Part shown: positions 1-64,000 of the stretch, in pieces
How positions within the stretch are numbered: the first letter of the stretch is position 1
Layout of the letters: every line of letters begins with the position of its first letter
Assembly (NCBI RefSeq): GCF_030012215.1
Contig: NZ_JASCXX010000028.1
Location: 1 to 64,000 of the forward strand
Direction of reading: 5' to 3'
Length of the DNA: 64,000 nucleotides
Source: Anaerobaca lacustris
GTDB lineage: Bacteria; Planctomycetota; Phycisphaerae; Sedimentisphaerales; Anaerobacaceae
Translations under genes and position numbers: made by a program
The notes under the pieces: model-generated
Told to the model about the DNA's origin: nothing
Seen by the model: the letters and a program-made list of their open reading frames with translations, nothing else
The model's database searches: none

Positions 1-49
1 GCAGTCGAGGGGTCTGGCCATAGCCGGGACGCCCGCTCGGTTCGCAGCC

Positions 50-77
50 GGATCCCTCGGCTGCGCTCGGGATGACC
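50..77. repeat. Intergenic repeat-like imperfect hairpin
   Basis: A short stretch reading CCCTCGGCTGCGCTCGGGAT lies in the non-coding start of the window. It has weak inverted symmetry (TCCC and GGGA at the ends) and resembles dispersed intergenic repeats of the CTCGGCTGCGCTCGGGATGAC type that I recall from many bacterial genomes. Only one copy is visible here, so calling it a repeat rests on memory rather than on a second copy. Confidence 0.25.
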
Positions 78-154
78 ATGTCGCGGTCGAGTGCAATTCG
101 CGGTCGAGAGGTCCATTGGATCGTCAACCATCGTGTCTGTTCCACGAGTACGCG

Positions 155-1039
155 TCAGTAGTCTTTGCAGTCTCTCATCCATTCGGGCCAGTCCTCGGGT
201 TGGACACCGCCGGCCTTGGTCCAGGGGTTTGCCCGGTCGAAGTCGGACGCCCATCGAAGCGTCCAAAGTTCCTTGAGGCCCACTTTGCGGACGGACCAGT
301 CGAGGAAGATGGCGTTGATCTCTTTGCCGTGCCGATCCATGAGGAACATATTCATGCCCCCACCCCCGCCGCGACCTGAGAGGGCGAGGGGGCGCGGAAA
401 AGACATGCTTCGCTCGGTCATCGGCTTGGTCGCATCCAACATGACGGGGATGCTCGCGTGGTCTCGTAGCGACAGGGTGCTGAAGCTGGACGTTCGCATG
501 AACGGCATCAAGGGGAAGGGATCGATGCGAAACCTGCAGAACAGACTGTGGTTGTACCCGTAACTGCCCACGAACGGCGGCTCCGGCGTGAGGATCTGCC
601 AGGCGTCGGTGGACGAACCGACCTCCCCGGTGAGCTGCCACGCAGCTTTGTCCGACGAAAACGAGACCCGGAACGTGCCGCGAGACGCAGGCTGGGTGGC
701 CATGGGGCACAGGGCGATCCGCCTTGTGTGGAAGCCATGGAACGCCGCATGGTTTCCGTTGGGATCGCTGTCGCCGACCAACGTCCCGCGTAACATCCAC
801 AGGCCCAAGTTGCCGCCCATATCGGAGGGAAGGCAGCCATCATGGGCCTGGGTGTAGGCGGCCAGCGTCATGGCCCACTGCCGCAGGTTGGACTGGCACA
901 GCACGGTCCGGGCCTGGTTCCGCGCCCCCTGGAACGCCGGGATCGCCAGCCCCAGCAGCAGCGCAATCACCGCAATGACGACCAATAACTCGACCAGTGT
1001 GAATGCCCGCTCGATTCCGCTTCGCTTTCTCTCGCTCAT
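155..1039 (-). CDS. Prepilin-type N-terminal cleavage/methylation domain protein
   Basis: This 294-residue protein begins with a short basic leader and the class III signal RAFTLVELLVVIAV, in which cleavage is expected after Ala12 (Gly is more usual) and Glu17 supplies the conserved Glu5 of mature pilins. One hydrophobic helix follows, then a soluble domain with paired cysteines. Near the C-terminus is NAIFLDWSVRKVG, a variant of the H-x9-DG block found in planctomycete pseudopilin-like proteins, followed by a WTLRW and WPEWMRD tail typical of that group. Such proteins are processed by a prepilin peptidase and sit at the inner membrane or cell surface; their individual roles are mostly unknown. 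The gene stands alone on the minus strand, and AAGGAC lies upstream of the ATG. Confidence 0.85.
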   Translation of the reverse strand: MSERKRSGIERAFTLVELLVVIAVIALLLGLAIPAFQGARNQARTVLCQSNLRQWAMTLAAYTQAHDGCLPSDMGGNLGLWMLRGTLVGDSDPNGNHAAFHGFHTRRIALCPMATQPASRGTFRVSFSSDKAAWQLTGEVGSSTDAWQILTPEPPFVGSYGYNHSLFCRFRIDPFPLMPFMRTSSFSTLSLRDHASIPVMLDATKPMTERSMSFPRPLALSGRGGGGGMNMFLMDRHGKEINAIFLDWSVRKVGLKELWTLRWASDFDRANPWTKAGGVQPEDWPEWMRDCKDY

Positions 1040-1373
1040 GGCTTTCGCCGTCCTTCCGGCACCAAAGAATTCTGGTGCCCATACCGCCCCCCGCTCTCAG
1101 GGGCGCCCACCACCTATCTGCCATTATCGCCCCGGCGGCGGACGTGTCAAGCGAAAAACCGATGCGATCGCGTGCACCCAACAGGCGGGTGTCTGCGCAG
1201 AGTTCCGAGCAAGGCCATTTGCCAAGGGTGGCAGCCTCAAGCTCGCAGGGCTTGGGGATGGCGGCCGGGCCGTGCAGATTCGCTGGGGCGACCCATTGCC
1301 AATCGGGACGTCACATCGCATAATGCGGCAGGCCAGGGACCTTCGGCCTCGGTCAATCGGACGCTTGTAGGAG
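1040..1373. other. Intergenic stretch without a recognisable gene
   Basis: These 334 bases separate the divergent prepilin-like and carbonic-anhydrase-like genes. They must hold both promoters, but I could not pick convincing -35/-10 pairs. No RNA gene or strong hairpin stands out, and the open frames crossing the stretch look like GC-driven shadows. Confidence 0.5.
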
Positions 1374-1766
1374 ATGGGAATGTCGTTCTGTACCGCGATC
1401 AACTGCATGGACGGGCGGACCCAGTTGCCCGTCAACGAGTACCTCCGCCACCAGCTCGGCGTCACGTACGTGGACACGGTGACCGAGCCGGGCCCGGTTC
1501 GCATTCTGGCCGACGAGCCGGACTCCGAGTCGGCCCGGGCCATCCTCCGCCGGGTGGACATCTCCACGAGCAAACACGACTCGCACTGCGTGGCGATCGT
1601 GGCGCACGAAGACTGTGCCGGCGACCCGGTCTGCGAAGAAATCCAGCGAGAGCAACTGGACCGGGCCGTGCGTTTTGTCGCAGCCCGCTATCCTTCGGTC
1701 CGCGTACTCGGGCTCTGGGTGGACGCCCACGGGACCGTCAGCCAGATCTTTTCGACGCCGTCCTGA
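1374..1766 (+). CDS. Mini beta-carbonic-anhydrase-like protein
   Basis: This 130-residue cytosolic protein has no signal peptide. It carries the zinc-site pattern of beta-carbonic anhydrases: Cys11-x-Asp13-x-Arg15 (NCMDGR) and His78-x-x-Cys81 (HEDC), with the usual aliphatic strand before each. True beta-enzymes run to about 180-220 residues, so this is a shortened relative lacking much of the N-terminal arm and C-terminus. Binding of Zn is likely from the ligands; CO2 hydration is only an inference, and a non-enzymatic or different hydrolytic role is possible. It is a single gene, convergent with the sulfatase unit and about 44 bases from it. Confidence 0.6.
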   Translation: MGMSFCTAINCMDGRTQLPVNEYLRHQLGVTYVDTVTEPGPVRILADEPDSESARAILRRVDISTSKHDSHCVAIVAHEDCAGDPVCEEIQREQLDRAVRFVAARYPSVRVLGLWVDAHGTVSQIFSTPS

Positions 1767-1810
1767 TCGCTGTCGCCGCCGGCCTCGCGACGGCCCGGCG
1801 TGTCACGGAC

Positions 1811-3421
1811 TCAGCCGGACGGCGGCAGGAAGCTGCGCGCCAGCTCATCGCTGTCGCCGTAGCGCGCCCGCAGTTCGGCCAGTTCGGCCTTGAGACGCTT
1901 GACCAGCCGCGTGTACTTCGGATCGTCGTAGAGGTTGTCCCATTCGTGCGGGTCGTTGCGCAGGTCGTACAGCTCCCAGGCGTCGATGTCGTAGTAGAAA
2001 TGGATCAGCTTGTACCGCTCGGTCCGGATGCCGTAATGGCGCTTGACCTGATGGACGGCGGGGTACTCGTAGTAGTGGTAGTACATCGCCTTTCGCCAGT
2101 TCGCCGGCCGGCGGCCCCGGAGGATCGGCACGAAGCTCTCGCCCTGGATATCGGCGGGGACGGCCGCTCCGGCCGCGTCCAGGAACGTCGCGGCAAAGTC
2201 CAGGTTCAGCACCATCGCGTCGGAAACGGCACCCCGGCGAACCTGTTGCGGCCAGCGGATCAGCAGCGGCATGCGCAAGGACTCCTCGTACATGAACCGC
2301 TTGTCGTACCAGCCCTGGTCGCCGAGGTAGAAGCCCTGGTCGGAGGTATAGACGACGATGGTGTTGTCCGCCAGGCCGGTTTCTTCGAGGGTGTCGAGCA
2401 AACGCCCGACGCCCTCGTCCACCGCCTCGACGGAGCCGAGATAGTCGTGCATGTAGCGCTGGTACTTCCAGCGAACCACGTCGTCGTCGGTGAGCTTGCC
2501 GGCCTGCATCTGCTCGACGAACGCATGGTTCTCCGGCTCGTAGTGCGCGTCCCACTGTTGCCGCTGCGCCGGAGTCATCCGGCTGTATTCGTTGTGCGCG
2601 CCCTGGGAGACGAAATGGTCGGGGAAGAGGTTCTCGCCGCGAAACTTCATGTCGTGGCCCCAGCGGAAATGGTCGCGAACGGACATCTCGCTCTCGGCGC
2701 TGGCGGCCGAGCGCTTGGCGTGATCGGGAAACAGCGTATCGGGCTCCGGAATCGTCCCGTGCTTGTACTTGCCCAGATGGCGCGGCGCGGGCGACCAGCA
2801 GCGGTGCGGCGCCTTGTGCTGGGTGATCAGCAGGAAGGGCTTGGCGCTGTCGCGCCGCTCCTTGAGCCAGTCGATCGACAGGTCGGTGATGATGTCGGTG
2901 CAATAGCCCTCGTACTGCTTTCGCGAGCCGTCCATCTGAATGAAGTCCGGATTGTAGTACGATCCCTGGCCAGGCAGGACCTCCCAGTAGTCAAACCCGG
3001 TCGGGTCGCTGCCGAGGTGCCACTTGCCGATCATGGCGGTCTCATAGCCGGCCTTCTGGAGCAGCTTGGGATAGGTCTGCTGGCTGCCGTCGAACGGCCG
3101 GCCGGCGTAGATGTTGACGATCATCCCGTTGAGATGGCTGTACTTGCCCGTCAAGATGACGGCCCGGCTGGGCGAGCAGATGGAATTGGTGCAGAAGCAG
3201 TTCTCGAATCGCATGCCCTCGCGCGCCAGGCGGTCGATCTGCGGGGTCTTGTTGATCCGGCTGCCGTAGCAACCGACGGCGTGCGAGGCGTGATCGTCGG
3301 TCATGATAAAGACGATGTTGGGCCGCTCGGCCGTCTTCCGTTCGGGCGTCACACGGCAGCCCGCCAGAAGCGAAGCCGTGCACAGTCCACCCATCCTCAG
3401 GAAATCACGTCGGTTCAACAT
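1811..3421 (-). CDS. Tat-exported lipoprotein sulfatase (type I, formylglycine-dependent)
   Basis: This type I sulfatase of 536 residues hydrolyses sulfate esters, probably on glycans. I chose the start MLNRRDFLRMGG because AAAGGA lies 8 bases upstream; an ATG six codons earlier has no such site. The leader is Tat-like (NRRDFL) and ends in a lipobox-like LLAGC. The metal site TDDH (Asp42, Asp43) and the CSPSR motif (Cys82, to be converted to formylglycine) are intact, as is the SDQG motif further on. The C-terminus (WELYDLRNDPHEWDNL) matches the DUF4976 tail of family S1. No sulfatase-maturing enzyme is encoded in the window. It is the last gene of a three-gene minus-strand unit behind PhoD-like and MBL-fold hydrolases. 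The exact substrate cannot be told. Confidence 0.9.
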   Translation of the reverse strand: MLNRRDFLRMGGLCTASLLAGCRVTPERKTAERPNIVFIMTDDHASHAVGCYGSRINKTPQIDRLAREGMRFENCFCTNSICSPSRAVILTGKYSHLNGMIVNIYAGRPFDGSQQTYPKLLQKAGYETAMIGKWHLGSDPTGFDYWEVLPGQGSYYNPDFIQMDGSRKQYEGYCTDIITDLSIDWLKERRDSAKPFLLITQHKAPHRCWSPAPRHLGKYKHGTIPEPDTLFPDHAKRSAASAESEMSVRDHFRWGHDMKFRGENLFPDHFVSQGAHNEYSRMTPAQRQQWDAHYEPENHAFVEQMQAGKLTDDDVVRWKYQRYMHDYLGSVEAVDEGVGRLLDTLEETGLADNTIVVYTSDQGFYLGDQGWYDKRFMYEESLRMPLLIRWPQQVRRGAVSDAMVLNLDFAATFLDAAGAAVPADIQGESFVPILRGRRPANWRKAMYYHYYEYPAVHQVKRHYGIRTERYKLIHFYYDIDAWELYDLRNDPHEWDNLYDDPKYTRLVKRLKAELAELRARYGDSDELARSFLPPSG

Positions 3422-3482
3422 GGCAGCAGTCCTTTCCAAGTTCCAAGTGAGATGCCGGTGGTTCGCGATTGTTCCGGGACCG

Positions 3483-5435
3483 TTACGGCAATCGGACGCC
3501 CAACGGCTCGGCGCCGTCCGGGACGGGTTCGAGCCCTCGGGCGCTCCACTCCGTGGGTCGGCCGCGCCCGGCTTTGACGGTGTAGGCCCCGGCCGCGAAG
3601 ACGGGCGGGCGAAAGCGCCCGCCCTGGATCCGTCGCGTGTAGAGAATTTCGCCGTCCGCTTCGCGCACCACCTGCACGACGGGATCGCTCAGCCCCTGGA
3701 AGTGCAACTCGCGCAGATGGCCGACGGGCTTCCGACCGTCGTTGTCGGCCAGCCGGATCGTGACGGGCCAGCCGGGATACTGGGCCGAGTCGCCCTGCGC
3801 CAGATCGGCGTAGCGCGGCCAGCACTCGAACGTAATAGTACGCGTCGGCTTGCGGAAGCGGATCAGGCCGTAACCGTCGCCGAGGACGGCGCTCGGATCG
3901 CGCTGGTTCTTGCGCATGGTCCCGATGTCGGCAAACTTCGGATTGGCGTAGGCGATCATGGTGATGCGATTGTAGAGGCCGTCGAGATAGTCGCCCGTCC
4001 AAGGCAGCGGGCTGTTCGGAACGGGATCGACGCCGGGCTTCTCATCTTCCGGCCACCACCAGCGCGCGTAGTAGCTGTTGACGATGGCGGGATTGGTGAA
4101 GGCATAGGGGCCATCGCGAAACGCTTCGATGCCGTGCTGCACCACGACGGCCAGATGCTGATCGCCGCAGAGGTGACAGGCCAGCGCCCGGCGCAGCGCC
4201 GCCAGGGCCCGGTTGCGTCCGGTCTGCGGCCAGCCGTTGCAGTCGAGATCGGCCAGCAGGCGATTCTCTTTCGAGCCGTGCAGGTGCACCGCGCCGCAGA
4301 AGGCGGTCTGCGACAGCGCCGCTTTCATCACCGCCCCTGTCCAGTCCTGCCCCCAGTCGTCGAGGAACGTCAGTTGCCGGTCGCCGAGGAGTTTCAGTCC
4401 GGGCAGATCGATCTTGTGGGGATCGTAACCGACCTCGCGGATATGGTCGGGACGCGGGCCCATCTGGGGGATCTTGCCCTTGGGCCCGCTCTTGAACTGG
4501 CGGTCGGCGAGGATGGCGAAATCGACGCCGCCGATCCGCAGTCGCGTGAAGTAGACCGAGATGTTCTGCTCGACGGGGCGAGGATCGACCGGATCGGGCA
4601 GGTGCCAGGTCTGGCAGCGATGGACCATGTGGATGTACTCGGCGGGATAGTAGTAGCCGCCGGAATCGCCGGCCGTCGAGTCGGCCACGATGCCGCTCTC
4701 GCCCCAGATGTTGCCCTGGCCGATGTCGTGGTCGTCGGGGATGGTCACCACGGGTCGGTCCTTGATGACGTCGCGGAAATGGTGCCCCCAGAGCAGCCAG
4801 GCCGCCGTGTGCTCGGTGTGATCGTAGCTCTGGTCGCCCGCGAAGAACAGCAGGTCGGGGTCCTGGGCCTTGAGCTTCTCGACGATCTCGCGTCGCTCGC
4901 CGCGGTCGGCGTTGGAGCTGCACGACAGCGAGCCGACGACGATGGTGTCCTTGTCCTTCGGGTCCTTGCGGATGAGACCTTCGAACGCGGCGCGGTCGCC
5001 GTGGCGAACGCGGTACGGCACGTCTTGGCTGGCGTCCCAGGGCTCGATTCGGAAATGGGCGGACCAGCCGGGGTAGACCACGGGGGCCTTGGCCACCTCC
5101 TGCCAGCGATCATCCCGCTGGAATTCGAGTCGCACCTCTCGCGGCTCATCGGGCCGGAGCGGGTAGAGCTGCGCGCTGATCTTCAGGACGCCGGCCTCGT
5201 GCGTATAGAGGGCGAAGCCGACCACCTGGTCGCGCGGGACCCGCACGAAGCGTTCGAGGAACGTCTTGGCTTCGCGGCCCCAGATGTCGGCCCGGCTGGC
5301 CAGATCGAGACGGGCCCCGCGGTCGCCGGGAAATGGCTCGTCGGCCGCACCGACCAGAGCCGTCAGCGACGACGAGAAGCTGAGCAGAAATACCGTGGTG
5401 ATGACGATGCGTGTTGTCGTGTGGTGTGCCTTCAT
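3483..5435 (-). CDS. PhoD-like alkaline phosphatase/phosphodiesterase, secreted
   Basis: This metallophosphatase of the PhoD class has 650 residues and an N-terminal signal peptide ending near GAADEP. After an N-terminal beta-sandwich-like section comes the metallophosphoesterase core: VGSLSCSSNAD, LFFAGDQSYDH and TIPDDHDIGQGN, which supply the clustered Asp/His/Asn metal ligands. A later CGDQHLAV block continues the site. PhoD enzymes release phosphate from phosphodiesters such as teichoic acids or nucleic acids outside the cytoplasm; the substrate here is unknown. A GGGAG site 9 bases before the ATG supports the start. The gene lies 45 bases after the MBL-fold gene and 61 bases before the sulfatase, which suggests one transcript. 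Confidence 0.85.
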   Translation of the reverse strand: MKAHHTTTRIVITTVFLLSFSSSLTALVGAADEPFPGDRGARLDLASRADIWGREAKTFLERFVRVPRDQVVGFALYTHEAGVLKISAQLYPLRPDEPREVRLEFQRDDRWQEVAKAPVVYPGWSAHFRIEPWDASQDVPYRVRHGDRAAFEGLIRKDPKDKDTIVVGSLSCSSNADRGERREIVEKLKAQDPDLLFFAGDQSYDHTEHTAAWLLWGHHFRDVIKDRPVVTIPDDHDIGQGNIWGESGIVADSTAGDSGGYYYPAEYIHMVHRCQTWHLPDPVDPRPVEQNISVYFTRLRIGGVDFAILADRQFKSGPKGKIPQMGPRPDHIREVGYDPHKIDLPGLKLLGDRQLTFLDDWGQDWTGAVMKAALSQTAFCGAVHLHGSKENRLLADLDCNGWPQTGRNRALAALRRALACHLCGDQHLAVVVQHGIEAFRDGPYAFTNPAIVNSYYARWWWPEDEKPGVDPVPNSPLPWTGDYLDGLYNRITMIAYANPKFADIGTMRKNQRDPSAVLGDGYGLIRFRKPTRTITFECWPRYADLAQGDSAQYPGWPVTIRLADNDGRKPVGHLRELHFQGLSDPVVQVVREADGEILYTRRIQGGRFRPPVFAAGAYTVKAGRGRPTEWSARGLEPVPDGAEPLGVRLP

Positions 5436-5480
5436 GTTCGGGTCTCCCGTACAATACAGCGGTTTGGCGCGTCGGCCTGC

Positions 5481-6311
5481 CTACCGCTGTCGTTCGTTGT
5501 ATTGCCGGCACAGTTCGACCGTGTGACGCACCAGGGCCAGGTCCCCCCAGGCGCCGTGACCGGGCACGACGAGGCGGGCATCGGGGTAGCGCGCCAGCAG
5601 CTTGTGGGCCGAAGCGGGCCAGGCGGCCATGTCGGCGTCGCCCGTGAAGCCCGGGCCGCGAGCCGCCAGCGCCTTGACCATGCAGCCGCCGAACAACAGG
5701 CGGCGATTCCGGAAGTAGACGACGACGTTGTCGATCGTGTGGGACGGGCCGGGGAAGTGGACCTCCACCGTCTCGGGACCGACCTTCAGCATCAGGCCGT
5801 CGGCCAAGGGGTAGAGCCGATTGGGGGCGACGAGCTTCTGGTGAACGAGGATGTCACGATACTTCTCGTTCTCCGGCCGCTCGAAATACGGCAGCACCTT
5901 CCGGACGGTCTCGGCCCAGCACTCGGCGATGAGTCGCGGCGTGAGGTCCGAGCCATAGCACGGGACCCCCTGGGCGAGCAGATAGCCGTTGCCGCCAAGG
6001 TTGTCGTTGTGAAAGCCTGTGTTGATCTGGATGACGTTCGGATCGGCAAAGGTCCGGGCGAGCCACTCGTGGACCAGCCGCGTCGCGTCTTCGGTGCACG
6101 GCGTATCGACCCAGACGAATCGCCGCTCGACGCACTGCACCAGCAGGCTGTTGTTGCCGCCGGCGAACCGGTGGACCACCATCCACGCACCCGGCTCGAT
6201 CGGCCGGAGTTGCACCTCGTCGCTCAGTACGATCGGCTCGCCCGCCACGCACCAGCCGGCCGACATCATGAGGCCAACGAACGCCACACAACAAATCCTG
6301 ACAGACTTCAT
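5481..6311 (-). CDS. Secreted MBL-fold (subclass B1-like) metallohydrolase
   Basis: This MBL-fold protein has 276 residues and a signal peptide starting MKSVRICC. AAAGGTGG precedes that ATG, which I prefer over an upstream one. It aligns by eye with subclass B1 metallo-beta-lactamases: GFHNDNLGG at the HxHxD position, a PSHTIDNVVVY His (H196 type), LLFGGCMVK with the B1 Cys (C221 type), and VVPGHGAWGD (H263 type). The first His of HxHxD is Gly, so the Zn1 site is incomplete while the Asp-Cys-His site is kept. Beta-lactam hydrolysis should therefore not be assumed; another ester or amide substrate is possible. First gene of the unit with the PhoD-like phosphatase and the sulfatase. Confidence 0.75.
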   Translation of the reverse strand: MKSVRICCVAFVGLMMSAGWCVAGEPIVLSDEVQLRPIEPGAWMVVHRFAGGNNSLLVQCVERRFVWVDTPCTEDATRLVHEWLARTFADPNVIQINTGFHNDNLGGNGYLLAQGVPCYGSDLTPRLIAECWAETVRKVLPYFERPENEKYRDILVHQKLVAPNRLYPLADGLMLKVGPETVEVHFPGPSHTIDNVVVYFRNRRLLFGGCMVKALAARGPGFTGDADMAAWPASAHKLLARYPDARLVVPGHGAWGDLALVRHTVELCRQYNERQR

Positions 6312-6751
6312 ATGAGCCACCTTTCCCATCCAGGGGCGGTCGGTCATCGCCCCGGCATCAGCCCCCCACCCGTGGCCTTAGTGGACACTCGGCGGCAGCC
6401 TTCTGCAACGCCAAAAGTGACGATCTGCGAGAAAAATCCGCTGCGCAGCTCGCCGGAGACAAGGTCCGAAAACCTCCGGCGCAAAGGGTGGGCCGGTCTC
6501 TTTCAGACGGCGCGGTGCGGCGGTTTCGGTCTCGCACGTTTTGGCCCAAACAGCATTCATTGACTTGCATTTGGCCGGCTTCATGCCATAATGGTCGTAT
6601 TGGAGCGGACCGGCCGCCGTCCCTCAGTCGGCGCAAGAGGCGGCCGGCGCCGTAGCGATGCTTGATGAGAGACCGCGATGACAGTGGAATCGCAACGCAT
6701 CCCGATGTGCATCCAGGGTGCCGCGCGAGGCCGATTGCCTGGAGGTGAGCC
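6312..6751. other. Divergent intergenic region
   Basis: These 440 bases separate the minus-strand hydrolase unit from two small plus-strand membrane-protein genes. One plausible plus-strand promoter is described separately. No RNA gene was recognised, and the open frames covering the region lack ribosome-binding sites and family-like sequence. Confidence 0.5.
6565..6592 (+). promoter_or_regulatory. Possible sigma-70-type promoter
   Basis: TTGCAT and CATAAT are separated by 16 bases, in a locally AT-richer stretch upstream of the small membrane-protein gene that starts at 6752. The leader would be about 150 bases. This is a motif reading only. Confidence 0.3.
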
Positions 6752-7219
6752 ATGAGAACGATCCGTACCCGAACCGGCATCATCATAATCGTCGCGTTCG
6801 CCACAGTGGCCTTCAGTGTTTCGTTCGCCCTGTCGAGGCTGCCCCGGAAGAGCGAATGGGAGCGGTTCCGCGTCGAATATCCGGAACGGGCGATCCGAGC
6901 CAATCTGCGGCAGGTGGCCCTGGCCGCCAGCGTATACCTGAGGAGCCACCGCGCCGACGAGGTCACGTACGCCGACCTGCTGCGTGATGGCCGGGTCATC
7001 GACCGGCCCATCAAGCCGATATTGGGCGAGGATTACCACACCATCCGCCTGCCTCGAACCGCTTCCAAAGTCGATGTCGTGACGAAGGACGGCCAGACCA
7101 TCACCTGCGAGTTTGGGACCCTGGGGATCGGCAGCATCGGCCTCAGTCCCGTCGGCCTCCCGCCGGAGGACGATTTCAATATCCATCGCAATACGAACCG
7201 AGACCACCACGACCCTTGA
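6752..7219 (+). CDS. Small membrane-anchored protein of unknown function
   Basis: I do not recognise this 155-residue protein. Its N-terminus is basic (MRTIRTRTG) and followed by one hydrophobic helix, so it is probably anchored in the inner membrane with the rest outside. The soluble part has an alpha-helical start (RANLRQVALAASVYLRSHR) and a beta-rich end, and finishes in a His/Asp/Arg-rich tail. A strong GGAGGTGAG site lies just before the ATG, which supports expression. Its stop overlaps a possible TTG start of the next gene, so the two are probably co-transcribed. Confidence 0.6.
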   Translation: MRTIRTRTGIIIIVAFATVAFSVSFALSRLPRKSEWERFRVEYPERAIRANLRQVALAASVYLRSHRADEVTYADLLRDGRVIDRPIKPILGEDYHTIRLPRTASKVDVVTKDGQTITCEFGTLGIGSIGLSPVGLPPEDDFNIHRNTNRDHHDP

Positions 7220-7245
7220 TCGCGGCGCTGCGGCCCGATTGTGCC

Positions 7246-7620
7246 ATGACGCGAATCCAGTCCATCCAGGACATCCCGGCGCAACTGCGGGGCAACTGGC
7301 CCGGCTATCTCGCACAGTACTGGATCTTTCTGGTCCTGTTGGCGCTGGCGGCCATCGCGGACATGCTGTCCACCGTCTTCTTCATGGCGATCGACGGCCC
7401 GGAGGCCGAGAGCCATCCCGTCATCCGACTGATCTCCGTCGTCCTGGGCCCCGTGCTGGGCCCGGTCATCGGAAAGCTCAGCCAGGTGGCGGCGGCCGTC
7501 GTTTTGACCGTGTACCTGCGCCGCTGGGCAATCTACATCTTCGTTGCCGTCATTATCCTGTACGCGTGGGCAGCGGTGTACAACGTCGTCGCCACCCCGC
7601 TGCTGCTGCCGGTCCACTGA
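7246..7620 (+). CDS. Integral membrane protein, DUF5658-like
   Basis: This 124-residue protein has three to four hydrophobic segments: YWIFLVLLALAAIADMLSTV, a Gly/Pro-rich second segment (VVLGPVLGPVIGKL), and two closely spaced C-terminal helices. The arrangement ADMLSTVFFM, an acidic loop ending in E-S-H-P, then a helix resembles DUF5658 membrane proteins, which have no established function. I took the ATG at 7246; a TTG at 7216 that overlaps the preceding stop would add ten residues. It follows the small membrane-anchored protein directly and converges on the beta-helix gene. Confidence 0.55.
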   Translation: MTRIQSIQDIPAQLRGNWPGYLAQYWIFLVLLALAAIADMLSTVFFMAIDGPEAESHPVIRLISVVLGPVLGPVIGKLSQVAAAVVLTVYLRRWAIYIFVAVIILYAWAAVYNVVATPLLLPVH

Positions 7621-7634
7621 CGCATCGCACGCGG

Positions 7635-9755
7635 CTACTGTGAACGACGCGCCGGGTCGCGCGGGCCGACGGCGGTCACGTCGATCGGCTCGAAGCCCAT
7701 CTTCAGCGCGGGTGAATCAGACTTGAGCCGAAAGTCGTGGTTGTCCGGATCGACGAACAGCGGATCGGCATAGACCGAGCGCGCGTCCTTGCCCGTCTTC
7801 CGCCATTGGTCCCAGGTCATGCCGTTGAACTGGACGTCGTCGCGCTTCTGTGTCGGATTATAGTAGACGTTCCAGTCCATATCGAACGTGCTGGTCGTCT
7901 CGCGCGTGCCGCTGCCGTCCTTGGGGTGGAAATAGAACGTATACGGCTTGTCCTTCCAGTTGCCGTCGAGCAGCTTGCCCTCTTTCCAGTAGACGATGTT
8001 GTTCTCGAAGAAAACGCTCTTGTGCGGCTCGACCCGGCTGCGGCTGAGCTGCTGGAGCCGGCCGAACGCGAAGATGTTGTTGCGGACCGTCACCTCCTTG
8101 CAGAAGTGGATGTTGTAGCCGGCGAACTTCGTGTTGTAGACGACGTTGTTCTCGATGAGGATGTGCGAGGAACCTTCGTCGTTGTAGATGCCCCAGCCCC
8201 CGTAGTGGTTGGCCTCGACGTCGTGAATCAGATTGTTGCGAATCACCGTCCCCGGCGAGATGCCCAGTGTGTAAATCGCCCCCATGTCGGAGAGCAGACC
8301 CTGACCGATGTGGTGGATGTGGTTGAACTCGACGACGTTGTCCCGGCTGACGCTGCGCTGATAACCCCAGACCCAGCCGATCGAGACGCCCGTGTACCAG
8401 CCGTGATGGATCGCGTTGTGGGCGACGTGGTTGCCGCTGGTGTTCATCAGAAGCACGCCGACGGCCGAGGGGTAGTCCTGCCCGTAGTATTGCAGGACAT
8501 TGTCGGCGATGACGTTGTTGCCGGTACGCTCAAGCAGATGGTCCCGCTCGGTGCCGCCGTTGACGCGGAACCCGCCGGCGGCGATGTGGCTGATCTCGTT
8601 GTACGTGAAGTGGTTGTCGGTGCAGCCGAGGCCGATCTCGAAGGCGAACGTGCCGATGTTCGCCACGCGGCAGCGGTCGAACCGGCAATGCCTGGCGCCC
8701 GTCAACGTGATGGCGGCCGGGACGCCGGCCGAGCCCTGCCGGTCGTTCGAGTTGCCGGGCGGCAGGCGCCAGTTCGTGTACTCGAACGACAGGCCGTCGA
8801 AGGCAATGTGCTCGACATACTGCCGATTGACCGGGTCGCCCTCGAAGCGGAGGAACGCCGAGGCGAACGGCGCGACGACTTCGGCGCTCTTGAGATCATC
8901 ACCCGGTCGCGGGATGACGTACAGTACGCCCGTCCGGCGGTTCAGATACCACTCGCCCGGCTCGTCGAGGCCTTCGAAGACGTTCTCTACGATGTAGCGG
9001 GCCCCGTCCTCGCTGAAGTCGTCGGTGAAGACCTTGCCCGCCTTGTGTTTGAACGTCACGAGGTTCTTCTCGGTGTCGATCGACTGGATCGGCAGGTGCG
9101 AGTCGGTCCAGAAGTGGTAGACGATCACCTCGACGTCGTCGAGATTCGTCCAGGCCGGGTCGAGATCGCCGGGCGCGAATTCGAACGACTGGCAGTCCTT
9201 GTGATAATGGACCGTCTTCGGGGTCCCCTCAGGGCAACCCGCCACGCGCAGGAACCCCTCGTTGGGGATGCGGGCCCGACGGTATTGCCGGCCGTTGACG
9301 TAGAGCTGGCGAAAGTCCCACTGGCCTGCCTTGACGGCGGGCACGTCGGCCGTCCAGACGCCGTCTTGCTGCCTCGTCCAGCCGGCGATCCGGCGGCCAC
9401 CGGTGATCACGGGCTGCTCGTTGGCGTACGCGCGATAGAGCACCGGACAGGCGGCGGTTCCCGAATCCGCCGGATCGAGCACCAGCGGTTCGGTCAAAGG
9501 GTGGTGGCCTCCCCGCAAATAGACCGTCACGGGGGCATCGAGAGACCCGCCGGCCTTGAGCTGGCGCACGGCGTCCCTGGCGCGCTCGAGGGTGCGGAAC
9601 GGCCGGTCGATGTCCGTTCCCGTCGCGGCGTCGTCGCCAGCGGGCGCAACGTAAAACACATGTCCCGACACGACTGCAGCCGGGCCACACAAAGTCAGGA
9701 TTGAGATGATGGCGCACAGACAGATGACCATCTCATGGCGTGTGCTGCTCTGCAT
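7635..9755 (-). CDS. Secreted right-handed parallel beta-helix protein (GH141/pectate-lyase-like)
   Basis: This secreted protein has 706 residues and a signal peptide starting MQSSTRHE; AAAGGAGA lies 8 bases upstream and fixes the start. The mature protein opens with FYVAPAGDDAATGTDIDRPF, the usual entry to extracellular beta-helix enzymes, followed by a capping section (VITGGRRIAGW). The central third is a ladder of short coils rich in Asn, such as NNVIADNV, NHVAHNAI, NVVEFNHI, IRNNLIHD and ILIENNVV, typical of a parallel beta-helix. This architecture is shared by GH141 fucosidase or xylanase-like enzymes and related polysaccharide-degrading proteins. The catalytic residues cannot be assigned by eye. 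The start is divergent from the beta-propeller-like gene, with about 130 bases between. Confidence 0.8.
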   Translation of the reverse strand: MQSSTRHEMVICLCAIISILTLCGPAAVVSGHVFYVAPAGDDAATGTDIDRPFRTLERARDAVRQLKAGGSLDAPVTVYLRGGHHPLTEPLVLDPADSGTAACPVLYRAYANEQPVITGGRRIAGWTRQQDGVWTADVPAVKAGQWDFRQLYVNGRQYRRARIPNEGFLRVAGCPEGTPKTVHYHKDCQSFEFAPGDLDPAWTNLDDVEVIVYHFWTDSHLPIQSIDTEKNLVTFKHKAGKVFTDDFSEDGARYIVENVFEGLDEPGEWYLNRRTGVLYVIPRPGDDLKSAEVVAPFASAFLRFEGDPVNRQYVEHIAFDGLSFEYTNWRLPPGNSNDRQGSAGVPAAITLTGARHCRFDRCRVANIGTFAFEIGLGCTDNHFTYNEISHIAAGGFRVNGGTERDHLLERTGNNVIADNVLQYYGQDYPSAVGVLLMNTSGNHVAHNAIHHGWYTGVSIGWVWGYQRSVSRDNVVEFNHIHHIGQGLLSDMGAIYTLGISPGTVIRNNLIHDVEANHYGGWGIYNDEGSSHILIENNVVYNTKFAGYNIHFCKEVTVRNNIFAFGRLQQLSRSRVEPHKSVFFENNIVYWKEGKLLDGNWKDKPYTFYFHPKDGSGTRETTSTFDMDWNVYYNPTQKRDDVQFNGMTWDQWRKTGKDARSVYADPLFVDPDNHDFRLKSDSPALKMGFEPIDVTAVGPRDPARRSQ

Positions 9756-9767
9756 GGAAGTTCTCCT

Positions 9768-9795
9768 TTGTTCCATTGCGCGCGGTTGTTATGAT
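9768..9795 (+). promoter_or_regulatory. Possible sigma-70-type promoter
   Basis: TTGTTC and TATGAT are spaced by 16 bases, about 95 bases before the ATG at 9889. The -10 hexamer matches the consensus at five of six positions. The element lies just upstream of the divergent beta-helix gene's start. Confidence 0.35.
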
Positions 9796-9888
9796 GGTAT
9801 CCGGTCTGCGTCGTCTCTGCCGGACACGCCTGCCACGCTGTATAGCATAGTTCCGGACCAACGTCCACCCCGCTTCAGGGAGACAACC

Positions 9889-11172
9889 ATGCGTCACGAC
9901 ATGCCGTACGCAAATGTCTTAGCCCCAGGATCTCTTCGGGCCCAGCGCGTTGTGGGCGCTCTTGCCGGCCTGCTGGTGGTCCTGTCCCAGATCGGCCAAG
10001 CCCGCCCTGGGCCCATGCCCATGGGGGTCACATTCGAGACCGACACGCTCTGGCGATCGGACGGATACGGCGACAACTGGTGCCTGACCTGGGCGGCCGA
10101 CGACGCGCAGATCACCAATATGTGTGACGGCAACTGGCTGAGCGAGGCAACGAGCTACCACAACATGGCCTACCGCATCACCGGCGGGCCGGAGGGCTTC
10201 AGGCGGAACCGACTGACCGGCTACCCGCGATTCGTGATGGGAACGAAAGACGACAATAGCTGGTTCGGATACGGGATCGTCTCGACTAACGGGGTCCTTT
10301 ACTCGGTGATCTCAAAGACCCCGGGTGACAGATGGTCCGGGCCGTTCCGGGGCATCAAACTGCTGCGCTCCGACGACAACGGCGCCACGTGGTCCCGCAT
10401 CGACCGCGAGGGCAACCGTCGCCCGCTCGAACCAGACGATCCGGAGCGCAACGAGGTCAACGATGCCGAGATGTTCTTCCTGGAAGAGCACGGCCTGCCG
10501 CACCAGCACAAGCAGGCGTATCCGTTCTCGTTTCTGGACTTTGCGCAGCACGGCCGGGACAACCGGCTCGCCCGCGACGAGTACCTCTACATGTACTCGC
10601 CCGAAGGAGCGCATTCGCACCAGCTCCTGCTGGCCCGGGCCCCGGCCGACCGGCTTGAGGTCCGTGCGGCCTGGGAGTACTTCGTGCGACGCGAGGACGA
10701 AGGCACCGTTTGGAGTCATGACATCGCCGAGCGCGGAGCGGTCCACGAGTTCCCCCGAACCAGCGCCGACGGTCGGGTTTTCGGCTGGTACTCGTGGCTG
10801 CCCTCGGTCGTCTGGAACGAAGGGCTGGGACTCTATATCATGGTCAACGGCGGCACCTACGGCGGACGTGAAATGACCGACTCGGACCCGGACTATTACG
10901 ACGCCTGGATGCACACCGAGACCGGCAGTCTCGGCTTTTGGTATGCGGCCAACCCCTGGGGCCCCTGGCGGCGGTTCTTCTATGCCGACGACTGGACGGT
11001 GGACGATCCGAGGAATCGAACGTACCAGCCCAAGCTCTCGCCGAAATGGATCAGCGCCGACGGCCGGCAGATGGTGTTGATCTGGTCGGACGCCATGAAG
11101 AACGAGGCCGGTCGCTCCCATACGGTCAACTACAAGTGGAACCACATGAAGATCACGATCCGGACCGAATGA
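9889..11172 (+). CDS. Secreted beta-propeller-like protein (DUF4185-like)
   Basis: This exported protein of 427 residues has a signal-like N-terminus (VVGALAGLLVVLSQIGQA). AGGGAG before ATG 9889 argues for this start and against a longer frame. The body contains repeated beta-sheet signatures, including LLRSDDNGATWSRID, an Asp-box-like turn seen in sialidase and other propeller proteins, and later blocks (SWLPSVVWNEGLGLYIMV, GSLGFWYAANPWGPW, YQPKLSPKWIS) like those in DUF4185 or GH43-like propellers. It probably binds or cleaves a carbohydrate outside the cell; no catalytic triad could be assigned. It is followed after 132 bases by a prepilin gene on the same strand. Confidence 0.6.
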   Translation: MRHDMPYANVLAPGSLRAQRVVGALAGLLVVLSQIGQARPGPMPMGVTFETDTLWRSDGYGDNWCLTWAADDAQITNMCDGNWLSEATSYHNMAYRITGGPEGFRRNRLTGYPRFVMGTKDDNSWFGYGIVSTNGVLYSVISKTPGDRWSGPFRGIKLLRSDDNGATWSRIDREGNRRPLEPDDPERNEVNDAEMFFLEEHGLPHQHKQAYPFSFLDFAQHGRDNRLARDEYLYMYSPEGAHSHQLLLARAPADRLEVRAAWEYFVRREDEGTVWSHDIAERGAVHEFPRTSADGRVFGWYSWLPSVVWNEGLGLYIMVNGGTYGGREMTDSDPDYYDAWMHTETGSLGFWYAANPWGPWRRFFYADDWTVDDPRNRTYQPKLSPKWISADGRQMVLIWSDAMKNEAGRSHTVNYKWNHMKITIRTE

Positions 11173-11304
11173 CGGAACGTCTTGACCACACGGAGGGCAC
11201 AGAACGATTATCGCACTTGCATTCTCGGTTCCGGCACGGTAGGCTAATGGTCAGCGGTTGTTGCGACTGTGGCGTACCTGTCCTGAGAAGGGAGGGATAC
11301 TCGC

Positions 11305-12135
11305 ATGACGTGTGCTTATGAGGCAGAGCGGGCGAAGAGAGGATTCACGCTGATCGAGTTGCTGGTCGTCATCGCGATCATCGCCGTGCTGCTGAGCATC
11401 CTGCTGCCGGCGCTGGGGGTTGTTCGCGAGCAGGGACGCCGACTGGTCTGCGGCCAGAACGAAAAGAACATGGGCCTGGGCCTGTTCGCCTACGCCAACG
11501 ACTACGACGGCAAGCTGCCGCTGAACGACGTCGACCGCTGGCTGTTCGACGTCTCCTATTGGACGACGGACATCATCCTCAAGACGGGCGCGTTCGACCG
11601 GGACATCTTTTACTGCCCGTCCTGGAGCCAGCGCAACAGCATCCTCTACTGGCGCTACGGAGAGAACTTCCCGGCCGGAACGCCCGAAAGCCTTCTCACG
11701 CCGGAGCCCGCCGCCGAGGCGACCCGAAAGGATTACCACCGCATCATGGGCTACTACTGGCTCCTCGACACGAAAGCCGGTCGGCCCAATCCGCCGATGA
11801 GCCCCGACGGGGTGACGAAACGGTGGGTGCGGACGACAACGTCTACGAAGACGCAAGCCACAGACAAATCGATACCGCCGGCAGCGATGGAGCTGATCAC
11901 CGACGTGACCGCCAGCGACGGACCGGACCGCCAGACCGCCGACTTCACCGGGGCCACCGGGGGCTGCTTCACCCGATGGGGCGTCTACGACCGGAGCAAC
12001 CATATCCGAAGCGGCACCAAGGCCGCCGGCGGCAATATCCTCTTCCTCGACGGCCACGTCACCTGGCGACGGTTCCAGGAAATGGAACACCGCTGGTTCT
12101 ACAACGTCTTCGCAAACCCCTGCATGTGGTGGTAG
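11305..12135 (+). CDS. Prepilin-type protein with H-x9-DG domain
   Basis: This pseudopilin-like protein of 276 residues has a textbook class III signal, [18 protein letters not shown], cut between Gly13 and Phe14, with Glu18 as the +5 glutamate. The soluble part carries [11 protein letters not shown], a FYCPSWS motif and a C-terminal [16 protein letters not shown], the H-x9-DG type block common to planctomycete prepilin-like proteins. GGGAGGG lies upstream of the ATG. It is followed by the amylase gene after only five bases, so it is probably co-transcribed with the carbohydrate-active genes. That arrangement recurs in planctomycetes but is not functionally explained. Confidence 0.85.
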
Positions 12136-12140
12136 CTTTC

Positions 12141-13955
12141 ATGACTTCGCACACGTCTGACTCACGTCGGTTCCTGCTGGCAGTAGCGGTCTGTTTCTGC
12201 GCCGTCTCCCCGACCTCGGCCAACTGGTATGCCGACGCCCTGTGGTATCAGGTCTTTCCGGAGCGGTTCCGTAACGGGGACCCGACAAACGACCCGACGC
12301 CGGCCAGCCTCGAAGGGACCTGGCCCTATTTCGTCCCGGGGGGCTGGCGGGTGGTCCCCTGGACTTCCGACTGGTACGTGTTGCAGCCCTGGGAACAGGC
12401 GGACGGGAAGGGGTTCTATGTCCATGCGCAGTTGCGACGCTACGGCGGCGATTTGCAGGGCCTCCTCGACAAGCTCGATTATCTGAGAGACCTCGGCGTC
12501 AACGCGCTCTATCTGAACCCCGTCTTCGAATCCGCCTCGCTGCACAAATACGGCGCGACGATGTACCACCACGTGGACAAGCATTTCGGACCCGACCCGG
12601 CAGGCGATTTGAGACTGTTTGCCACGGAAGACCCCGCCGACCCTGCCACCTGGCAATGGAGCGCCGCCGATCAACTGTTCCTGAAAGTGATCGCAGAGGT
12701 CCACCGGCGTGACATGCGGATCATTATCGATGGGGTCTTCAACCACGTCGGGATTCCGTTCTGGGCGTTCCAGCGGGCCCGCCAAGAAGGCCCGGAAAGC
12801 CCGTTCGCCAAGTGGTTCCACATCACGCGGTGGGACGATCCCGCAACTGAGGCTGATGAGTTCGACTACCGGGGCTGGGCGGGGATCAAGGACCTGCCCG
12901 AATTCCGCAAGGATGAGCAGGGACCTCATCCCGAGGTCAAGGCGCATTTCCAGGCTGTGCTGCGACGCTGGATGGACCCGGACGGCGATGGCGATCCATC
13001 CGACGGGATCGATGGTTGGCGTTTGGACGTCGCGGCCGAAGTCCCGCTGGCCTTCTGGAAGGAATTTCGCGGTTGGGTCAAGGCGATCAATCCGCAGGCC
13101 TATCTCACCGGTGAGATCTGGTGGGACGACTATCGGCAGTGCACGTTCAAGGACGCGAGCCCCTGGCTGGACGACGCCTTCGACGGTGTGATGAACTATC
13201 GCTTTGGCGACGCGGTCTATCGGTTCTTCAACCAGACCGAGCCGATCTCTGCCACCGCGTTCGCCGGCCTGCTGGCAGACCTGCATCGCGATTATGGGTA
13301 TGAACGCTGCCTGGACCTCCAGAATCTCCTTGGCTCGCACGATACGTCCCGCATCGGCTCGGCGGTCGTCAATCCCGCGTATCGCCAGGACCACGAGGCC
13401 AACCTCCAGAGCAACCGCCACTACGAGGTCCGCAAACCGAATGCAACTGAGAAGCAGCGATGGAAACAGATGGTCGCGTTTCAGTTCCTCGCGCCCGGTG
13501 CACCGTATGTCTATTACGGCGATGAGGCGGGCATGTGGGGCGCCGACGATCCCGATTGCCGCAAGCCGATGGTCTGGGACGATCTGTCCTACGAAGCGGA
13601 GCGTGCTCATCCATGGGGACGATCGCGTCCCGTCGATACCGTCCGGCCCGACACCGACATGCTGGATTTCTACCGCACGCTCGCTACATGGAGGCGGCAA
13701 TATCACGCGCTGCGGCGTGGCACATTCAGGATTCTGCTGGCCGACGACCGGCATCGCCTCATCGCCTTCGAACGTACGTTTGAGCGGATGCAGGTCGTGG
13801 CAGTCTTCAATGCGACGGACCGCCCGTGCGAAGTGTCCTGGATACAATTGGGCCTGCGTCAATCGGACTCATGGCGGTTCATCGCAGGAAGGGACCATCC
13901 ACGCGAGATGATTCCGGTCGAAGCGCGGGGTTTCGTCCTGCTGGTTCGAGAATAG
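12141..13955 (+). CDS. Secreted GH13 alpha-amylase family protein
   Basis: This 604-residue protein has a signal peptide (LLAVAVCFCAVSPTSA). All four GH13 regions are visible: region I DGVFNHVG (from Asp197); region II GWRLDVAAEV with the nucleophile Asp296; region III LTGEIWW with the acid/base Glu325; region IV GSHDTSR with Asp401. The opening WYQVFPERFRNGDPTNDP is characteristic of the neopullulanase/cyclomaltodextrinase branch, which cleaves alpha-1,4 and often alpha-1,6 links in pullulan, cyclodextrins or starch. A C-terminal beta-sandwich (IAFERTFERMQVVAVFNA) closes it. It starts five bases after the prepilin gene and is followed after 22 bases by the GH106-like gene. Exact specificity is not deducible. 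Confidence 0.9.
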   Translation: MTSHTSDSRRFLLAVAVCFCAVSPTSANWYADALWYQVFPERFRNGDPTNDPTPASLEGTWPYFVPGGWRVVPWTSDWYVLQPWEQADGKGFYVHAQLRRYGGDLQGLLDKLDYLRDLGVNALYLNPVFESASLHKYGATMYHHVDKHFGPDPAGDLRLFATEDPADPATWQWSAADQLFLKVIAEVHRRDMRIIIDGVFNHVGIPFWAFQRARQEGPESPFAKWFHITRWDDPATEADEFDYRGWAGIKDLPEFRKDEQGPHPEVKAHFQAVLRRWMDPDGDGDPSDGIDGWRLDVAAEVPLAFWKEFRGWVKAINPQAYLTGEIWWDDYRQCTFKDASPWLDDAFDGVMNYRFGDAVYRFFNQTEPISATAFAGLLADLHRDYGYERCLDLQNLLGSHDTSRIGSAVVNPAYRQDHEANLQSNRHYEVRKPNATEKQRWKQMVAFQFLAPGAPYVYYGDEAGMWGADDPDCRKPMVWDDLSYEAERAHPWGRSRPVDTVRPDTDMLDFYRTLATWRRQYHALRRGTFRILLADDRHRLIAFERTFERMQVVAVFNATDRPCEVSWIQLGLRQSDSWRFIAGRDHPREMIPVEARGFVLLVRE

Positions 13956-13977
13956 AAATTGGTTGAGAGGTTACCGG

Positions 13978-16900
13978 ATGGTTCTACGTTGCTGGTTGCT
14001 GATCTCGATGGCGATGCTCCTTGTGACGCCAGCACCCTCGGCGGAGGCGTCCGCCGACGACAGCTTGTTGGCCGGATTCAGCGAACCGCCGCTGCCGGCC
14101 CGACCGTCGGTCTATTGGTCCTGGATCAACGGACTGACGAACGCCGAGCAGATGACGCACGAGCTGGAGGAGATGAAGGCCAAGGGCATCGGTGGCGTGT
14201 ACATCTTCGACGTCGGGGCGCGCGATCCGGCGGGGATCGTGCCGGCCGGCCCGGCGTTCATGGGGCCGGAATCGCTGGAGGCCATCGGCCACACCGTTCG
14301 CGAAGCGACCCGGGTCGGCATGGAGGTGGGTCTGGTCACATCGAGCAGTTGGAACTGCGGCGGACCCTGGGTCCCGCCCCGGTATGCCAGCATGGGCCTC
14401 TATCATTGCCAGATCACCGCGACCGGCCCGGCGCGCCTCGATACGCCCCTGCCCATGCCCGCCCTGCCGGGGCGAGCGCCGCGCGGGCCCGACGGCAAGC
14501 CGGCCTACGTCAAAGACGTAGCGGTCCTGGCGATCCCGGCGCCGCAGCGACTGGCCGGGCATGAATTCCTCTTCGAACTGGCGCCGCCCGGAACGCACAC
14601 CATCGACCGCGTGGTCCTGTACAACACGCCCAGCGGCGACGAGAAGCAATACGGCCCGATGCATCTGTTCGCCAAGGATTTCGTCGTCTCCGTTTCGACG
14701 CAGGGCACCGAGCCCGACGCCTTCGGCGAACTCGTGCGGGCGGGGCTTGAACCCAACGCGGAAGCTCAGACGTTCCGCTTCGAACCGGTGCAAGCGCGAT
14801 ACGTTCGGCTCGTTGTCCTGTCGGGCCACAACCCGAAGTTCGAGCGTATCCAACTGGGCGAGTTCGAGGTCTACGCGACCGACGGCGTCAACGTCGCCAA
14901 CGCCTATCACGCCGACGGCAGCAAGACCGCCGCGAGTCTGCTGCACAGCAGCTCGGCCCTGGGCAGCGAGACGGAACGGAACTGGACGGCGGCGAACATC
15001 CACGACGGCGTCAAGTCGGGTCCGGCCGGAAGCTGGTCGTCGCCCGGGCTGCCGCCCCTGATCCTCGAAGGTCCGGATGCCGTGATCGACGTGACGGACC
15101 GCGTCGACGCGAACGGGCATCTCGATTGGGACATCCCCGAAGGCGAATGGATCATCATGCGGTTCGTCTGCGCCAATACGGGCCTGTCGCTGCGGCTGCC
15201 GAGTCCCAACTCCGGCGGGCTCGCCATCGACCATTTCAACGCCGAGGCGACGAAGTTTCATTTCGAGTACCTGCTGGAGAAGCTGCGCGAGGAACTGGGC
15301 GACTTCAAAGACACGGCGCTCAAGCAGATGTACGTGTGCAGCTACGAGCTGAGCGGCTCGACGTGGACGCCTGACTTTCTGGCGCAGTTCGCCCGGCGGT
15401 GCGGGTACGACATGACGCGGTATCTGCCGCTGCTGGCCGGCTGCACGCTGAAGGACCACGAGGCGGCGCGGCGATTCGATTACGACTATCGAAAGACGCT
15501 GGGCGATCTGCTGGTTGATGCCTTCTACAAGACCGCGACGGAGTTGTCGAACGAGCACGGCCTGCTTCTGTGCGCCGAGGCGGGCGGGCCGGGACCGCCG
15601 CTGCATCAGGTACCCGTCGATGCCCTCAAGGCGCTCGGGGCGCTGGACATCCCGCGCGGCGAGTTCTGGAAGGAGCACAACGTCTGGGTGGTGAAGGAGA
15701 CCGCGTGCGCCGCCCACATCTACGGCAAGAGCCAGGTCGATATGGAGGCGTTCACAAGCTGGCGGCACTGGCAGGACGGGCCGTTCGAGCTCAAACCCAT
15801 CGCCGACCGGGCCTTCTGCGACGGGGCGAACCATTTCACGTTTCACACCGCCGCACACAACCCCTCGGCGACGGACCGGCCCGGCTGGGTCTACCACGCC
15901 GGCACGCACATCAGTCCGAGCATCGCCTGGTGGCCCAAGGCCAGGCCGTGGATCGATTATCTTTCGCGGTGCAGCTTCCTGCTCCAGCAGGGCCTCTTCG
16001 TCGCCGACGTGTGCTACTACTACGGCGACCAGGGCTTCAACTTCGTGCCGCCCAAGCAGATCGATCCGTCCCTGGGCTTCGGCTACGACTACGACGTAAC
16101 CAATGCCGAGGTGCTCCTGAAGCGGATGAGCGTCAAGGACGGCCGCGTGACATTGCCCGACAGGATGGGTTACGAATTGCTCGTTTTGCCCGAGCGCGAC
16201 GACATCGACCTGGCCGTGCTTGAGAAGATCGAGCAACTGGTAAACGACGGCGCCACAGTCGTCGGCCCCAAGCCGACACGGTCCACCGGCCTGGCCGATC
16301 GCGCCGGCCGCGATGCGCAGGTGCGCCGGCTCGCCGACCGCCTCTGGGGCCCCTGCGACGGCACGACTGTCCGGGAGCACGCCTATGGCAAGGGCACGAT
16401 CGTCTGGGGCAAGACGCTGCGCGACATCCTCGAAGAGCGCGGGATCGGCCCCGATTTCGCCGCGTTCTCACCACGAAGTGACATTCAGTATCCGCTGGAC
16501 TACATTCACCGTCGCACGTCGAACGCGGACATCTACTTCGTCAGCAACAGAACCGACCGCTGGGAGGACGTGGCGTGCGCGTTCCGCGTCGCGGACCGGA
16601 CGCCGCAACTGTGGATGCCCGACACCGGCGAGATTCGCTCCTGCAAATTCGACCGCGACAACAAAGGCACCACGCGCATCCCGTTGCGGCTGGCCCCATA
16701 CGACAGCGTGTTCGTGGTCTTCCGGGATCGTGCCGAGGACCTGCCGATGGCCGAGCAGTTCCCCAGATCGGGTGATGCCCGCCACCTCAGCGGGCCGTGG
16801 GATGTGCGTTTTCCGCAAGGCTGGGGCGCGCCGCCCTCGAAGACCTTCGACAGACTCGTCTCCTGGACGGACGTCGACGACGAGGGCGTGAAGTACTTCT

Positions 16901-17298
16901 CGGGAGTCGCGTCCTATCACAACACGTTCGACGTCAGCGCCGATCAGATCGCGCCGCGTCGGCGGATTGTGCTCGACCTGGGCGAGGTGCGATTCGTCGC
17001 CGAGGTCCATCTCAACGGGCAAAGCCTTGGCACCCTGTGGAAGCCGCCCTTTCAGATCGAGATCACCGACGCCGTCCGCGCGGGCACGAACCGGCTCGTC
17101 GTCGAGGTCGCCAACACATGGTCGAACCGGCTCGTCGGCGATGCGCAGTCGCCCGACGGACCGAAGTTCTGCCGGACCAATATCGACCGGTCCCTCACGT
17201 GGCAAGTGCCCTGGAAAGACACCCCCCTGCTCGAATCGGGCCTGCTCGGCCCGATCCGACTGATCACAACCAGCCACGTGACGCCACCACGGCGGTGA
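13978..17298 (+). CDS. Secreted GH106-like alpha-L-rhamnosidase
   Basis: This large exported glycosidase has 1,106 residues. AGAGG lies 8 bases before the ATG, and the signal peptide is LLISMAMLLVTPAPSAEA. Its start, PRPSVYWSWINGLTNAEQ, then KAKGIGGVYIFDVGA, matches the opening of the GH106 TIM barrel; the long middle includes DAVIDVTDRVDANGHLDW and a Glu-containing CAEAGGPGPP segment. The C-terminus has a galactose-binding-like sandwich (GEVRFVAEVHLNGQSLGTLW, ending NTWSNRLVGD) typical for this family. GH106 enzymes release terminal L-rhamnose from pectic or bacterial glycans. It is probably co-transcribed with the amylase. The fit is good by architecture and length, but specificity is unproven. 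Confidence 0.75.
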   Translation: MVLRCWLLISMAMLLVTPAPSAEASADDSLLAGFSEPPLPARPSVYWSWINGLTNAEQMTHELEEMKAKGIGGVYIFDVGARDPAGIVPAGPAFMGPESLEAIGHTVREATRVGMEVGLVTSSSWNCGGPWVPPRYASMGLYHCQITATGPARLDTPLPMPALPGRAPRGPDGKPAYVKDVAVLAIPAPQRLAGHEFLFELAPPGTHTIDRVVLYNTPSGDEKQYGPMHLFAKDFVVSVSTQGTEPDAFGELVRAGLEPNAEAQTFRFEPVQARYVRLVVLSGHNPKFERIQLGEFEVYATDGVNVANAYHADGSKTAASLLHSSSALGSETERNWTAANIHDGVKSGPAGSWSSPGLPPLILEGPDAVIDVTDRVDANGHLDWDIPEGEWIIMRFVCANTGLSLRLPSPNSGGLAIDHFNAEATKFHFEYLLEKLREELGDFKDTALKQMYVCSYELSGSTWTPDFLAQFARRCGYDMTRYLPLLAGCTLKDHEAARRFDYDYRKTLGDLLVDAFYKTATELSNEHGLLLCAEAGGPGPPLHQVPVDALKALGALDIPRGEFWKEHNVWVVKETACAAHIYGKSQVDMEAFTSWRHWQDGPFELKPIADRAFCDGANHFTFHTAAHNPSATDRPGWVYHAGTHISPSIAWWPKARPWIDYLSRCSFLLQQGLFVADVCYYYGDQGFNFVPPKQIDPSLGFGYDYDVTNAEVLLKRMSVKDGRVTLPDRMGYELLVLPERDDIDLAVLEKIEQLVNDGATVVGPKPTRSTGLADRAGRDAQVRRLADRLWGPCDGTTVREHAYGKGTIVWGKTLRDILEERGIGPDFAAFSPRSDIQYPLDYIHRRTSNADIYFVSNRTDRWEDVACAFRVADRTPQLWMPDTGEIRSCKFDRDNKGTTRIPLRLAPYDSVFVVFRDRAEDLPMAEQFPRSGDARHLSGPWDVRFPQGWGAPPSKTFDRLVSWTDVDDEGVKYFSGVASYHNTFDVSADQIAPRRRIVLDLGEVRFVAEVHLNGQSLGTLWKPPFQIEITDAVRAGTNRLVVEVANTWSNRLVGDAQSPDGPKFCRTNIDRSLTWQVPWKDTPLLESGLLGPIRLITTSHVTPPRR

Positions 17299-17532
17299 CG
17301 GGGTGTGCCAGACCGGGCGGACCCTTCCCCGGCCGGCGCGAATATGTGGGCAATTCCCCTGATCGCGTTTCGAGTATTTTCCCTATGGCCGGCTCGACAG
17401 AGGCGCACTACGCTGAGCGTGTGCTGGAATTGCGCGGGCGAGTCAGACCGACGATGCCGTGCAAGACCGCTGCCACGGATGGACATCGGCAGGGACGTGG
17501 ATCGGGGCGCAGGAGAGAATGGGACGGATCGA

Positions 17533-18165
17533 ATGATCGATCTCAAGGAGCGAATTCGCGGGCGAGCGGACCCGGGTGTGGACCACGGAGGTTCGCGCAT
17601 CTTCTATGCCAACGGCGATCTCAAGAGCACGGATGTCGTTCAGGACGCTCTGAGCCGAGTGGATGCGTCCGTAACCTGCTTTGCCAACTGCGGCGAGTGT
17701 CTGGCGTCGATACGCCACGGCGGGTGTCGGCTGCTGGTCACCAACGTCCCGGAGCCGGCGGACGAAGGGATCGAGTTGCTGACCAGGGTCAAATCGGCCG
17801 CCCCCTGGGTCCCGGTCATCATGCTCGTAGAACCCGGACGAATCGATACCGCCGTTCGAGCGATGAAGGCCGGCGCGACCGACTGTATCGAGAGACCTCC
17901 CCAGGCCGATCACCTGCTCTCGGCCGTCCGGGGGGCCTTGCACAACTCGATCGACGGACTGCCTGCGAAACCCCTGACGGACGTCGAGCAGAGCGTGCTC
18001 CAACTCATCCTTGAAGGAATGACCAACGGGCAGATCGCCACCGCCCTTCACCGATCCCGGCGAACGGTGGAGGTCCATCGGGCCGACATCATGCGAAAGC
18101 TCGGCGCTCGGCACATCGTAGATCTCGTCCGCAATGCCGCCCTGGCCGGTCTGGTCCGCGCGTAG
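17533..18165 (+). CDS. Orphan LuxR-type regulator with degenerate receiver domain
   Basis: This transcription regulator of 210 residues has a receiver-like N-terminus (21-138) and a LuxR/GerE helix-turn-helix (147-208: LTDVEQSVLQLILEGMTNGQ, then RRTVEVHRADIMRKLG). The DNA-binding part looks intact. The receiver does not: the phospho-acceptor Asp is Asn71 (LLVTNVPEP), the acidic pair is replaced around Tyr25-Asn27, and the switch Lys-Pro is Arg121-Pro122. It cannot be phosphorylated in the usual way, and no histidine kinase is encoded nearby. I chose ATG 17533; an upstream ATG at 17479 is possible. It ends 184 bases before the 12-gene glycan array on the same strand, so control of that array is a reasonable guess. 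Confidence 0.8.
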   Translation: MIDLKERIRGRADPGVDHGGSRIFYANGDLKSTDVVQDALSRVDASVTCFANCGECLASIRHGGCRLLVTNVPEPADEGIELLTRVKSAAPWVPVIMLVEPGRIDTAVRAMKAGATDCIERPPQADHLLSAVRGALHNSIDGLPAKPLTDVEQSVLQLILEGMTNGQIATALHRSRRTVEVHRADIMRKLGARHIVDLVRNAALAGLVRA

Positions 18166-18349
18166 GCCGACGGCCCCACTGCCTATCTCGCCTCGAACGC
18201 ATCGCTGACGGTCCCCTCTCGCATCTCGACGTCAAATCGGGTATGGTATCCGCTGACAATCGAAAACCGGGCATCGACCGTCCGACGCATTGTCTGACAC
18301 GGCCGAAGCACCCGCACGTATGACTTCTTCTGTCATGGAGGCAGGACCC

Positions 18350-19792
18350 ATGCGACAAGGAGCTTTTCGCTCGCTACCGACCTACTGCATGCCATTGCTT
18401 GTGGCGGTCGTCTTCCTGGGACCGGACCGTGCCCCGGCCGGCGACGGACGCATCCGGCCCTATGAGGCCAATCCGCGGTATTGGCAATACAAGGGCCGTC
18501 CGATCCTGCTGCTCGGGGGAAGCAAGGACGACAATCTGTTCCAGATCCCCGATCTCAAGGAGCACCTCGACGAAATGGTCTCGGTGGGCGCCAACACCAT
18601 CCGCAACACGATGAGCGACCGGCCGGACTTCGGCTTCGAGGTGCGTGCGTTTCATCAGCGGCCCGACGGGAAATTCGACCTCGACCGATGGAACGACGAG
18701 TATTGGCGGCGGCTCGAGAACATGCTCCGATGGACCGCCGAGCGGGACATCATCGTACAGATCGAGCTCTGGGACATGCACGACATGCTCTTGCCCGACT
18801 ATTGGGCGGCGAATCCCTGGAATCCCGATCGGAATACCAACTACACCTTCGAGAACACGCGCCTGCCGCGCCAACCGTCCCAGACCGCGTATCGCGGCAG
18901 CGAATCGGTCGGTCGACCGCACGAGTTCTTCCACTCCGTCCCCGCCGTCAACAACGACACGGTGCTCCTCGGTTTCCAGCGGCAGTTCGTCGATCGCGTG
19001 CTCGAACACACGCTGCGATACGACCACGTCCTCTACTGCATCAGCAACGAGATCCATACCGAGTACTCACCCGAATGGGGATGGTACTGGGCCCGTCATC
19101 TGCGGCAACGAGCGACCGAGGCGGGAAAGCAAGTCGAGGTCACGGAGATGTACTGGGCCCCGCAGTTGAACCATCGGGCGCACCGCGATTCTCTCGACCG
19201 GCCGGAAATCTACAGTTTCTTCGAGGCCTCACAGAACAGCGCCATCCTCGATCCGGAGGACAACTGGCAAAACCTCCTGTTCGCGTACCAGTATCTCCGC
19301 TCCCGTCCCCGTCCGATCAACAACACGAAGATCTACGGCGCCGACGGCGGATCGGTCTGGGCGGGCGGCACGCACAATGCTCAGGAGAAGTTCTGGCGGA
19401 ACATCTTCGGCGGGTCGGCTTCCAGTCGGTTCCACCGCCCTGCGACCGGCCTGGGGCTCAGCGAACCAGCCCGGGTCCACATCAAGAGCCTGCGGATGCT
19501 GGCCGACGCGATGAACGTCTTCGTCTGCGAGCCGCACAACGACCTGCTGAGCGAACGGTCGGCGAACGAGGCCTACTGCCTCGCCGAGCCGGGCCGGGAG
19601 TACGCCATCTATTTCCCCAATGGCGGGCAGGTGCGACTCGATGTCTCCGCCGCCCAAGGAATGATGCAAGTCCGCTGGCTGGACATCACTCGCAGCGCCT
19701 GGCAGCAGTCGCAAGCCGCCCGCGCCGGCGGGACCCTGGAATTGAAGACCCCCGCCACGGGGCACTGGGCGGTGCTGGTGTTGCGGAAATAG
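18350..19792 (+). CDS. Secreted TIM-barrel GH-A-like protein, paralogue 1
   Basis: This is the first of six related secreted proteins (480 residues) in the array. GGAGGCAGGACCC precedes the ATG, and the signal peptide ends near APAGDG. The mature start IRPYEANPRYWQYKG followed by ILLLGGSKDDNLFQ is the family signature. The core reads as a clan GH-A TIM barrel: HVLYCISNE puts an Asn-Glu pair (Glu234) where GH-A enzymes have the acid/base. A conserved FWRNIFGGSASSRFHRP block and a C-terminal beta-sandwich (YAIYFPNGGQVRLDV, VRWLDITRSAW) resemble those following DUF4038/apiosidase domains. The usual nucleophile position is occupied by INNTKIYG. Glycan hydrolysis is inferred from fold and context only. 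Confidence 0.7.
   Translation: MRQGAFRSLPTYCMPLLVAVVFLGPDRAPAGDGRIRPYEANPRYWQYKGRPILLLGGSKDDNLFQIPDLKEHLDEMVSVGANTIRNTMSDRPDFGFEVRAFHQRPDGKFDLDRWNDEYWRRLENMLRWTAERDIIVQIELWDMHDMLLPDYWAANPWNPDRNTNYTFENTRLPRQPSQTAYRGSESVGRPHEFFHSVPAVNNDTVLLGFQRQFVDRVLEHTLRYDHVLYCISNEIHTEYSPEWGWYWARHLRQRATEAGKQVEVTEMYWAPQLNHRAHRDSLDRPEIYSFFEASQNSAILDPEDNWQNLLFAYQYLRSRPRPINNTKIYGADGGSVWAGGTHNAQEKFWRNIFGGSASSRFHRPATGLGLSEPARVHIKSLRMLADAMNVFVCEPHNDLLSERSANEAYCLAEPGREYAIYFPNGGQVRLDVSAAQGMMQVRWLDITRSAWQQSQAARAGGTLELKTPATGHWAVLVLRK
19505..19594 (+). repeat. 90-bp exact repeat, copy in paralogue 1
   Basis: This segment of paralogue 1 is identical at all 90 positions, including third codon positions, to bases 22498-22587 of paralogue 3. 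The flanks on both sides diverge at once. The encoded residues include VFVCEPHNDLLSERSANEA. Confidence 0.9.
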
Positions 19793-19870
19793 CGACCCAC
19801 CTCGCAGGCGTCTGTTCTATCTGTGAACGCTGTGTAATGTACCATGAACCCTGAAGAAGGAGTCCTGCAG

Positions 19871-21343
19871 ATGACAGGAAAACGCCAAAGGATACATTCG
19901 GCACGTAGAGCCATCTTGCTGGCGGTTACAGCACTCTTGGCAGCCGGTCCGGTATGGGCCGACAATGCAGATCGTATCCGACCCTACGAGGCCAATCCGC
20001 GCTACTGGCAGTACAAGGGCAAACCCGTGCTGCTACTCGGTGGCTCAGACGACGACAACCTGTTCCAATGGGAGCGATCCAAGCTGGAGGCCCACCTCGA
20101 TCTGCTGGTTTCCGTCGGCGGCAACTATGTCCGCAACACCATGAGCGATCGGGACGAAGGAAACGTCTATCCTTTCGCCCGCGTCAGGGATCGCTACGAC
20201 TTGAGCGTCTGGAGTGAGGAATACTGGAATCGGCTCGACATCTTTTTGCGCGAAACGCAGGAGCGCGAGATCGTCGTCCAGGTCGAGCTTTGGGATGCGT
20301 TCGATTGGACGGACGACTACGGCTGGGGCAACCATCCGTGGAATCCTGCGAACAACGTGAATTACACGGCGGAGCAATCAGGCTTGCCGACGTCCTGGCC
20401 GCATTCGCCACATCGGCGCGACCATCCGTTTGTGCTGACGATTCCGGGCCAGGCGAACGCCGATCGCGGCCGTGTCGTGCTCTCATTGCAGGAGAATTTC
20501 GCCGCCAGAGTTCTGGACGCCTGCCTGGTCTACAACCATGTGCTGTTCACTATCCACAATGAGACCAGCGCCCCACATCCGTGGTCGGATTACTGGGCGA
20601 CGTTTCTCCATGCCCGAGCAACAGCAAACGGCAAGAGCGTGTACGTCAGCGACATGCGGGAAGAGGACATCGGCAACCGCGATCCACATGAATACGTGAT
20701 TGGCCGGCCGCATCTGTACAACTTCTTGGAAGTCTCGAAAACAAACCGCAGCCACAAGCAGGCGCATTGGGATTGCATCCTGCTCGTGCGGTCGCGTCTG
20801 GAGCAGAGCGGCTTCATCCGCCCGATGAACAACACGAAGATTATGTACGGTCCGCCGTTCCGCACGCGCACGGACGCGGAGAAAATGGAACTGGTGGATA
20901 AGTTCTGGCGCAACGTCCTCGGCGGCACAGCGGCGGCGCGGTTCCATCGCGAATTCAACGGCCTCGGCCTGAATGATCTGGCTCAGGTGCAAATCCGCAG
21001 CGTGCGCATCTTCACCGACGCGTGGAACGTCTTCGTATGCGAGCCGCGCAACGCCCTCCTTTCCGAACGCGCGGAAAACGAAGCCTACTGCATGGCCCAG
21101 CCGGGCAGGCAGTACGCCGTCTACTTCCCGGACGGCGGTGCGGTACGGCTCGACGTGTCGGCGGCGGAGAGCCCGCTGCAAGTGCGCTGGTTCGACATCG
21201 CGCAGAGCACGTGGCAGTCGCCGCGGACCGCCGACGGCGGCAAGTCGATTGAACTGAAGGCGCCCGGCGAAGGCCCCTGGGCGGCGCTGATCGTAACCCA
21301 ACACGAATTGGACCTCAACCCCAAGGAGATCAGGAAATGTTAG
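19871..21343 (+). CDS. Secreted TIM-barrel GH-A-like protein, paralogue 2
   Basis: This second paralogue has 490 residues. I start at ATG 19871, where AAGGAG lies 9 bases upstream; an ATG at 19844 has no such site. The signal peptide ends at VWADNA and is followed by DRIRPYEANPRYWQYKG and VLLLGGSDDDNLFQ. HVLFTIHNE contains the putative acid/base Glu231. LYNFLEVSKTNR and MNNTKIMYG correspond to conserved strands 6 and 7. FWRNVLGGTAAARFHRE and the C-terminal sandwich (YAVYFPDGGAVRLDVSAAE, QVRWFDIAQSTWQ) are as in paralogue 1. It has a longer insertion between strands 7 and 8 (RTRTDAEKMELVDK) than paralogue 1. Its stop overlaps the next start by seven bases, so the two are translationally coupled. 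Confidence 0.7.
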   Translation: MTGKRQRIHSARRAILLAVTALLAAGPVWADNADRIRPYEANPRYWQYKGKPVLLLGGSDDDNLFQWERSKLEAHLDLLVSVGGNYVRNTMSDRDEGNVYPFARVRDRYDLSVWSEEYWNRLDIFLRETQEREIVVQVELWDAFDWTDDYGWGNHPWNPANNVNYTAEQSGLPTSWPHSPHRRDHPFVLTIPGQANADRGRVVLSLQENFAARVLDACLVYNHVLFTIHNETSAPHPWSDYWATFLHARATANGKSVYVSDMREEDIGNRDPHEYVIGRPHLYNFLEVSKTNRSHKQAHWDCILLVRSRLEQSGFIRPMNNTKIMYGPPFRTRTDAEKMELVDKFWRNVLGGTAAARFHREFNGLGLNDLAQVQIRSVRIFTDAWNVFVCEPRNALLSERAENEAYCMAQPGRQYAVYFPDGGAVRLDVSAAESPLQVRWFDIAQSTWQSPRTADGGKSIELKAPGEGPWAALIVTQHELDLNPKEIRKC

Positions 21344-22788
21344 CACGACACAATCACACCCACCGCGTCAAGATCATCGTTGCCCTGGCGGTGGCGATGG
21401 CCTGGCAAAACGGCGTCGCGCACGCTGACAACGCCGACCGGATTCAGCCGTGGTCGGAGAATCCGGCCTACTGGCAGTACAAGGGCCAACCGGTCCTGCT
21501 CATCGGCGGGTCGGACCAGGACAATTTATTCAACCACCCGAACATCGGGCCGGACGGGCTGGAGGCCCACCTGGATCTGCTGGTCTCGGTCGGTGGCAAC
21601 TACGTGCGTAACACGATGAGCCATCGCGATTCGGGGAATGTCTTCCCGTTCTACCGTGACCCGGATACAGGGCTGTTCGACTTGGACTGCTTCCATGATG
21701 CTTATTGGAAGCGGCTTGACGCGTTGCTGGCGCTTGCCAAGGACCGGGACATCATTGTGCAGATCGAATTGTGGGATCCGCACGACTACTACCAGGACGG
21801 CGGCGACCACGGCGGGTGGTCGCGCAATCCCTTCAACCCGGCCAACAACGTCAACTATACCGTCGAAGAATCGGGCCTTATCGAAACGGTTGACTGGTCC
21901 GCTGTTCACGATCCCGGGAAGGATCATCCCTTCTTCCAGACGGCGCCGTCCGAGCGGGACCTGATTCTTGTTCGGCGCTATCAGGAACGATTCGTCGACA
22001 AGGTGCTCGAAGTCGCCTTCCCATATCCGAATGTGCTTTACTGCGTGAGCAACGAATCGAACGATTCCCTCCACTGGAGCGACTACTGGGCCGCGCACCT
22101 TCGCCGCCGGTCGGAGGAGGCGGGCTATCCGATCCAGGTCGGTGAGATGCGTTTTCCGAACAATCCCCGCCACGGCGATTTTCAGCACGTCATCGAACGA
22201 CCCGAACTCTATGCGTTCCTTGACGTCGGCCAACTCAACCGCCCCGTACAGCAGCGACACTGGGACAACCTTCAGTACCTTCGCGGACGCCTGGCCGAGC
22301 GGCCCCGCCCGATCAACAACACAAAGATCTACGGTGGTGACGCGGTGGGGTGGACGGGGGGGTATCGAACCGGAGAGGAGTGTTTCTGGCGGAACGTCCT
22401 CGGCGGCGCCGCGTCGGCCCGGTTCCATCGTCCGCCTGCGGGGCGGGGTCTGAGCGTCGAGGCGCAGGCCCATATTCGCAGCGCACGGATGCTCACTGAC
22501 GCGATGAACGTCTTCGTCTGCGAGCCGCACAACGACCTGCTGAGCGAACGGTCGGCGAACGAGGCCTACTGCCTCGCCGAGCCGGGCAGGCAGTACGCGG
22601 TCTACTTTCCCGACGGCGGCGCGGTGAAGCTGGATGTCTCGGCCGCACAGGGGGCGCTCGAGGTCCGCTGGCTCGACGTCGCCCGCAGCGCCTGGCAGCA
22701 GCCGCAGACGGTCACCGCCGGATCGACGCTGGAACTGAACGCCCCCAATAAGGGCCACTGGGCGGCACTGATCGCCAAGGGACAATGA
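21337..22788 (+). CDS. Secreted TIM-barrel GH-A-like protein, paralogue 3
   Basis: This third paralogue has 483 residues and starts inside the end of paralogue 2, with AAGGAG upstream of its ATG. The signal peptide ends at GVAHADNA; DRIQPWSENPAYWQYKGQP and VLLIGGSDQDNLF follow. NVLYCVSNE carries the putative acid/base Glu240, and LYAFLDVGQLNR has Asp where paralogues 1, 2, 4 and 5 have Glu. The C-terminal region shares a 90-bp exact DNA stretch with paralogue 1, a sign of gene conversion. Domain order is signal peptide, TIM barrel, beta-sandwich. It is followed by the DUF4832 protein after 35 bases. The substrate is unknown. Confidence 0.7.
   Translation: MLARHNHTHRVKIIVALAVAMAWQNGVAHADNADRIQPWSENPAYWQYKGQPVLLIGGSDQDNLFNHPNIGPDGLEAHLDLLVSVGGNYVRNTMSHRDSGNVFPFYRDPDTGLFDLDCFHDAYWKRLDALLALAKDRDIIVQIELWDPHDYYQDGGDHGGWSRNPFNPANNVNYTVEESGLIETVDWSAVHDPGKDHPFFQTAPSERDLILVRRYQERFVDKVLEVAFPYPNVLYCVSNESNDSLHWSDYWAAHLRRRSEEAGYPIQVGEMRFPNNPRHGDFQHVIERPELYAFLDVGQLNRPVQQRHWDNLQYLRGRLAERPRPINNTKIYGGDAVGWTGGYRTGEECFWRNVLGGAASARFHRPPAGRGLSVEAQAHIRSARMLTDAMNVFVCEPHNDLLSERSANEAYCLAEPGRQYAVYFPDGGAVKLDVSAAQGALEVRWLDVARSAWQQPQTVTAGSTLELNAPNKGHWAALIAKGQ
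22498..22587 (+). repeat. 90-bp exact repeat, copy in paralogue 3
   Basis: This is the second copy of the exact 90-bp repeat described at 19505-19594. It lies at the equivalent position of paralogue 3, in the same reading frame. The surrounding codons differ clearly between the two genes. Confidence 0.9.
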
Positions 22789-22823
22789 CCGCTCGTACCG
22801 ACGTTCTGTCACGGAAGGATGCC

Positions 22824-24356
22824 ATGATGAGAAAGAACACCCTGTCCCGGCCGATGCGTTTTCCGATGGCCGCGGCGATCCTGATGCTGCTGGCACCAGC
22901 GATCGGTCTCGGGCGCGACCCGTTGCCTCCGTCCTCCACCCGCCGGATCGACATGCGGCCGCACTGGAACGATCGCATTGCTCTGGCGAACCCGCACAAG
23001 GGCTGGTACCACCACTTTCCCGACAACCATATCAACAAGTATGTCATCGCGAGGGATGAGGACTTGACGGAATTCCCGGGCATGGATCATCTGTATATCC
23101 GTCTGGCCTGGGCCTATCTCGAACCGCAGGAGGGCCGCTTCGACTGGGACGTGATCGACCGGATCATCGACAAGTGGGTTGGACACGGGCTGGGCATCGC
23201 CTTTCGCATCTCATGCAAGGAGACCAGCACCGACCGAATCGAGCAGCAGTTCGCCACGCCCAAATGGGTGATGCAAGCCGGGGCCGAAGGCGGCTTCTAT
23301 CGCAACGGCCAGGAGATAGGCCCCGATGGCCCGTGGGAGCCTGTCTTCGACGATCCGATCTTTCTGGAGAAGCTGGAGAACTTCCTTAGCGCCTTCGCCG
23401 CCCGCTACGACGGCAAGCCGTGGCTTCGCTATATTGACGTCGGCAGCATCGGCGACTGGGGCGAAGGCCATCTGCATTCGGGCAGCCGAAAACACTACGG
23501 GTACGAGGTAAGAAAGAAGCACATCGACCTGCACGTGGAGCACTTCCCCAAGACGCAGATCGTCGTCTCCGACGATTTCGTCTATGCGATTTCGGACAAG
23601 CAGGAACGGCAGCGGATGCACCGCTATATCGTCGAGAAGGGTCTGACCTACCGCGACGACAGCATTCTGGTGGATTGGTACATCACCGCTCACGCCGAGA
23701 CGTGGACCGTTCGCAGCCCCGAGTTGTTCGCCGACATCTGGCGCGATCGTCCGACGGTGCTGGAACTGGAGCACTACCGAAGCGTCAAGCGCGCGGGCAA
23801 TTGGCTCGGCGCGCCCGATTCGTCGCTGGCGAAGTTCGGCAGCGGCCGCAGCGGCGCCGACTTCTTCCGCGGCGCGCTGGCGACCCTGCGGGCCACCTAC
23901 ATCGGCTACCACGGGGACGCCCGCGACTGGTACACAGACAACCCGGACCTCACGGTCGAACTGCTGAACCGCTGCGGCTACTGGTACTTCCTTCACGACG
24001 TCGATGTCCCCGAGTCACTTCGTGCGGGGCGCACGCACACGATTCGTCTGGCCTGGGAGAATCGCGGCGTGGCCCCGGCCTACCATCCGTACGCACTCCA
24101 GGTGCGGCTCGTCGGGCCCGAACGGGCCGAGTTCGAGTTCGACGCGGGGAACCAGCGCTGGATGCCGGGCCCGGAGAACACGGTCTACACCGAAGACTAC
24201 GCCCTCTCGCTCCCCGACCGCCTGGCGGCCGGCCGCTACGATTTGAAGATCCGACTCCATGCGAAGGAGGAGGACCGGACCGTGTTCATCGCCCTCGACC
24301 GCTCTCTGCTTGATGAGCAGGGGTACTACACTGTTGCGACGCTTGAAGTGGAATAG
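22824..24356 (+). CDS. Secreted DUF4832-type glycosidase-like protein
   Basis: This protein has 510 residues and a signal peptide (MAAAILMLLAPAIGLG). I chose the ATGATG at 22824 with AAGGA upstream. The fold reads as a GH42/GH-A-like TIM barrel: NPHKGWYHHFP, HLYIRLAWAYLEPQEGRFDW, then RYIDVGSIGDWGEGH, with a Glu at the acid/base position, and VSDDFVYAI. The C-terminal beta-sandwich (TIRLAWENRGVAPAYHPYAL, PGPENTVYTEDYALSLPD) is the DUF4832 domain. Proteins of this type are common in polysaccharide-degrading bacteria and uncharacterised. It interrupts the run of GH-A-like paralogues and is tightly spaced on both sides (35 and 25 bases), consistent with one operon. Confidence 0.75.
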   Translation: MMRKNTLSRPMRFPMAAAILMLLAPAIGLGRDPLPPSSTRRIDMRPHWNDRIALANPHKGWYHHFPDNHINKYVIARDEDLTEFPGMDHLYIRLAWAYLEPQEGRFDWDVIDRIIDKWVGHGLGIAFRISCKETSTDRIEQQFATPKWVMQAGAEGGFYRNGQEIGPDGPWEPVFDDPIFLEKLENFLSAFAARYDGKPWLRYIDVGSIGDWGEGHLHSGSRKHYGYEVRKKHIDLHVEHFPKTQIVVSDDFVYAISDKQERQRMHRYIVEKGLTYRDDSILVDWYITAHAETWTVRSPELFADIWRDRPTVLELEHYRSVKRAGNWLGAPDSSLAKFGSGRSGADFFRGALATLRATYIGYHGDARDWYTDNPDLTVELLNRCGYWYFLHDVDVPESLRAGRTHTIRLAWENRGVAPAYHPYALQVRLVGPERAEFEFDAGNQRWMPGPENTVYTEDYALSLPDRLAAGRYDLKIRLHAKEEDRTVFIALDRSLLDEQGYYTVATLEVE

Positions 24357-24381
24357 AACACCCTTTACGGAGGCAGTAACC

Positions 24382-25842
24382 ATGCGACAAAGGACCTTCC
24401 CATCACATCCGACCGCCTGCATATCCCTTCTTGCGGCGGTTGTCCTCCTGGGGCCGGCGTTGGCCTCGTCGAACAACGAACGCATCCACCCGTACGAGAA
24501 CAACCCCCGCTACTGGCAGTACAAGGGCCGACCCGTGCTGCTGCTGGGCGGGTCGCGCGAGGACAATCTGTTCAACCACCCCGATGGCCTGGCCGAGCAC
24601 CTGGATACGCTGGTTGCCAGCGGGGGCAACTACATCCGCAACACGATGAGCAGCCGCAACCCCGGCAATCCCTGGGCGTTCAAACGCCTCGACAACGGTC
24701 TGTACGACCTGAACCAGTGGGACACCGAATATTGGGGCCGCTTCGAGAACCTGCTGAAGCTGTGCAAAGAGCGCAACATCATCGTGCAGATCGAGGTATG
24801 GGACCCGTGGGACTACTTCAAAACCGAAGCGCCGCTGGGCTATGGCCCGAACAACGTCGGCTGGGAGAGCTGTCCGTTCAATCCCGCCCTCAACGTCAAC
24901 TATACCGCCGCCGAGAGCGGGCTGGCCGAGAAGATCGACTACTACTCGGGCAGCAAGCCGAGCGGCCACCTGTTCTTCCATACCCCGCCGGCCCTGAAAG
25001 ACGCCCCGCTGGTGCGTAAATACCAGGAGGCCTTCGTGGACAAGCTGCTCTCGATCTCGCTGGCGTATCCCAACGTGCTGTACTGCATGAACAACGAGAT
25101 CGGCGAGCCGCCCGAGTGGGGCCAGTACTGGGCGAAGTTCATTCGGACGCGGGCCGAGAAGGCGGGCAAGAAGGTGTTCCTCACCGACATGCGTCGCAAC
25201 ACCAGTTTCGAGTCCGCCGAGCAGGTGAACCTGCTGCACGACCGCACGCATTACGATTTCTTCGAAATCTCGCAGAACAACGCCAACAACGACCAGAAGC
25301 ACTACGATCATATCCTGCACATCCGCTCGCAAGTCGCGTCCCGTCCCATTCCGATCAACAACGTCAAGATCTACGGCGGCGAGATCGGAAGCTGGACGAC
25401 CAGCGTGGAAGAAGGCACGCGTCGATTCTGGCGCAACGTCTTCGGCGGCTGCGCCTCGTCGCGCTTCCATCGGCCCGGGCCGTCGCCCGACTATTTCGCC
25501 ATCGGCCTGAGCGATCTGGCCCAGACGCACATCCGCAGCATGAGGATGCTGACGGAGGCGATGGACGTCTTTTCCTGCGAGCCGCACAACGAACTGCTCG
25601 GCGACCGGTTGCCGAACGAGGCCTACTGTCTGGCCCAGCCCGGCAAGCAGTGCGCCGTCTATTTCCCCGATGGCGGCGAGGTAACGCTCGATGTCTCCGC
25701 TGCGCGGGGAACGCTCCAGGTCCGCTGGCTCGATATCCGCCGCAGCGCCTGGGGGCAGTCGCAGACCGTCCCCACCACCGGGACCCTGGAGTTGAAGACC
25801 CCGGAAAAGGGTCAGTGGGCGGCGCTTGTGTTGGTCCAATAG
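24382..25842 (+). CDS. Secreted TIM-barrel GH-A-like protein, paralogue 4
   Basis: This fourth paralogue has 486 residues. Its ribosome-binding site and leader (GGAGGCAGTAACC, then MRQRTFPSHP) are visibly homologous to those of paralogue 1, so the duplication carried the translation signals along. ERIHPYENNPRYWQYKG and VLLLGGSREDNLF open the mature protein. NVLYCMNNE places the putative acid/base at Glu239. HYDFFEISQNNA and INNVKIYGGE follow, then FWRNVFGGCASSRFHRP and the C-terminal sandwich (VRWLDIRRSAWGQSQ). It probably acts outside the cytoplasm on the same class of glycan as its neighbours, which is inference from context. Confidence 0.7.
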   Translation: MRQRTFPSHPTACISLLAAVVLLGPALASSNNERIHPYENNPRYWQYKGRPVLLLGGSREDNLFNHPDGLAEHLDTLVASGGNYIRNTMSSRNPGNPWAFKRLDNGLYDLNQWDTEYWGRFENLLKLCKERNIIVQIEVWDPWDYFKTEAPLGYGPNNVGWESCPFNPALNVNYTAAESGLAEKIDYYSGSKPSGHLFFHTPPALKDAPLVRKYQEAFVDKLLSISLAYPNVLYCMNNEIGEPPEWGQYWAKFIRTRAEKAGKKVFLTDMRRNTSFESAEQVNLLHDRTHYDFFEISQNNANNDQKHYDHILHIRSQVASRPIPINNVKIYGGEIGSWTTSVEEGTRRFWRNVFGGCASSRFHRPGPSPDYFAIGLSDLAQTHIRSMRMLTEAMDVFSCEPHNELLGDRLPNEAYCLAQPGKQCAVYFPDGGEVTLDVSAARGTLQVRWLDIRRSAWGQSQTVPTTGTLELKTPEKGQWAALVLVQ

Positions 25843-25873
25843 ATACTATCACTTGGCGAAAGGAGATCGAAGG

Positions 25874-27349
25874 ATGCTCGCATCACACCGACGTATGTGG
25901 CGAAATGAGATGATGGCGGTGCTGGTCCTGGGTGCGTTCTGGGCAATCGCTCCCGTTTGGGCCGGAGACGGCGGCGGCATCCGGCCGTACAGCGGGAACC
26001 CCTCTTACTGGCAATACAAGGGCAAGCCCATCATGCTCGTCGGCGCCAGCGACAAAGACAACCTCTGGCAGTGGACGGGGACGCAATTGACCGAACACCT
26101 CGACCTCATGCAGTCGGTGGGCGGAAACTATGTGCGCAACACCATGTCCGACCGCAATGAAGGGGATCTCTTCGCGGCAAAACAACGGGACGACGGCCGG
26201 TACGACCTCGACCAGTGGAACGATGCCTATTGGGAGCGGCTGCGCTTCTTCCTCGACGAGACACACAAGCGCGAGATCATCGTTCAACTGACGTTGTGGG
26301 ACTGGTTCGATCTTTCCGGAGCCGGCGTATACGGGCGTTTCGCCGTCCATCCCTTGAATCCCGACAATAACATCAATTGGGAACCCGGCACGATCAAGAA
26401 CGCCGGCGATTTCTATGGCGGTTCGCTTCGGCACAAGAACCAGCCGGTGCTGGACTACCAGCATCGATACATCGACACGCTGATGTCCATGGCGCTGCGA
26501 TACGATCATGTGTTGTACAACATCAACAACGAGAGCAGTCTGGGGGCGGAATGGGAGAACTACTGGGCGACCTATATCAAGGCCGCCGCCGAACGAGCCG
26601 GCAAGGAGATCCATGTCACGAGCATGCAGTTCGCGCCCGGGACTTCAGTTCGGCACGTCATGACCTACCGTGACATTTATTCGTTCGCCGAGGTGTCGCA
26701 GAACAATCAGGACGCTTTGGGCCCGGTGGGCAAGAAGCACTGGGACAACCTTCTCTTCTGGCGGAAGATGATCGCCCGCAGCGACGAAGGCCCCATGCCG
26801 ATCAACAACGTCAAAGTCTATGGCCAGGGCGTCGGACTCAACACCGCCGCAGGCACCGAAAAGGAAGCGGTCGAGCGATTCTGGAGAAATATCTTCGGCG
26901 GCGCCGCCTCGACGCGGTTTCACCGTCCGGCCCTGCGCGACGGGGGGCAATGGGGATGGGGCATCGGCCTCTCCGAAAGAGCGCAGCACACCCTCCGTGC
27001 CGTGAACCTGTTCCTCGGTGAATTCGACGTTTTCAATGCAGAACCTTATGAAGCATTCTCAACCGTGGACAACTCGGTTGATTGCTATTGTATGGCGGAT
27101 CTCGGCAAAGCGTATGCCGTCTATTTCCCCGGCGGCAGGGCCACGGTCCATCTCGATCCATGGGTCTACGTGAAAAAGGTGTCCGTGCGCTGGTTCGATA
27201 TCGCCGCGTTGTCCTGGGGCCAAGAGCAAATCGTGGAGCCGCAGTGGGACCAGTACGATGGCACCTCCTGGTGGGGTCCCCAGCGGATCCTCACCCTGGC
27301 CCCGGCAAACCACCGCTCGTACATTGCCCTCGTACGAGCAATCGAGTAG
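25874..27349 (+). CDS. Secreted TIM-barrel GH-A-like protein, paralogue 5
   Basis: This fifth, more divergent paralogue has 491 residues. AAAGGAG lies before the ATG and the signal peptide ends at APVWAGD. GIRPYSGNPSYWQYKGKP and IMLVGASDKDNLWQW keep the family opening. HVLYNINNE gives Glu220 as putative acid/base, and IYSFAEVSQNNQ and INNVKVYG match strands 6 and 7. The C-terminal sandwich is altered (YAVYFPGGRATVHLDPWVYV) and carries extra residues before the end. The start lies 31 bases after paralogue 4, and a nucleoside-hydrolase-like gene follows after 29 bases, so the operon continues across the change of family. Confidence 0.7.
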   Translation: MLASHRRMWRNEMMAVLVLGAFWAIAPVWAGDGGGIRPYSGNPSYWQYKGKPIMLVGASDKDNLWQWTGTQLTEHLDLMQSVGGNYVRNTMSDRNEGDLFAAKQRDDGRYDLDQWNDAYWERLRFFLDETHKREIIVQLTLWDWFDLSGAGVYGRFAVHPLNPDNNINWEPGTIKNAGDFYGGSLRHKNQPVLDYQHRYIDTLMSMALRYDHVLYNINNESSLGAEWENYWATYIKAAAERAGKEIHVTSMQFAPGTSVRHVMTYRDIYSFAEVSQNNQDALGPVGKKHWDNLLFWRKMIARSDEGPMPINNVKVYGQGVGLNTAAGTEKEAVERFWRNIFGGAASTRFHRPALRDGGQWGWGIGLSERAQHTLRAVNLFLGEFDVFNAEPYEAFSTVDNSVDCYCMADLGKAYAVYFPGGRATVHLDPWVYVKKVSVRWFDIAALSWGQEQIVEPQWDQYDGTSWWGPQRILTLAPANHRSYIALVRAIE

Positions 27350-27378
27350 TGGACCCAGTTACAGAAAAGGAGCAAGAC

Positions 27379-28422
27379 ATGATGAGCACCCCAGTGCAAG
27401 CTCTGTACCTGGCAACACTCTGCCTGATTGTTGTCGGCGCCGCATCGTGCAGCCACTCGAGTTCCCGGAGAATTCGGGTGATCTTTGACACCGACGCCAA
27501 CAACGAGGTGGACGATCAGCACGCGATGGCGTACCTGCTGTTCAGCGGGGACACGTTCGACGTGGCGGGCGTGACCGTCAATGCGACCAGTGACCCGAAC
27601 GGCTTTCGGACTCCGTCGAACGTGCAGGACCATTACGATGAGGCCCGGCGAGTAATGCAGTTGTGCGGGCAGTTGTATGGACGCATCCCGTTGAAACTCG
27701 GCGCCCAGGGCGGATTCGAGGAGATCGCCCCCCACCTGGATCGGCCCGATTTCGACGGACACGAAGCAGTCGATTTCATCATCGAGCAGGCCGGCATGCA
27801 GCGAGACGGCGAGCTGATCCTCCTGGCCGTCGGGAAGCTGACCAACGTGGCGCTGGCCGTGGCGAAGGAACCGTCCATCGCGCGGAGCGTTCGCCTGTAC
27901 TGGCTCGGCGCCAATTACCCCGGCAAGGGAGAACACAACAAGGTCTGGGATATTCCGGCCATGAACTTCCTGCTGGACAGCGACATCCCCTTCGAAGTGG
28001 TGACGGTGCGTTATGGCGATCCTTCCGGCACAGACGCCGTCAAGGTGACGAAAGCCCAGATCCTGCACCGGATGCCGGGTAAGGGGCCGCGGATCTCCGA
28101 GCCGATCACCGGGCGGCACGGCGGCCGGTTCGACAACTGGGGCGACTACTCGGCCAACCTCTTCGAGATGTACCAGATGTACGGCAATCCCCCATCCCGC
28201 TCGCTGTTCGACATGGCCGCGGTCGCTGTTGTGAAGAATCCCGACTGGGCCGAGCGCCGCATGATCCCCACGCCGATCTACGATATCGAGAACGACAAGT
28301 GGATCGACCGGCCCGACAACCCGCGTCAAATCGCCCTGTGGGAGTGGTTCGACATCTACGGGATCATGAACGACTTCTTCGTTACCATGCGCCAGCCCGT
28401 ACTGGTCGAGCCATGCCGTTGA
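27379..28422 (+). CDS. Secreted nucleoside-hydrolase-fold protein
   Basis: This lipoprotein-like nucleoside-hydrolase homologue has 347 residues and an N-terminal signal ending near GAASCSH. AAAAGGAG precedes the ATG. The calcium-binding signature VIFDTDANNEVDDQHAMAYL corresponds to the DxDxxxDD motif of inosine-uridine nucleoside hydrolases. LLAVGKLTNVALAVAKEP and VRLYWLGANYPG match the second conserved half (VG..TN.A, then strand-Gly). Canonical enzymes cleave the N-glycosidic bond of ribonucleosides in the cytosol; here export and the glycan operon suggest another, glycoside-like substrate. It is a tandem duplicate of the N-terminal half of the next gene. Confidence 0.8.
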   Translation: MMSTPVQALYLATLCLIVVGAASCSHSSSRRIRVIFDTDANNEVDDQHAMAYLLFSGDTFDVAGVTVNATSDPNGFRTPSNVQDHYDEARRVMQLCGQLYGRIPLKLGAQGGFEEIAPHLDRPDFDGHEAVDFIIEQAGMQRDGELILLAVGKLTNVALAVAKEPSIARSVRLYWLGANYPGKGEHNKVWDIPAMNFLLDSDIPFEVVTVRYGDPSGTDAVKVTKAQILHRMPGKGPRISEPITGRHGGRFDNWGDYSANLFEMYQMYGNPPSRSLFDMAAVAVVKNPDWAERRMIPTPIYDIENDKWIDRPDNPRQIALWEWFDIYGIMNDFFVTMRQPVLVEPCR

Positions 28423-28486
28423 ACCCGTCACGAATGCGCCCCCGATTCATGCGGCGCAAAAACCATAGACATAGGAGCAATCCACA

Positions 28487-31060
28487 ATGAGAATCACATT
28501 GCAGCTTGTGTTCCTGGCGGCGCTCTGTTTGCTCGCTGTCAGCGGAATATCGTTGGGACAGTCGAATCCCGACAAGATTCGGGTGATCCTGGACACCGAC
28601 GCCAACAACGAGCTGGACGACCAGCACGCCATCGCCTATCTGCTGTTCAACGGCGACGTGTTCGACGTCGAGGCGATCACAGTGAACCGGACCCAGGGCG
28701 GCGGGGGCGTGGACCAGCACCTGGCCGAGGCCCAGCGTGTGGTCCGGCTGTGCGCTCTGGACTCGAAGATCCCCGTCCTGCGCGGCGCCGACAAGTCGTT
28801 CGAGGAGATCAAGGGCCAACTCAACCGGCCCGATTTCGACGGGGCCGAGGCAGTGAACTTCATTATCGAACGGGCCAAGGCCGCCGACGCGCGCCGGCTG
28901 GTGCTGCTGCCGGTGGGCAAGCTGACCAACATCGCCCTGGCGCTGGCAAAGGAGCCGTCCATCATTCCCAAGGTTCGCGTCGTATGGCTCGGCTCGAATT
29001 ATCCCGATCCCGGCGAGTACAACCAGGTCAACGATGAGCCGTCGCTGAACTACATCCTCGATACGGGTGTGGACTTCGAGATCGCCATCGTCCGCTACGG
29101 CAAGCCCTCGGGCACCGACGCCGTCCGGGCCACCCTGCCCGAAATACGCAGGATCATGCCCGGCAAAGGGCCGAAGATCGATCCGCCCGTGACGGGACGC
29201 CACGGCGGCGCGTTCACCAACTTCGGCGACTATGCGATCAACCTGTTCGGGAACATCCAGCTCTATGGCGATCCGCCGTCGCGGGCGCTGTTCGACATGG
29301 CCGCCGTGGCCATCGTGAAGAATCCCGCCTGGGCGAGAGCCGTCGAGATGCCCGCCCCGATCCTCAAGGACGGCCGCTGGGTGGACCGCCCGGACAACCC
29401 GCGTAACATCATCCTGTGGGAGGACTTCGACCGCGACGCGATCATGGCCGATTTCTACGACCGGATGACGAACTATCAACTCGCGCAACCCGGCCGGGCG
29501 GCGCAATGGGAGCCCGTGGAGTTGATGTTCATCGCCGACCGTGACTACGCCAACCCGTATACCGACGTCGATCTGCACGTGGAGTTCCGCGGGCCGGACA
29601 ACAGCGTGGTCCGGCGTCCCGCCTTCTGGGACGGCGGCCGCACTTGGCGCGTCCGCTTTGCGGCCCCGGAGCCCGGGACGTGGACGTGGCGCTCGGCGGC
29701 CTCGAACCGCGAAGACGCCGGCCTGCATGCCCAGAGCGGCCGGCTCCACGTGACCGCCTACAGCGGCGACAATCAACTGCTGCGCCACGGCCTGCTCTGC
29801 ATGTCGCCCGGCCGGCGCAACGTGGTACACGCCGACGGAACGCCCCTCCTCGTGGTCGCCGACACCCCCTGGGGACTGCCGTTTCGTGGCACGGTCGAAT
29901 CGGTGACCGCTTACGCACAGAACCGCCAGGCCAGAGGCTTCAACGCCGCCCTGCTGATGAGCGTACAGCCCGACCGGCGCGCCGAAGGCCCTCGCGACCG
30001 GAACGCCGTCGGCGGCTTCGGCATCGGGTTCCACGATCTGTCCGAGGGACGCCTCAACAAGCCCAACGTCGAGTACTTCCAGCATCTCGACACACTGATC
30101 TCGATCCTTATCGATCATGGCATCGTGCCGGTCTACAACCCCGTCTTCCAGGGCTTCGGCTGGAAGGGCCTTGGCACGATCGGTCGCACGGCCGAGCCCA
30201 AGGAATACGCGCGCTACACTCGCTATCTCATCGCCCGCTACGGCGCGTGTCCTGCCATGTGGCTGCTCAGCGCCGACGGGACGGGCAAGGAGCCCGTCAC
30301 CGAACCGGCCGGCCTGGAGGTGCAGGCGTGGGACGCCTACGGCCAGCCGACGGGCATTCACTACAGTCCCTTCTGCGACCGCAAGCCCGACTGGACGGAC
30401 GACCCCCAATTCGGCTTCCACCAGAATCGGTCGTATCATGACGCCGAGTGGCTGGACTTCCAGTGGTGCCAGACCGGCCACGGCGGCGAGCACCTGCCGT
30501 ACAAGGTCCGTCGGATGCACGACTACGAACCCACCAAGGCCGTCGCCAACGGCGAACCCACCTACGAGCGGATTGGCCGGCAAGACAGGGCCGTCGGCTG
30601 GTGGCAGGGCCACGAGGCTTGGCTGAACCTCACCGCCGGCGGCACGATGGGTGTCGTCTACGGCGCCGGGGGTCTGTGGAACTGGAAGGTCGCCCCCGAC
30701 GAGCCGGGCTGGCCCAACTGGGCCAACACGCAGGCTTCCTGGGCCGACGCCATCGAGTTCGAGGGCAGCCGGTACGTCGGCTACGTCGGCCGGGCACTGG
30801 CCGGCTACAACATCGCCGACATGACCGTGCTGCCGGACGTCAGTCCGCAGGCCGTCGGCAAGCCGGGCGAGCTGTATATCGTCTATCTGCCCGAGGGCGG
30901 CTCCGTGACGCTGGCCGGCCTGAAGGGCGACCTGCCCTGCCGCTGGTTCAACCCGCGCCGCGGCCAATTCGCGGGCAAAGGCCGTGTGAACCCAAGGTCA
31001 CCGTCCCTGACCGCCCCATCGGAGGATTCCTGGGTCCTGTTGGCGGGTAGGCAGAGATAG
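28487..31060 (+). CDS. Nucleoside hydrolase-DUF5060-DUF4038 fusion protein, secreted
   Basis: This three-domain exported protein has 857 residues. After a signal peptide (SGISLGQ), residues about 28-335 form a nucleoside-hydrolase domain with VILDTDANNELDDQHAIAYL and LLPVGKLTNIALALAKEP, close to the preceding gene. Residues about 338-440 (WEPVELMFIADRDYANPYTD, TWRVRFAAPEPGTWTW) are a DUF5060 beta-sandwich. Residues about 445-760 are a DUF4038/apiosidase-like GH-A barrel (LLVVADTPWGLPF, MWLLSADG, GEPTYERIG), closed by a small sandwich (GELYIVYLPEGGSVTLAGL). Both catalytic modules look intact. I know of no characterised protein with this order. GGAGCAA lies before the ATG. Confidence 0.8.
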   Translation: MRITLQLVFLAALCLLAVSGISLGQSNPDKIRVILDTDANNELDDQHAIAYLLFNGDVFDVEAITVNRTQGGGGVDQHLAEAQRVVRLCALDSKIPVLRGADKSFEEIKGQLNRPDFDGAEAVNFIIERAKAADARRLVLLPVGKLTNIALALAKEPSIIPKVRVVWLGSNYPDPGEYNQVNDEPSLNYILDTGVDFEIAIVRYGKPSGTDAVRATLPEIRRIMPGKGPKIDPPVTGRHGGAFTNFGDYAINLFGNIQLYGDPPSRALFDMAAVAIVKNPAWARAVEMPAPILKDGRWVDRPDNPRNIILWEDFDRDAIMADFYDRMTNYQLAQPGRAAQWEPVELMFIADRDYANPYTDVDLHVEFRGPDNSVVRRPAFWDGGRTWRVRFAAPEPGTWTWRSAASNREDAGLHAQSGRLHVTAYSGDNQLLRHGLLCMSPGRRNVVHADGTPLLVVADTPWGLPFRGTVESVTAYAQNRQARGFNAALLMSVQPDRRAEGPRDRNAVGGFGIGFHDLSEGRLNKPNVEYFQHLDTLISILIDHGIVPVYNPVFQGFGWKGLGTIGRTAEPKEYARYTRYLIARYGACPAMWLLSADGTGKEPVTEPAGLEVQAWDAYGQPTGIHYSPFCDRKPDWTDDPQFGFHQNRSYHDAEWLDFQWCQTGHGGEHLPYKVRRMHDYEPTKAVANGEPTYERIGRQDRAVGWWQGHEAWLNLTAGGTMGVVYGAGGLWNWKVAPDEPGWPNWANTQASWADAIEFEGSRYVGYVGRALAGYNIADMTVLPDVSPQAVGKPGELYIVYLPEGGSVTLAGLKGDLPCRWFNPRRGQFAGKGRVNPRSPSLTAPSEDSWVLLAGRQR

Positions 31061-31130
31061 GTGTCGGCAGGGATCACAGGATCAACAGATTGAATCAAGG
31101 TGCTGCAACGATTCAGAGAAGGAGTCACCA

Positions 31131-32498
31131 ATGAAGGACAGGGGCTCCACCCTAACCGTCATCAGTCTGACGGTCTTTGGCGTGCTGGGGTGTACCGTTG
31201 CCGGAGAGGCGGCAAGCCCCCGGAATTACCTTGAGCGTTCGCCCAACGGCCGCTACCTGCAATGGCAAGACGGTACGCCGTTCTACATCCATGCGGATAC
31301 GGCGTGGGCGCTGCCGCGCGACTATTCGCGCGACGAGGTCATTGGGTATCTGGACAAGACGGTTGAGCAGAAATTCAGCGCCGTCCAGATGAGCGCCGTA
31401 TTTCACGCTGTCCGACCCAATCAGGACCTTATGGGCCCAGCGTTCCACGAAGGCGATTTTCTGCGTCCCAAGGAGAACTACTGGGCGAATGTGGATTGGG
31501 TCGTCGAACAAACCACCCGGCGCGGATTGGTTGCGATCCTCAATCCCATCTGGAAGAAACAACTGGCCGCGGCCATTGGCGACAACGGTCCGGAGAAAAG
31601 TCGTGCCTACGGCCGATGGTTTGCCGGGCGGTACAACGACAACCCGCGTGTCATCTACTTCCTGGGCGGCGATGCAGTGCCCGATCCCGTGCGGAAGGAG
31701 ATCATAGCCATGGGTGAGGGCGTTCAGGACGTCTACGAGGGCAGGGCGATCGTCGCCTACCACAGCGCTTCCGACACGACCAGTTTCGACGCCTTTGGCG
31801 ACAGGCCCTCCTGGCTCACACTCAACTGGACGTATTCGTACTGTCCCCGCTACCGGAAAACGTATCCTTACGAGCAGCACTGGAGAACCTTCAAGGAGCA
31901 TCCTCCCATGCCCTTTCAGTTTGGCGAGGGGTACTACGATTTCGGCGCCGCCAGGGACTATGGCATCCATCACGTCAACACTCGCTTCGGCGACCGCTAT
32001 GCCGTCCGGCGTCAGGCGTGGTGGGCCAGCTTCGTGACGGGCAGCGCCGGCCATGCGTACGGCGCCGAAGCCATTTGGCACCACAATCGTGAAGGCGAAA
32101 CATGGCGGGCAGCCCTCCAATATCCGAGCCGTCAGGACATGATGCGTAAGAAGAACCTTCTCGACCAGATTCCGTGGTGGACTCTGAGGCCGGACATGGA
32201 GAACGTAGTCCTGGTCGGTGGTTACGGAACATGGCGAACGGATGAGTTCGCGGTGGCGGCGGTCTCCGAGGACAGGAAACTCGCCGTGGTTTATACCCCG
32301 GTCCGCCATGCGCTGCAGCTCGACTTGGGCGGGTTGGCGACCGGGAGGATTGAGGCACGATGGTTCGATCCGACCAGCGGGGCGTCTTCTTCCCCCAATG
32401 GCTGGAACGTCGGAAGCCAGGGTTTGGTTACAGTTCAATCACCCGAGAAGAACAGCGCTGGTGACGCGGACCATGTATTGGTTCTAACCGTTCAATGA
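31131..32498 (+). CDS. Secreted DUF4038 (apiosidase-like, GH140-type) glycosidase
   Basis: This DUF4038 protein has 455 residues, a signal sequence with a possible lipobox (FGVLGC) and AAGGAG before the ATG. YLQWQDGTPFYIHADTAWAL is the classic opening of this barrel family. NPRVIYFLGGDAV gives the acid/base strand (LGGD), and PFQFGEGYYDFG carries a Glu at the nucleophile strand. The WWASFVTGSAGHAYGAEAIW block and a C-terminal sandwich (LAVVYTPVRHALQLDLGGL, ARWFDPTSG) complete the architecture. GH140 apiosidases release D-apiose from rhamnogalacturonan II side chains; whether this one does so is unknown. It sits 70 bases behind the fusion protein. Confidence 0.8.
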   Translation: MKDRGSTLTVISLTVFGVLGCTVAGEAASPRNYLERSPNGRYLQWQDGTPFYIHADTAWALPRDYSRDEVIGYLDKTVEQKFSAVQMSAVFHAVRPNQDLMGPAFHEGDFLRPKENYWANVDWVVEQTTRRGLVAILNPIWKKQLAAAIGDNGPEKSRAYGRWFAGRYNDNPRVIYFLGGDAVPDPVRKEIIAMGEGVQDVYEGRAIVAYHSASDTTSFDAFGDRPSWLTLNWTYSYCPRYRKTYPYEQHWRTFKEHPPMPFQFGEGYYDFGAARDYGIHHVNTRFGDRYAVRRQAWWASFVTGSAGHAYGAEAIWHHNREGETWRAALQYPSRQDMMRKKNLLDQIPWWTLRPDMENVVLVGGYGTWRTDEFAVAAVSEDRKLAVVYTPVRHALQLDLGGLATGRIEARWFDPTSGASSSPNGWNVGSQGLVTVQSPEKNSAGDADHVLVLTVQ

Positions 32499-32565
32499 AC
32501 GCCTGAATGCGACACCCGCACCACGATTGACAAGAAGGCTCCATATAGAAGCAAAGAGATTGGTG

Positions 32566-33741
32566 ATGCTCAACTCGACAGCGAACGGCCTGCTTCAACG
32601 CATTGCGCTGCTGTGCCTGGTCGCTCTGCCAGCTTCTGTGCCGGCGGCCACCTGGCGGGCCAGGACCGACGACTGGTCGGGGAATCCCCGCCCAATCATC
32701 GGGGACTGGGGGTTTGACCGGCCCGGATATCCGAAGGGACTCTATCTCCACGGCGTCACCATGCCCGAGGGGTATTTTCCCGCCAATCCGCTGCCGAATC
32801 CGATCATCTATGACAATGATGAGTACGCGGATATCCTCGACGACGACGTGCTCTGCGCGATGGCCAGCCTCGGAAGGATCACACTGGCCGCCCAAGTCGT
32901 TACCCCCATTGATCCCAAGGGGGTGTTCAAGGAGCGTTGGCAGCGGTCGGCCTTCTGGCACCATGACCGTTGCCTGCGATCGGGGATGTGTATGAAGCGG
33001 ATTCCCAAGCCCATCGTTGGCAACACGCGGGCGGAGCCCGATCCGGATTCGCCCGGCGTCAAAGCGTACGTCGAGATGATCCTGTCCTGGTACAGAGCCC
33101 ATCCCGACAAGCCGGTCCTGATCGCGATGGGCGGCCAATCGGCCACGCTGGCCTCGGCGTACAAGCGAGACCCCGCCATCGCGGACAAGGTCATCGTCTT
33201 CTACGTCTCGGCCAACGCCTACAACGGGCACCTGGCCTGGGCCAGCGAGCTGGTCTGTCAGAACATGCGGGTCGTACACGCCTACCACTACTGGTGGCCG
33301 GAAGTGGGCGTGCCCAACGAGCTTCGGGCGCTGCCGCGTAACGACTCGGCCGACTGGAACCACATCAGCGGCGAATGGGCGGTCCTCGACAACCTTAAGG
33401 ATGTTCTGGGTCGCGACGCCCTGCCGTTCATCGACGATCCGTACCGGGACAAGTTCAACTGCGGCGGCCTCCTGGAACGGCTCAAACGCAACAACCAATA
33501 CAACAGCGGCCACCACCACAAGGGCTGGGGCGACGATGCCTACTCGGACGGCAACATCTTCGTCGCCTGGGAGCCTTCCGTGTACCGAAACGCGATCCTC
33601 CGAACGGTTCGCGGCGGGTGGGTGATCGACCACGAATACAACCTGGACTGGCTGAATCGGCGTGCAATTCACGCGGCCTCGTATCCCTTTCTCAGCAACC
33701 CCGACGCGTACCGGAACTGTGGGTGCTGCCCCGAACCGTGA
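32566..33741 (+). CDS. Divergent nucleoside-hydrolase-like secreted protein
   Basis: This protein has 391 residues and a signal peptide ending near SVPAATW. I start at ATG 32566, since the longer TTG-initiated frame has no better ribosome site. Residues about 80-100 (PIIYDNDEYADILDDDVLCA) keep a DxD plus Asp-Asp arrangement like the nucleoside-hydrolase calcium site, with an insertion. VLIAMGGQSATLASAYKRDP, then KVIVFYVSANAYNG, matches the second conserved half. The C-terminal third (YNSGHHHKGWGDDAYSDGN) has no counterpart I recognise, and the last residues are Cys-rich (NCGCCPEP). It is the third nucleoside-hydrolase-fold protein in this operon. The function is unknown. Confidence 0.6.
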   Translation: MLNSTANGLLQRIALLCLVALPASVPAATWRARTDDWSGNPRPIIGDWGFDRPGYPKGLYLHGVTMPEGYFPANPLPNPIIYDNDEYADILDDDVLCAMASLGRITLAAQVVTPIDPKGVFKERWQRSAFWHHDRCLRSGMCMKRIPKPIVGNTRAEPDPDSPGVKAYVEMILSWYRAHPDKPVLIAMGGQSATLASAYKRDPAIADKVIVFYVSANAYNGHLAWASELVCQNMRVVHAYHYWWPEVGVPNELRALPRNDSADWNHISGEWAVLDNLKDVLGRDALPFIDDPYRDKFNCGGLLERLKRNNQYNSGHHHKGWGDDAYSDGNIFVAWEPSVYRNAILRTVRGGWVIDHEYNLDWLNRRAIHAASYPFLSNPDAYRNCGCCPEP

Positions 33742-33782
33742 GGCAACGCGCGCTGTGAATGGCTGCCCGCAACACGCAAGGA

Positions 33783-33880
33783 GACACCTATCGCACCCGA
33801 CCCTATACGGAAAATCGCGGCTAATGGCGGTACAAGGACAACCTTTGCTACTTCTCAGCCCAATGACAAGGAAAACTCTG
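33783..33880 (+). pseudogene. Decayed N-terminus of a seventh GH-A-like paralogue
   Basis: Read in the frame starting at 33783, this stretch gives DTYRTRPYTENRG, a TAA stop at 33822, then WRYK. After a one-base frameshift near 33836 it continues GQPLLLLSPMTRKTLED. This lines up with the family opening (D/N-x-x-R-I-R-P-Y-x-x-N-P-R-Y-W-Q-Y-K-G-K/Q-P-V-L-L-L). The match covers about 30 codons and lacks both the signal peptide and the rest of the gene. It ends where the ribosome-binding site of the next gene begins, so it looks like the remnant left by deletion of a paralogue. Confidence 0.6.
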
Positions 33881-33889
33881 GAGGATGCT

Positions 33890-35434
33890 ATGCTGCAACA
33901 TACACAGCCTGTAACCGGCAGCACCGCGATGACGCGTCGGACGTTTCTATCTCAGGGAGCAGCCACCGTCGGCGCGGGCATGGGCCTGTTGGCCGGCGGA
34001 CTCGCCCCCGGCGCGCGAGCGCAATCGCGCGCCGCAACGAGACTGCTCTACAACGACGCGGAGATTGAGATCTATCGTTCGCGAATGGCGGGCGCCGGTC
34101 CCTTCCACACAAGGGGTGACGCCGGCCACGGCGGGCCGTGGTCTCCCAACGATGGCGAGCGGTCCGGACAGTTGGCAGCCGAGTTCCTGGACAATCCCCG
34201 GGAATCGTACTGGAGCCAGCCGGACCTGCCGTATTCGGCCGGCGATCCCTCTCCCCCGCACAGCACGCAGTACGCGCGTCCGATGCACGCCGCGTGGATC
34301 TGCATGACGCAGCCGGACCATCCGAAACGCGATGCGTTGTTCCAGCAGGTCAAAGCGTTTCTCCTGGCCCACGCGGCCGATCCCACCCTGGACTTCGGCA
34401 ACGACACCAATTATACCGACGACTACCCCGGCTTCGTTCCGGGTCCGATCTTTGCATTTGCCGAATGGATGACCCGCGTCATCAAGGCCCGCGACATGCT
34501 CGGACGCGATGCATTCAACGCCGAAGAAGACGCGAGATTCGACCACTGGCTCCACGACTACGCCAATTGGTCCTTCCTGTGGCTGCACAACGAGACCTAT
34601 GGCAAGCACGTTCCCGGCCGACTGGATCGAGACTATTCCCGAATCGGCGCCTCGTTCCGGACGCCGGCCGACGGCTTTCGACACAGTTACGACGGCGGGC
34701 CGGGGATCGGGTTTGCCGCGATGGCCTACTCCAATCGCCATTCCACCGTGATGGCTGGGGCCAGCCTGGCGGCGAACTACATCCGGTGCTTTAACTTCCG
34801 GGCCCCTGTCTCGGGCGGGCCGAGGTACGGGCTTCTGTCTGTGGACCAGCTCGTCGACCACAGCCGGCTGTTCGTCGAGGAAGTGCTGCGGTTCAGCGTG
34901 CATCCGCAAGGGTTGCAGGGTGATTTCCAGCGGGGGGACGGCAACCGCCATACGAACGTGTCTGCTCAGCAGGGCTGGCTCTATTCGGTCAATGTGCTGA
35001 TGGGTCTGATGGAGATCGCGCTCTACCATGCCCGGCGCGGCGACATGAGCGTGTGGCAGTACGGCACCACCGAGGGGCATGAGGGCACGGAAGGGTCTCC
35101 CGACCAGGCGCTGGGAGTCGACGGATTTCCCAGGAAGAACCTCCACTTCTACGCATGGGCGATGAGCCGATATGTGAACGACGAATGGAACCGCAGGAAC
35201 CGTGGTGAGCCCTTGGCGCTGGACCGGTTCTACCACGACGTCATCCCGGCGGCCATCGCGCACAGACTGGCGCCGCACGACGGCCTGCTGGACGCGGCGT
35301 GGAAACGCCAGGGCCGCAGCTTCCCGCCCTATCCGCAACGCCCGCAGAGCCAGGGGCCGTGGAACGCACTCTTCGGCCAGGGCGGAAAATACATCGGCCT
35401 CATCGAACACGCAGGCCTGCCCCCAATCATCTGA
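33890..35434 (+). CDS. Tat-exported protein of unknown function
   Basis: I do not recognise the family with certainty. The 514-residue protein opens with a twin-arginine signal (MTRRTFLSQGAATVGAGMG) and an Ala cleavage site (GARAQS). CTGGAGGAT precedes the ATG at 33890. The mature part is largely helical, with repeated aromatic-rich helices such as FDHWLHDYANWSFLWLHNE, QGDFQRGDGNRHTNVSAQQG and FYAWAMSRYVNDEWNRR. That could fit an (alpha/alpha) toroid as in polysaccharide lyases, which is only a guess. It lies between the decayed paralogue and paralogue 6, so a role in the same glycan pathway is likely. Confidence 0.65.
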   Translation: MLQHTQPVTGSTAMTRRTFLSQGAATVGAGMGLLAGGLAPGARAQSRAATRLLYNDAEIEIYRSRMAGAGPFHTRGDAGHGGPWSPNDGERSGQLAAEFLDNPRESYWSQPDLPYSAGDPSPPHSTQYARPMHAAWICMTQPDHPKRDALFQQVKAFLLAHAADPTLDFGNDTNYTDDYPGFVPGPIFAFAEWMTRVIKARDMLGRDAFNAEEDARFDHWLHDYANWSFLWLHNETYGKHVPGRLDRDYSRIGASFRTPADGFRHSYDGGPGIGFAAMAYSNRHSTVMAGASLAANYIRCFNFRAPVSGGPRYGLLSVDQLVDHSRLFVEEVLRFSVHPQGLQGDFQRGDGNRHTNVSAQQGWLYSVNVLMGLMEIALYHARRGDMSVWQYGTTEGHEGTEGSPDQALGVDGFPRKNLHFYAWAMSRYVNDEWNRRNRGEPLALDRFYHDVIPAAIAHRLAPHDGLLDAAWKRQGRSFPPYPQRPQSQGPWNALFGQGGKYIGLIEHAGLPPII

Positions 35435-35447
35435 AGGAGATGCAGAC

Positions 35448-36989
35448 ATGTTGAAGAGAAAACACCGAATGAGCCGCCTCCGCACGGTCGCTGCATTGAC
35501 ACTGGTGGCGTTCTGGGCCGGCAGCGTGACGCAGGCTGAGAACGTCGGTCGTATTCGGCCGTGGCCGGAGAACCCGCATTACTTAGCGTGGGGCGATACG
35601 CCCGTCTTTCCGTTGGGCGCGACCGGGTACCATAGCTGGACCCCCATCAGCCGGCCCGCGACGGTCGATTTCGAAGAGCAGTTGGACCGCCTCGCCGCCG
35701 TGATTGCCGAGATCGGCAGTCCGCACGTCTGCGGGTTCGTGCGATGCCTTCCTTACGATCCGATGAACCACATGCACGACGGGACCGTCAAAGAGGTGTT
35801 GCAGCCGTGGGCCAAGCTCGCCGATGGGCGATACGATCTGGAGCGGTTTGAGCCGGCGTGGGACAAGCGGCTGCGGGCCTTCCTGACGACGGCACTTCGC
35901 CATCGGATCGTCGTCTCTCTGGAGGTTTGGGACGACTGGTCCGTCACACGGGGACCGGGCGGGGCCTACGATCCCGGCGCGGGGGCCGCGTGGAACGCAC
36001 ATCCGTTCAACCCTCGCAACAACGTCAACTACGACGAAGACGTGCTACCTTCTACAACCAGCGTTTGCGACGCTTCCTTCTACAGCACGATCCCTTCCCG
36101 CCGCAGTATCAAGCCGGTCCTCGACCTGCAGAAACGCTATGTGGACCACCTGCTCGCCATCGCCTCGGAGTACCCCCACATCCTGATCAGCATCGCCAAC
36201 GAAAGCCGGGCCCATCTGGAGTGGAGCCGGTTCTGGGCCGAGTACGTCCGGCAGCGGGTCCCTTCGGGCATGATGATCGGCGAGATGCCCTCGACCAATC
36301 GCAAGGACGGGGGCGGCGAATGCGAGCACGATTTCAGCCCGCTGATCCTGTGCACCGATCGACGGTACGACTACGTGGACATCGCCCAAGGCGTCTCCGG
36401 ACACGAGTTCCGCAGTCCCCGCGAGCAGGCCCTGGGCGGCGGCGGGCGAATTCTCGAATACCGCCGGGCCATGGCCGAGGCAGGAACCCAGCGTCCACTG
36501 ATCGTCTCGAAGGACTACACGCGCGGCCCGGACGGCGGCGACATGGTGTTGTGGGGCCGGTTCGTCGGCGGCGCCGCAACGGCACGGTTTCACCGCCCGG
36601 CGGGCAATCACCCCGCGTCCATCAGCCAGTTTCAGCACGAGGCCGTCGGTCGTCTGGGACATTTCATCGCCCAGGTGCCGTTCTGGCGGATGCACCCAGA
36701 GCCGGGTCTTGTGAGCGAACTCCCCTCCGGGGCCGGGGCCAACGTCCTGGCCGAACCCAACGGCCACTGCGTGGTGCAGTTGATCGGCGAGACCAGCGGC
36801 GACAAGCTGCGCCTGGCTCTTCCATCCGGTACGTGGGCGGTCCGATGGATCGACCCGGCGACCGGCCGTGCGCTGGCCCGCTCCGAGACGACCGCAGACA
36901 CGACGGGTATGCAACTGGACGTCCCCGCCGGGTCCGACCACCGGATCGTACACCTCAGCAGAGCGTCGCAGCGATCGGAAAAGCCATAG
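35448..36989 (+). CDS. Secreted TIM-barrel GH-A-like protein, paralogue 6 (divergent)
   Basis: This most divergent paralogue has 513 residues, AAGGAGATG before its ATG and a signal peptide ending at GSVTQAEN. GRIRPWPENPHYLAWGDTP and VFPLGATGYHSW keep the family opening but lack the DDNLF motif, resembling DUF4038 openings instead. HILISIANE gives Glu252 as putative acid/base, and RYDYVDIAQGVSG and PLIVSKDYTRG occupy strands 6 and 7. The block WGRFVGGAATARFHRP is conserved, and the C-terminal sandwich (DKLRLALPSGTWAVRWIDPA) is shortened. It may link the paralogue family to DUF4038. It starts 13 bases after the Tat-exported protein and is the last gene of the array. Confidence 0.7.
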   Translation: MLKRKHRMSRLRTVAALTLVAFWAGSVTQAENVGRIRPWPENPHYLAWGDTPVFPLGATGYHSWTPISRPATVDFEEQLDRLAAVIAEIGSPHVCGFVRCLPYDPMNHMHDGTVKEVLQPWAKLADGRYDLERFEPAWDKRLRAFLTTALRHRIVVSLEVWDDWSVTRGPGGAYDPGAGAAWNAHPFNPRNNVNYDEDVLPSTTSVCDASFYSTIPSRRSIKPVLDLQKRYVDHLLAIASEYPHILISIANESRAHLEWSRFWAEYVRQRVPSGMMIGEMPSTNRKDGGGECEHDFSPLILCTDRRYDYVDIAQGVSGHEFRSPREQALGGGGRILEYRRAMAEAGTQRPLIVSKDYTRGPDGGDMVLWGRFVGGAATARFHRPAGNHPASISQFQHEAVGRLGHFIAQVPFWRMHPEPGLVSELPSGAGANVLAEPNGHCVVQLIGETSGDKLRLALPSGTWAVRWIDPATGRALARSETTADTTGMQLDVPAGSDHRIVHLSRASQRSEKP

Positions 36990-37068
36990 GTGGGTCCCTG
37001 CGCGTGCCCTTGTTCTCAACAAGAAGCATCCTTGCGAAAGGCGGCCTTTTGCTGTATCGTCGGCGACC

Positions 37069-38190
37069 ATGACAACCAAAGTGATACGAATCGATGGTTC
37101 TGATACTGATACGGCACATCTGCGGGCCGCGGCCGAGGTGGTCGACGCCGGCGGTCTGGTCGTCTTTCCGACGGAGACCGTCTATGGCATCGCCTGCCGC
37201 GCCAGAGGCGACGCTCTGGCGCGACTGGATGACGTCAAGGGCAGAAGTGCCGACAAGCACTATACCCTGCACATCGGCCGCAATGACGACTACCAAACCT
37301 ACGTACCGAGAACGGACCGGCGTATCGAGAATCTGGTCCGCCGCGCGTGGCCCGGGCCGCTGACCCTGGTTTTCTCGCTGCACCCGGTCGAGCTGAGCCG
37401 GCAGAGAAGCCGAATCGGCGATGATGCATTCGAAACCCTGTACAAGAACGGCTCGATCGGCATTCGCTGTCCCGAACACCCCGCTGCCGCCATGCTGCTG
37501 CAACTGGCCAGCGGGCCCGTGGTGGCCCCCAGCGCCAATCGGGCCGGTGGCGAGCCGGCGACGGAGGCCGACCAGGCTCTGGCCCAACTTGGAGACCAGG
37601 TGGACCTCATCCTCGATGGCGGTCCGTGCAAGTACAAACAGAGCAGCACGGTGGCCCGCGTCGGGCGTCATGGCGTCGAGGTGCTGCGAGAAGGCGTATA
37701 CTCAAGGATGGATCTACTGGCGATGGCGAATGTGACGGTTTTGTTTGTCTGCACCGGAAACACGTGCCGCAGTGCGATGGCCGAAGGGCTTTTCCGGGCC
37801 CAGTTGGCGAAAAAACTCGGATGCGGCGTTGACGAATTGGAGCAGAAGGGTTACAAGGTCGTATCGGCGGGTATAATGGACATGGCCGGCGTTCCGGCGA
37901 GCAATGGGGCCGTTACAGCCTGCCGCCTGAAGGGAGTTGACATAACCGGCCATCGAAGCCGGCACTTGACCCAATCGCTGGTTGAGGCAAGCGACGTCAT
38001 TTACGCCATGACATGGGACCACTGCGAGCAGGTTCGTTTGCTTTCGCCCGACGCCCGGACGAAATGTTCCCTGTTGGCGGGCGACGTCGAGATCCCCGAC
38101 CCGGTCGGGCAGCCGCAGGAGTGCTTCGACAGGTGTGCTGATCTCATTCAGAACGCCATAACGGCGCGAATAGGTGAACTCGACATATGA
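37069..38190 (+). CDS. Sua5/YrdC threonylcarbamoyl-AMP synthase fused to LMW protein-tyrosine phosphatase
   Basis: This cytosolic fusion has 373 residues. Residues 1 to about 210 are a YrdC domain (GLVVFPTETVYGIACRA, AWPGPLTLVF, SGPVVAPSANRAGG), which makes threonylcarbamoyl-AMP for the t6A37 modification of tRNA. Residues about 220-373 are a low-molecular-weight PTP: the P-loop is VCTGNTCRSAMAEG with nucleophile Cys228 and Arg234, and the general acid is in the Asp-Pro of EIPDPVG. The fusion may couple tRNA modification with phosphatase or arsenate-reductase-like chemistry; no link is established. The stop overlaps the rpiB start by four bases, so the two are translationally coupled. Confidence 0.9.
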   Translation: MTTKVIRIDGSDTDTAHLRAAAEVVDAGGLVVFPTETVYGIACRARGDALARLDDVKGRSADKHYTLHIGRNDDYQTYVPRTDRRIENLVRRAWPGPLTLVFSLHPVELSRQRSRIGDDAFETLYKNGSIGIRCPEHPAAAMLLQLASGPVVAPSANRAGGEPATEADQALAQLGDQVDLILDGGPCKYKQSSTVARVGRHGVEVLREGVYSRMDLLAMANVTVLFVCTGNTCRSAMAEGLFRAQLAKKLGCGVDELEQKGYKVVSAGIMDMAGVPASNGAVTACRLKGVDITGHRSRHLTQSLVEASDVIYAMTWDHCEQVRLLSPDARTKCSLLAGDVEIPDPVGQPQECFDRCADLIQNAITARIGELDI

Positions 38191-38654
38191 AGGTAGCAGT
38201 TGGAAGCGACCACCGGGGCTTTGATGCCAAGCAGCAGACAAAGGCCATCGTCACACAAATGGGCCATGAGTGCATCGACTTCGGAACCGACGGCACGCAC
38301 CCGGTGGACTATCCCGATCTGGCCTATATCGTCTCCAAGGCCGTCTCAGAGGGCCAGGCCGACCGCGCGATCCTGATCTGCGCCACGGGCCTGGGCATGA
38401 GCATCGCGGCCAACAAGGTCAAGGGAATCCGGGCGGCGCTGTGCCATGACGAGCTCAGCGCCCAGATCTCCCGCGACCACAACGACACGAACGTTCTGTG
38501 CCTCTCCGGCGACCAGATCGGCGAGGTGCTCCTGCGCAAGATCGTCGAGGCCTGGCTCAACACCGAGTTCAGCGGCGGACGCCACCAGCGGCGTGTGGGA
38601 AAGATCCTCGCCATCGAAGAAGGACGCGACCCGCGCGAGCTCAACCACACCTGA
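38187..38654 (+). CDS. rpiB: Ribose 5-phosphate isomerase B
   Basis: This 155-residue enzyme interconverts ribose 5-phosphate and ribulose 5-phosphate in the pentose phosphate pathway, in the cytosol. The RpiB signatures are clear: VAVGSDHRGFDAKQ at the start, DFGTDGTHPVDYPD, and ICATGLGMSIAANKVKGIRA, with the catalytic-loop Cys and the anion-holding Gly-Met-Ser. SRDHNDTNVLCLSG completes the site. The length is normal (about 145-155). Its ATG overlaps the stop of the YrdC-PTP fusion (ATGA). Confidence 0.93.
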   Translation: MKVAVGSDHRGFDAKQQTKAIVTQMGHECIDFGTDGTHPVDYPDLAYIVSKAVSEGQADRAILICATGLGMSIAANKVKGIRAALCHDELSAQISRDHNDTNVLCLSGDQIGEVLLRKIVEAWLNTEFSGGRHQRRVGKILAIEEGRDPRELNHT

Positions 38655-38696
38655 CGGTCTCGAGTGCCGTGCCGACGGGGCCGGCGCACACGACAT

Positions 38697-39548
38697 TCAT
38701 CCGGAGCGATGGGGATGCACTGCCGGCCGTGCGTCAGAAGCGGTCGCTTCACCGCTTGCCGCCTTCGCCCGGACAGCCCCGCCCGATAGCGCCTCGGCAC
38801 ATACCCTGTCCAGCTCATGAAGCGATTGTTCGAGTCTCCGGCGGCATTGGCTGCGTTCGGTCGGCGTGATGCCTTTGGGGACCTCGATCGGCTCTCCGAA
38901 CGCCACGTGGACGCGGCCGAAGGGCTTGACGATGACGAATCGGTCCCAGCTCTTGAGCAGACGCTTCCTCGTGGCGTCATAGCTGACGGGGATGATCCTC
39001 GCCCCGGTGATCTGGGCCAGCTTCACGATCCCCTCGTTGACGTGAAACGCCGGCCCCCTCGGGCCGTCGGGCGTGATGGCGATGTTTCGGCCCTCAGCGA
39101 TCTTCGCCGCCAGCCGGCGAACGGCCTTCAGCCCGCCCCGGCTGGTCGAGCCCCGGACCGCGTCCTGACGCAGCATGCGGACCAGAGCGGCACCATAATC
39201 CCCGTCGCGACTGAGGCTGACGAGCATTGCGATCTTGCGCCGCGGCGCACGCCGGACATAGAGATAGACCAGATAAAACAGGTGGCTGTGCCAGAAAGCA
39301 AAGATGTTGCCCCCCTGCTCGACGTAGTGGCGGAAGATGTTGTCTCCCGTGGTGGTCAGCCGGTTGCTGCCGCAGACGCATCGCAGCAGCACGTCGAATG
39401 AGGACGCGAAAACCACGGTCAGAAGCTTGTGAACCGTCTGCCTCAAACGGAGTCGGTCACGAATCCCGCATCCTGCCTGATGCAACGACCTCGCGACGGG
39501 CTTTTCCACCCCATGCGTGACTTCCCGGCTGCTGTCTTGCACGTGCAT
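38697..39548 (-). CDS. DUF374 lysophospholipid acyltransferase-like protein
   Basis: This protein has 283 residues. The core (about 40-250) has FAFWHSHLFYLV, the DUF374 form of the HxxxxD acyltransferase motif, and ITPDGPRGPAFHVNEGIVKL, a hallmark of the family. A hydrophobic segment near the N-terminus suggests association with the inner membrane. The family is related to lipid A acyltransferases (LpxL/M) and the glycerolipid acyltransferases, so a role in lipid A or phospholipid acylation is expected; the acceptor is unknown. The first 30 residues may be upstream sequence if a later start is used, and I saw no decisive ribosome site. It converges on rpiB. Confidence 0.75.
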   Translation of the reverse strand: MHVQDSSREVTHGVEKPVARSLHQAGCGIRDRLRLRQTVHKLLTVVFASSFDVLLRCVCGSNRLTTTGDNIFRHYVEQGGNIFAFWHSHLFYLVYLYVRRAPRRKIAMLVSLSRDGDYGAALVRMLRQDAVRGSTSRGGLKAVRRLAAKIAEGRNIAITPDGPRGPAFHVNEGIVKLAQITGARIIPVSYDATRKRLLKSWDRFVIVKPFGRVHVAFGEPIEVPKGITPTERSQCRRRLEQSLHELDRVCAEALSGGAVRAKAASGEATASDARPAVHPHRSG

Positions 39549-39707
39549 CTCCGGGTCTCCCGGCGCTCATCACGGGCCAACGATCCACAAGACCGTGTCA
39601 CGATGAGACTCCCGTCGTTCCCCTGTGCAGCAGCGCACCTGCACGCGAACCACCTCCGCTCCGGGGCGTGCCTCATCAGCCGTTGGAAGCGCCTGATGCC
39701 ACCGAGT

Positions 39708-40349
39708 CTACTCGAGCTTCTGCTGCAACTGCTCGAGAACGGAACGGATGGAGACAATCTGGCTCTGCAGTTCCGTCATCTGCTGCGTCTGCACCTTCAA
39801 CTTGTTGCCCAACTGCTCGACCTTCTCCTGAGCCGTCCTGGCGTCGGCCACCGCCGCATCACGCGACTTGCTCAGGGAAGCCACCTGCCGCTCCAGGAGC
39901 CCTCGCGTGTCCACCAGGTTCTCGACCATCCCCTGAAGCTCGTCACGCGACCGCACCAAATCGCCCACCCGTTGCTGAAGCTGGCCTCGGTCGGCACCGA
40001 GTTCGTCGATCTTCTTTTGTAACGCGATTCGAGCGGCGGCCAGATCATCCACCTTCGCGTTGAGCTGATCGCGCGACGCGGCCAGGTCCTTCACCTGCTC
40101 CTGCAACCTGTCTCGAGCCTCGGCTGTGCCAGCCAGGCTGGATTCGGCCTGCCCCAGCGAACTCTCCAGCTTCTCGATATCCTGGCGAAGGGCATCGCGC
40201 TGGGCCGTCGTCTCTTTCAGGCTGGCCTTGAGTGCGTCGACCTGCCCTTTCAGTTCCGAGGTCTCCGTGGCCGTGCCGTTGCAGCCACAGGAAGCCAACA
40301 AACCGATCAACGTGCCAATCCAGACAACCCTACCTGTGCTTTTCATCAT
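39708..40349 (-). CDS. Coiled-coil lipoprotein
   Basis: This lipoprotein has 213 residues and a signal ending in the lipobox LLASC. From about residue 28 to the end it is one uninterrupted coiled coil with heptad-like repeats. Several segments recur with variation (for example RDQLNAKVDDLAAARIALQK and RDELQGMVENLVDTRGLLER), each about 20-25 residues, which suggests internal duplication. Such proteins are usually structural spacers in the periplasm. AGGAGGAG lies before the ATGATG. It has its own likely promoter (40478-40506) and is the only gene there. Confidence 0.75.
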   Translation of the reverse strand: MMKSTGRVVWIGTLIGLLASCGCNGTATETSELKGQVDALKASLKETTAQRDALRQDIEKLESSLGQAESSLAGTAEARDRLQEQVKDLAASRDQLNAKVDDLAAARIALQKKIDELGADRGQLQQRVGDLVRSRDELQGMVENLVDTRGLLERQVASLSKSRDAAVADARTAQEKVEQLGNKLKVQTQQMTELQSQIVSIRSVLEQLQQKLE

Positions 40350-40477
40350 TCCGCTCCTCCTGCACTCGGTCTGAACCGAGGCGTTTGCAGACCCAGCTTC
40401 TCGGCCCTCATGGGCCGGGCTCAGTCGCCCAGACTCACCCTCAAGTCCTGTCGGTGCTCCAACCCATCACCGGTGTG

Positions 40478-40506
40478 AGGGTATCTTACAGATCGTGTCC
40501 GGTCAA
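40478..40506 (-). promoter_or_regulatory. Likely sigma-70-type promoter of the coiled-coil lipoprotein gene
   Basis: On the minus strand TTGACC and TACCCT are separated by 17 bases, in the right orientation and about 130 bases before the ATG at 40349. The leader between them can form a GC hairpin (CGGCCC and GGGCCG, 40402-40417). Confidence 0.4.
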
Positions 40507-40587
40507 GCGTTTTCTTGGTGAAGCCGACAACTCGGGCGGGACTGGAAGCGATTGGCGTTTGGGCGCGGGTCTTGCGAACGGGTGCGG

Positions 40588-41661
40588 CTATACCTTGGCG
40601 ACCGAAGAATCCCGTTTGGCGGCGGCCGGTCGCCCGGTGGCGGCAATCCGAGTGCGATGTTCGATGATTCGCGGACTCTCGACCGCGGCCTGGCTGCCCA
40701 GCGATCGCCACTTTCGATAGCGACTTTCCACCAGATCCTCGACGGACATGCGCTGCAACTGGGCGAGGGTCCGCGCGACGTACGTCTCGACGTTGTAGAC
40801 GGTATCGTGCACGTTGCGGTGGGCCCCGCCGACCGGTTCAGGAATGATGGCGTCGACCAGCCCGAGCCGGTACAGGTCCTTGCTCGTCAACTTGAGGGCC
40901 TCGGCGGCCTGCGGCGCCTGAGATCCGTCGCGCCAAAGGATGGCGGCACAACCCTCCGGGGAAATCACGGAGTAGTAGGAGAACTCGAGCATCGCCAGGC
41001 GGTCGCCGACGGCAATGCCCAGCGCCCCGCCCGAGCCGCCTTCGCCAATGCAGATCGAGATGATGGGGACCTTCAGACGCGACATCTCGCTGAGATTCAG
41101 CGCGATCGCCTGCGCCTGGCCGCGTTCTTCGGCGCCCAGCCCCGGATAGGCGCCCGGCGTGTCGATCAGGGTCACGATCGGAAGGCCGTATTTCTCGGCG
41201 AATCGCATCTTCGCCAGCGCCTTGCGGTACCCTTCGGGGTTCGGACAACCGAAATTGCACACGATCTTCTCTTTGGTCGTCTTGCCCTTGTCCTGCCCGA
41301 CGATCAGGACCTTGTTCCGAGCGATCTGCCCGATCCCGGTGATGATCGCACGGTCGTCGCCGAACAGCCGGTCCCCGTGCAGCTCGCGGAAGTCCTTGAC
41401 CATCAGGTTGAGATAGTCGCTGAGGATCGGTCTCTGCGGATGCCGGGCGACCTGGACCGTCTGCCATGCCGTGAGAGCGGAATACGTCCGCTTCAGTTCG
41501 ACAATGCGGTCCTTCTCGATGCGCCGAATCTCGACGGAGTAGTCGATCCCCTTCCTGGCGCCGAGCTTGCGCAGCTCGTCGACCTGTCGTTCGAGGTCGG
41601 CCACCTTCTGCTCGAAGTCCAGATAGCCCCCGTTGTTCGCTCTATTGTTATCGCGCGCCAT
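40588..41661 (-). CDS. accA: Acetyl-CoA carboxylase carboxyltransferase subunit alpha
   Basis: This 357-residue enzyme works with AccD to transfer a carboxyl group from biotin-BCCP to acetyl-CoA, the first step of fatty acid synthesis. The AccA features are complete: N-terminal YLDFEQKVADLERQVDELRK helix, ARHPQRP, DRAIITGIG, and IDTPGAYPGLGAEERGQ with GEGGSGGALGI, which form the CoA-binding oxyanion holes. I chose ATG 41661 (MARDNNRANN); a GTG at 41724 would add 21 atypical residues. No accD is present in the window. A terminator-like hairpin with a T8 run lies in the leader (41725-41753), so regulation by attenuation is possible. Confidence 0.92.
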   Translation of the reverse strand: MARDNNRANNGGYLDFEQKVADLERQVDELRKLGARKGIDYSVEIRRIEKDRIVELKRTYSALTAWQTVQVARHPQRPILSDYLNLMVKDFRELHGDRLFGDDRAIITGIGQIARNKVLIVGQDKGKTTKEKIVCNFGCPNPEGYRKALAKMRFAEKYGLPIVTLIDTPGAYPGLGAEERGQAQAIALNLSEMSRLKVPIISICIGEGGSGGALGIAVGDRLAMLEFSYYSVISPEGCAAILWRDGSQAPQAAEALKLTSKDLYRLGLVDAIIPEPVGGAHRNVHDTVYNVETYVARTLAQLQRMSVEDLVESRYRKWRSLGSQAAVESPRIIEHRTRIAATGRPAAAKRDSSVAKV

Positions 41662-41724
41662 ACCGTCGCTCAGTCTGCCCCGTTGCCACCGCCCCATGTG
41701 CTTGTCGCACGCCGGCGGGTTCAC

Positions 41725-41753
41725 AAAAAAAACGCCCCACGCCGCCGGCGGGG
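41725..41753 (-). terminator. Terminator-like hairpin in the accA leader (possible attenuator)
   Basis: On the minus strand a GC hairpin (CCCC-AC-GCC, loop GCC, GGC-GGGG in plus-strand terms) is followed by eight T residues at 41732-41725. It sits between the likely accA promoter and the accA start, so it would stop transcripts before accA unless read through. If accA starts at the GTG 41724, the T-run abuts the start codon. Confidence 0.5.
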
Positions 41754-41800
41754 ACTACCCATTCATTTGCCAGATCCGTTAGCTCGGTTTCAAGGGGGTG

Positions 41801-41828
41801 ATGCTAACATTTTGCCAGGCCAAAGCAA
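41801..41828 (-). promoter_or_regulatory. Possible accA promoter
   Basis: TTGCTT and TAGCAT are separated by 16 bases on the minus strand, upstream of the terminator-like hairpin. The region is AT-rich relative to its surroundings. Assigned by eye. Confidence 0.35.
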
Positions 41829-41837
41829 AGAAAAAAA

Positions 41838-41864
41838 TTGACAGGCCGGTGAACCCTCTATACC
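41838..41864 (+). promoter_or_regulatory. Likely promoter of the tyrA-purL-purQ operon
   Basis: A perfect TTGACA (41838) follows an A7 tract. The -10 is either TATACC with 15-base spacing or TACCTT with 17-base spacing. It lies about 47 bases before the GTG start of tyrA and is back-to-back with the accA promoter. Confidence 0.5.
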
Positions 41865-41910
41865 TTTGAGCGTCGGCCGGATTCCATCGTTCAGTTATAA
41901 GGTCTTGTTT

Positions 41911-42786
41911 GTGAAAGACTTACAGCGTATCTGCGTCATAGGTCTTGGGCTTTTGGGCGGCTCGATATCCTCGGCAATCCGCCAGCGTCTGCCCGGCGTA
42001 TCGGTCGTCGGCTACAGCCATCGGCCCGCCACGCGGGCCAAGGCCCGGACTCTGGCGGTGGCGGCCGAGATCGCCGACGACCTGCCGACCGCCGTGGTCG
42101 GCGCCGACCTGATTATCCTGGCGACGCCCATCTTCACATTCGAACGGTATTTCGCCGACATCAACGGTCTGATCCGATCCGACTGCATCGTCACCGACGT
42201 GGGCTCGACCAAGGTGCTTCCGCATCGCTGGGCCGCCGAGAAGCTCACCGACGGCGGCGTCTACATCGGCTCGCATCCGATCGCCGGATCGGAACAGAGG
42301 GGCGTCGAATTCGCCAGGGACGATCTGTTCGTCGATGCCCGGTGCATTCTGACGAAAGACCGAGGCGTGCGTCGCGACGCCGTCAAAGCCCTCAAGGAGT
42401 TCTGGTCGGCCCTTGGCTGCTTCATCGAAATGATGGATCCCGCCGAGCACGACCGCGTTCTGGCCAACGTCAGCCATCTGCCGCACGTGATCGCGGCCGG
42501 ACTGGTCAACGCCAGCGACCCGCGCGACATGAGGTCGGCCGGCAAGGGCTTTCTCGACAGCACGAGAATCGCCTCCGGCCCGGCCAACGTCTGGACCGAT
42601 GTCCTCCTGGCCAACACCCACAACCTCGTTGAGGGGATCGATCGCGTTCTCGCCGAGCTTTCGGCCATAAAGCACGCCCTGAAGGCCGAGGACCGCCAGG
42701 CCATCGATGCCTTTCTTGACGGAGCCAGCAAGAAACGCGCCGCACTGGTCACGTACAAAATCAAGAAGAAGGAACTACTGTCGTGA
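41911..42786 (+). CDS. tyrA: Prephenate (or arogenate) dehydrogenase
   Basis: This 291-residue enzyme oxidatively decarboxylates prephenate to 4-hydroxyphenylpyruvate in tyrosine synthesis. A Rossmann NAD(P) motif (VIGLGLLGGSISSAI) is followed by DVGSTK and GSHPIAGSEQRG, which carry the catalytic His and substrate-binding residues. The C-terminal helical domain has SHLPHVIAAGLV and GKGFLDSTRIASGPANVW, as in the family. No ACT domain is present. I start at the GTG with AAGGTC upstream; a TTG at 41866 would add 15 residues. The stop overlaps the purL GTG start by four bases, so a tyrosine gene is joined translationally to purine synthesis. Confidence 0.9.
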   Translation: MKDLQRICVIGLGLLGGSISSAIRQRLPGVSVVGYSHRPATRAKARTLAVAAEIADDLPTAVVGADLIILATPIFTFERYFADINGLIRSDCIVTDVGSTKVLPHRWAAEKLTDGGVYIGSHPIAGSEQRGVEFARDDLFVDARCILTKDRGVRRDAVKALKEFWSALGCFIEMMDPAEHDRVLANVSHLPHVIAAGLVNASDPRDMRSAGKGFLDSTRIASGPANVWTDVLLANTHNLVEGIDRVLAELSAIKHALKAEDRQAIDAFLDGASKKRAALVTYKIKKKELLS

Positions 42787-45665
42787 AGCAATGGCGTTTT
42801 GAAGTGTTCAATCGGCCCGGCTTTTCCGACGTGCACGGCAACGGAGTGCTGGAGGACATTCGCGAGCTCGGCATCACCTCGATCGAGGCGGTGCAGTCGG
42901 CCAAGGTGTTTCTCATCGAGGCGGATTTCGATTCGACTTTCGCCGACCGCGTGGCCGGAGAGTTGCTCAGCGATCCGGTCTGTGAGGAGTATTACATCGG
43001 GCGCAGCAGCGCTCCGGCCGGCCTGGCCCGCGCCACGCTGATCGAAGTCCATCTCAAGAGCGGCGTCACCGACCCGGTGGCCGAGTCGGTGATGACGGCC
43101 ATCTCCGACATGGGCGTTTCCGGAGCGCACGTCCGGACGGCCCGCAAGTACGTCCTGCTCGGTGAGATTCGGCCTGCCCAGATCGAGACGATCGCCAAGC
43201 GGGTCCTGGCCAATGACTGCATCGAGGACGTGGTCGTCGGCGATGAGGCCGAACCGCCCAGCCCGCACCTGAGCCCGTACGAACTCAACATCGCACACTG
43301 GCCCATTCGCGATCTCGACGACGCCGGCCTGGAGGCCCTGAGCAAAGATCGGGACCTGTTCCTGAACCTCACCGAGATGAAGGCCATTCAGGCCTATTTT
43401 CGCCGCCTGGAAAGAGAGCCGACCGACATCGAGCTGGAGAGCCTGGCCCAGACCTGGAGCGAGCACTGCGTTCACAAGACGCTGCGCAGCGCCGTCGAAT
43501 TGACGATGGACGGCCAGACGATCCACTTCGACAATCTGCTCAAAGAGACCGTATTCAAGGCCACGCAGGACCTCAACAAGGACTGGTGCATCTCGGTCTT
43601 CGCCGACAACGCCGGGGTCGTGGAGTTCGACGAGGACTCGGCCGTCTGCTTCAAGGTCGAAACCCACAACCACCCCTCGGCGCTCGATCCCTACGGCGGG
43701 GCCGCCACGGGCATCGGCGGGGTCATCCGCGACCCGATGGGCACGGGCATGGGGGCCCGCCCGATCGCCAACACGGACATCTTCTGCTTCGGCGAGCCCG
43801 ACATGGCCCTCGACGAGGTCCCCAAGGGCGTCCTGCACCCGCGACGGATCATGAAGGGCGTCGTCGCGGGCGTGCGCGACTATGGCAACCGCATGGGCAT
43901 CCCCACCGTCAACGGCGCGATCTACTTCGACGACCGTTATCTTGGCAACCCATTGGTCTACTGCGGCAACATCGGTCTGATGGACAGGGACAAGGCGTTC
44001 AAGCACCCGCAGAGCGGCAACCTGGTCGTCGTGGTCGGCGGGCGCACCGGACGCGACGGCATTCACGGCGCCACCTTCTCCAGCGGCGAGATGACGCACG
44101 AGCACGAGACGGTCTTCTCACACGCCGTGCAGATCGGCAACGCCATCACCGAGAAGAAGATGCTCGACGTCCTCCTGCAGGCCAACGAAGCCGGCCTCTA
44201 TGAAGCGATCACCGACTGCGGCGCCGGCGGACTGAGCAGCGCCGTCGGTGAGATGGGCGCCGAACTCGGCGCCGAAGTCGATCTCGACACCGTGCCGCTC
44301 AAGTACACGGGCCTCAGCTACACCGAAATCTGGATCAGCGAGGCGCAGGAGCGGATGGTCATCGCCGTCAAGCCGGAGAACCGCGAGGCCATCCTGAGGA
44401 TCTTCGAGAGCGAGAACGTCGAGGCGACCGTCATCGGCCGCTTCACGAACGACCGCAAGCTGCGTCTGCGCTACAACGGCCAACAGGTGGCCGAGCTGGA
44501 CATGGACTTCCTCCACGACGGCGTACCGAAGTACAGCCGCAAGGCGATCTGGGCTGCGCCGGCACTGAGCGAGCCGGCCGAGGCCGAGAAGGACAACTAC
44601 AACGACGAACTGCTGGGCGTCCTGGCCTCGTACAACGTCGCCAGCAAGGAGTGGGTCATCCGCCAGTACGACCACGAAGTCCAGGGCGGCTCGGTCGTCA
44701 AACCGCTCGTGGGTGTGGCGAACGACGGCCCCGGCGACGCGGCGGTGATTCAGCCGAAGCCGACCGGCTCTCGCGGCCTGGCGATCAGTTGCGGCATGAA
44801 CCCGCTCTACGGCGACATCGACCCGTACTGGATGGCCCTGGCGGGGATCGACGAGGCCGTTCGAAACCTCATCTGCGTCGGTGGCCGGGTGGACCGCATC
44901 GCCCTGCTCGACAACTTCTGCTGGGGCAACTGCACGCATCCGCAGACGTTCGGCACGCTCGTCCGGGCGGCGCAGGCCTGTTACGACGGCGCGATGGCCT
45001 ACGGCGCCCCGTTCATCTCGGGCAAGGACTCGCTCAACAACGAGTTCGCCTGCGAGGACGGCACGACGATCCGCATCCCGCCGACGCTGCTGATCAGCGC
45101 CATGTCGATTGTGGACGACATCGAACGATGTGTCACGATGGACGCCAAGAGGCCCGGCAACCTGCTGTTCGTCGTCGGACGGACCGGCAACGAGCTGGGC
45201 GGGTCGCACTACTACAAGCTTCGGGGCCAACTCGGCGCCAACGTGCCCAAGCTGGACCTCGAACTGGCCCCGCAGATCGCCCGGAAGGTGGCGCAGGCCA
45301 TCGCCGACGGGCTCGTCGCAAGCTGTCACGACTGTTCCGATGGCGGATTAGCCGTGGCGCTGGCGGAGATGGCCTTTGCCGGCGGGCTGGGCATCGAAGC
45401 AGACCTGCGCGGCCTGCCCGCGTCGAAGGACTGCACCCGGCTCGACGCGCAGTTGTTCAGCGAGTCGAACAGCCGCTACGTAGTCGAGGTCGAGCCCCGT
45501 CACTACGACGCCTTTGCCAAGCTCATGCTGAATCTGCCGTTCGGGCAGATCGGCAAGGTCACGGCCGGCTCGAAGCTCGTGATTCGTTCGCAGGACGGCG
45601 GCAACGCCATCGACGCCGAGATCGACATCCTCAAACAGGCGTGGCAGAGGACACTGGATTGGTAA
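42783..45665 (+). CDS. purL: Phosphoribosylformylglycinamidine synthase: PurS-like repeats fused to PurL
   Basis: This 960-residue ligase makes formylglycinamidine ribonucleotide in purine synthesis. Residues 1 to about 80 and 80-160 are two PurS-like modules (VHGNGVLEDIRELGITSIEA and GVTDPVAESVMTAISDMG). The PurL core follows: WSEHCVHKT, FKVETHNHPSALDPYGGAAT, GIGGVIRDPMG, and later CHDCSDGGLAVALAEMAFAG. The glutaminase domain is absent and supplied by the separate purQ. Length is between the small PurL (about 740) and the fused large form (about 1,300). The start is a GTG overlapping the tyrA stop. Confidence 0.92.
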   Translation: MKQWRFEVFNRPGFSDVHGNGVLEDIRELGITSIEAVQSAKVFLIEADFDSTFADRVAGELLSDPVCEEYYIGRSSAPAGLARATLIEVHLKSGVTDPVAESVMTAISDMGVSGAHVRTARKYVLLGEIRPAQIETIAKRVLANDCIEDVVVGDEAEPPSPHLSPYELNIAHWPIRDLDDAGLEALSKDRDLFLNLTEMKAIQAYFRRLEREPTDIELESLAQTWSEHCVHKTLRSAVELTMDGQTIHFDNLLKETVFKATQDLNKDWCISVFADNAGVVEFDEDSAVCFKVETHNHPSALDPYGGAATGIGGVIRDPMGTGMGARPIANTDIFCFGEPDMALDEVPKGVLHPRRIMKGVVAGVRDYGNRMGIPTVNGAIYFDDRYLGNPLVYCGNIGLMDRDKAFKHPQSGNLVVVVGGRTGRDGIHGATFSSGEMTHEHETVFSHAVQIGNAITEKKMLDVLLQANEAGLYEAITDCGAGGLSSAVGEMGAELGAEVDLDTVPLKYTGLSYTEIWISEAQERMVIAVKPENREAILRIFESENVEATVIGRFTNDRKLRLRYNGQQVAELDMDFLHDGVPKYSRKAIWAAPALSEPAEAEKDNYNDELLGVLASYNVASKEWVIRQYDHEVQGGSVVKPLVGVANDGPGDAAVIQPKPTGSRGLAISCGMNPLYGDIDPYWMALAGIDEAVRNLICVGGRVDRIALLDNFCWGNCTHPQTFGTLVRAAQACYDGAMAYGAPFISGKDSLNNEFACEDGTTIRIPPTLLISAMSIVDDIERCVTMDAKRPGNLLFVVGRTGNELGGSHYYKLRGQLGANVPKLDLELAPQIARKVAQAIADGLVASCHDCSDGGLAVALAEMAFAGGLGIEADLRGLPASKDCTRLDAQLFSESNSRYVVEVEPRHYDAFAKLMLNLPFGQIGKVTAGSKLVIRSQDGGNAIDAEIDILKQAWQRTLDW

Positions 45666-45694
45666 CGGAATTCGCACAAGCGCAAGGACAGGAC

Positions 45695-46495
45695 ATGGCA
45701 GAGGTTCGAGCATTGGTGTTGCGGGCGGCCGGGGTCAATTGCGATATGGAAACGCGCCACGCGCTGGAGTTGGCCGGGGCCAAGGCGGACCGCATTCACG
45801 TCAACCGGCTCATCGAAGACAAGAGCCTGCTGGATCGGTACCACATCGTGGTCTTTCCCGGCGGCTTCAGCTACGGTGACGACGTCGCCGCCGGCCGGAT
45901 CCTCGCCAACCAGATCGTGCACCATCTGGCCGAGCCGATCCGTCGGTTCATCGACGACGGCAAGCTCGTGCTGGGCATCTGCAACGGCTTCCAGGTCCTC
46001 GTCAAGATGGGCATCCTGCCGGGCAACGGAGCGTTCAAGCAGGAGCACGTCACGATCACGTACAACGACAGCGGCAAATTCGAGGATCGCTGGGTGCACC
46101 TGCTGCCCCAGACCGACCGCTGCGTCTTCATCGAGCCCCAGCGGCAGATCTATCTGCCCGTCGCCCACGGCGAGGGCAAGGTCGTCACCGCCGACGCCGC
46201 AACGCTCGACCGGCTGAAATCCGAGGGCTTCATCGCCTACAAGTACGTTGGGCCCGACGGCGAAGAAGGCCCCTATCCGATCAATCCGAATGGCTCGGTC
46301 GAATCCATCGCCGGACTGACCGACAGCACCGGCCGCGTCATGGGCCTGATGCCACACCCCGAGCGGTTCGTCCGACGGACGCAGCACCCCCACTGGACCC
46401 GGCTCGGCGAAGATCTCGACCCCGACGGGATCAAGATCTTCCGCAACGCCGTGCGCTACGCCCAGGAGAACCTGCTCCAGTCCTGCTCGGCATAG
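45695..46495 (+). CDS. purQ: Phosphoribosylformylglycinamidine synthase glutaminase subunit
   Basis: This 266-residue class I glutaminase delivers ammonia to PurL. VVFPGGFSYGDDV holds the oxyanion segment, GICNGFQ the nucleophile Cys96, and MPHPERFV the His-Glu of the triad. I start at ATG 45695, preceded by AAGGACAGGAC, which begins 29 bases after the purL stop. The length is slightly greater than the typical 220-230, with insertions after the catalytic Cys (VTITYNDSGKFEDRWVHLLP). Last gene of the tyrA-purL-purQ unit. Confidence 0.93.
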   Translation: MAEVRALVLRAAGVNCDMETRHALELAGAKADRIHVNRLIEDKSLLDRYHIVVFPGGFSYGDDVAAGRILANQIVHHLAEPIRRFIDDGKLVLGICNGFQVLVKMGILPGNGAFKQEHVTITYNDSGKFEDRWVHLLPQTDRCVFIEPQRQIYLPVAHGEGKVVTADAATLDRLKSEGFIAYKYVGPDGEEGPYPINPNGSVESIAGLTDSTGRVMGLMPHPERFVRRTQHPHWTRLGEDLDPDGIKIFRNAVRYAQENLLQSCSA

Positions 46496-46501
46496 CACGC
46501 T

Positions 46502-48145
46502 TCAATCGTGGCGGTATAGTGTCACTTGCAGAATGCGCGGCCGGTTGGAGCCGGCGAACAGGTCGTGGGTGTTCGGTGGCAGCTTGACCACCCAGTGGGC
46601 GGCGGTTTCGTCGCCATTGAGGCAGCGTCCCGGGACCCATCGGCCATCCTCGTAGACGCCTTCCCAGACCTGGAGAATGCCGGCGTGACGGGGTCCGGGC
46701 GTGGCCGGCGAGAAGTTCACCTGGAACCAGTTTCCCGCGACAAGGTACTCATCCGGACCGACGTTTAGAATCAGGCCATACGACATGTCCGTCTGGCCCT
46801 TGGCTTGGCGATTGTACCGAACGTTTGCATTGTAGTCGCCCACTCTGATCGTCGTTCCTTCCTCCTCCGGCCTCTCTTGGAGCACGCCCGCCATCCGGCC
46901 GGTTCCCTGGTGCCGTACGATCAACGGCATCAGTTGGTAAAGAAGCTCATAGCTGTCGATCAGCGGATGGTCTTCATCGATGTCCTCGATACCGAACGGC
47001 GCGAAGCACATCGCGTCGTGCTCGGCGATCGCCCAGAAGACGTTCCGCGCCGCCTCGGGCCCCTGCCGGGCCTCGGGGATCATCAGGGGATTGCCCGACC
47101 GCACGTAACTGGCGCAGACCGCCTTGAAGTCGTGAAGATAGATGTCCGGAGCGAGGAAGTCGATCGCTGGGGCGGCCGCACGCCAGATGTCCATCACGCG
47201 CGACACCGGGCCGCCGCTGGGGTAGTCGCCCGGCTTCTCCCGATCGTTCTGCACCAGCCAGGCATTGGCATACATGGGCAGCGGGTATTCGGCCTTGCCC
47301 GCCTCGGCGATCCTGCCGATGTAGCGCGCCATGTGCCAGGCCATGAACACCTCGTCCGTCCAGACGGTATCGCCGAAGACCTGCGTCCACGTGCCCGACT
47401 CCCGGTAGCCCGTCGAGGCCCATAGTTCATCGACTTCGGGGAGCAACGCGTTCTTGTTCTCCTTGAGATATTCCATCAGCTCGCGAGGCACCGGCGAACG
47501 GAAGGCCGCCTCGGCGGCGGCGCTGTGGTCCCGCGATTCCGGCATCAGCCCGACCTCGTTCTCCACCTGGACCATGATGACCGTTCGCTCATCCGAATCG
47601 ACCCGGCGAAGGTGCCGCATCAGGGCCGCAAAGGCGCGGGCGTCCGCCTTCCACGACGCCTCGTGCATCGGGGAAAGCACCAGCTTGTTGTTGCCGCTCT
47701 TGCCCTGGGCGCGAGGAAAGCGTTCGAGGTCCTTCTTCACCCACGTCGGGATGTAGCTGGAGACGCCGTTCTTCCAACTGCCGAACCACAGCAGGACCAG
47801 CTTCAGATCGTGCTCGCGAGCGCCTTGGAGAAGACCATCGACGAGCGAGAAGTCGAACTGCCCTTCCGCCGGCTCGACCAGTTCCCACGTCACCGTCGCC
47901 AACACCGTGTTGAGCTTCAGAGCGACCAGCTTTTCCCACATCGGCTCCATATACGCCATGCTCGACGCGCTGGAGTTGTGCAGTTCCCCGGCCAGCATGA
48001 CGAAGGGCTCGCCGGCGACGATGAGCTGTGTCGCCGTGCCCTGGCGAACCAGGTGAGGGATTTCCGCCGCCCCGGCGAGCGTCGCCTGGAACGCCGCGAC
48101 GAGCAGAACCAACGTGGCCCGTCTTGGCAACACTTTGTCTTTCAT
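46502..48145 (-). CDS. Secreted GH35-like beta-galactosidase (DUF5597 type)
   Basis: This exported glycosidase has 547 residues, a signal peptide ending at QATLAGAAE and GGAG 8 bases before ATG 48145. The barrel opens with VAGEPFVMLAGELHNSSASS, typical of GH35/GH42-like enzymes. VIMVQVENEVGL carries the acid/base Glu and LMIPEARQGPEAARN the likely nucleophile Glu. AIAEHDAMCFAPFGIED, then a C-terminal sandwich, is the DUF5597 signature. It probably removes terminal beta-galactose or related residues from glycans. It is single, converging on purQ (6 bases) and lying 35 bases after folK on the same strand. Confidence 0.8.
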   Translation of the reverse strand: MKDKVLPRRATLVLLVAAFQATLAGAAEIPHLVRQGTATQLIVAGEPFVMLAGELHNSSASSMAYMEPMWEKLVALKLNTVLATVTWELVEPAEGQFDFSLVDGLLQGAREHDLKLVLLWFGSWKNGVSSYIPTWVKKDLERFPRAQGKSGNNKLVLSPMHEASWKADARAFAALMRHLRRVDSDERTVIMVQVENEVGLMPESRDHSAAAEAAFRSPVPRELMEYLKENKNALLPEVDELWASTGYRESGTWTQVFGDTVWTDEVFMAWHMARYIGRIAEAGKAEYPLPMYANAWLVQNDREKPGDYPSGGPVSRVMDIWRAAAPAIDFLAPDIYLHDFKAVCASYVRSGNPLMIPEARQGPEAARNVFWAIAEHDAMCFAPFGIEDIDEDHPLIDSYELLYQLMPLIVRHQGTGRMAGVLQERPEEEGTTIRVGDYNANVRYNRQAKGQTDMSYGLILNVGPDEYLVAGNWFQVNFSPATPGPRHAGILQVWEGVYEDGRWVPGRCLNGDETAAHWVVKLPPNTHDLFAGSNRPRILQVTLYRHD

Positions 48146-48180
48146 CGATTCACTCCGAAAAGGATGTTGCCGACGCCCTG

Positions 48181-48711
48181 CTATGAGGTCAGCATCTGTC
48201 TCAGTTGACTCGTGAACGCATACAACGACTCTCCCGGCTGCGATGCCTCGCGCTGCGGCGGAAGAAGCGCCAGCATTCTGGCTCGCAAACCGGACTCGAT
48301 ATCGCGGGCTTCGTCGAGCAATTCGCGCACGGGAACGCACACGAAGGGACGCGGCAGGTCCGCGTGCGGCAACCCGTCTGTGACGAAATCGTCGTAAAGC
48401 AGCAAATCAAGATCGATGGTGCGGGGCGCACACTTGTCGTCACATCGCCGACGGCCCAGCGTCTCCTCGATCGGCCGGAGCAATTCACTGCGAATCTGTG
48501 TCGGACTCAAGATCGTGTCGATCCGCCAGACGCCGTTGATGAACCAGGGTTGGTCCGGCCGCCCGATGGGTTCGGTTCGGTAAAAGAGCGAAGAGCCCGT
48601 CACGTGCGCCTTGTCTCGCAGACGTTCCAGGGCCGCCACGATATTTCGCTCCGGCTCGACGTTCGAGCCGACACCGATGAAGGCGATGGATGGCTCGGCG
48701 GTATCACGCAT
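48181..48711 (-). CDS. folK: 2-amino-4-hydroxy-6-hydroxymethyldihydropteridine pyrophosphokinase
   Basis: This 176-residue enzyme transfers pyrophosphate from ATP to 6-hydroxymethyl-dihydropterin in folate synthesis. AFIGVGSNVEPERNI, FYRTEPIGRPDQPWFINGV, and RTIDLDLLLYDD with the two metal-binding Asp residues mark it clearly, as does LPHADLPRPFVCVPV near the C-terminus. I start at MRDTAEPS, which overlaps the folB stop by eight bases; the longer frame adds 20 unlikely residues. Third gene of the folate unit. Confidence 0.92.
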   Translation of the reverse strand: MRDTAEPSIAFIGVGSNVEPERNIVAALERLRDKAHVTGSSLFYRTEPIGRPDQPWFINGVWRIDTILSPTQIRSELLRPIEETLGRRRCDDKCAPRTIDLDLLLYDDFVTDGLPHADLPRPFVCVPVRELLDEARDIESGLRARMLALLPPQREASQPGESLYAFTSQLRQMLTS

Positions 48712-49093
48712 CGCGGTCTCGCCTGTCTCTAACGATGCGCACGCTGACCGTCCGAGCGAATCGCAACGCACCGGGCTTCTCGATGGTCACGGCGGCGCGT
48801 TTGACCCGGTCGTGGCTCAGACAGATGTCCGCGATGCTCTGCGCCAGAGCCTCGATCAGGCGAAACTGCGACCGCTCGGCCGCCGCAAGGATCTGCTTCT
48901 TCAAGGCCTTGTAGTCCACCGTGTCCTCGATGGCGTCGCTGCGCCCGGCGCGGCGAAGGTCGGCGAACAGGAGAATCTGCGCGACGATATCCTGCTTCTC
49001 GTAGCGTTCCTCCTCCTGCACGCCCACGATGCAGCGAAACCGCAGATCGCTGATCGCAATCTGATCGAGGGGCGGACCAATCCGATCAGTCAT
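48704..49093 (-). CDS. folB: Dihydroneopterin aldolase
   Basis: This 129-residue protein converts dihydroneopterin to hydroxymethyl-dihydropterin and glycolaldehyde. DQIAISDLRFRCIVGVQEEER is the conserved opening, including the Glu that holds the pterin. DTVDYKALKKQI and FRLIEALAQSIADICLS carry the residues near the catalytic Lys. AAVTIEKPGALRFARTVSV is the final strand, with the active-site K-P. Start and stop overlap its neighbours by eight bases, so the three folate genes are coupled. Confidence 0.92.
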   Translation of the reverse strand: MTDRIGPPLDQIAISDLRFRCIVGVQEEERYEKQDIVAQILLFADLRRAGRSDAIEDTVDYKALKKQILAAAERSQFRLIEALAQSIADICLSHDRVKRAAVTIEKPGALRFARTVSVRIVRDRRDRDA

Positions 49094-49841
49094 ACATGTG
49101 TCCCTTCATGTGATATCCGCCGTCGACGTAGATCACCTGGCCCGTGATGAACCGGCTGCGCAGTAAGAAGAGGATCGCATCCGCCACCTGTCCGGGGTCG
49201 CCGTACCGGTTCAGCGGATTGCAGTGGGCCAGCTTCTTCAGGTAGCTCTCGTCCTGCCCGGCCGGCGGCAGGATCAGTCCGGGGGCCACGGCATTGACGG
49301 CCACCGCCGGGGCCAGTTCGAGCGCCAGCATCCGGGTGAGCGTCAGCAGCACACGCTTGCTGATGTGATAGGCGGCGTGCTGGCGGTCGTAGACCGTGAC
49401 GCGGGTGTCGAGCATGTTGACGATCGCGCCGCCTCGGTTCTGACCGGCCAGGGCCCGCGCCAGGATCAGCGGCCCCGTCGCGTGAAGGCGCAGATTGGCT
49501 TCAAGTGACTGCGCCGAGGTTTCCCAGATCGTCTCCTTCTCGAACGTCGAGGCGCTATTGACGAGGATGTCGATCGGTCCGGCTTCGCCCACGGCCCGTT
49601 CGAACAGCGTCTCGGCCTGCCCGATATCCGCCAGGTCGGCCTGAACGTGCCACGCGGAGACCCCAAGGCGACGGATCTCGTCGCACGTCGCGACCGCCTC
49701 GTCTGCGGAACGGTTGTAGTGCACGACGACGTGGACGCCCTGCTGCGCCAAGGCCAGCGCGATCGCCCTGCCGAGCCGCCGGGCGGCGCCCGTGACCAAG
49801 GCCGTCCTGCCCGCCAGAGTTGTGCCGGAGTTGTCCATCAT
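49086..49841 (-). CDS. SDR-family pteridine reductase (FolM/PTR1-like)
   Basis: This short-chain reductase has 251 residues. The cofactor motif is TGAARRLG, with Arg22 where most SDRs have Gly (TGxxxRxG), the form used by PTR1 and FolM pteridine reductases. Asp145 replaces the usual catalytic Ser and sits 13 residues before Tyr158, with Lys162 following (YHISK), the same spacing as in PTR1. This is strong for reduction of dihydropterins or dihydrofolate with NADPH. ILVNSAS and VNAVAPGLILP are conserved. Position at the head of folB-folK agrees. It could supply dihydrofolate reductase activity here, since no folA is seen in the window. Confidence 0.85.
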   Translation of the reverse strand: MMDNSGTTLAGRTALVTGAARRLGRAIALALAQQGVHVVVHYNRSADEAVATCDEIRRLGVSAWHVQADLADIGQAETLFERAVGEAGPIDILVNSASTFEKETIWETSAQSLEANLRLHATGPLILARALAGQNRGGAIVNMLDTRVTVYDRQHAAYHISKRVLLTLTRMLALELAPAVAVNAVAPGLILPPAGQDESYLKKLAHCNPLNRYGDPGQVADAILFLLRSRFITGQVIYVDGGYHMKGHMYD

Positions 49842-49957
49842 GATCCAATCCTCAAGATGCCAGTGGCGTCATTCTACCAGAAGCACTGCGTTCTGAAAAG
49901 GTGCGGTCGGCGCGTCGAGGTTGACCCCTCCGGGCACTCCCGCTATAATCACATGGC

Positions 49958-50641
49958 ATGCCGACACCTATTCCGACCGAAGGGATTTTTGCTGTTTATA
50001 AGGAGCGGGGCATGACGTCGCACGACGTCGTGGACGCCGTGCGCCGGGCCACCGGCCAGAAGCGCGTCGGCCACGCCGGAACGCTCGATCCGCTGGCCAA
50101 AGGCATCCTGATCGTCGGCGTCGGACGTCCCGCCACCCGCCAGCTCGGGCAGCTTGCCGAGAAGGAAAAGGAGTACGTCACGCGCATCCGCCTGGGATTC
50201 CGCAGCACGACGGACGATGGTGAAGGTCAGAAGGAAGAGGTCCCCGTAACCGCGATTCCCACCGAAGGAGACGTCCGCACGGCTTTGGAGCGCTTCGTCG
50301 GAGTGATCTCACAGCGTCCGCCCGCCTTCTCTGCGCTGAAGCTGCAAGGTCGGCCGGCCTATCGGCTGGCCCGCAAGGACACGTCGCTCCAATTGGCGGC
50401 CCGCGAGGTGCTGGTCAAAGCCATCGAGCTGCTGGCGTACGAGTGGCCCCTGGCCGACGTGCGGATGGTAACGGGTCCGGGCGTCTACGTCCGAGCGATT
50501 GCACGCGATCTGGGCGAGGCCCTCGGCACCGCGGGATACGTCGAAGAATTGGAGCGGACGCGCGTCGGCTCGTACACCGCCGATCAGGCCGTACACACCT
50601 CGGAACTGCGCCGGCTCAGACCCTTGCCTCCGACCCCCTGA
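49958..50641 (+). CDS. truB: tRNA pseudouridine(55) synthase
   Basis: This enzyme makes pseudouridine 55 in the T-arm of tRNAs. It has 227 residues. KRVGHAGTLDPLAKGILIV carries the catalytic Asp44, and KEYVTRIRLGFRSTTDDGEG and RPPAFSALKLQGRPAYRLAR are standard. GVYVRAIARDLGEALGTAGY closes the core. It ends soon afterwards, so the C-terminal PUA-type domain of longer TruB proteins is missing; this short form is known in several bacteria. It is divergent from the folate unit. Confidence 0.92.
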   Translation: MPTPIPTEGIFAVYKERGMTSHDVVDAVRRATGQKRVGHAGTLDPLAKGILIVGVGRPATRQLGQLAEKEKEYVTRIRLGFRSTTDDGEGQKEEVPVTAIPTEGDVRTALERFVGVISQRPPAFSALKLQGRPAYRLARKDTSLQLAAREVLVKAIELLAYEWPLADVRMVTGPGVYVRAIARDLGEALGTAGYVEELERTRVGSYTADQAVHTSELRRLRPLPPTP

Positions 50642-50652
50642 CGCCCCCAGGC

Positions 50653-51087
50653 TCAGAGACTGTAGAGTTCCTCGTCCTGGAGGACCGTGAAGCCGGCCTC
50701 GGCGACGATCTCCTGGGCCTTCATCAACTGAGGCTGGTCGATCTCCATGCAGCAGACGCCCGTCTTGTGCGGCTGGAGGACGAACCCGTAGGCGTCGATG
50801 ACGTTGACGTTGTGCTCGGCCAGAGCGGACGTGAGCCGATGGAAATTGCCCGGCTGGTCCGGTACGGAGATCGCCAGAATATCCTTCAACGCACACGCGC
50901 AGCCGAGGTTCGCCAGCGCCAGATACGCGTCATCGGGCTTATCGACGATCAGCTTCAGCAGCCCGTAGTCGCCCCGGTCCTGGATGGTGAAGGCGCGGAT
51001 ATCGATGTTGCTCTTGCGGAGGTTGTCCGTGATCGTCTTGAGCCTCCCGGCGCGGTTCTCCACGAAGATCGTCAGTTGCTTGGCCAT
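50653..51087 (-). CDS. Tandem ACT-domain protein, second copy
   Basis: This 144-residue protein consists of two ACT domains (about 1-70 and 72-144): KQLTIFVENRAGRLKTITDN and ILAISVPDQPGNFHRLTSAL each start a beta-alpha-beta unit. ACT domains bind amino acids and often regulate neighbouring enzymes; an aromatic ligand would fit here. It begins 10 bases after the second PaaK gene, so the two form a pair, repeating the upstream PaaK-ACT pair. Probably cytosolic. Confidence 0.85.
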   Translation of the reverse strand: MAKQLTIFVENRAGRLKTITDNLRKSNIDIRAFTIQDRGDYGLLKLIVDKPDDAYLALANLGCACALKDILAISVPDQPGNFHRLTSALAEHNVNVIDAYGFVLQPHKTGVCCMEIDQPQLMKAQEIVAEAGFTVLQDEELYSL

Positions 51088-51097
51088 GGTCGATCCC

Positions 51098-52408
51098 TCA
51101 GTCTTTCGGTCGCTCGTCGACGACGCGTTTGGCTTTGCCCTCCGAGACGGGCAGGGAACCCGGCTCGTGCAGTTCCACGTTCGGACTGATCACGATGGAC
51201 GAACGCAGCTCCTCCCGAATGCGCGCCCGCAACGCCTCCAGCCTGGCGGCCTCTCCGAGAAACAGCTTGGGGTAGATCTCCACCTTCACCGTCAGGCGGT
51301 CGAGGGCGCCCTTCTTGTCGACGTGAATCAGGTAGTTGGTCGCCACCTCGGGGACCTTCATGATCCTCTCTTCGATCTGGGACGGGAAGACGTTGACGCC
51401 GTTGATGATGAGCATGTCGTCGGTGCGTCCGAGAATTCGTGAGAGCCGTCGGTGGGTCCGGCCGCACTCGCACGGCTCGGGATGAACGAACGCCAGATCG
51501 CGCGTGCGATAGCGCAGGATCGGCATGGCCCGCCGGACCAGGTTGGTCAGCACGACCTCGCCTTCCTGGCCGTCTTCCACATTCTGCCCCGTCTTCGGGT
51601 CGATGATCTCGATAAGATAGGCGTCCTCCCAGACGTGCATGTCCTTGCGATGGACACATTCGAAGGCCACGCCCGGACCGTTCAGCTCGCTGAGCCCGTA
51701 CGAGTTGAAGGCCTGGATGCCCAGCAGGTCTTCGATCTTCCGTCGGGTGTTTTCCGAGTGCGGCTCGGCGCCGATGAACGCCCGCTTGACGGCCAGATCG
51801 CCCGGCCGAACGCCTTCGTTTTCGAACTGCGAATGGATGTGCAGCAGGTAGCTCGGCGTCACGTGGAGAACGGTGGTCTGGAAGTCCTTCATCGTTTGGA
51901 TCTGGCGTTTCGTGTTGCCGCCGCCGATGGGAATCACGGTCATGCCCACGCGCTCGGCCCCGTAGTGCAGTCCGAGGCCACCGGTGAAGAGGCCGTAGGT
52001 CATCATGTTCTGCAGAATGTCGCGTGACGAGGCCCCCGTCGCGGTGATGCTCCGCGCCAGCAGGTCGGTCCAGCGATCCAGATCGTCACGGGCAAAGTAG
52101 ATTACCGTCGGGATGCCGGTCGTCCCTGAGGAGGAGTGGATGCGAACGACTTCGCTCATCTCCACGGCCAGCAAGCCTCTGGGGAAGCCGCGCCGCAGGT
52201 CGTCCTTGACTGTGAACGGGATGCGCTCGAGGTCGCGAAGGCTCTTGACGTCCTCGGGGCTGCCGATGCCGGCTGACGCCAGCTTCCTGCCGTAGAACGG
52301 GGTCTTGAGCGCCCAGGACACCATCTGGCGAAGGCGCTCCAACTGGACCTTCTCCAGGGAGGCGCGATCCAGCGTCTCAATCTCTCTGTTCCAAAACGGT
52401 ATGTCCAT
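51098..52408 (-). CDS. Phenylacetate-CoA ligase family protein, second copy
   Basis: This adenylate-forming ligase has 436 residues. HSSSGTTGIPTVIYFARDD is the phosphate-binding loop, and FNSYGLSELNGPGVAFEC the A5-like motif. RTRDLAFVHPEPCECGRTHR and RTDDMLIINGVNVFPSQIEE are hallmarks of PaaK. It activates an aryl acid, typically phenylacetate or a hydroxy or indole analogue, to the CoA thioester. It resembles the gene at 52937 in both length and order, so they are probably ancient duplicates with different acids. It is paired with an ACT protein. Confidence 0.88.
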   Translation of the reverse strand: MDIPFWNREIETLDRASLEKVQLERLRQMVSWALKTPFYGRKLASAGIGSPEDVKSLRDLERIPFTVKDDLRRGFPRGLLAVEMSEVVRIHSSSGTTGIPTVIYFARDDLDRWTDLLARSITATGASSRDILQNMMTYGLFTGGLGLHYGAERVGMTVIPIGGGNTKRQIQTMKDFQTTVLHVTPSYLLHIHSQFENEGVRPGDLAVKRAFIGAEPHSENTRRKIEDLLGIQAFNSYGLSELNGPGVAFECVHRKDMHVWEDAYLIEIIDPKTGQNVEDGQEGEVVLTNLVRRAMPILRYRTRDLAFVHPEPCECGRTHRRLSRILGRTDDMLIINGVNVFPSQIEERIMKVPEVATNYLIHVDKKGALDRLTVKVEIYPKLFLGEAARLEALRARIREELRSSIVISPNVELHEPGSLPVSEGKAKRVVDERPKD

Positions 52409-52494
52409 CTATGGGCTCGCTCTCGAAACGATGCGGTCCGGTCCCGGGCAGCGACCGCGATAACAGAAGAGTGACGGGACAGGCTGCGTTGCCG

Positions 52495-52926
52495 CTACAG
52501 CCCCTCGATCTCCTTGCTCGTGATGATGGAGATGCTGTGCCGCGCGAGGACCTGCTGGGCGGCCTCGGCGTCCTCGAAGCGGAAGACGAGAAGGGCTTTG
52601 TCGCTGTGCTTCTCGACGAAGCCGTACATGTACTCGACGTTGACGTCGTTTTCCGCAAAGACTTTCAGCACGGCGGCCAGTCCCCCGGGACGGTCCGGCA
52701 CCTCGACCGCCACCACGTCGGTGAAGTTGGCCACGAAGCCGTTGTCGCGCAGCAGCTTGACGGCCGCATCGCACTTGTCCACGACGATGCGCAGAACGCC
52801 GAAACTCTCCGTCTCCGCGATGGTCAGCGCTCGGATATTCACACCGTGGTCGCCGAGAAGCGTACAAACGTCGTAGAGTCGGCCTTTGCGGTTCTCGAGA
52901 AACACCGATATCTGTGTGATCTTCAT
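52495..52926 (-). CDS. Tandem ACT-domain protein, first copy
   Basis: This 143-residue protein has two ACT domains: ISVFLENRKGRLYDVCTLLG (from residue 5) and VAVEVPDRPGGLAAVLKVFA (from about 70). I start at MKITQIS (52926), since the longer frame reaches back into the PaaK gene. It follows that PaaK gene after 10 bases. It probably senses an aromatic amino acid or a product of this pathway. It is the partner of the second copy at 50653, with clear similarity between the two. Confidence 0.85.
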   Translation of the reverse strand: MKITQISVFLENRKGRLYDVCTLLGDHGVNIRALTIAETESFGVLRIVVDKCDAAVKLLRDNGFVANFTDVVAVEVPDRPGGLAAVLKVFAENDVNVEYMYGFVEKHSDKALLVFRFEDAEAAQQVLARHSISIITSKEIEGL

Positions 52927-52936
52927 GGATGAACCC

Positions 52937-54238
52937 CTACAACGTTCGCTTGTCCACGATTCTCTTCGCCTTGCCCACGCTTCGTTCAATCGTCTTCGGC
53001 TCGACGAGCGTCACCTTGACCCCGACCGACAGGACGTTCTGGATCTCCTTGCGGATTCGCTCTCGCAGTTCGTTGAGATGCCGAATCTCGTCGGAGAAGA
53101 AGCGCTGCTCGACTTCCACCAGCACCTCCACCTCATCGAGATGGTGGGCCTTGCGGTCCACCACGATCTGGTACTGGGGCTGCGTCCCCTCGATGCCGAC
53201 GAGGACGTGCTCGATCTGCGACGGGAAGACGTTGATCCCGCGCACCACGATCATGTCGTCGGTGCGGCCCTTGATCTTGCTGATTCTCGGACTGGTCCGG
53301 CCGCAACGGCACTTCTCGTAGCGAGCGCTCACGATGTCACGCGTGCGATAGCGAATCAGGGGAATCCCCTGCTTGGTCAGCGTGGTAATCACCAGCTCGC
53401 CGTCCTGGCCTTCGGGGACCTCCTCGTCGGTCTGCGGGTCGATGATCTCGGGATAGAACACGTCGCTGAAGACGTGCAGCCCTTCCTTGTGCTGACACTC
53501 CTGGGCGACGCCGGGACCGATGATCTCGGACAGCCCGTACACGTCCGTGGCCAGCATGTTCCAGGCCGCTTCGATCTCCCGCCGCATTGATTCGCTCCAG
53601 GGCTCGGCGCCGAAGACGCCGATCTTCCAGTGGCCCTGGGTCGGATCGATGCCCATCTCCTTGGCCTCCTCGGCCATGTAGAGGGCGTAACTGGGCGTAC
53701 AGCCGAGGATCCGGGGCTGGAAGTCCTGCATGATCTTGAGCTGCCGCGCCGTCTGGCCCGCCGACGTCGGGATGATGCGCAGCCCCATCTCCAACGCCCC
53801 GTAGTGGAAGCCGAGTCCGCCGGTGAAGAGCCCGTAGCCATAGGCGATCTGGATTGTGTCGCCCGGCTCGGCCCCCGCACAGCACAGGACACGGGCCATG
53901 ACGTCGCCCCACAGCTTCAGGTCGTCCTTCGTATAGCCGACCAGCGTGGGGTTGCCCGTGGTGCCGCTGGAGACGTGGATCTCATTGATCTGGTCCTGCG
54001 GGGCCGAGAACAGCCCGTAGGGATAGTGGTCGCGCATGTCCTCCTTGGTCGTGAAGGGCAGCCGCTTGATGTCGTCGATGGACTCGATGGAACCCGGAGC
54101 CACGCCCGCCGCATCGATCTTCTCCCTGTAGACGGGACAGTTGTGGTAGATATACGGGATGAGCTTCTTGAGGTGGTCGGATTGCAGGGCTTTGAGCCCC
54201 GTCGCATCCATGCACTCGATTTGCTCTTTCCAGATCAT
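52937..54238 (-). CDS. Phenylacetate-CoA ligase family protein, first copy
   Basis: This aryl-CoA ligase has 433 residues: VSSGTTGNPTLVGYTKDD is the phosphate-binding loop, ATDVYGLSEIIGPGVAQEC the A5 motif, and EKCRCGRTSPRISKIKGRTD with VVRGINVFPSQIEHVL the C-terminal hinge. The ATG overlaps the stop of iorB by four bases, which ties its product to the indolepyruvate oxidoreductase. Together they would convert aryl-pyruvates to aryl-acetyl-CoA, or run in reverse to make aromatic amino acids from aryl acids. The exact acid is unknown. Confidence 0.9.
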   Translation of the reverse strand: MIWKEQIECMDATGLKALQSDHLKKLIPYIYHNCPVYREKIDAAGVAPGSIESIDDIKRLPFTTKEDMRDHYPYGLFSAPQDQINEIHVSSGTTGNPTLVGYTKDDLKLWGDVMARVLCCAGAEPGDTIQIAYGYGLFTGGLGFHYGALEMGLRIIPTSAGQTARQLKIMQDFQPRILGCTPSYALYMAEEAKEMGIDPTQGHWKIGVFGAEPWSESMRREIEAAWNMLATDVYGLSEIIGPGVAQECQHKEGLHVFSDVFYPEIIDPQTDEEVPEGQDGELVITTLTKQGIPLIRYRTRDIVSARYEKCRCGRTSPRISKIKGRTDDMIVVRGINVFPSQIEHVLVGIEGTQPQYQIVVDRKAHHLDEVEVLVEVEQRFFSDEIRHLNELRERIRKEIQNVLSVGVKVTLVEPKTIERSVGKAKRIVDKRTL

Positions 54239-54720
54239 GGTCGGCCGATCTCCCTTCCCATCAGGAATACCTTCTTGTTCTCCGCCACGATGGCCGGCTT
54301 GAAGACGGTTTCGATCGCCTTCATCCAGCAGCCTTCGTCAATGGGCAGCTTCGGCGAAAGAACGCCCACCAGGGCCGTATTGAGAGACCGTGGGTCGTCG
54401 ATCGCCTCCTGGACCTTATCGAGAAAGTCCGTCATGTCCGTGCCGCCCGTCTTGAGGAAGGCCTTCAGTCGCGGCTGCTCGTCGCGATGGAAGCAGACCA
54501 GGAAATCGGCGCCTCCGGCCACGATCAGCGGCGAATAGACTCTTTTGCCGAAGCGCAGATGCGATTCGACCGAGCCGCCCCGTTGGGCCATCCCGTGAAC
54601 TTCCGATTTTTTGATATGGTACCCGGCGTACAACGCCGCCCACCCGCAGATTTCCGACGCCTTCAGGACCCCCTGGCCACCGATTCCACCGAACGTGATG
54701 CTGTATACCGTGTCTTTCAT
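54235..54720 (-). CDS. iorB: Indolepyruvate:ferredoxin oxidoreductase subunit beta
   Basis: This 161-residue subunit belongs to the gamma-type domain of 2-oxoacid:ferredoxin oxidoreductases. TFGGIGGQGVLKASEICGWA is the signature Gly-rich loop, and KKSEVHGMAQRGGSVESHLR, then SPLIVAGGADFLVCF, follow. It is somewhat shorter than usual for IorB (about 190). It starts 10 bases after the iorA stop and overlaps the PaaK start by four. Together with IorA it oxidatively decarboxylates aryl-pyruvates with CoA, passing electrons to ferredoxin. Confidence 0.9.
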   Translation of the reverse strand: MKDTVYSITFGGIGGQGVLKASEICGWAALYAGYHIKKSEVHGMAQRGGSVESHLRFGKRVYSPLIVAGGADFLVCFHRDEQPRLKAFLKTGGTDMTDFLDKVQEAIDDPRSLNTALVGVLSPKLPIDEGCWMKAIETVFKPAIVAENKKVFLMGREIGRP

Positions 54721-54729
54721 GAGACCCCG

Positions 54730-56283
54730 CTAAACCTGTCGTTTGAGCAACCGGCATGGATGCCGTGAGACGATCACAGACAGCGCGTCCTCGTTGATTC
54801 GCTTTTCCAGAATTGCGGCAAACGCCTTGACGTCCATCGGATCGACCACATCGACGTTGTCGGCCCCGCAGGCGCGACAGAGATCTTCGAGGATCAACTG
54901 CCTGGTCGGCTCGTTGCGGATCGTCAGGCCCGTCCCCGGATGCTGCTGGCCGCCCGTCATGGCAGTTGTCGAGTTGTCCAGAATGAGGATCACGCCTTTG
55001 GTCTGGTTGTAGGCGGCGTTGATCAGCCCCGTGACACCCGAGTGAACGAAAGTCGAGTCGCCCACGACGCCGACGATCTTTTTGTCGGGCGCTCCCTTGC
55101 GCAAGCCTTCGTGCCACGTCACGCCGGCCCCCATGCAGAGGCAGGAATGCAGCGCCGAGGTCGGCGGCAGGCACGCCAGCGTATAGCAGCCGATGTCGCC
55201 GGCGACGAACGCGTCCATCTTCTTCAGGGCGGCGAACGAGGCCCAGTGCGGACACCCGGCGCAAAGACGGGGCGGGCGTTTGGCCACCTTCTTCTCCCGC
55301 TTGGCCCGGCCGGCCACGATGTCCGGCATCGACTCGGGCGTCAGCTCCCCGATCCGGAACGACGGATCTTTGGCGGTGAATTTGACGCCCAGGGTCTTGA
55401 TGTGTTCCTCCAGGAACGGGTCCAGTTCCTCCACGACGAAGAGCTTCTTGACCGTCTTGGCGAACGCCTTGATCTTGTCGTCGCAGAACGGATAGCTCAT
55501 GCCAAGCTTGAGGTACGAGGCGTCGGGATAGACGTCCTTGAGGTACTGGTATGTGACGCTCGACGTGATGAACCCGATCTTGCCGTCGCCCGGTTCGATC
55601 CGATTGAACTTCGTTCGCTCAGCCAGGGCCTTGAGCTTGCCGAGCCGCTTCTCGACGAAGATGTGCCGCTGGTAAGCGTGCCCCGGCACCATCACATACT
55701 TGGGAGCGTTCCGCTCGAACGCCGGCCTTGGTGGGACCTGGCGCTCGCCCAGGGCGACATCCTCCTTCGTGTGGGAGACGCGTGTGGTCATGCGCACCAT
55801 CACGGGGGTGTCGAAACGCTCGCTGATGCGGAACGCCTCCTGGATGTACTCCTTGGCCTCCGCGGGGCTCGACGGCTCCAGCAGCGGCATCTTCGAGTAG
55901 ATCGCCACCCAGCGCGTGTCCTGCTCGTTCTGGGAGGAGTGCATGCCCGGATCGTCGGCCACCACGATGACGAACCCGGCGTTGACCCCCGTATACGAGG
56001 AGGTCATCAGCGGGTCCATCGCCACGTTGAGCCCCACGTGCTTGCACGCGAACAGGCTGCGAACGCCGGACACGGCGGCGCCGAGGGCCACCTCGTAGGC
56101 CACCTTCTCGTTCACCGACCACTGCGCATCGATCTCCTTGAACCCGGCGAGCGTCTCAAGGATTTCGGTGGAAGGGGTCCCCGGATACGCACAGGCGACC
56201 CCCAGGCCGGCCTCATAGGCCCCGTAGGCCAGGGCCTCGTTGCCCGAAAGCAACACTCGATCTGATTTCTTCTTCTTTGCCAT
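54730..56283 (-). CDS. iorA: Indolepyruvate:ferredoxin oxidoreductase subunit alpha, lacking the ferredoxin domain
   Basis: This 517-residue TPP-dependent subunit has the pyrimidine-binding half (LLSGNEALAYGAYEAGLGVA, YPGTPSTEILETLAG) and the TPP-phosphate half (GVVGDSTFVHSGVTGLINAA, DNSTTAMTGGQ). RLCAGCPHWASF and GCYTLACLPP are conserved in IorA. Typical IorA proteins (about 580-640) carry a C-terminal two-cluster ferredoxin domain (CxxCxxCxxxCP twice). Here the protein ends at HPCRLLKRQV, before that domain would start, with no frameshift visible. Electrons must pass to a separate ferredoxin, which is not encoded in the window. It leads an operon with iorB, two PaaK and two ACT genes. Confidence 0.88.
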   Translation of the reverse strand: MAKKKKSDRVLLSGNEALAYGAYEAGLGVACAYPGTPSTEILETLAGFKEIDAQWSVNEKVAYEVALGAAVSGVRSLFACKHVGLNVAMDPLMTSSYTGVNAGFVIVVADDPGMHSSQNEQDTRWVAIYSKMPLLEPSSPAEAKEYIQEAFRISERFDTPVMVRMTTRVSHTKEDVALGERQVPPRPAFERNAPKYVMVPGHAYQRHIFVEKRLGKLKALAERTKFNRIEPGDGKIGFITSSVTYQYLKDVYPDASYLKLGMSYPFCDDKIKAFAKTVKKLFVVEELDPFLEEHIKTLGVKFTAKDPSFRIGELTPESMPDIVAGRAKREKKVAKRPPRLCAGCPHWASFAALKKMDAFVAGDIGCYTLACLPPTSALHSCLCMGAGVTWHEGLRKGAPDKKIVGVVGDSTFVHSGVTGLINAAYNQTKGVILILDNSTTAMTGGQQHPGTGLTIRNEPTRQLILEDLCRACGADNVDVVDPMDVKAFAAILEKRINEDALSVIVSRHPCRLLKRQV

Positions 56284-56321
56284 AGAAACGCAATTATAGC
56301 AATCCGCACCCTCAATTCAAC

Positions 56322-56351
56322 AAAAAAGGGGCCCTCGATATCGAGGGCCCC
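56322..56351 (-). terminator. Strong intrinsic terminator
   Basis: A perfect palindrome with 12-bp arms (GGGGCCCTCGAT and its complement, 56328-56351) is followed on the minus strand by six T residues (56327-56322). It lies 33 bases after the stop of the minus-strand porin gene and before iorA, so it separates the transport unit from the oxidoreductase operon. The pairing arms have no mismatches. Confidence 0.85.
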
Positions 56352-56383
56352 CCGCTTTCAAGCATGGTGACGGCGACCATCTG

Positions 56384-57871
56384 TCAGAACGTGTACTCCA
56401 GGTTGAACCGCAGCCAGAAGGCGTCGTCGTTGTTGATCTTGTCGTAGAACTCGCCCGGGACGAAGTACTCGCCGAGCACGTGTCCCTTGAGATGCTTGCC
56501 GAAGGTGTAATGGGCCCAGCACGTGAACAGGTGGCCGCGGAACCTGTTGCTGTCGGCCAGCGCCAGACCGGCCCAGGATGTACCCGCCTGGTCGGCCCAC
56601 AGGGCGTGGTAGTCGGTTGCGATCATCCAGTTCTTGTGGGGCTTGAACTTGTGACCGGCATTGAGGCGGATCAGGTTCGTCGACTCGGCGATCATGGTCT
56701 CTCTGCTGTACGTATAGATGTACAGCTCGCTCCATCGCGGCCACTTGGCCCAGAGCAGGTCGAACTGCTCGTTGCGCCGACTGTCGGCATCGTCACCGGA
56801 GGCATACTCGCCACCGACGTGCAGGCGGTTGTCCAGTCCGTCCTTGAACGAGTACTCCAGATCGGCCAGTGCACCGTAGGCTTGCAGGTCCTGCATGTCG
56901 CCGGCGCCGAGGTCGCCCGGACGCGCTTCCTTCTCACCAGTCTGAACGGCGCCCTCCACCCGATACTTCCATTGTTCTGCCGGCGTTCCGGCAATGGCGG
57001 CGCCGAACGTGAAGATCTCGGCTTTGCGGCTCCAGTTGGCCCGCGCGCCCGGCGAGAGGTTGCTGACGGTGGTATTGATCGGGTTGTCGTTCTTGTACAT
57101 GAAGAACCCTTCGAGCTGGGTGTTCTCCACCGACTTGTTCGTCAGGTACAGAATGAGCCCTCGCTCGTCGGTGGGCGTCAGGGCCCTTCTCTGGTCGTTG
57201 ATCGGTTTGAGCCAGCGTCGCGATTCGGCCGCGTTGTCGACGTAGATCAGGTCCAGCTTCGTGTTCTGCTCGGCCCAGTCGAAATTGAAGCGGGCCGCAT
57301 CCATGAAGATCGTCCGCGACCCGTCCAGCGGCGTGCCGTCGAGGACCAGCCAGCCGGCGCCGAGGATCACGTCCTGACGACCGATCGTGCCGGTCAAGGG
57401 CAGGCCGAACATGTTGCGCCACGCGACGTTGAAATGGTCGAACAGGGCCTCGTCTTCGTTCGTGTTGCGATCCTGGTTCGTATAGGTGCTTCCCCCGACG
57501 ATGCTGCGCTGCTCGTGCGGGTGATGCCACGTCCGAAACTCCCACGTCAAACGTGTGTTAAAGCTCACATCCTCTCCGAGGATCCACTTCGTCGACCAGC
57601 GCGTCCGGTAGCGCTCGAAATTGTGGAAGCTCCCATGGTTGTCCACACCGTCCTGTAGCGTCGTGATGTTCTCGGCATAGATGGTCCGGAACCGGAAATC
57701 CAGTCCCATCTGGAGCCACGGCGTGGGATGGCGGAACGTGTCCCAGAACTGCCCCCACGCGCCGGTGTCCGGCTCGGCCGCTCCGCCTTCGGCCGCCAGG
57801 AGGCCCGGGCTCAACACCAGCATCGCCAGTCCAACCAATGTCACCCATCTTGTCGTTTCTTGTTTCATCAT
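56384..57871 (-). CDS. Alginate export (AlgE-like) outer-membrane porin family protein
   Basis: This 495-residue outer-membrane beta-barrel has a signal peptide (SPGLLAAEGGAAE). It continues with WLQMGLDFRFRTIYAENIT, then alternating aromatic strands throughout, including LTWEFRTWHH, IGRQDVILGAGWLVLDGTPL, and LAWRF-like strand ends; the last residues NLEYTF end in Phe, as barrel proteins do. This matches the alginate-export porin family, which passes anionic or uronate-like oligosaccharides. It is the last gene of a transport operon with a sodium:solute symporter 65 bases upstream, so uptake of a sugar acid is the likely role. A GGGAG site precedes the ATGATG. Confidence 0.75.
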   Translation of the reverse strand: MMKQETTRWVTLVGLAMLVLSPGLLAAEGGAAEPDTGAWGQFWDTFRHPTPWLQMGLDFRFRTIYAENITTLQDGVDNHGSFHNFERYRTRWSTKWILGEDVSFNTRLTWEFRTWHHPHEQRSIVGGSTYTNQDRNTNEDEALFDHFNVAWRNMFGLPLTGTIGRQDVILGAGWLVLDGTPLDGSRTIFMDAARFNFDWAEQNTKLDLIYVDNAAESRRWLKPINDQRRALTPTDERGLILYLTNKSVENTQLEGFFMYKNDNPINTTVSNLSPGARANWSRKAEIFTFGAAIAGTPAEQWKYRVEGAVQTGEKEARPGDLGAGDMQDLQAYGALADLEYSFKDGLDNRLHVGGEYASGDDADSRRNEQFDLLWAKWPRWSELYIYTYSRETMIAESTNLIRLNAGHKFKPHKNWMIATDYHALWADQAGTSWAGLALADSNRFRGHLFTCWAHYTFGKHLKGHVLGEYFVPGEFYDKINNDDAFWLRFNLEYTF

Positions 57872-57936
57872 GCTTCTCCCTTCAGCCAACCAGATACGTG
57901 CGTTCGATTCTTCAGCGCCACGGCGGCACAGGCGCC

Positions 57937-59727
57937 CTATCGGGCAAAACACTTGTCGAGGTGCTCCTGGGACACGGGGCGTGTCACCAGGGTCACGACG
58001 ATGGCAACCAGTATGGAAATCGGCAGGGCCACCATCAGCGGATCGACGACGGGCCAGTTCGGCGAATCGGCCAGGATGCTGGTCTTGCCGTCCGTGAGCT
58101 TCTGCACGAGGCCGATCGCGCTGGCCTCCTGGGCCTTGACGAAGAGCAGCCAGAACGCGGTGACGGCAAAGCCCGCCACCATCGACGCAACGGCCGCCGA
58201 TTTGCTCATCCGCCTCCAGAACAATCCCCCGATAAAGGCCGGAAGGAACGCCGACGCACACAGACCGAAGAAGATCGCCGTGGCGCGGGCGATGATATAG
58301 CCGCCGCGGGCGTAGTAGCTCCAGAGCATCGCGATCAGGATACCCAGGATGATCCCGGCGCGGTTGACGCCAATGCTCCGGCCGTGCCGGCCGGTGAGCT
58401 GCTCGTAAACGTCGCGACCGATGCTCGTGCCGACGGCATGGAACTGGCTCGACAGCGTGCTCATCGCCGCCGCCAGGAGCGTCAGCAGGAACAGCAGTCC
58501 GAACCATTTCGGCATGGCGCTGGTGATGTACGCGGGGATGATCTGGTCCGGATTGCCCCCGGCATTGACGATTGAGATGCTGCGCCCGGACACCACCTCC
58601 GCCTGCCCGGCGCCTTCGACGGGCTCGCCGCTCAGTTTCACCGGCGCGACCTTGCCTTCGACGTCGGCCCAGACACCCGCCTCGTTCGGCGCCATGATCT
58701 GGAGGACCGCCAGAGCCTCTTCCTGGTCCAGCACCTTGACCACCCGCCCGTTGAGCAGCGGACCGAACTGGGCGAAATACGCGTTGGAGAGACTGCCCAC
58801 CGTAAAGGCCACACCAGTCATGATCAGGATGAACACGCCCCCGACGGCCACGGCCCGGTTCAACTCCCGCGTGCTCTTGACCGTCATGAAACGAACCACC
58901 AGTTGCGGCTGGGCCAGGACACCGATCCCCACGCCCAGCGTGATCGTCGTGATCACGATCCACCAGAGATTGTACTGCGTATCGCCGAAGCCGAACTTGG
59001 GCATAGCCGTCCAGCCCTGGTGTCCGATGGCCTGGAGCGAGCCGGGCACCAGCGGCGCCAGGTCGGTCAGCGTGTCGTGGGCCTTCGTCAAGCCTCCGAG
59101 GCGGGTATAGGTGAACAGCAGCAGGGTCAACATGCCGACGAACATGATCGACCCTTGCAGCGCATCGCTGTACATGACCCCCTTGAGGCCGCCCATGACG
59201 ACGTAGGCCGCGATGATGACGCTGAACACGAGCAGTGCGGCGTTGTAGTCGATGCCGAACTGCGTCGAGATGAACTCACAGCCCCCGATCAGAACGGCGG
59301 CCGCATACAGTGGAATGAAAAGAAAGATGACCAAGCCCGCGAAGACCTGGATGAACTTGCTGTCGAAACGGCGCGCCAGCAATTCCGGGAACGTGTGCGC
59401 GTCGAGGCGATGGCCCATGCGCCGGGCCGCCGGCGCCAGAAAGACGAAGGCAATGAAGATCCCGACGAAGATGTTGCAGAAGGTCAGCCAGAGAACGCTC
59501 ATTCCGAACAGGCCGGCGACGCCTCCGAAGCCGACGATCGCACTGGTGGAGATGAACGTGGCCCCGTAGCTCATCGCCATGACGAACGGATGCGTCTTGC
59601 GGCCCGCGATGAGGTAATCGGTCGCCGTCTTCGTGCGCGTGTAGCCGAGCCACCCCAGGAACACCACCAGAAGCAGATACAGCAAAACGACCAGGATTTC
59701 GGCGAGCCCAACGGCTTGTGCCAACAT
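57937..59727 (-). CDS. Sodium:solute symporter family transporter
   Basis: This 596-residue membrane protein of the SSS family has some 13 transmembrane helices. GGAGGACTGC lies before the ATG at 59727, so the longer frame is not used. DYLIAGRKTHPFVMAMSYGA in the first loops, GFGGVAGLFGMSVLW, and GVMYSDALQGSIMFVGMLT match the LeuT-fold symporter core; a large periplasmic loop interrupts the middle. It imports a small solute with Na+; the porin downstream suggests a sugar or sugar acid. It is preceded by a 56-residue accessory protein gene. Confidence 0.85.
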   Translation of the reverse strand: MLAQAVGLAEILVVLLYLLLVVFLGWLGYTRTKTATDYLIAGRKTHPFVMAMSYGATFISTSAIVGFGGVAGLFGMSVLWLTFCNIFVGIFIAFVFLAPAARRMGHRLDAHTFPELLARRFDSKFIQVFAGLVIFLFIPLYAAAVLIGGCEFISTQFGIDYNAALLVFSVIIAAYVVMGGLKGVMYSDALQGSIMFVGMLTLLLFTYTRLGGLTKAHDTLTDLAPLVPGSLQAIGHQGWTAMPKFGFGDTQYNLWWIVITTITLGVGIGVLAQPQLVVRFMTVKSTRELNRAVAVGGVFILIMTGVAFTVGSLSNAYFAQFGPLLNGRVVKVLDQEEALAVLQIMAPNEAGVWADVEGKVAPVKLSGEPVEGAGQAEVVSGRSISIVNAGGNPDQIIPAYITSAMPKWFGLLFLLTLLAAAMSTLSSQFHAVGTSIGRDVYEQLTGRHGRSIGVNRAGIILGILIAMLWSYYARGGYIIARATAIFFGLCASAFLPAFIGGLFWRRMSKSAAVASMVAGFAVTAFWLLFVKAQEASAIGLVQKLTDGKTSILADSPNWPVVDPLMVALPISILVAIVVTLVTRPVSQEHLDKCFAR

Positions 59728-59989
59728 CTTGCAGTCCTCCAAACGAGAGCCTACAACCATTCCTTCTCGATTGTCTTTCGTCGGCCGATCCCACGAGGTC
59801 CGGTCGGCGCCCTCCCGTTTCCGGGGGCGACGACGTCAGAACGCCAGCGCCTCATGCCCCGACGGGCCGCAGAGAGTCAAAGAGGATCTGCACCCTGTGA
59901 TGGATGCACTGCCCGATCACGCCTTCTTTCTCCCCTTGGCATAACCGCCCTGCCCTGTACGAATCCAGCTCGGGTGCCCCGGCGCTGGG

Positions 59990-60160
59990 TCACAGTTCGT
60001 CTTCGACCCGCTTTTCCTGCTGGGCCCACTGCACGTCCTCTGCCCGCGGTTTGTCTTCGCCGCGATTCCAGTTGGCCAGGCCATACGCCACGCAGAGCAC
60101 GGAACTGGCGATGCAGAGCAGATACACGATGGCAACGTATTTGTCCTCGATCCCGAACAT
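59990..60160 (-). CDS. Symporter small accessory protein
   Basis: This 56-residue protein is MFGIEDKYVAIVYLLCIASS and then VLCVAYGLANWNRGE, ending in an acidic and basic tail (DVQWAQQEKRVEDEL). GGGAG lies 8-9 bases before the ATG. It has one hydrophobic helix and matches what I recall of the small accessory proteins encoded next to SSS symporters, with the FGIxD opening and the NW motif after the helix. It lies 262 bases upstream of the symporter on the same strand. It probably forms a complex with or stabilises the transporter; its precise role is not known. Confidence 0.8.
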   Translation of the reverse strand: MFGIEDKYVAIVYLLCIASSVLCVAYGLANWNRGEDKPRAEDVQWAQQEKRVEDEL

Positions 60161-60432
60161 GCCTGAAGCTCCCGATACCTTCTGGGCAGACGACGCTCAC
60201 CGCCTGCGTTCTGCCAGCCGACCCGAAACCGACGCATATAGTACTCTAATCGGATAAGGATACCCGGAAACAGTAGGAAAACAAAATGTTTTTCCGGACA
60301 ATATCATAAAATCTGCTATACATATCCCCAAGGGAGGGTTTTGCACAGGGGCATCGAGAGTCCCCAGGGCGGCCTTTGGGGCCCCGTTTCCGCCCTCTTG
60401 CCGTGCCATATCAATCGCACTTGACAACCGCA

Positions 60433-61236
60433 TCAGGCCGGGGCCAGCAGGGCGCAGGCGTTTTGGTAGAGGATCCGCGACAACCTGGGTTCCGGAAGAT
60501 CCAGGCTTCGCAGCCGAGCGAGTGTGGCCACCTGATCGGTCCAGGGGCTGTCCGTTCCGAACAGCAGGTATTCGGCGGGATGGGCCATGAGCATCTCGCG
60601 CGATGCCGCCGGTCCGAGGTCCTCCATGGACATGGAGATCTCCATGTAGATCGGCCGGCCCAGAAGGTGGCGGCGCACCTCGTCCCACTGCTGCCACGCC
60701 CCGAGATGTGTCGCGACGAGGCGGAGTTCGGGGAACCGTTCCGTGATGCGCCGCAGTGTTTCCGGGTCGGCCCGCCGCTGGCGGGGAAACGCGATGTCGA
60801 ATCCGGTGTGCATCACCAGGAGAAGCTTGCGGGCGCTGGCGCGCTCGTAGAGCTTCAGCATCCCGTCTTCGGCCGCGTAGAAATCCTGATAGAACGGATG
60901 CAGCTTGACGCCGAGAAACCCTTCCGCTGCAATCCGGTCGATGCGCTCGGCCATCTTCGGATCGGCGGGATGGACCGATGGGAAAGGAATCAGGCGGTCT
61001 GAACGAATCTCGCGACACCACCGCAGGATCGGGTCGAACTGATCGATCTTCGTCGCAATGCAGCAGACCACGCTGCTGGCGATCCCCGCGCGATCCATCG
61101 ATTCCAGCAGGGCTCCCACCGTGCCGTCGAGATAGGCCTGGATCCCGGGGGCCTCGTCCAAAAGAGTCTTCATCGCACGAGCCGCCAGCGCGTCCGGGAA
61201 GGCGTGGACGTGGAAGTCTATGATTTTCTGCGGCAC
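60433..61236 (-). CDS. Amidohydrolase-2 family TIM-barrel metalloenzyme
   Basis: This 267-residue cytosolic enzyme has the amidohydrolase-2 metal site: DFHVHAF (HxH), GFLGVKLHPFYQ, LLLVMHTGFD, ATHLGAW and LLFGTDSPW with the final Asp. Family members hydrolyse or decarboxylate small carboxylates (ACMSD-like). I take the GTG at 61236 with GGAG upstream; other GTG starts lie up to 45 bases further out, and no ATG is in frame. It stands alone, with 240 bases to the divergent thioesterase gene. The substrate is unknown. Confidence 0.8.
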   Translation of the reverse strand: MPQKIIDFHVHAFPDALAARAMKTLLDEAPGIQAYLDGTVGALLESMDRAGIASSVVCCIATKIDQFDPILRWCREIRSDRLIPFPSVHPADPKMAERIDRIAAEGFLGVKLHPFYQDFYAAEDGMLKLYERASARKLLLVMHTGFDIAFPRQRRADPETLRRITERFPELRLVATHLGAWQQWDEVRRHLLGRPIYMEISMSMEDLGPAASREMLMAHPAEYLLFGTDSPWTDQVATLARLRSLDLPEPRLSRILYQNACALLAPA

Positions 61237-61476
61237 GGTTTCACGTTCTCCGGGACATCCTGGCCGACACACGCGACACACGCGGCTGCGCCCGCCGACC
61301 GACTCGTTGGGCCGGAGGCCATCTTAGCCCAGGCGAGGGAGACGGATCAACTGATTTCACATCGCACCTCGCACTCGACGCGAGGACGGACATTGATGAA
61401 TCCGCCGTCATCGGATAGGATTCGGGCGCACGGGAGCACGTTGCCCCGTCGCTGCGTTCCAGTCTGGAGGTATGTC

Positions 61477-61884
61477 ATGCGTGCGATCAAAGAGTTCTTC
61501 AAGAACGACCGGTTTGCCGAACACAACGGGATCGAGCTGGTCGAGGTCGGGGAGGGACACGCCCGAGCGCGAATGAGGATTGACGAGCGTCATCTCAACG
61601 GGATCAACGTGGTCCACGGCGGCGCGATCTTCACGCTGGCCGATCTGGCCTTCGCCGCGGCCTCCAACTCGCATGGGACGGTCGCCGTCGCCATCAACGC
61701 CAGCATCTGGTATGTCAAGGCCGGGCTCGCAGGGACCCTCTTCGCCGACGCGCGCGAGGTCTCGCTGAACCCGAAACTCGCGACCTACTCGATCGAGGTG
61801 ACCGACGACGGCGGCGAGATCATCGCCGTCTTCGAGGGCATGGTCTACCGCAAGAAACAGACGATCTCTCCCGATGCCTGTTGA
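61477..61884 (+). CDS. PaaI-type hotdog acyl-CoA thioesterase
   Basis: This 135-residue hotdog-fold protein has the PaaI motif VVHGGAIFTLADLAFAAASN, with the HGG and the Asp typical of the active site. HNGIELVEVGEGHARARM and VAINASIWYVKAGLAGTL fill the sheet. GGAGG precedes the ATG. Such enzymes hydrolyse aryl- or acyl-CoA to free CoA; a link to the aryl-CoA ligases 9 kb away is possible but not shown. It is followed by mutY on the same strand within 12 bases. Confidence 0.88.
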   Translation: MRAIKEFFKNDRFAEHNGIELVEVGEGHARARMRIDERHLNGINVVHGGAIFTLADLAFAAASNSHGTVAVAINASIWYVKAGLAGTLFADAREVSLNPKLATYSIEVTDDGGEIIAVFEGMVYRKKQTISPDAC

Positions 61885-61896
61885 TTGAGTGCGGCG

Positions 61897-63015
61897 ATGG
61901 CCAAAGAACCCGTCCAGAGCAAGCTGTCGCCGTCGGCGATCCGACGTCCCTTGCTTCGATGGTTCGACAGAGAGGCCCGTGACCTGCCCTGGCGAAGGAC
62001 CCGCGATCCCTACGCCATCTGGATCTCGGAGATCATGCTCCAGCAGACCCGCGTTCAGGCGGCCGCGCCGTACTACGAACGCTTCGTCCGACGTTTTCCC
62101 ACAGTTGTGGCGCTGGCAAGGGCCCGACTCGACTCGGTTCTGAAGCTATGGGAGGGCCTGGGTTACTACTGCCGGGCCCGGAACCTGCACAAGGCCGCCC
62201 AGGAGATCGTCACTCGATTCGGCGGCCAGCTCCCCGAAACGCGATCGGAGTTGCTCTCGCTGCCGGGGATCGGCGCGTACACCGCCGGCGCCATTTCCAG
62301 CATTGCCTTCGGCCAAAGGGAACCTCTCGTCGACGGCAACGTCACGCGCGTGCTGTGCCGGGTCTTTCGCGTTCGCGGGAACCCCAAAGAGGCGGTGGTG
62401 CAGAAGAAGCTCTGGTCGCTTGCCGAAGAGTTGTTGCCCGCCGCCCGGCCTGGCGACTTCAACCAGGCCCTGATGGAGCTGGGGTCCGAAATCTGCCTAC
62501 CGAAGAATCCGCCGTGCGAGGTGTGCCCGCTTCGGCGAACCTGCCTGGCCAAGCGGCACGGCGAGCAGAACCGCCTGCCCGCCCGCCGGCGGAAGAAGCC
62601 AATCCCCTGCCATACGGTAGTCGTCGGCGTCATCGAGCGAAACGGCCGAGTCCTGATCGACAAACGCCCCAGCGACGGATTGCTGGGCGGCCTCTGGGAA
62701 TTCCCCGGAGGCAAGAAACAATCGGGCGAATCACTCGAAGAGGCACTGCATCGCGAGGTGCTTGAGGAAGTCGGCATCCGCATCCGTGTGGGCGACTCGA
62801 TCGCGACCGTCGATCACGCCTATTCGCACTTCCGCATCCGTCTGCATGCCTTCCGATGCACGTACGCGTCGGGAACGCCGCAGTGCCTCGGCTGTGACGC
62901 GATCAAATGGGTCCGACCGGGCGATCTGCGTCGATACGCCTTCCCGGCTGCGAACAAGAAGATCATCCGGGCCCTGTTGGACGCCAGGCAAGCCGGACGC
63001 AGGGGATCGCAGTGA
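61897..63015 (+). CDS. mutY: A/G-specific adenine glycosylase with intact Nudix box
   Basis: This 372-residue DNA repair enzyme removes adenine mispaired with 8-oxoguanine. The HhH-GPD core has EIMLQQTRVQAAAPYYERF and LPGIGAYTAGAISSIAFGQ followed by the catalytic Asp in LVDGNVTRVLCR. The iron-sulfur loop is C-x6-C-x2-C-x5-C (CLPKNPPCEVCPLRRTC). The C-terminal domain, usually a degenerate MutT fold that reads 8-oxoG, has a complete Nudix box here: GGKKQSGESLEEALHREVLE, then EVGI. That suggests an additional nucleotide-hydrolase activity. I start at ATG 61897; a TTG at 61885 is possible. Confidence 0.92.
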   Translation: MAKEPVQSKLSPSAIRRPLLRWFDREARDLPWRRTRDPYAIWISEIMLQQTRVQAAAPYYERFVRRFPTVVALARARLDSVLKLWEGLGYYCRARNLHKAAQEIVTRFGGQLPETRSELLSLPGIGAYTAGAISSIAFGQREPLVDGNVTRVLCRVFRVRGNPKEAVVQKKLWSLAEELLPAARPGDFNQALMELGSEICLPKNPPCEVCPLRRTCLAKRHGEQNRLPARRRKKPIPCHTVVVGVIERNGRVLIDKRPSDGLLGGLWEFPGGKKQSGESLEEALHREVLEEVGIRIRVGDSIATVDHAYSHFRIRLHAFRCTYASGTPQCLGCDAIKWVRPGDLRRYAFPAANKKIIRALLDARQAGRRGSQ

Positions 63016-63091
63016 CAGTCGATCTTGTCTGTGGCATGCGATGCCGCTATCATAGGGCTGGTCGAAACCGCCCGCTATGAAGGAGGCTGAC

Positions 63092-64000
63092 ATGGTGCAC
63101 CGAAAAAACGGCACGTTCGTTTTGGTCATCTCGCTTCTGCCGATCGCCGCGACCGTCTGCGCACAGGATGTGCCTGGGATTGTCATCAACCACATTCCCG
63201 CTTCGTCGCAGATCTACATCGGCTCGCCCGGGATCGCCGTCCTGCCCAACGGCGACTACATCGCCAAGCACGACCAGTTCGGCCCCCGTTCGACCGAGCA
63301 CGGCCGGGCAGTCACAGAGGTCTTCGGCTCGTCGGATCGAGGCCTCTCCTGGTCGCGCCGGGCCGTCGTGCAGGACATGTACTGGGCCAGTGTGTTCACC
63401 CACGAGGGCGTCCTATACCTTCTGGGCACCAGCAGGAACCACGGCGACGTGGTGATCCGCCGCTCGACGGATGGGGGCCGGACCTGGACCGAGGCCAAAG
63501 ACAAGCGGTCGGGCTTGCTGATCGACGGCGGCAAGTATCACTGCGCCCCTGTGCCCGTGCTGCTGCACAACGGCCGGCTCTGGCGGGCAATGGAGGATGC
63601 AATGGGTCAAGGCGGATGGGGCCGGCACTTCAACGCGTTTATGATGTCTGTCCCCGCAGACGCCGATTTGCTCAACGCCGACAACTGGATCGTCAGCAAT
63701 CGCATCGGCCGTGACCCTACATGGCTCGACAACACGTTCGGCGGCTGGCTCGAAGGCAACGCCGTCCTGACGCCGGACGGGCGGATCGTCAACATCCTGC
63801 GCGTGGAGACCAAGCCCGACGGCGGAAAGGCCGCGGTCATTCAGATCAGCGCCGACGGCAAAACGGCCGTGTTCGACCCCGAGTCCGGGTTTATCGACTT
63901 CCCCGGCGGTGCCAAGAAGTTCACGATCCGCTTCGATCCGGCATCGAAGCTCTACTGGACGCTGTCCAACCCGGTCCTGCCCCGGCACAAGGACCCCAAT
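63092..64000 (+). CDS. Secreted sialidase-like (BNR/Asp-box) protein, cut by window end
   Basis: The first 303 residues are visible and the frame is open to the end of the window. GAAGGAGGC precedes the ATG and the signal peptide ends near ATVCAQD. Two Asp-boxes are visible, SSDRGLSWS and STDGGRTWTEA, and IAVLPNGDYIAKHDQFGP and WLEGNAVLTPDGRIVNILRV fit a six-bladed propeller. Such proteins include exo-sialidases and related glycosidases; many planctomycete members have unknown specificity. No signs of decay. It starts 76 bases after mutY. Confidence 0.8.
   Translation, partial: MVHRKNGTFVLVISLLPIAATVCAQDVPGIVINHIPASSQIYIGSPGIAVLPNGDYIAKHDQFGPRSTEHGRAVTEVFGSSDRGLSWSRRAVVQDMYWASVFTHEGVLYLLGTSRNHGDVVIRRSTDGGRTWTEAKDKRSGLLIDGGKYHCAPVPVLLHNGRLWRAMEDAMGQGGWGRHFNAFMMSVPADADLLNADNWIVSNRIGRDPTWLDNTFGGWLEGNAVLTPDGRIVNILRVETKPDGGKAAVIQISADGKTAVFDPESGFIDFPGGAKKFTIRFDPASKLYWTLSNPVLPRHKDPN

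Follow-up and report, generated by a model that had tools for sequence, protein, structure and literature searches.

The window analysed here is a 64,000-nt stretch of Anaerobaca lacustris (contig NZ_JASCXX010000028.1, positions 1 to 64,000 of the forward strand). It contains an array of six paralogous genes, GHa to GHf, whose products are exported glycoside-hydrolase-like proteins. The paralogues and the two further genes of importance for this analysis are as follows:

18350..19792, + strand: family paralogue GHa
19844..21343, + strand: family paralogue GHb, the best DNA match of the relic described below (46 of 68 nt)
21337..22788, + strand: family paralogue GHc
24379..25842, + strand: family paralogue GHd
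25904..27349, + strand: family paralogue GHe
32566..33741, + strand: g7, encoding an exported protein with a sub-threshold nucleoside-hydrolase match
33890..35434, + strand: downstream exported gene (514 aa) with a twin-arginine-like leader
35448..36989, + strand: family paralogue GHf, divergent, with an orthologue in genome G005 that is 81-82% identical

Weak Pfam matches connect the family to DUF6298 (PF19815), and one of its proteins also weakly matches Collagen_bind_2 (PF12904). No solved structure matched the family alignment at E 0.01, and a literature search, at the level of search results, returned nothing on this array. The paralogues share the N-terminal motif R I R P Y x x N P R Y W Q Y K G x P V L L L G G. 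In five of them, the mature start reads I-R/Q/H-P-Y/W-x-x-N-P-x-Y-W-Q-Y-K-G-x-P-V/I-L/M-L-L/I/V-G, while GHf is divergent.

The spacer between g7 and the downstream exported gene (33742-33889) spans 148 bases and is, as the initial annotation had stated, the largest between genes from 18350 to 36989; a space of 184 nt directly precedes the first paralogue and lies outside this gene series. The spacer carries a degraded copy of the family motif, with the following features:

33778..33783, + strand: AAGGAG, Shine-Dalgarno-like, read from the sequence
33790..33856, + strand: relic that retains about 22 codons of the family N-terminal motif; a TAA lies in frame and the reading frame shifts by one base
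33822..33824, + strand: TAA stop in the conserved Tyr column of the motif
33836..33842, + strand: stretch with one base missing relative to the paralogues (frameshift)

Read from 33792, the relic translates as R T R P Y T E N R G stop W R Y K and, after the one-base shift, as (G) Q P L L L L, with the last codon ending at 33856. Both lesions had been proposed beforehand and were borne out: the TAA sits in the column of the conserved Tyr, and the frameshift, originally placed at 33836, corresponds to a base missing relative to the paralogues, whose exact place within 33836-33842 depends on the alignment. The match had been described as about 30 codons at 33783-33880; the resemblance to the motif was confirmed, but its extent had to be reduced to the 22 or so codons that are recognisable. 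The shortness of this segment (only about 65 nt) is a point against reading it as a relic.

Neither end of a family gene is present. No signal peptide precedes the motif, as 53 nt separate the stop of g7 (33741) from the codon at 33795, and a further in-frame stop lies upstream of the motif (33756-33758). The AAGGAG may possibly represent the putative ribosome site of the lost gene itself. Behind the relic, tblastn with the six paralogues revealed no family piece beyond background in 33857-35447, where the roughly 430 or more residues of the enzyme body and the C-terminal domain would be expected; the best match between 33856 and 35447 was a 10-residue antisense hit (E 0.037), followed by one at E 0.26. 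The downstream exported gene starts 34 nt past the last recognisable relic codon and has its own Shine-Dalgarno-like sequence (GGAGG, 33880-33884; start 33890). The relic, with its reading frame broken by stop and base loss and with both ends of the gene gone, is most likely a doubly truncated, decayed pseudogene. It shares with the array family the N-terminal motif RPYxxNPxYWxYKGxPxLLL at the protein and DNA level, but lacks signal peptide, barrel, and C-terminal domain, and is not a gene. Given one assembly, the TAA or the frameshift could be an assembly error, which could hardly apply to the missing enzyme body.

Similarity to the paralogues was quantified with our own profile scan, which tolerates frameshifts and stops and was applied to the window and other selected loci. 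With a profile of 22 motif sequences from these loci, the six paralogues scored 67-87 on the + strand of the window and the relic 33.3, which places it seventh of all + strand places, straight after the paralogues. The next places scored 20.3 and 17.3, and the best score on the − strand was 16.7. The score of 20.3 fell on the N-terminus of an apiosidase-like protein (31271), which might be a genuine distant relative. With a profile of 16 motifs, all from outside the window, the relic reached 33.5 bits; across three profiles with frameshift allowed it reached 31.8 to 33.5 bits, whereas the best place in the window outside the family came to about 20. None of 20,000 shuffles attained the relic score with the 22-motif profile. 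With the 16-motif profile, none of 150,000 dinucleotide shuffles of the gap reached 33.5 (shuffle maximum 27.7), and Gumbel extrapolation gave p ~1.5e-7. The relic exceeded all 3000 shuffles in each of 12 penalty settings, with a small margin in the harshest (22.6 vs. 21.3). Among 42 other loci, some overlapping and together comprising 577,568 strand-bases, nothing scored between 25.8 and 48.4. Scores from 48.4 upwards read as family motifs; the scores next below were 25.8, from a single place represented twice whose motif is related and lies at a contig end, and 20.8.

A repeat finder independently grouped 33790-33841 with five paralogue N-termini, and aligned the relic without a gap to the paralogue N-terminus at 19971 (75% DNA identity over 52 nt). 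The proposed DNA-level alignment thus revealed similarity to the paralogues, with 46 matching nucleotides out of 68 for GHb and 44 for three others, and the relic is too short to tell which paralogue was its source. Standard searches without a change of frame find the relic weakly or not at all. When the paralogues were searched against 33742-35447 with tblastn, five of the six placed their N-terminal motifs on or around 33792-33836; the best E-value against this local 1.7-kb stretch was a weak 0.02, which counts against the relic reading. Searching the gap by blastn against 12 loci and the window yielded no paralogue motif at E up to 10, and a 25-position motif profile without frameshifts did not list the relic at E 0.1.

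Comparison of the same locus in other genomes had been suggested as a check. At E 0.001, the downstream protein (33890-35431) found no relative among 60 relatives or 391 genomes of the phylum (partly the same as the 60), a pattern scan of genome contigs matched 21 stretches containing no relative, and no Pfam family was found up to E 0.5. Because this protein lacked relatives in the searched genomes, g7 was used as the locus marker. In the family search, g7 had matches in seven of 89 genomes, the present one included. In the scan of genome contigs, 28 pattern matches contained one relative, located on JACZKQ010000180.1 of the Phycisphaerae bacterium MAG49, which was compared with this genome at this locus. 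The g7 orthologue of MAG49 is intact (80% amino acid identity; 80.5% DNA identity over 1070 nt). An intact family gene begins 66 nt behind it; this gene encodes 465 aa, is 60.5% identical to GHa, and is followed by a second family gene. The intact gene that had been sought in related genomes is therefore present in MAG49 behind the orthologue of g7. From the g7 stop to the motif codon equivalent to 33795, the distance is 132 nt in MAG49 versus 53 nt in the window.

A similar neighbourhood was found in G104, which belongs to another genus of the same family. Here, two g7 pieces (88% over 17 aa and 81% over 36 aa) are split by a short insert and followed by a family gene without internal stop. 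The insert within this g7 relative (L029, G104:C237, 1622-1850) has inverted ends (TAGGGTGTGCTGTGCACACC type), and an upstream frame in L029, nucleoside-hydrolase-like by eye, runs into the first g7 piece. The pair of g7 and family gene is hence whole in MAG49, whereas g7 is broken in G104 and the family gene in the window. The relic matches the intact gene behind g7 at 36 of 62 nt in MAG49 and 41 of 62 nt in G104, compared to 46 of 68 nt for GHb of the window. As the MAG49 and G104 genes are not its nearest matches, orthology rests on position.

In G005, a member of the same genus, the roughly 15.7 kb between the first and the last paralogue, relic included, are absent from the corresponding place, and the orthologues of GHa (69%) and GHf (82%) are joined in one 986-aa frame. 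In this open frame (L071:8836-11796), the part orthologous to GHf has no signal peptide of its own. G005 was rejected as a test of the locus and, since the whole segment is absent there, it does not test the relic claim either way.

The main rival to loss in place is that g7 was imported, by recombination or transfer, together with only the first part of the family gene found behind it elsewhere; the stub would then be the ragged end of an imported block, never a full gene in this lineage, and would have decayed later. That the g7-containing segment of about 15.7 kb is missing at the equivalent position in G005 is consistent with such an import, as is the distribution of g7, which is 80% identical in MAG49 while the other five genus members contain no match better than E 4.5e-16. 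The lack of relatives of the downstream gene, in the 60 relatives and the 391 phylum genomes at E 0.001, would likewise be expected for foreign DNA. However, the 986-aa frame of G005, with its GHf portion devoid of a signal peptide, looks as much like a deletion in G005 as like an insertion here, and GC and GC3 of the segment genes match those of GHa and GHf. We regard an import of this kind as rather unlikely, and loss of a formerly complete copy in place as the simplest reading.

The relic had been described as a seventh paralogue, which holds for this array but not for the genome, in which six further near-full members lie on other contigs. The genome thus contains 12 near-full family members, half of them in the window; among the other six, the one on C45 was matched over positions 1-401 of 486 only. 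Furthermore, we found three more partial copies, on C50, C33, and C63. The C33 copy (L039:7163-7600) is a middle piece comprising residues ~258-395. The C63 copy (L040:671-1150) covers residues ~168-281 and 431-486, without the N-terminal part and an inner stretch. The C50 copy (L030:4791-6329) is a chimera that joins the family signal peptide and N-terminal motif in frame with the leader of a PKD and nucleoside-hydrolase protein. The C50 stub (GQPVLLL) and the relic (GQPLLLL) end within a few codons of each other. In both cases, the family N-terminus is preserved up to about the same codon, the body is gone, and another exported gene comes next; the C50 stub, however, retains its signal peptide in an open-frame fusion, whereas a stop and a frameshift interrupt the relic in the window.

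On C50 (L030, G000:C50; 2634-15991), related 5' ends, consisting of a ribosome site and a Tat- or Sec-like leader, precede consecutive exported genes. Identity to the reference copy amounted to 62-75% for six 5' ends over 159 nt, 60-77% for seven over 83 nt, and 61-86% for seven over 44 nt. The genes belong to several families (six proteins were scanned for Pfam), including nucleoside-hydrolase-like proteins with and without PKD, an FAD oxidoreductase, a sulfatase, and large proteins that could not be assigned convincingly to a Pfam family. Some genes duplicate one another, and some leaders lack the twin arginine.

Since related leaders on C50 precede genes of more than one family, an exchange of 5' ends is conceivable. 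Applied to the window, the family leader and first strand would have recombined in front of another exported gene and then decayed, i.e., a failed leader swap without a full gene ever standing here. The near-coincident end points of the C50 chimera and the relic would agree with such an exchange, as would the reading frame that the downstream gene shares with the second half of the relic. A shared frame is, however, expected by chance in one of three cases, the relic lacks a signal peptide, the downstream gene has its own leader and ribosome-site-like sequence, and MAG49 has a whole gene at this place. With two cases, too few to claim an exchange for the window, we consider this origin of the relic highly improbable. 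A broader version assumes that in such degradation arrays, which are probably planctomycete, 5' ends (ribosome site, leader, and first strand) are swapped between unrelated exported genes by recombination at Leu-rich codons, and that the relic and the C50 chimera reflect one recurrent process rather than independent losses; this appears quite improbable as well.

Possible signs of decay were also seen in the substitutions and the nucleotide composition. For the codon positions, 11 members were chosen from 44, namely the window paralogues other than the divergent GHf (five) and six further members whose motifs are close. At codon positions 1, 2, and 3, the relic differed from them at 5.9, 6.4, and 12.7 sites on average, and the members from one another at 3.4, 3.4, and 9.4. 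At 2.5, 3.0, and 3.3, the resulting excess differs little between the codon positions, over 62-69 nt only. GC content of the relic was 51.6%, versus 59-64% for the same segment in five paralogues and 48-55% in eight other measured gaps. The nearly even excess, the GC content, the missing signal peptide and body, and the downstream gene's own start and ribosome-site-like sequence all fit a doubly truncated, decayed gene.

A functional element that would regulate the downstream gene, either a short open reading frame acting as a leader (33759-33821) or a conserved RNA structure, could be suspected from the ATG at 33759, which opens a 21-codon frame ending at the relic TAA. Yet the spacer folds worse than its shuffles (z +2.19; 199 of 200 fold at least as well), a simple consensus scan found no promoter-like or terminator-like site in 33600-34000, and the substitution excess is nearly even over codon positions. 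Leader peptide and RNA element were rejected on these scans, and we assign them a negligible probability. Chance resemblance, which the shortness of the stretch, the need for a stop and a frameshift in the match, and the lack of significance in plain blastn, tblastn, and profile searches might suggest, is very unlikely, indeed almost inconceivable, and was rejected at the level tested by the shuffles and the scan of other loci, where nothing comparable was found outside the family; the independent repeat grouping and the adjacency in other genomes argue against it as well.

We thus consider it likely that the relic is the remains of a further array copy of the glycoside-hydrolase-like exported protein, which once stood directly behind g7. 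A full copy would have occupied this place, as an intact one still does in MAG49. Two deletions would then have taken the segment for the signal peptide and almost the entire enzyme body, and the leftover stretch would have gathered the stop, the one-base loss, and ordinary substitutions. The comparisons directly reveal the homology, both lesions, what is missing from the gene, and an intact counterpart beside the same neighbour in another genome; we infer the order of events and the loss at this place in this lineage. The relic would code for nothing and has no visible function.

The view that the array has lost as well as gained copies is supported by these data: of the two results named beforehand as contrary to it, an absence of DNA-level similarity beyond chance and related genomes with the same spacer and no gene, neither turned up. 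This array of secreted enzymes hence turns over by loss as well as by duplication, and the partial copies on C50, C33, and C63 likewise speak for turnover of the family in this genome. Truncated and frameshifted bacterial pseudogenes, or gene remnants, are a known kind of element in intergenic spacers, and the relic represents a new example of this well-known kind, reflecting ordinary bacterial gene loss as expected in multi-copy gene families. Like other bacterial pseudogenes, it has an in-frame stop, a one-base indel, and a large truncation, its GC content drifts to the level of the spacers, and intact homologues exist in its own genome and elsewhere. It differs from them in nothing of kind, being very short and located inside an array of its own paralogues.
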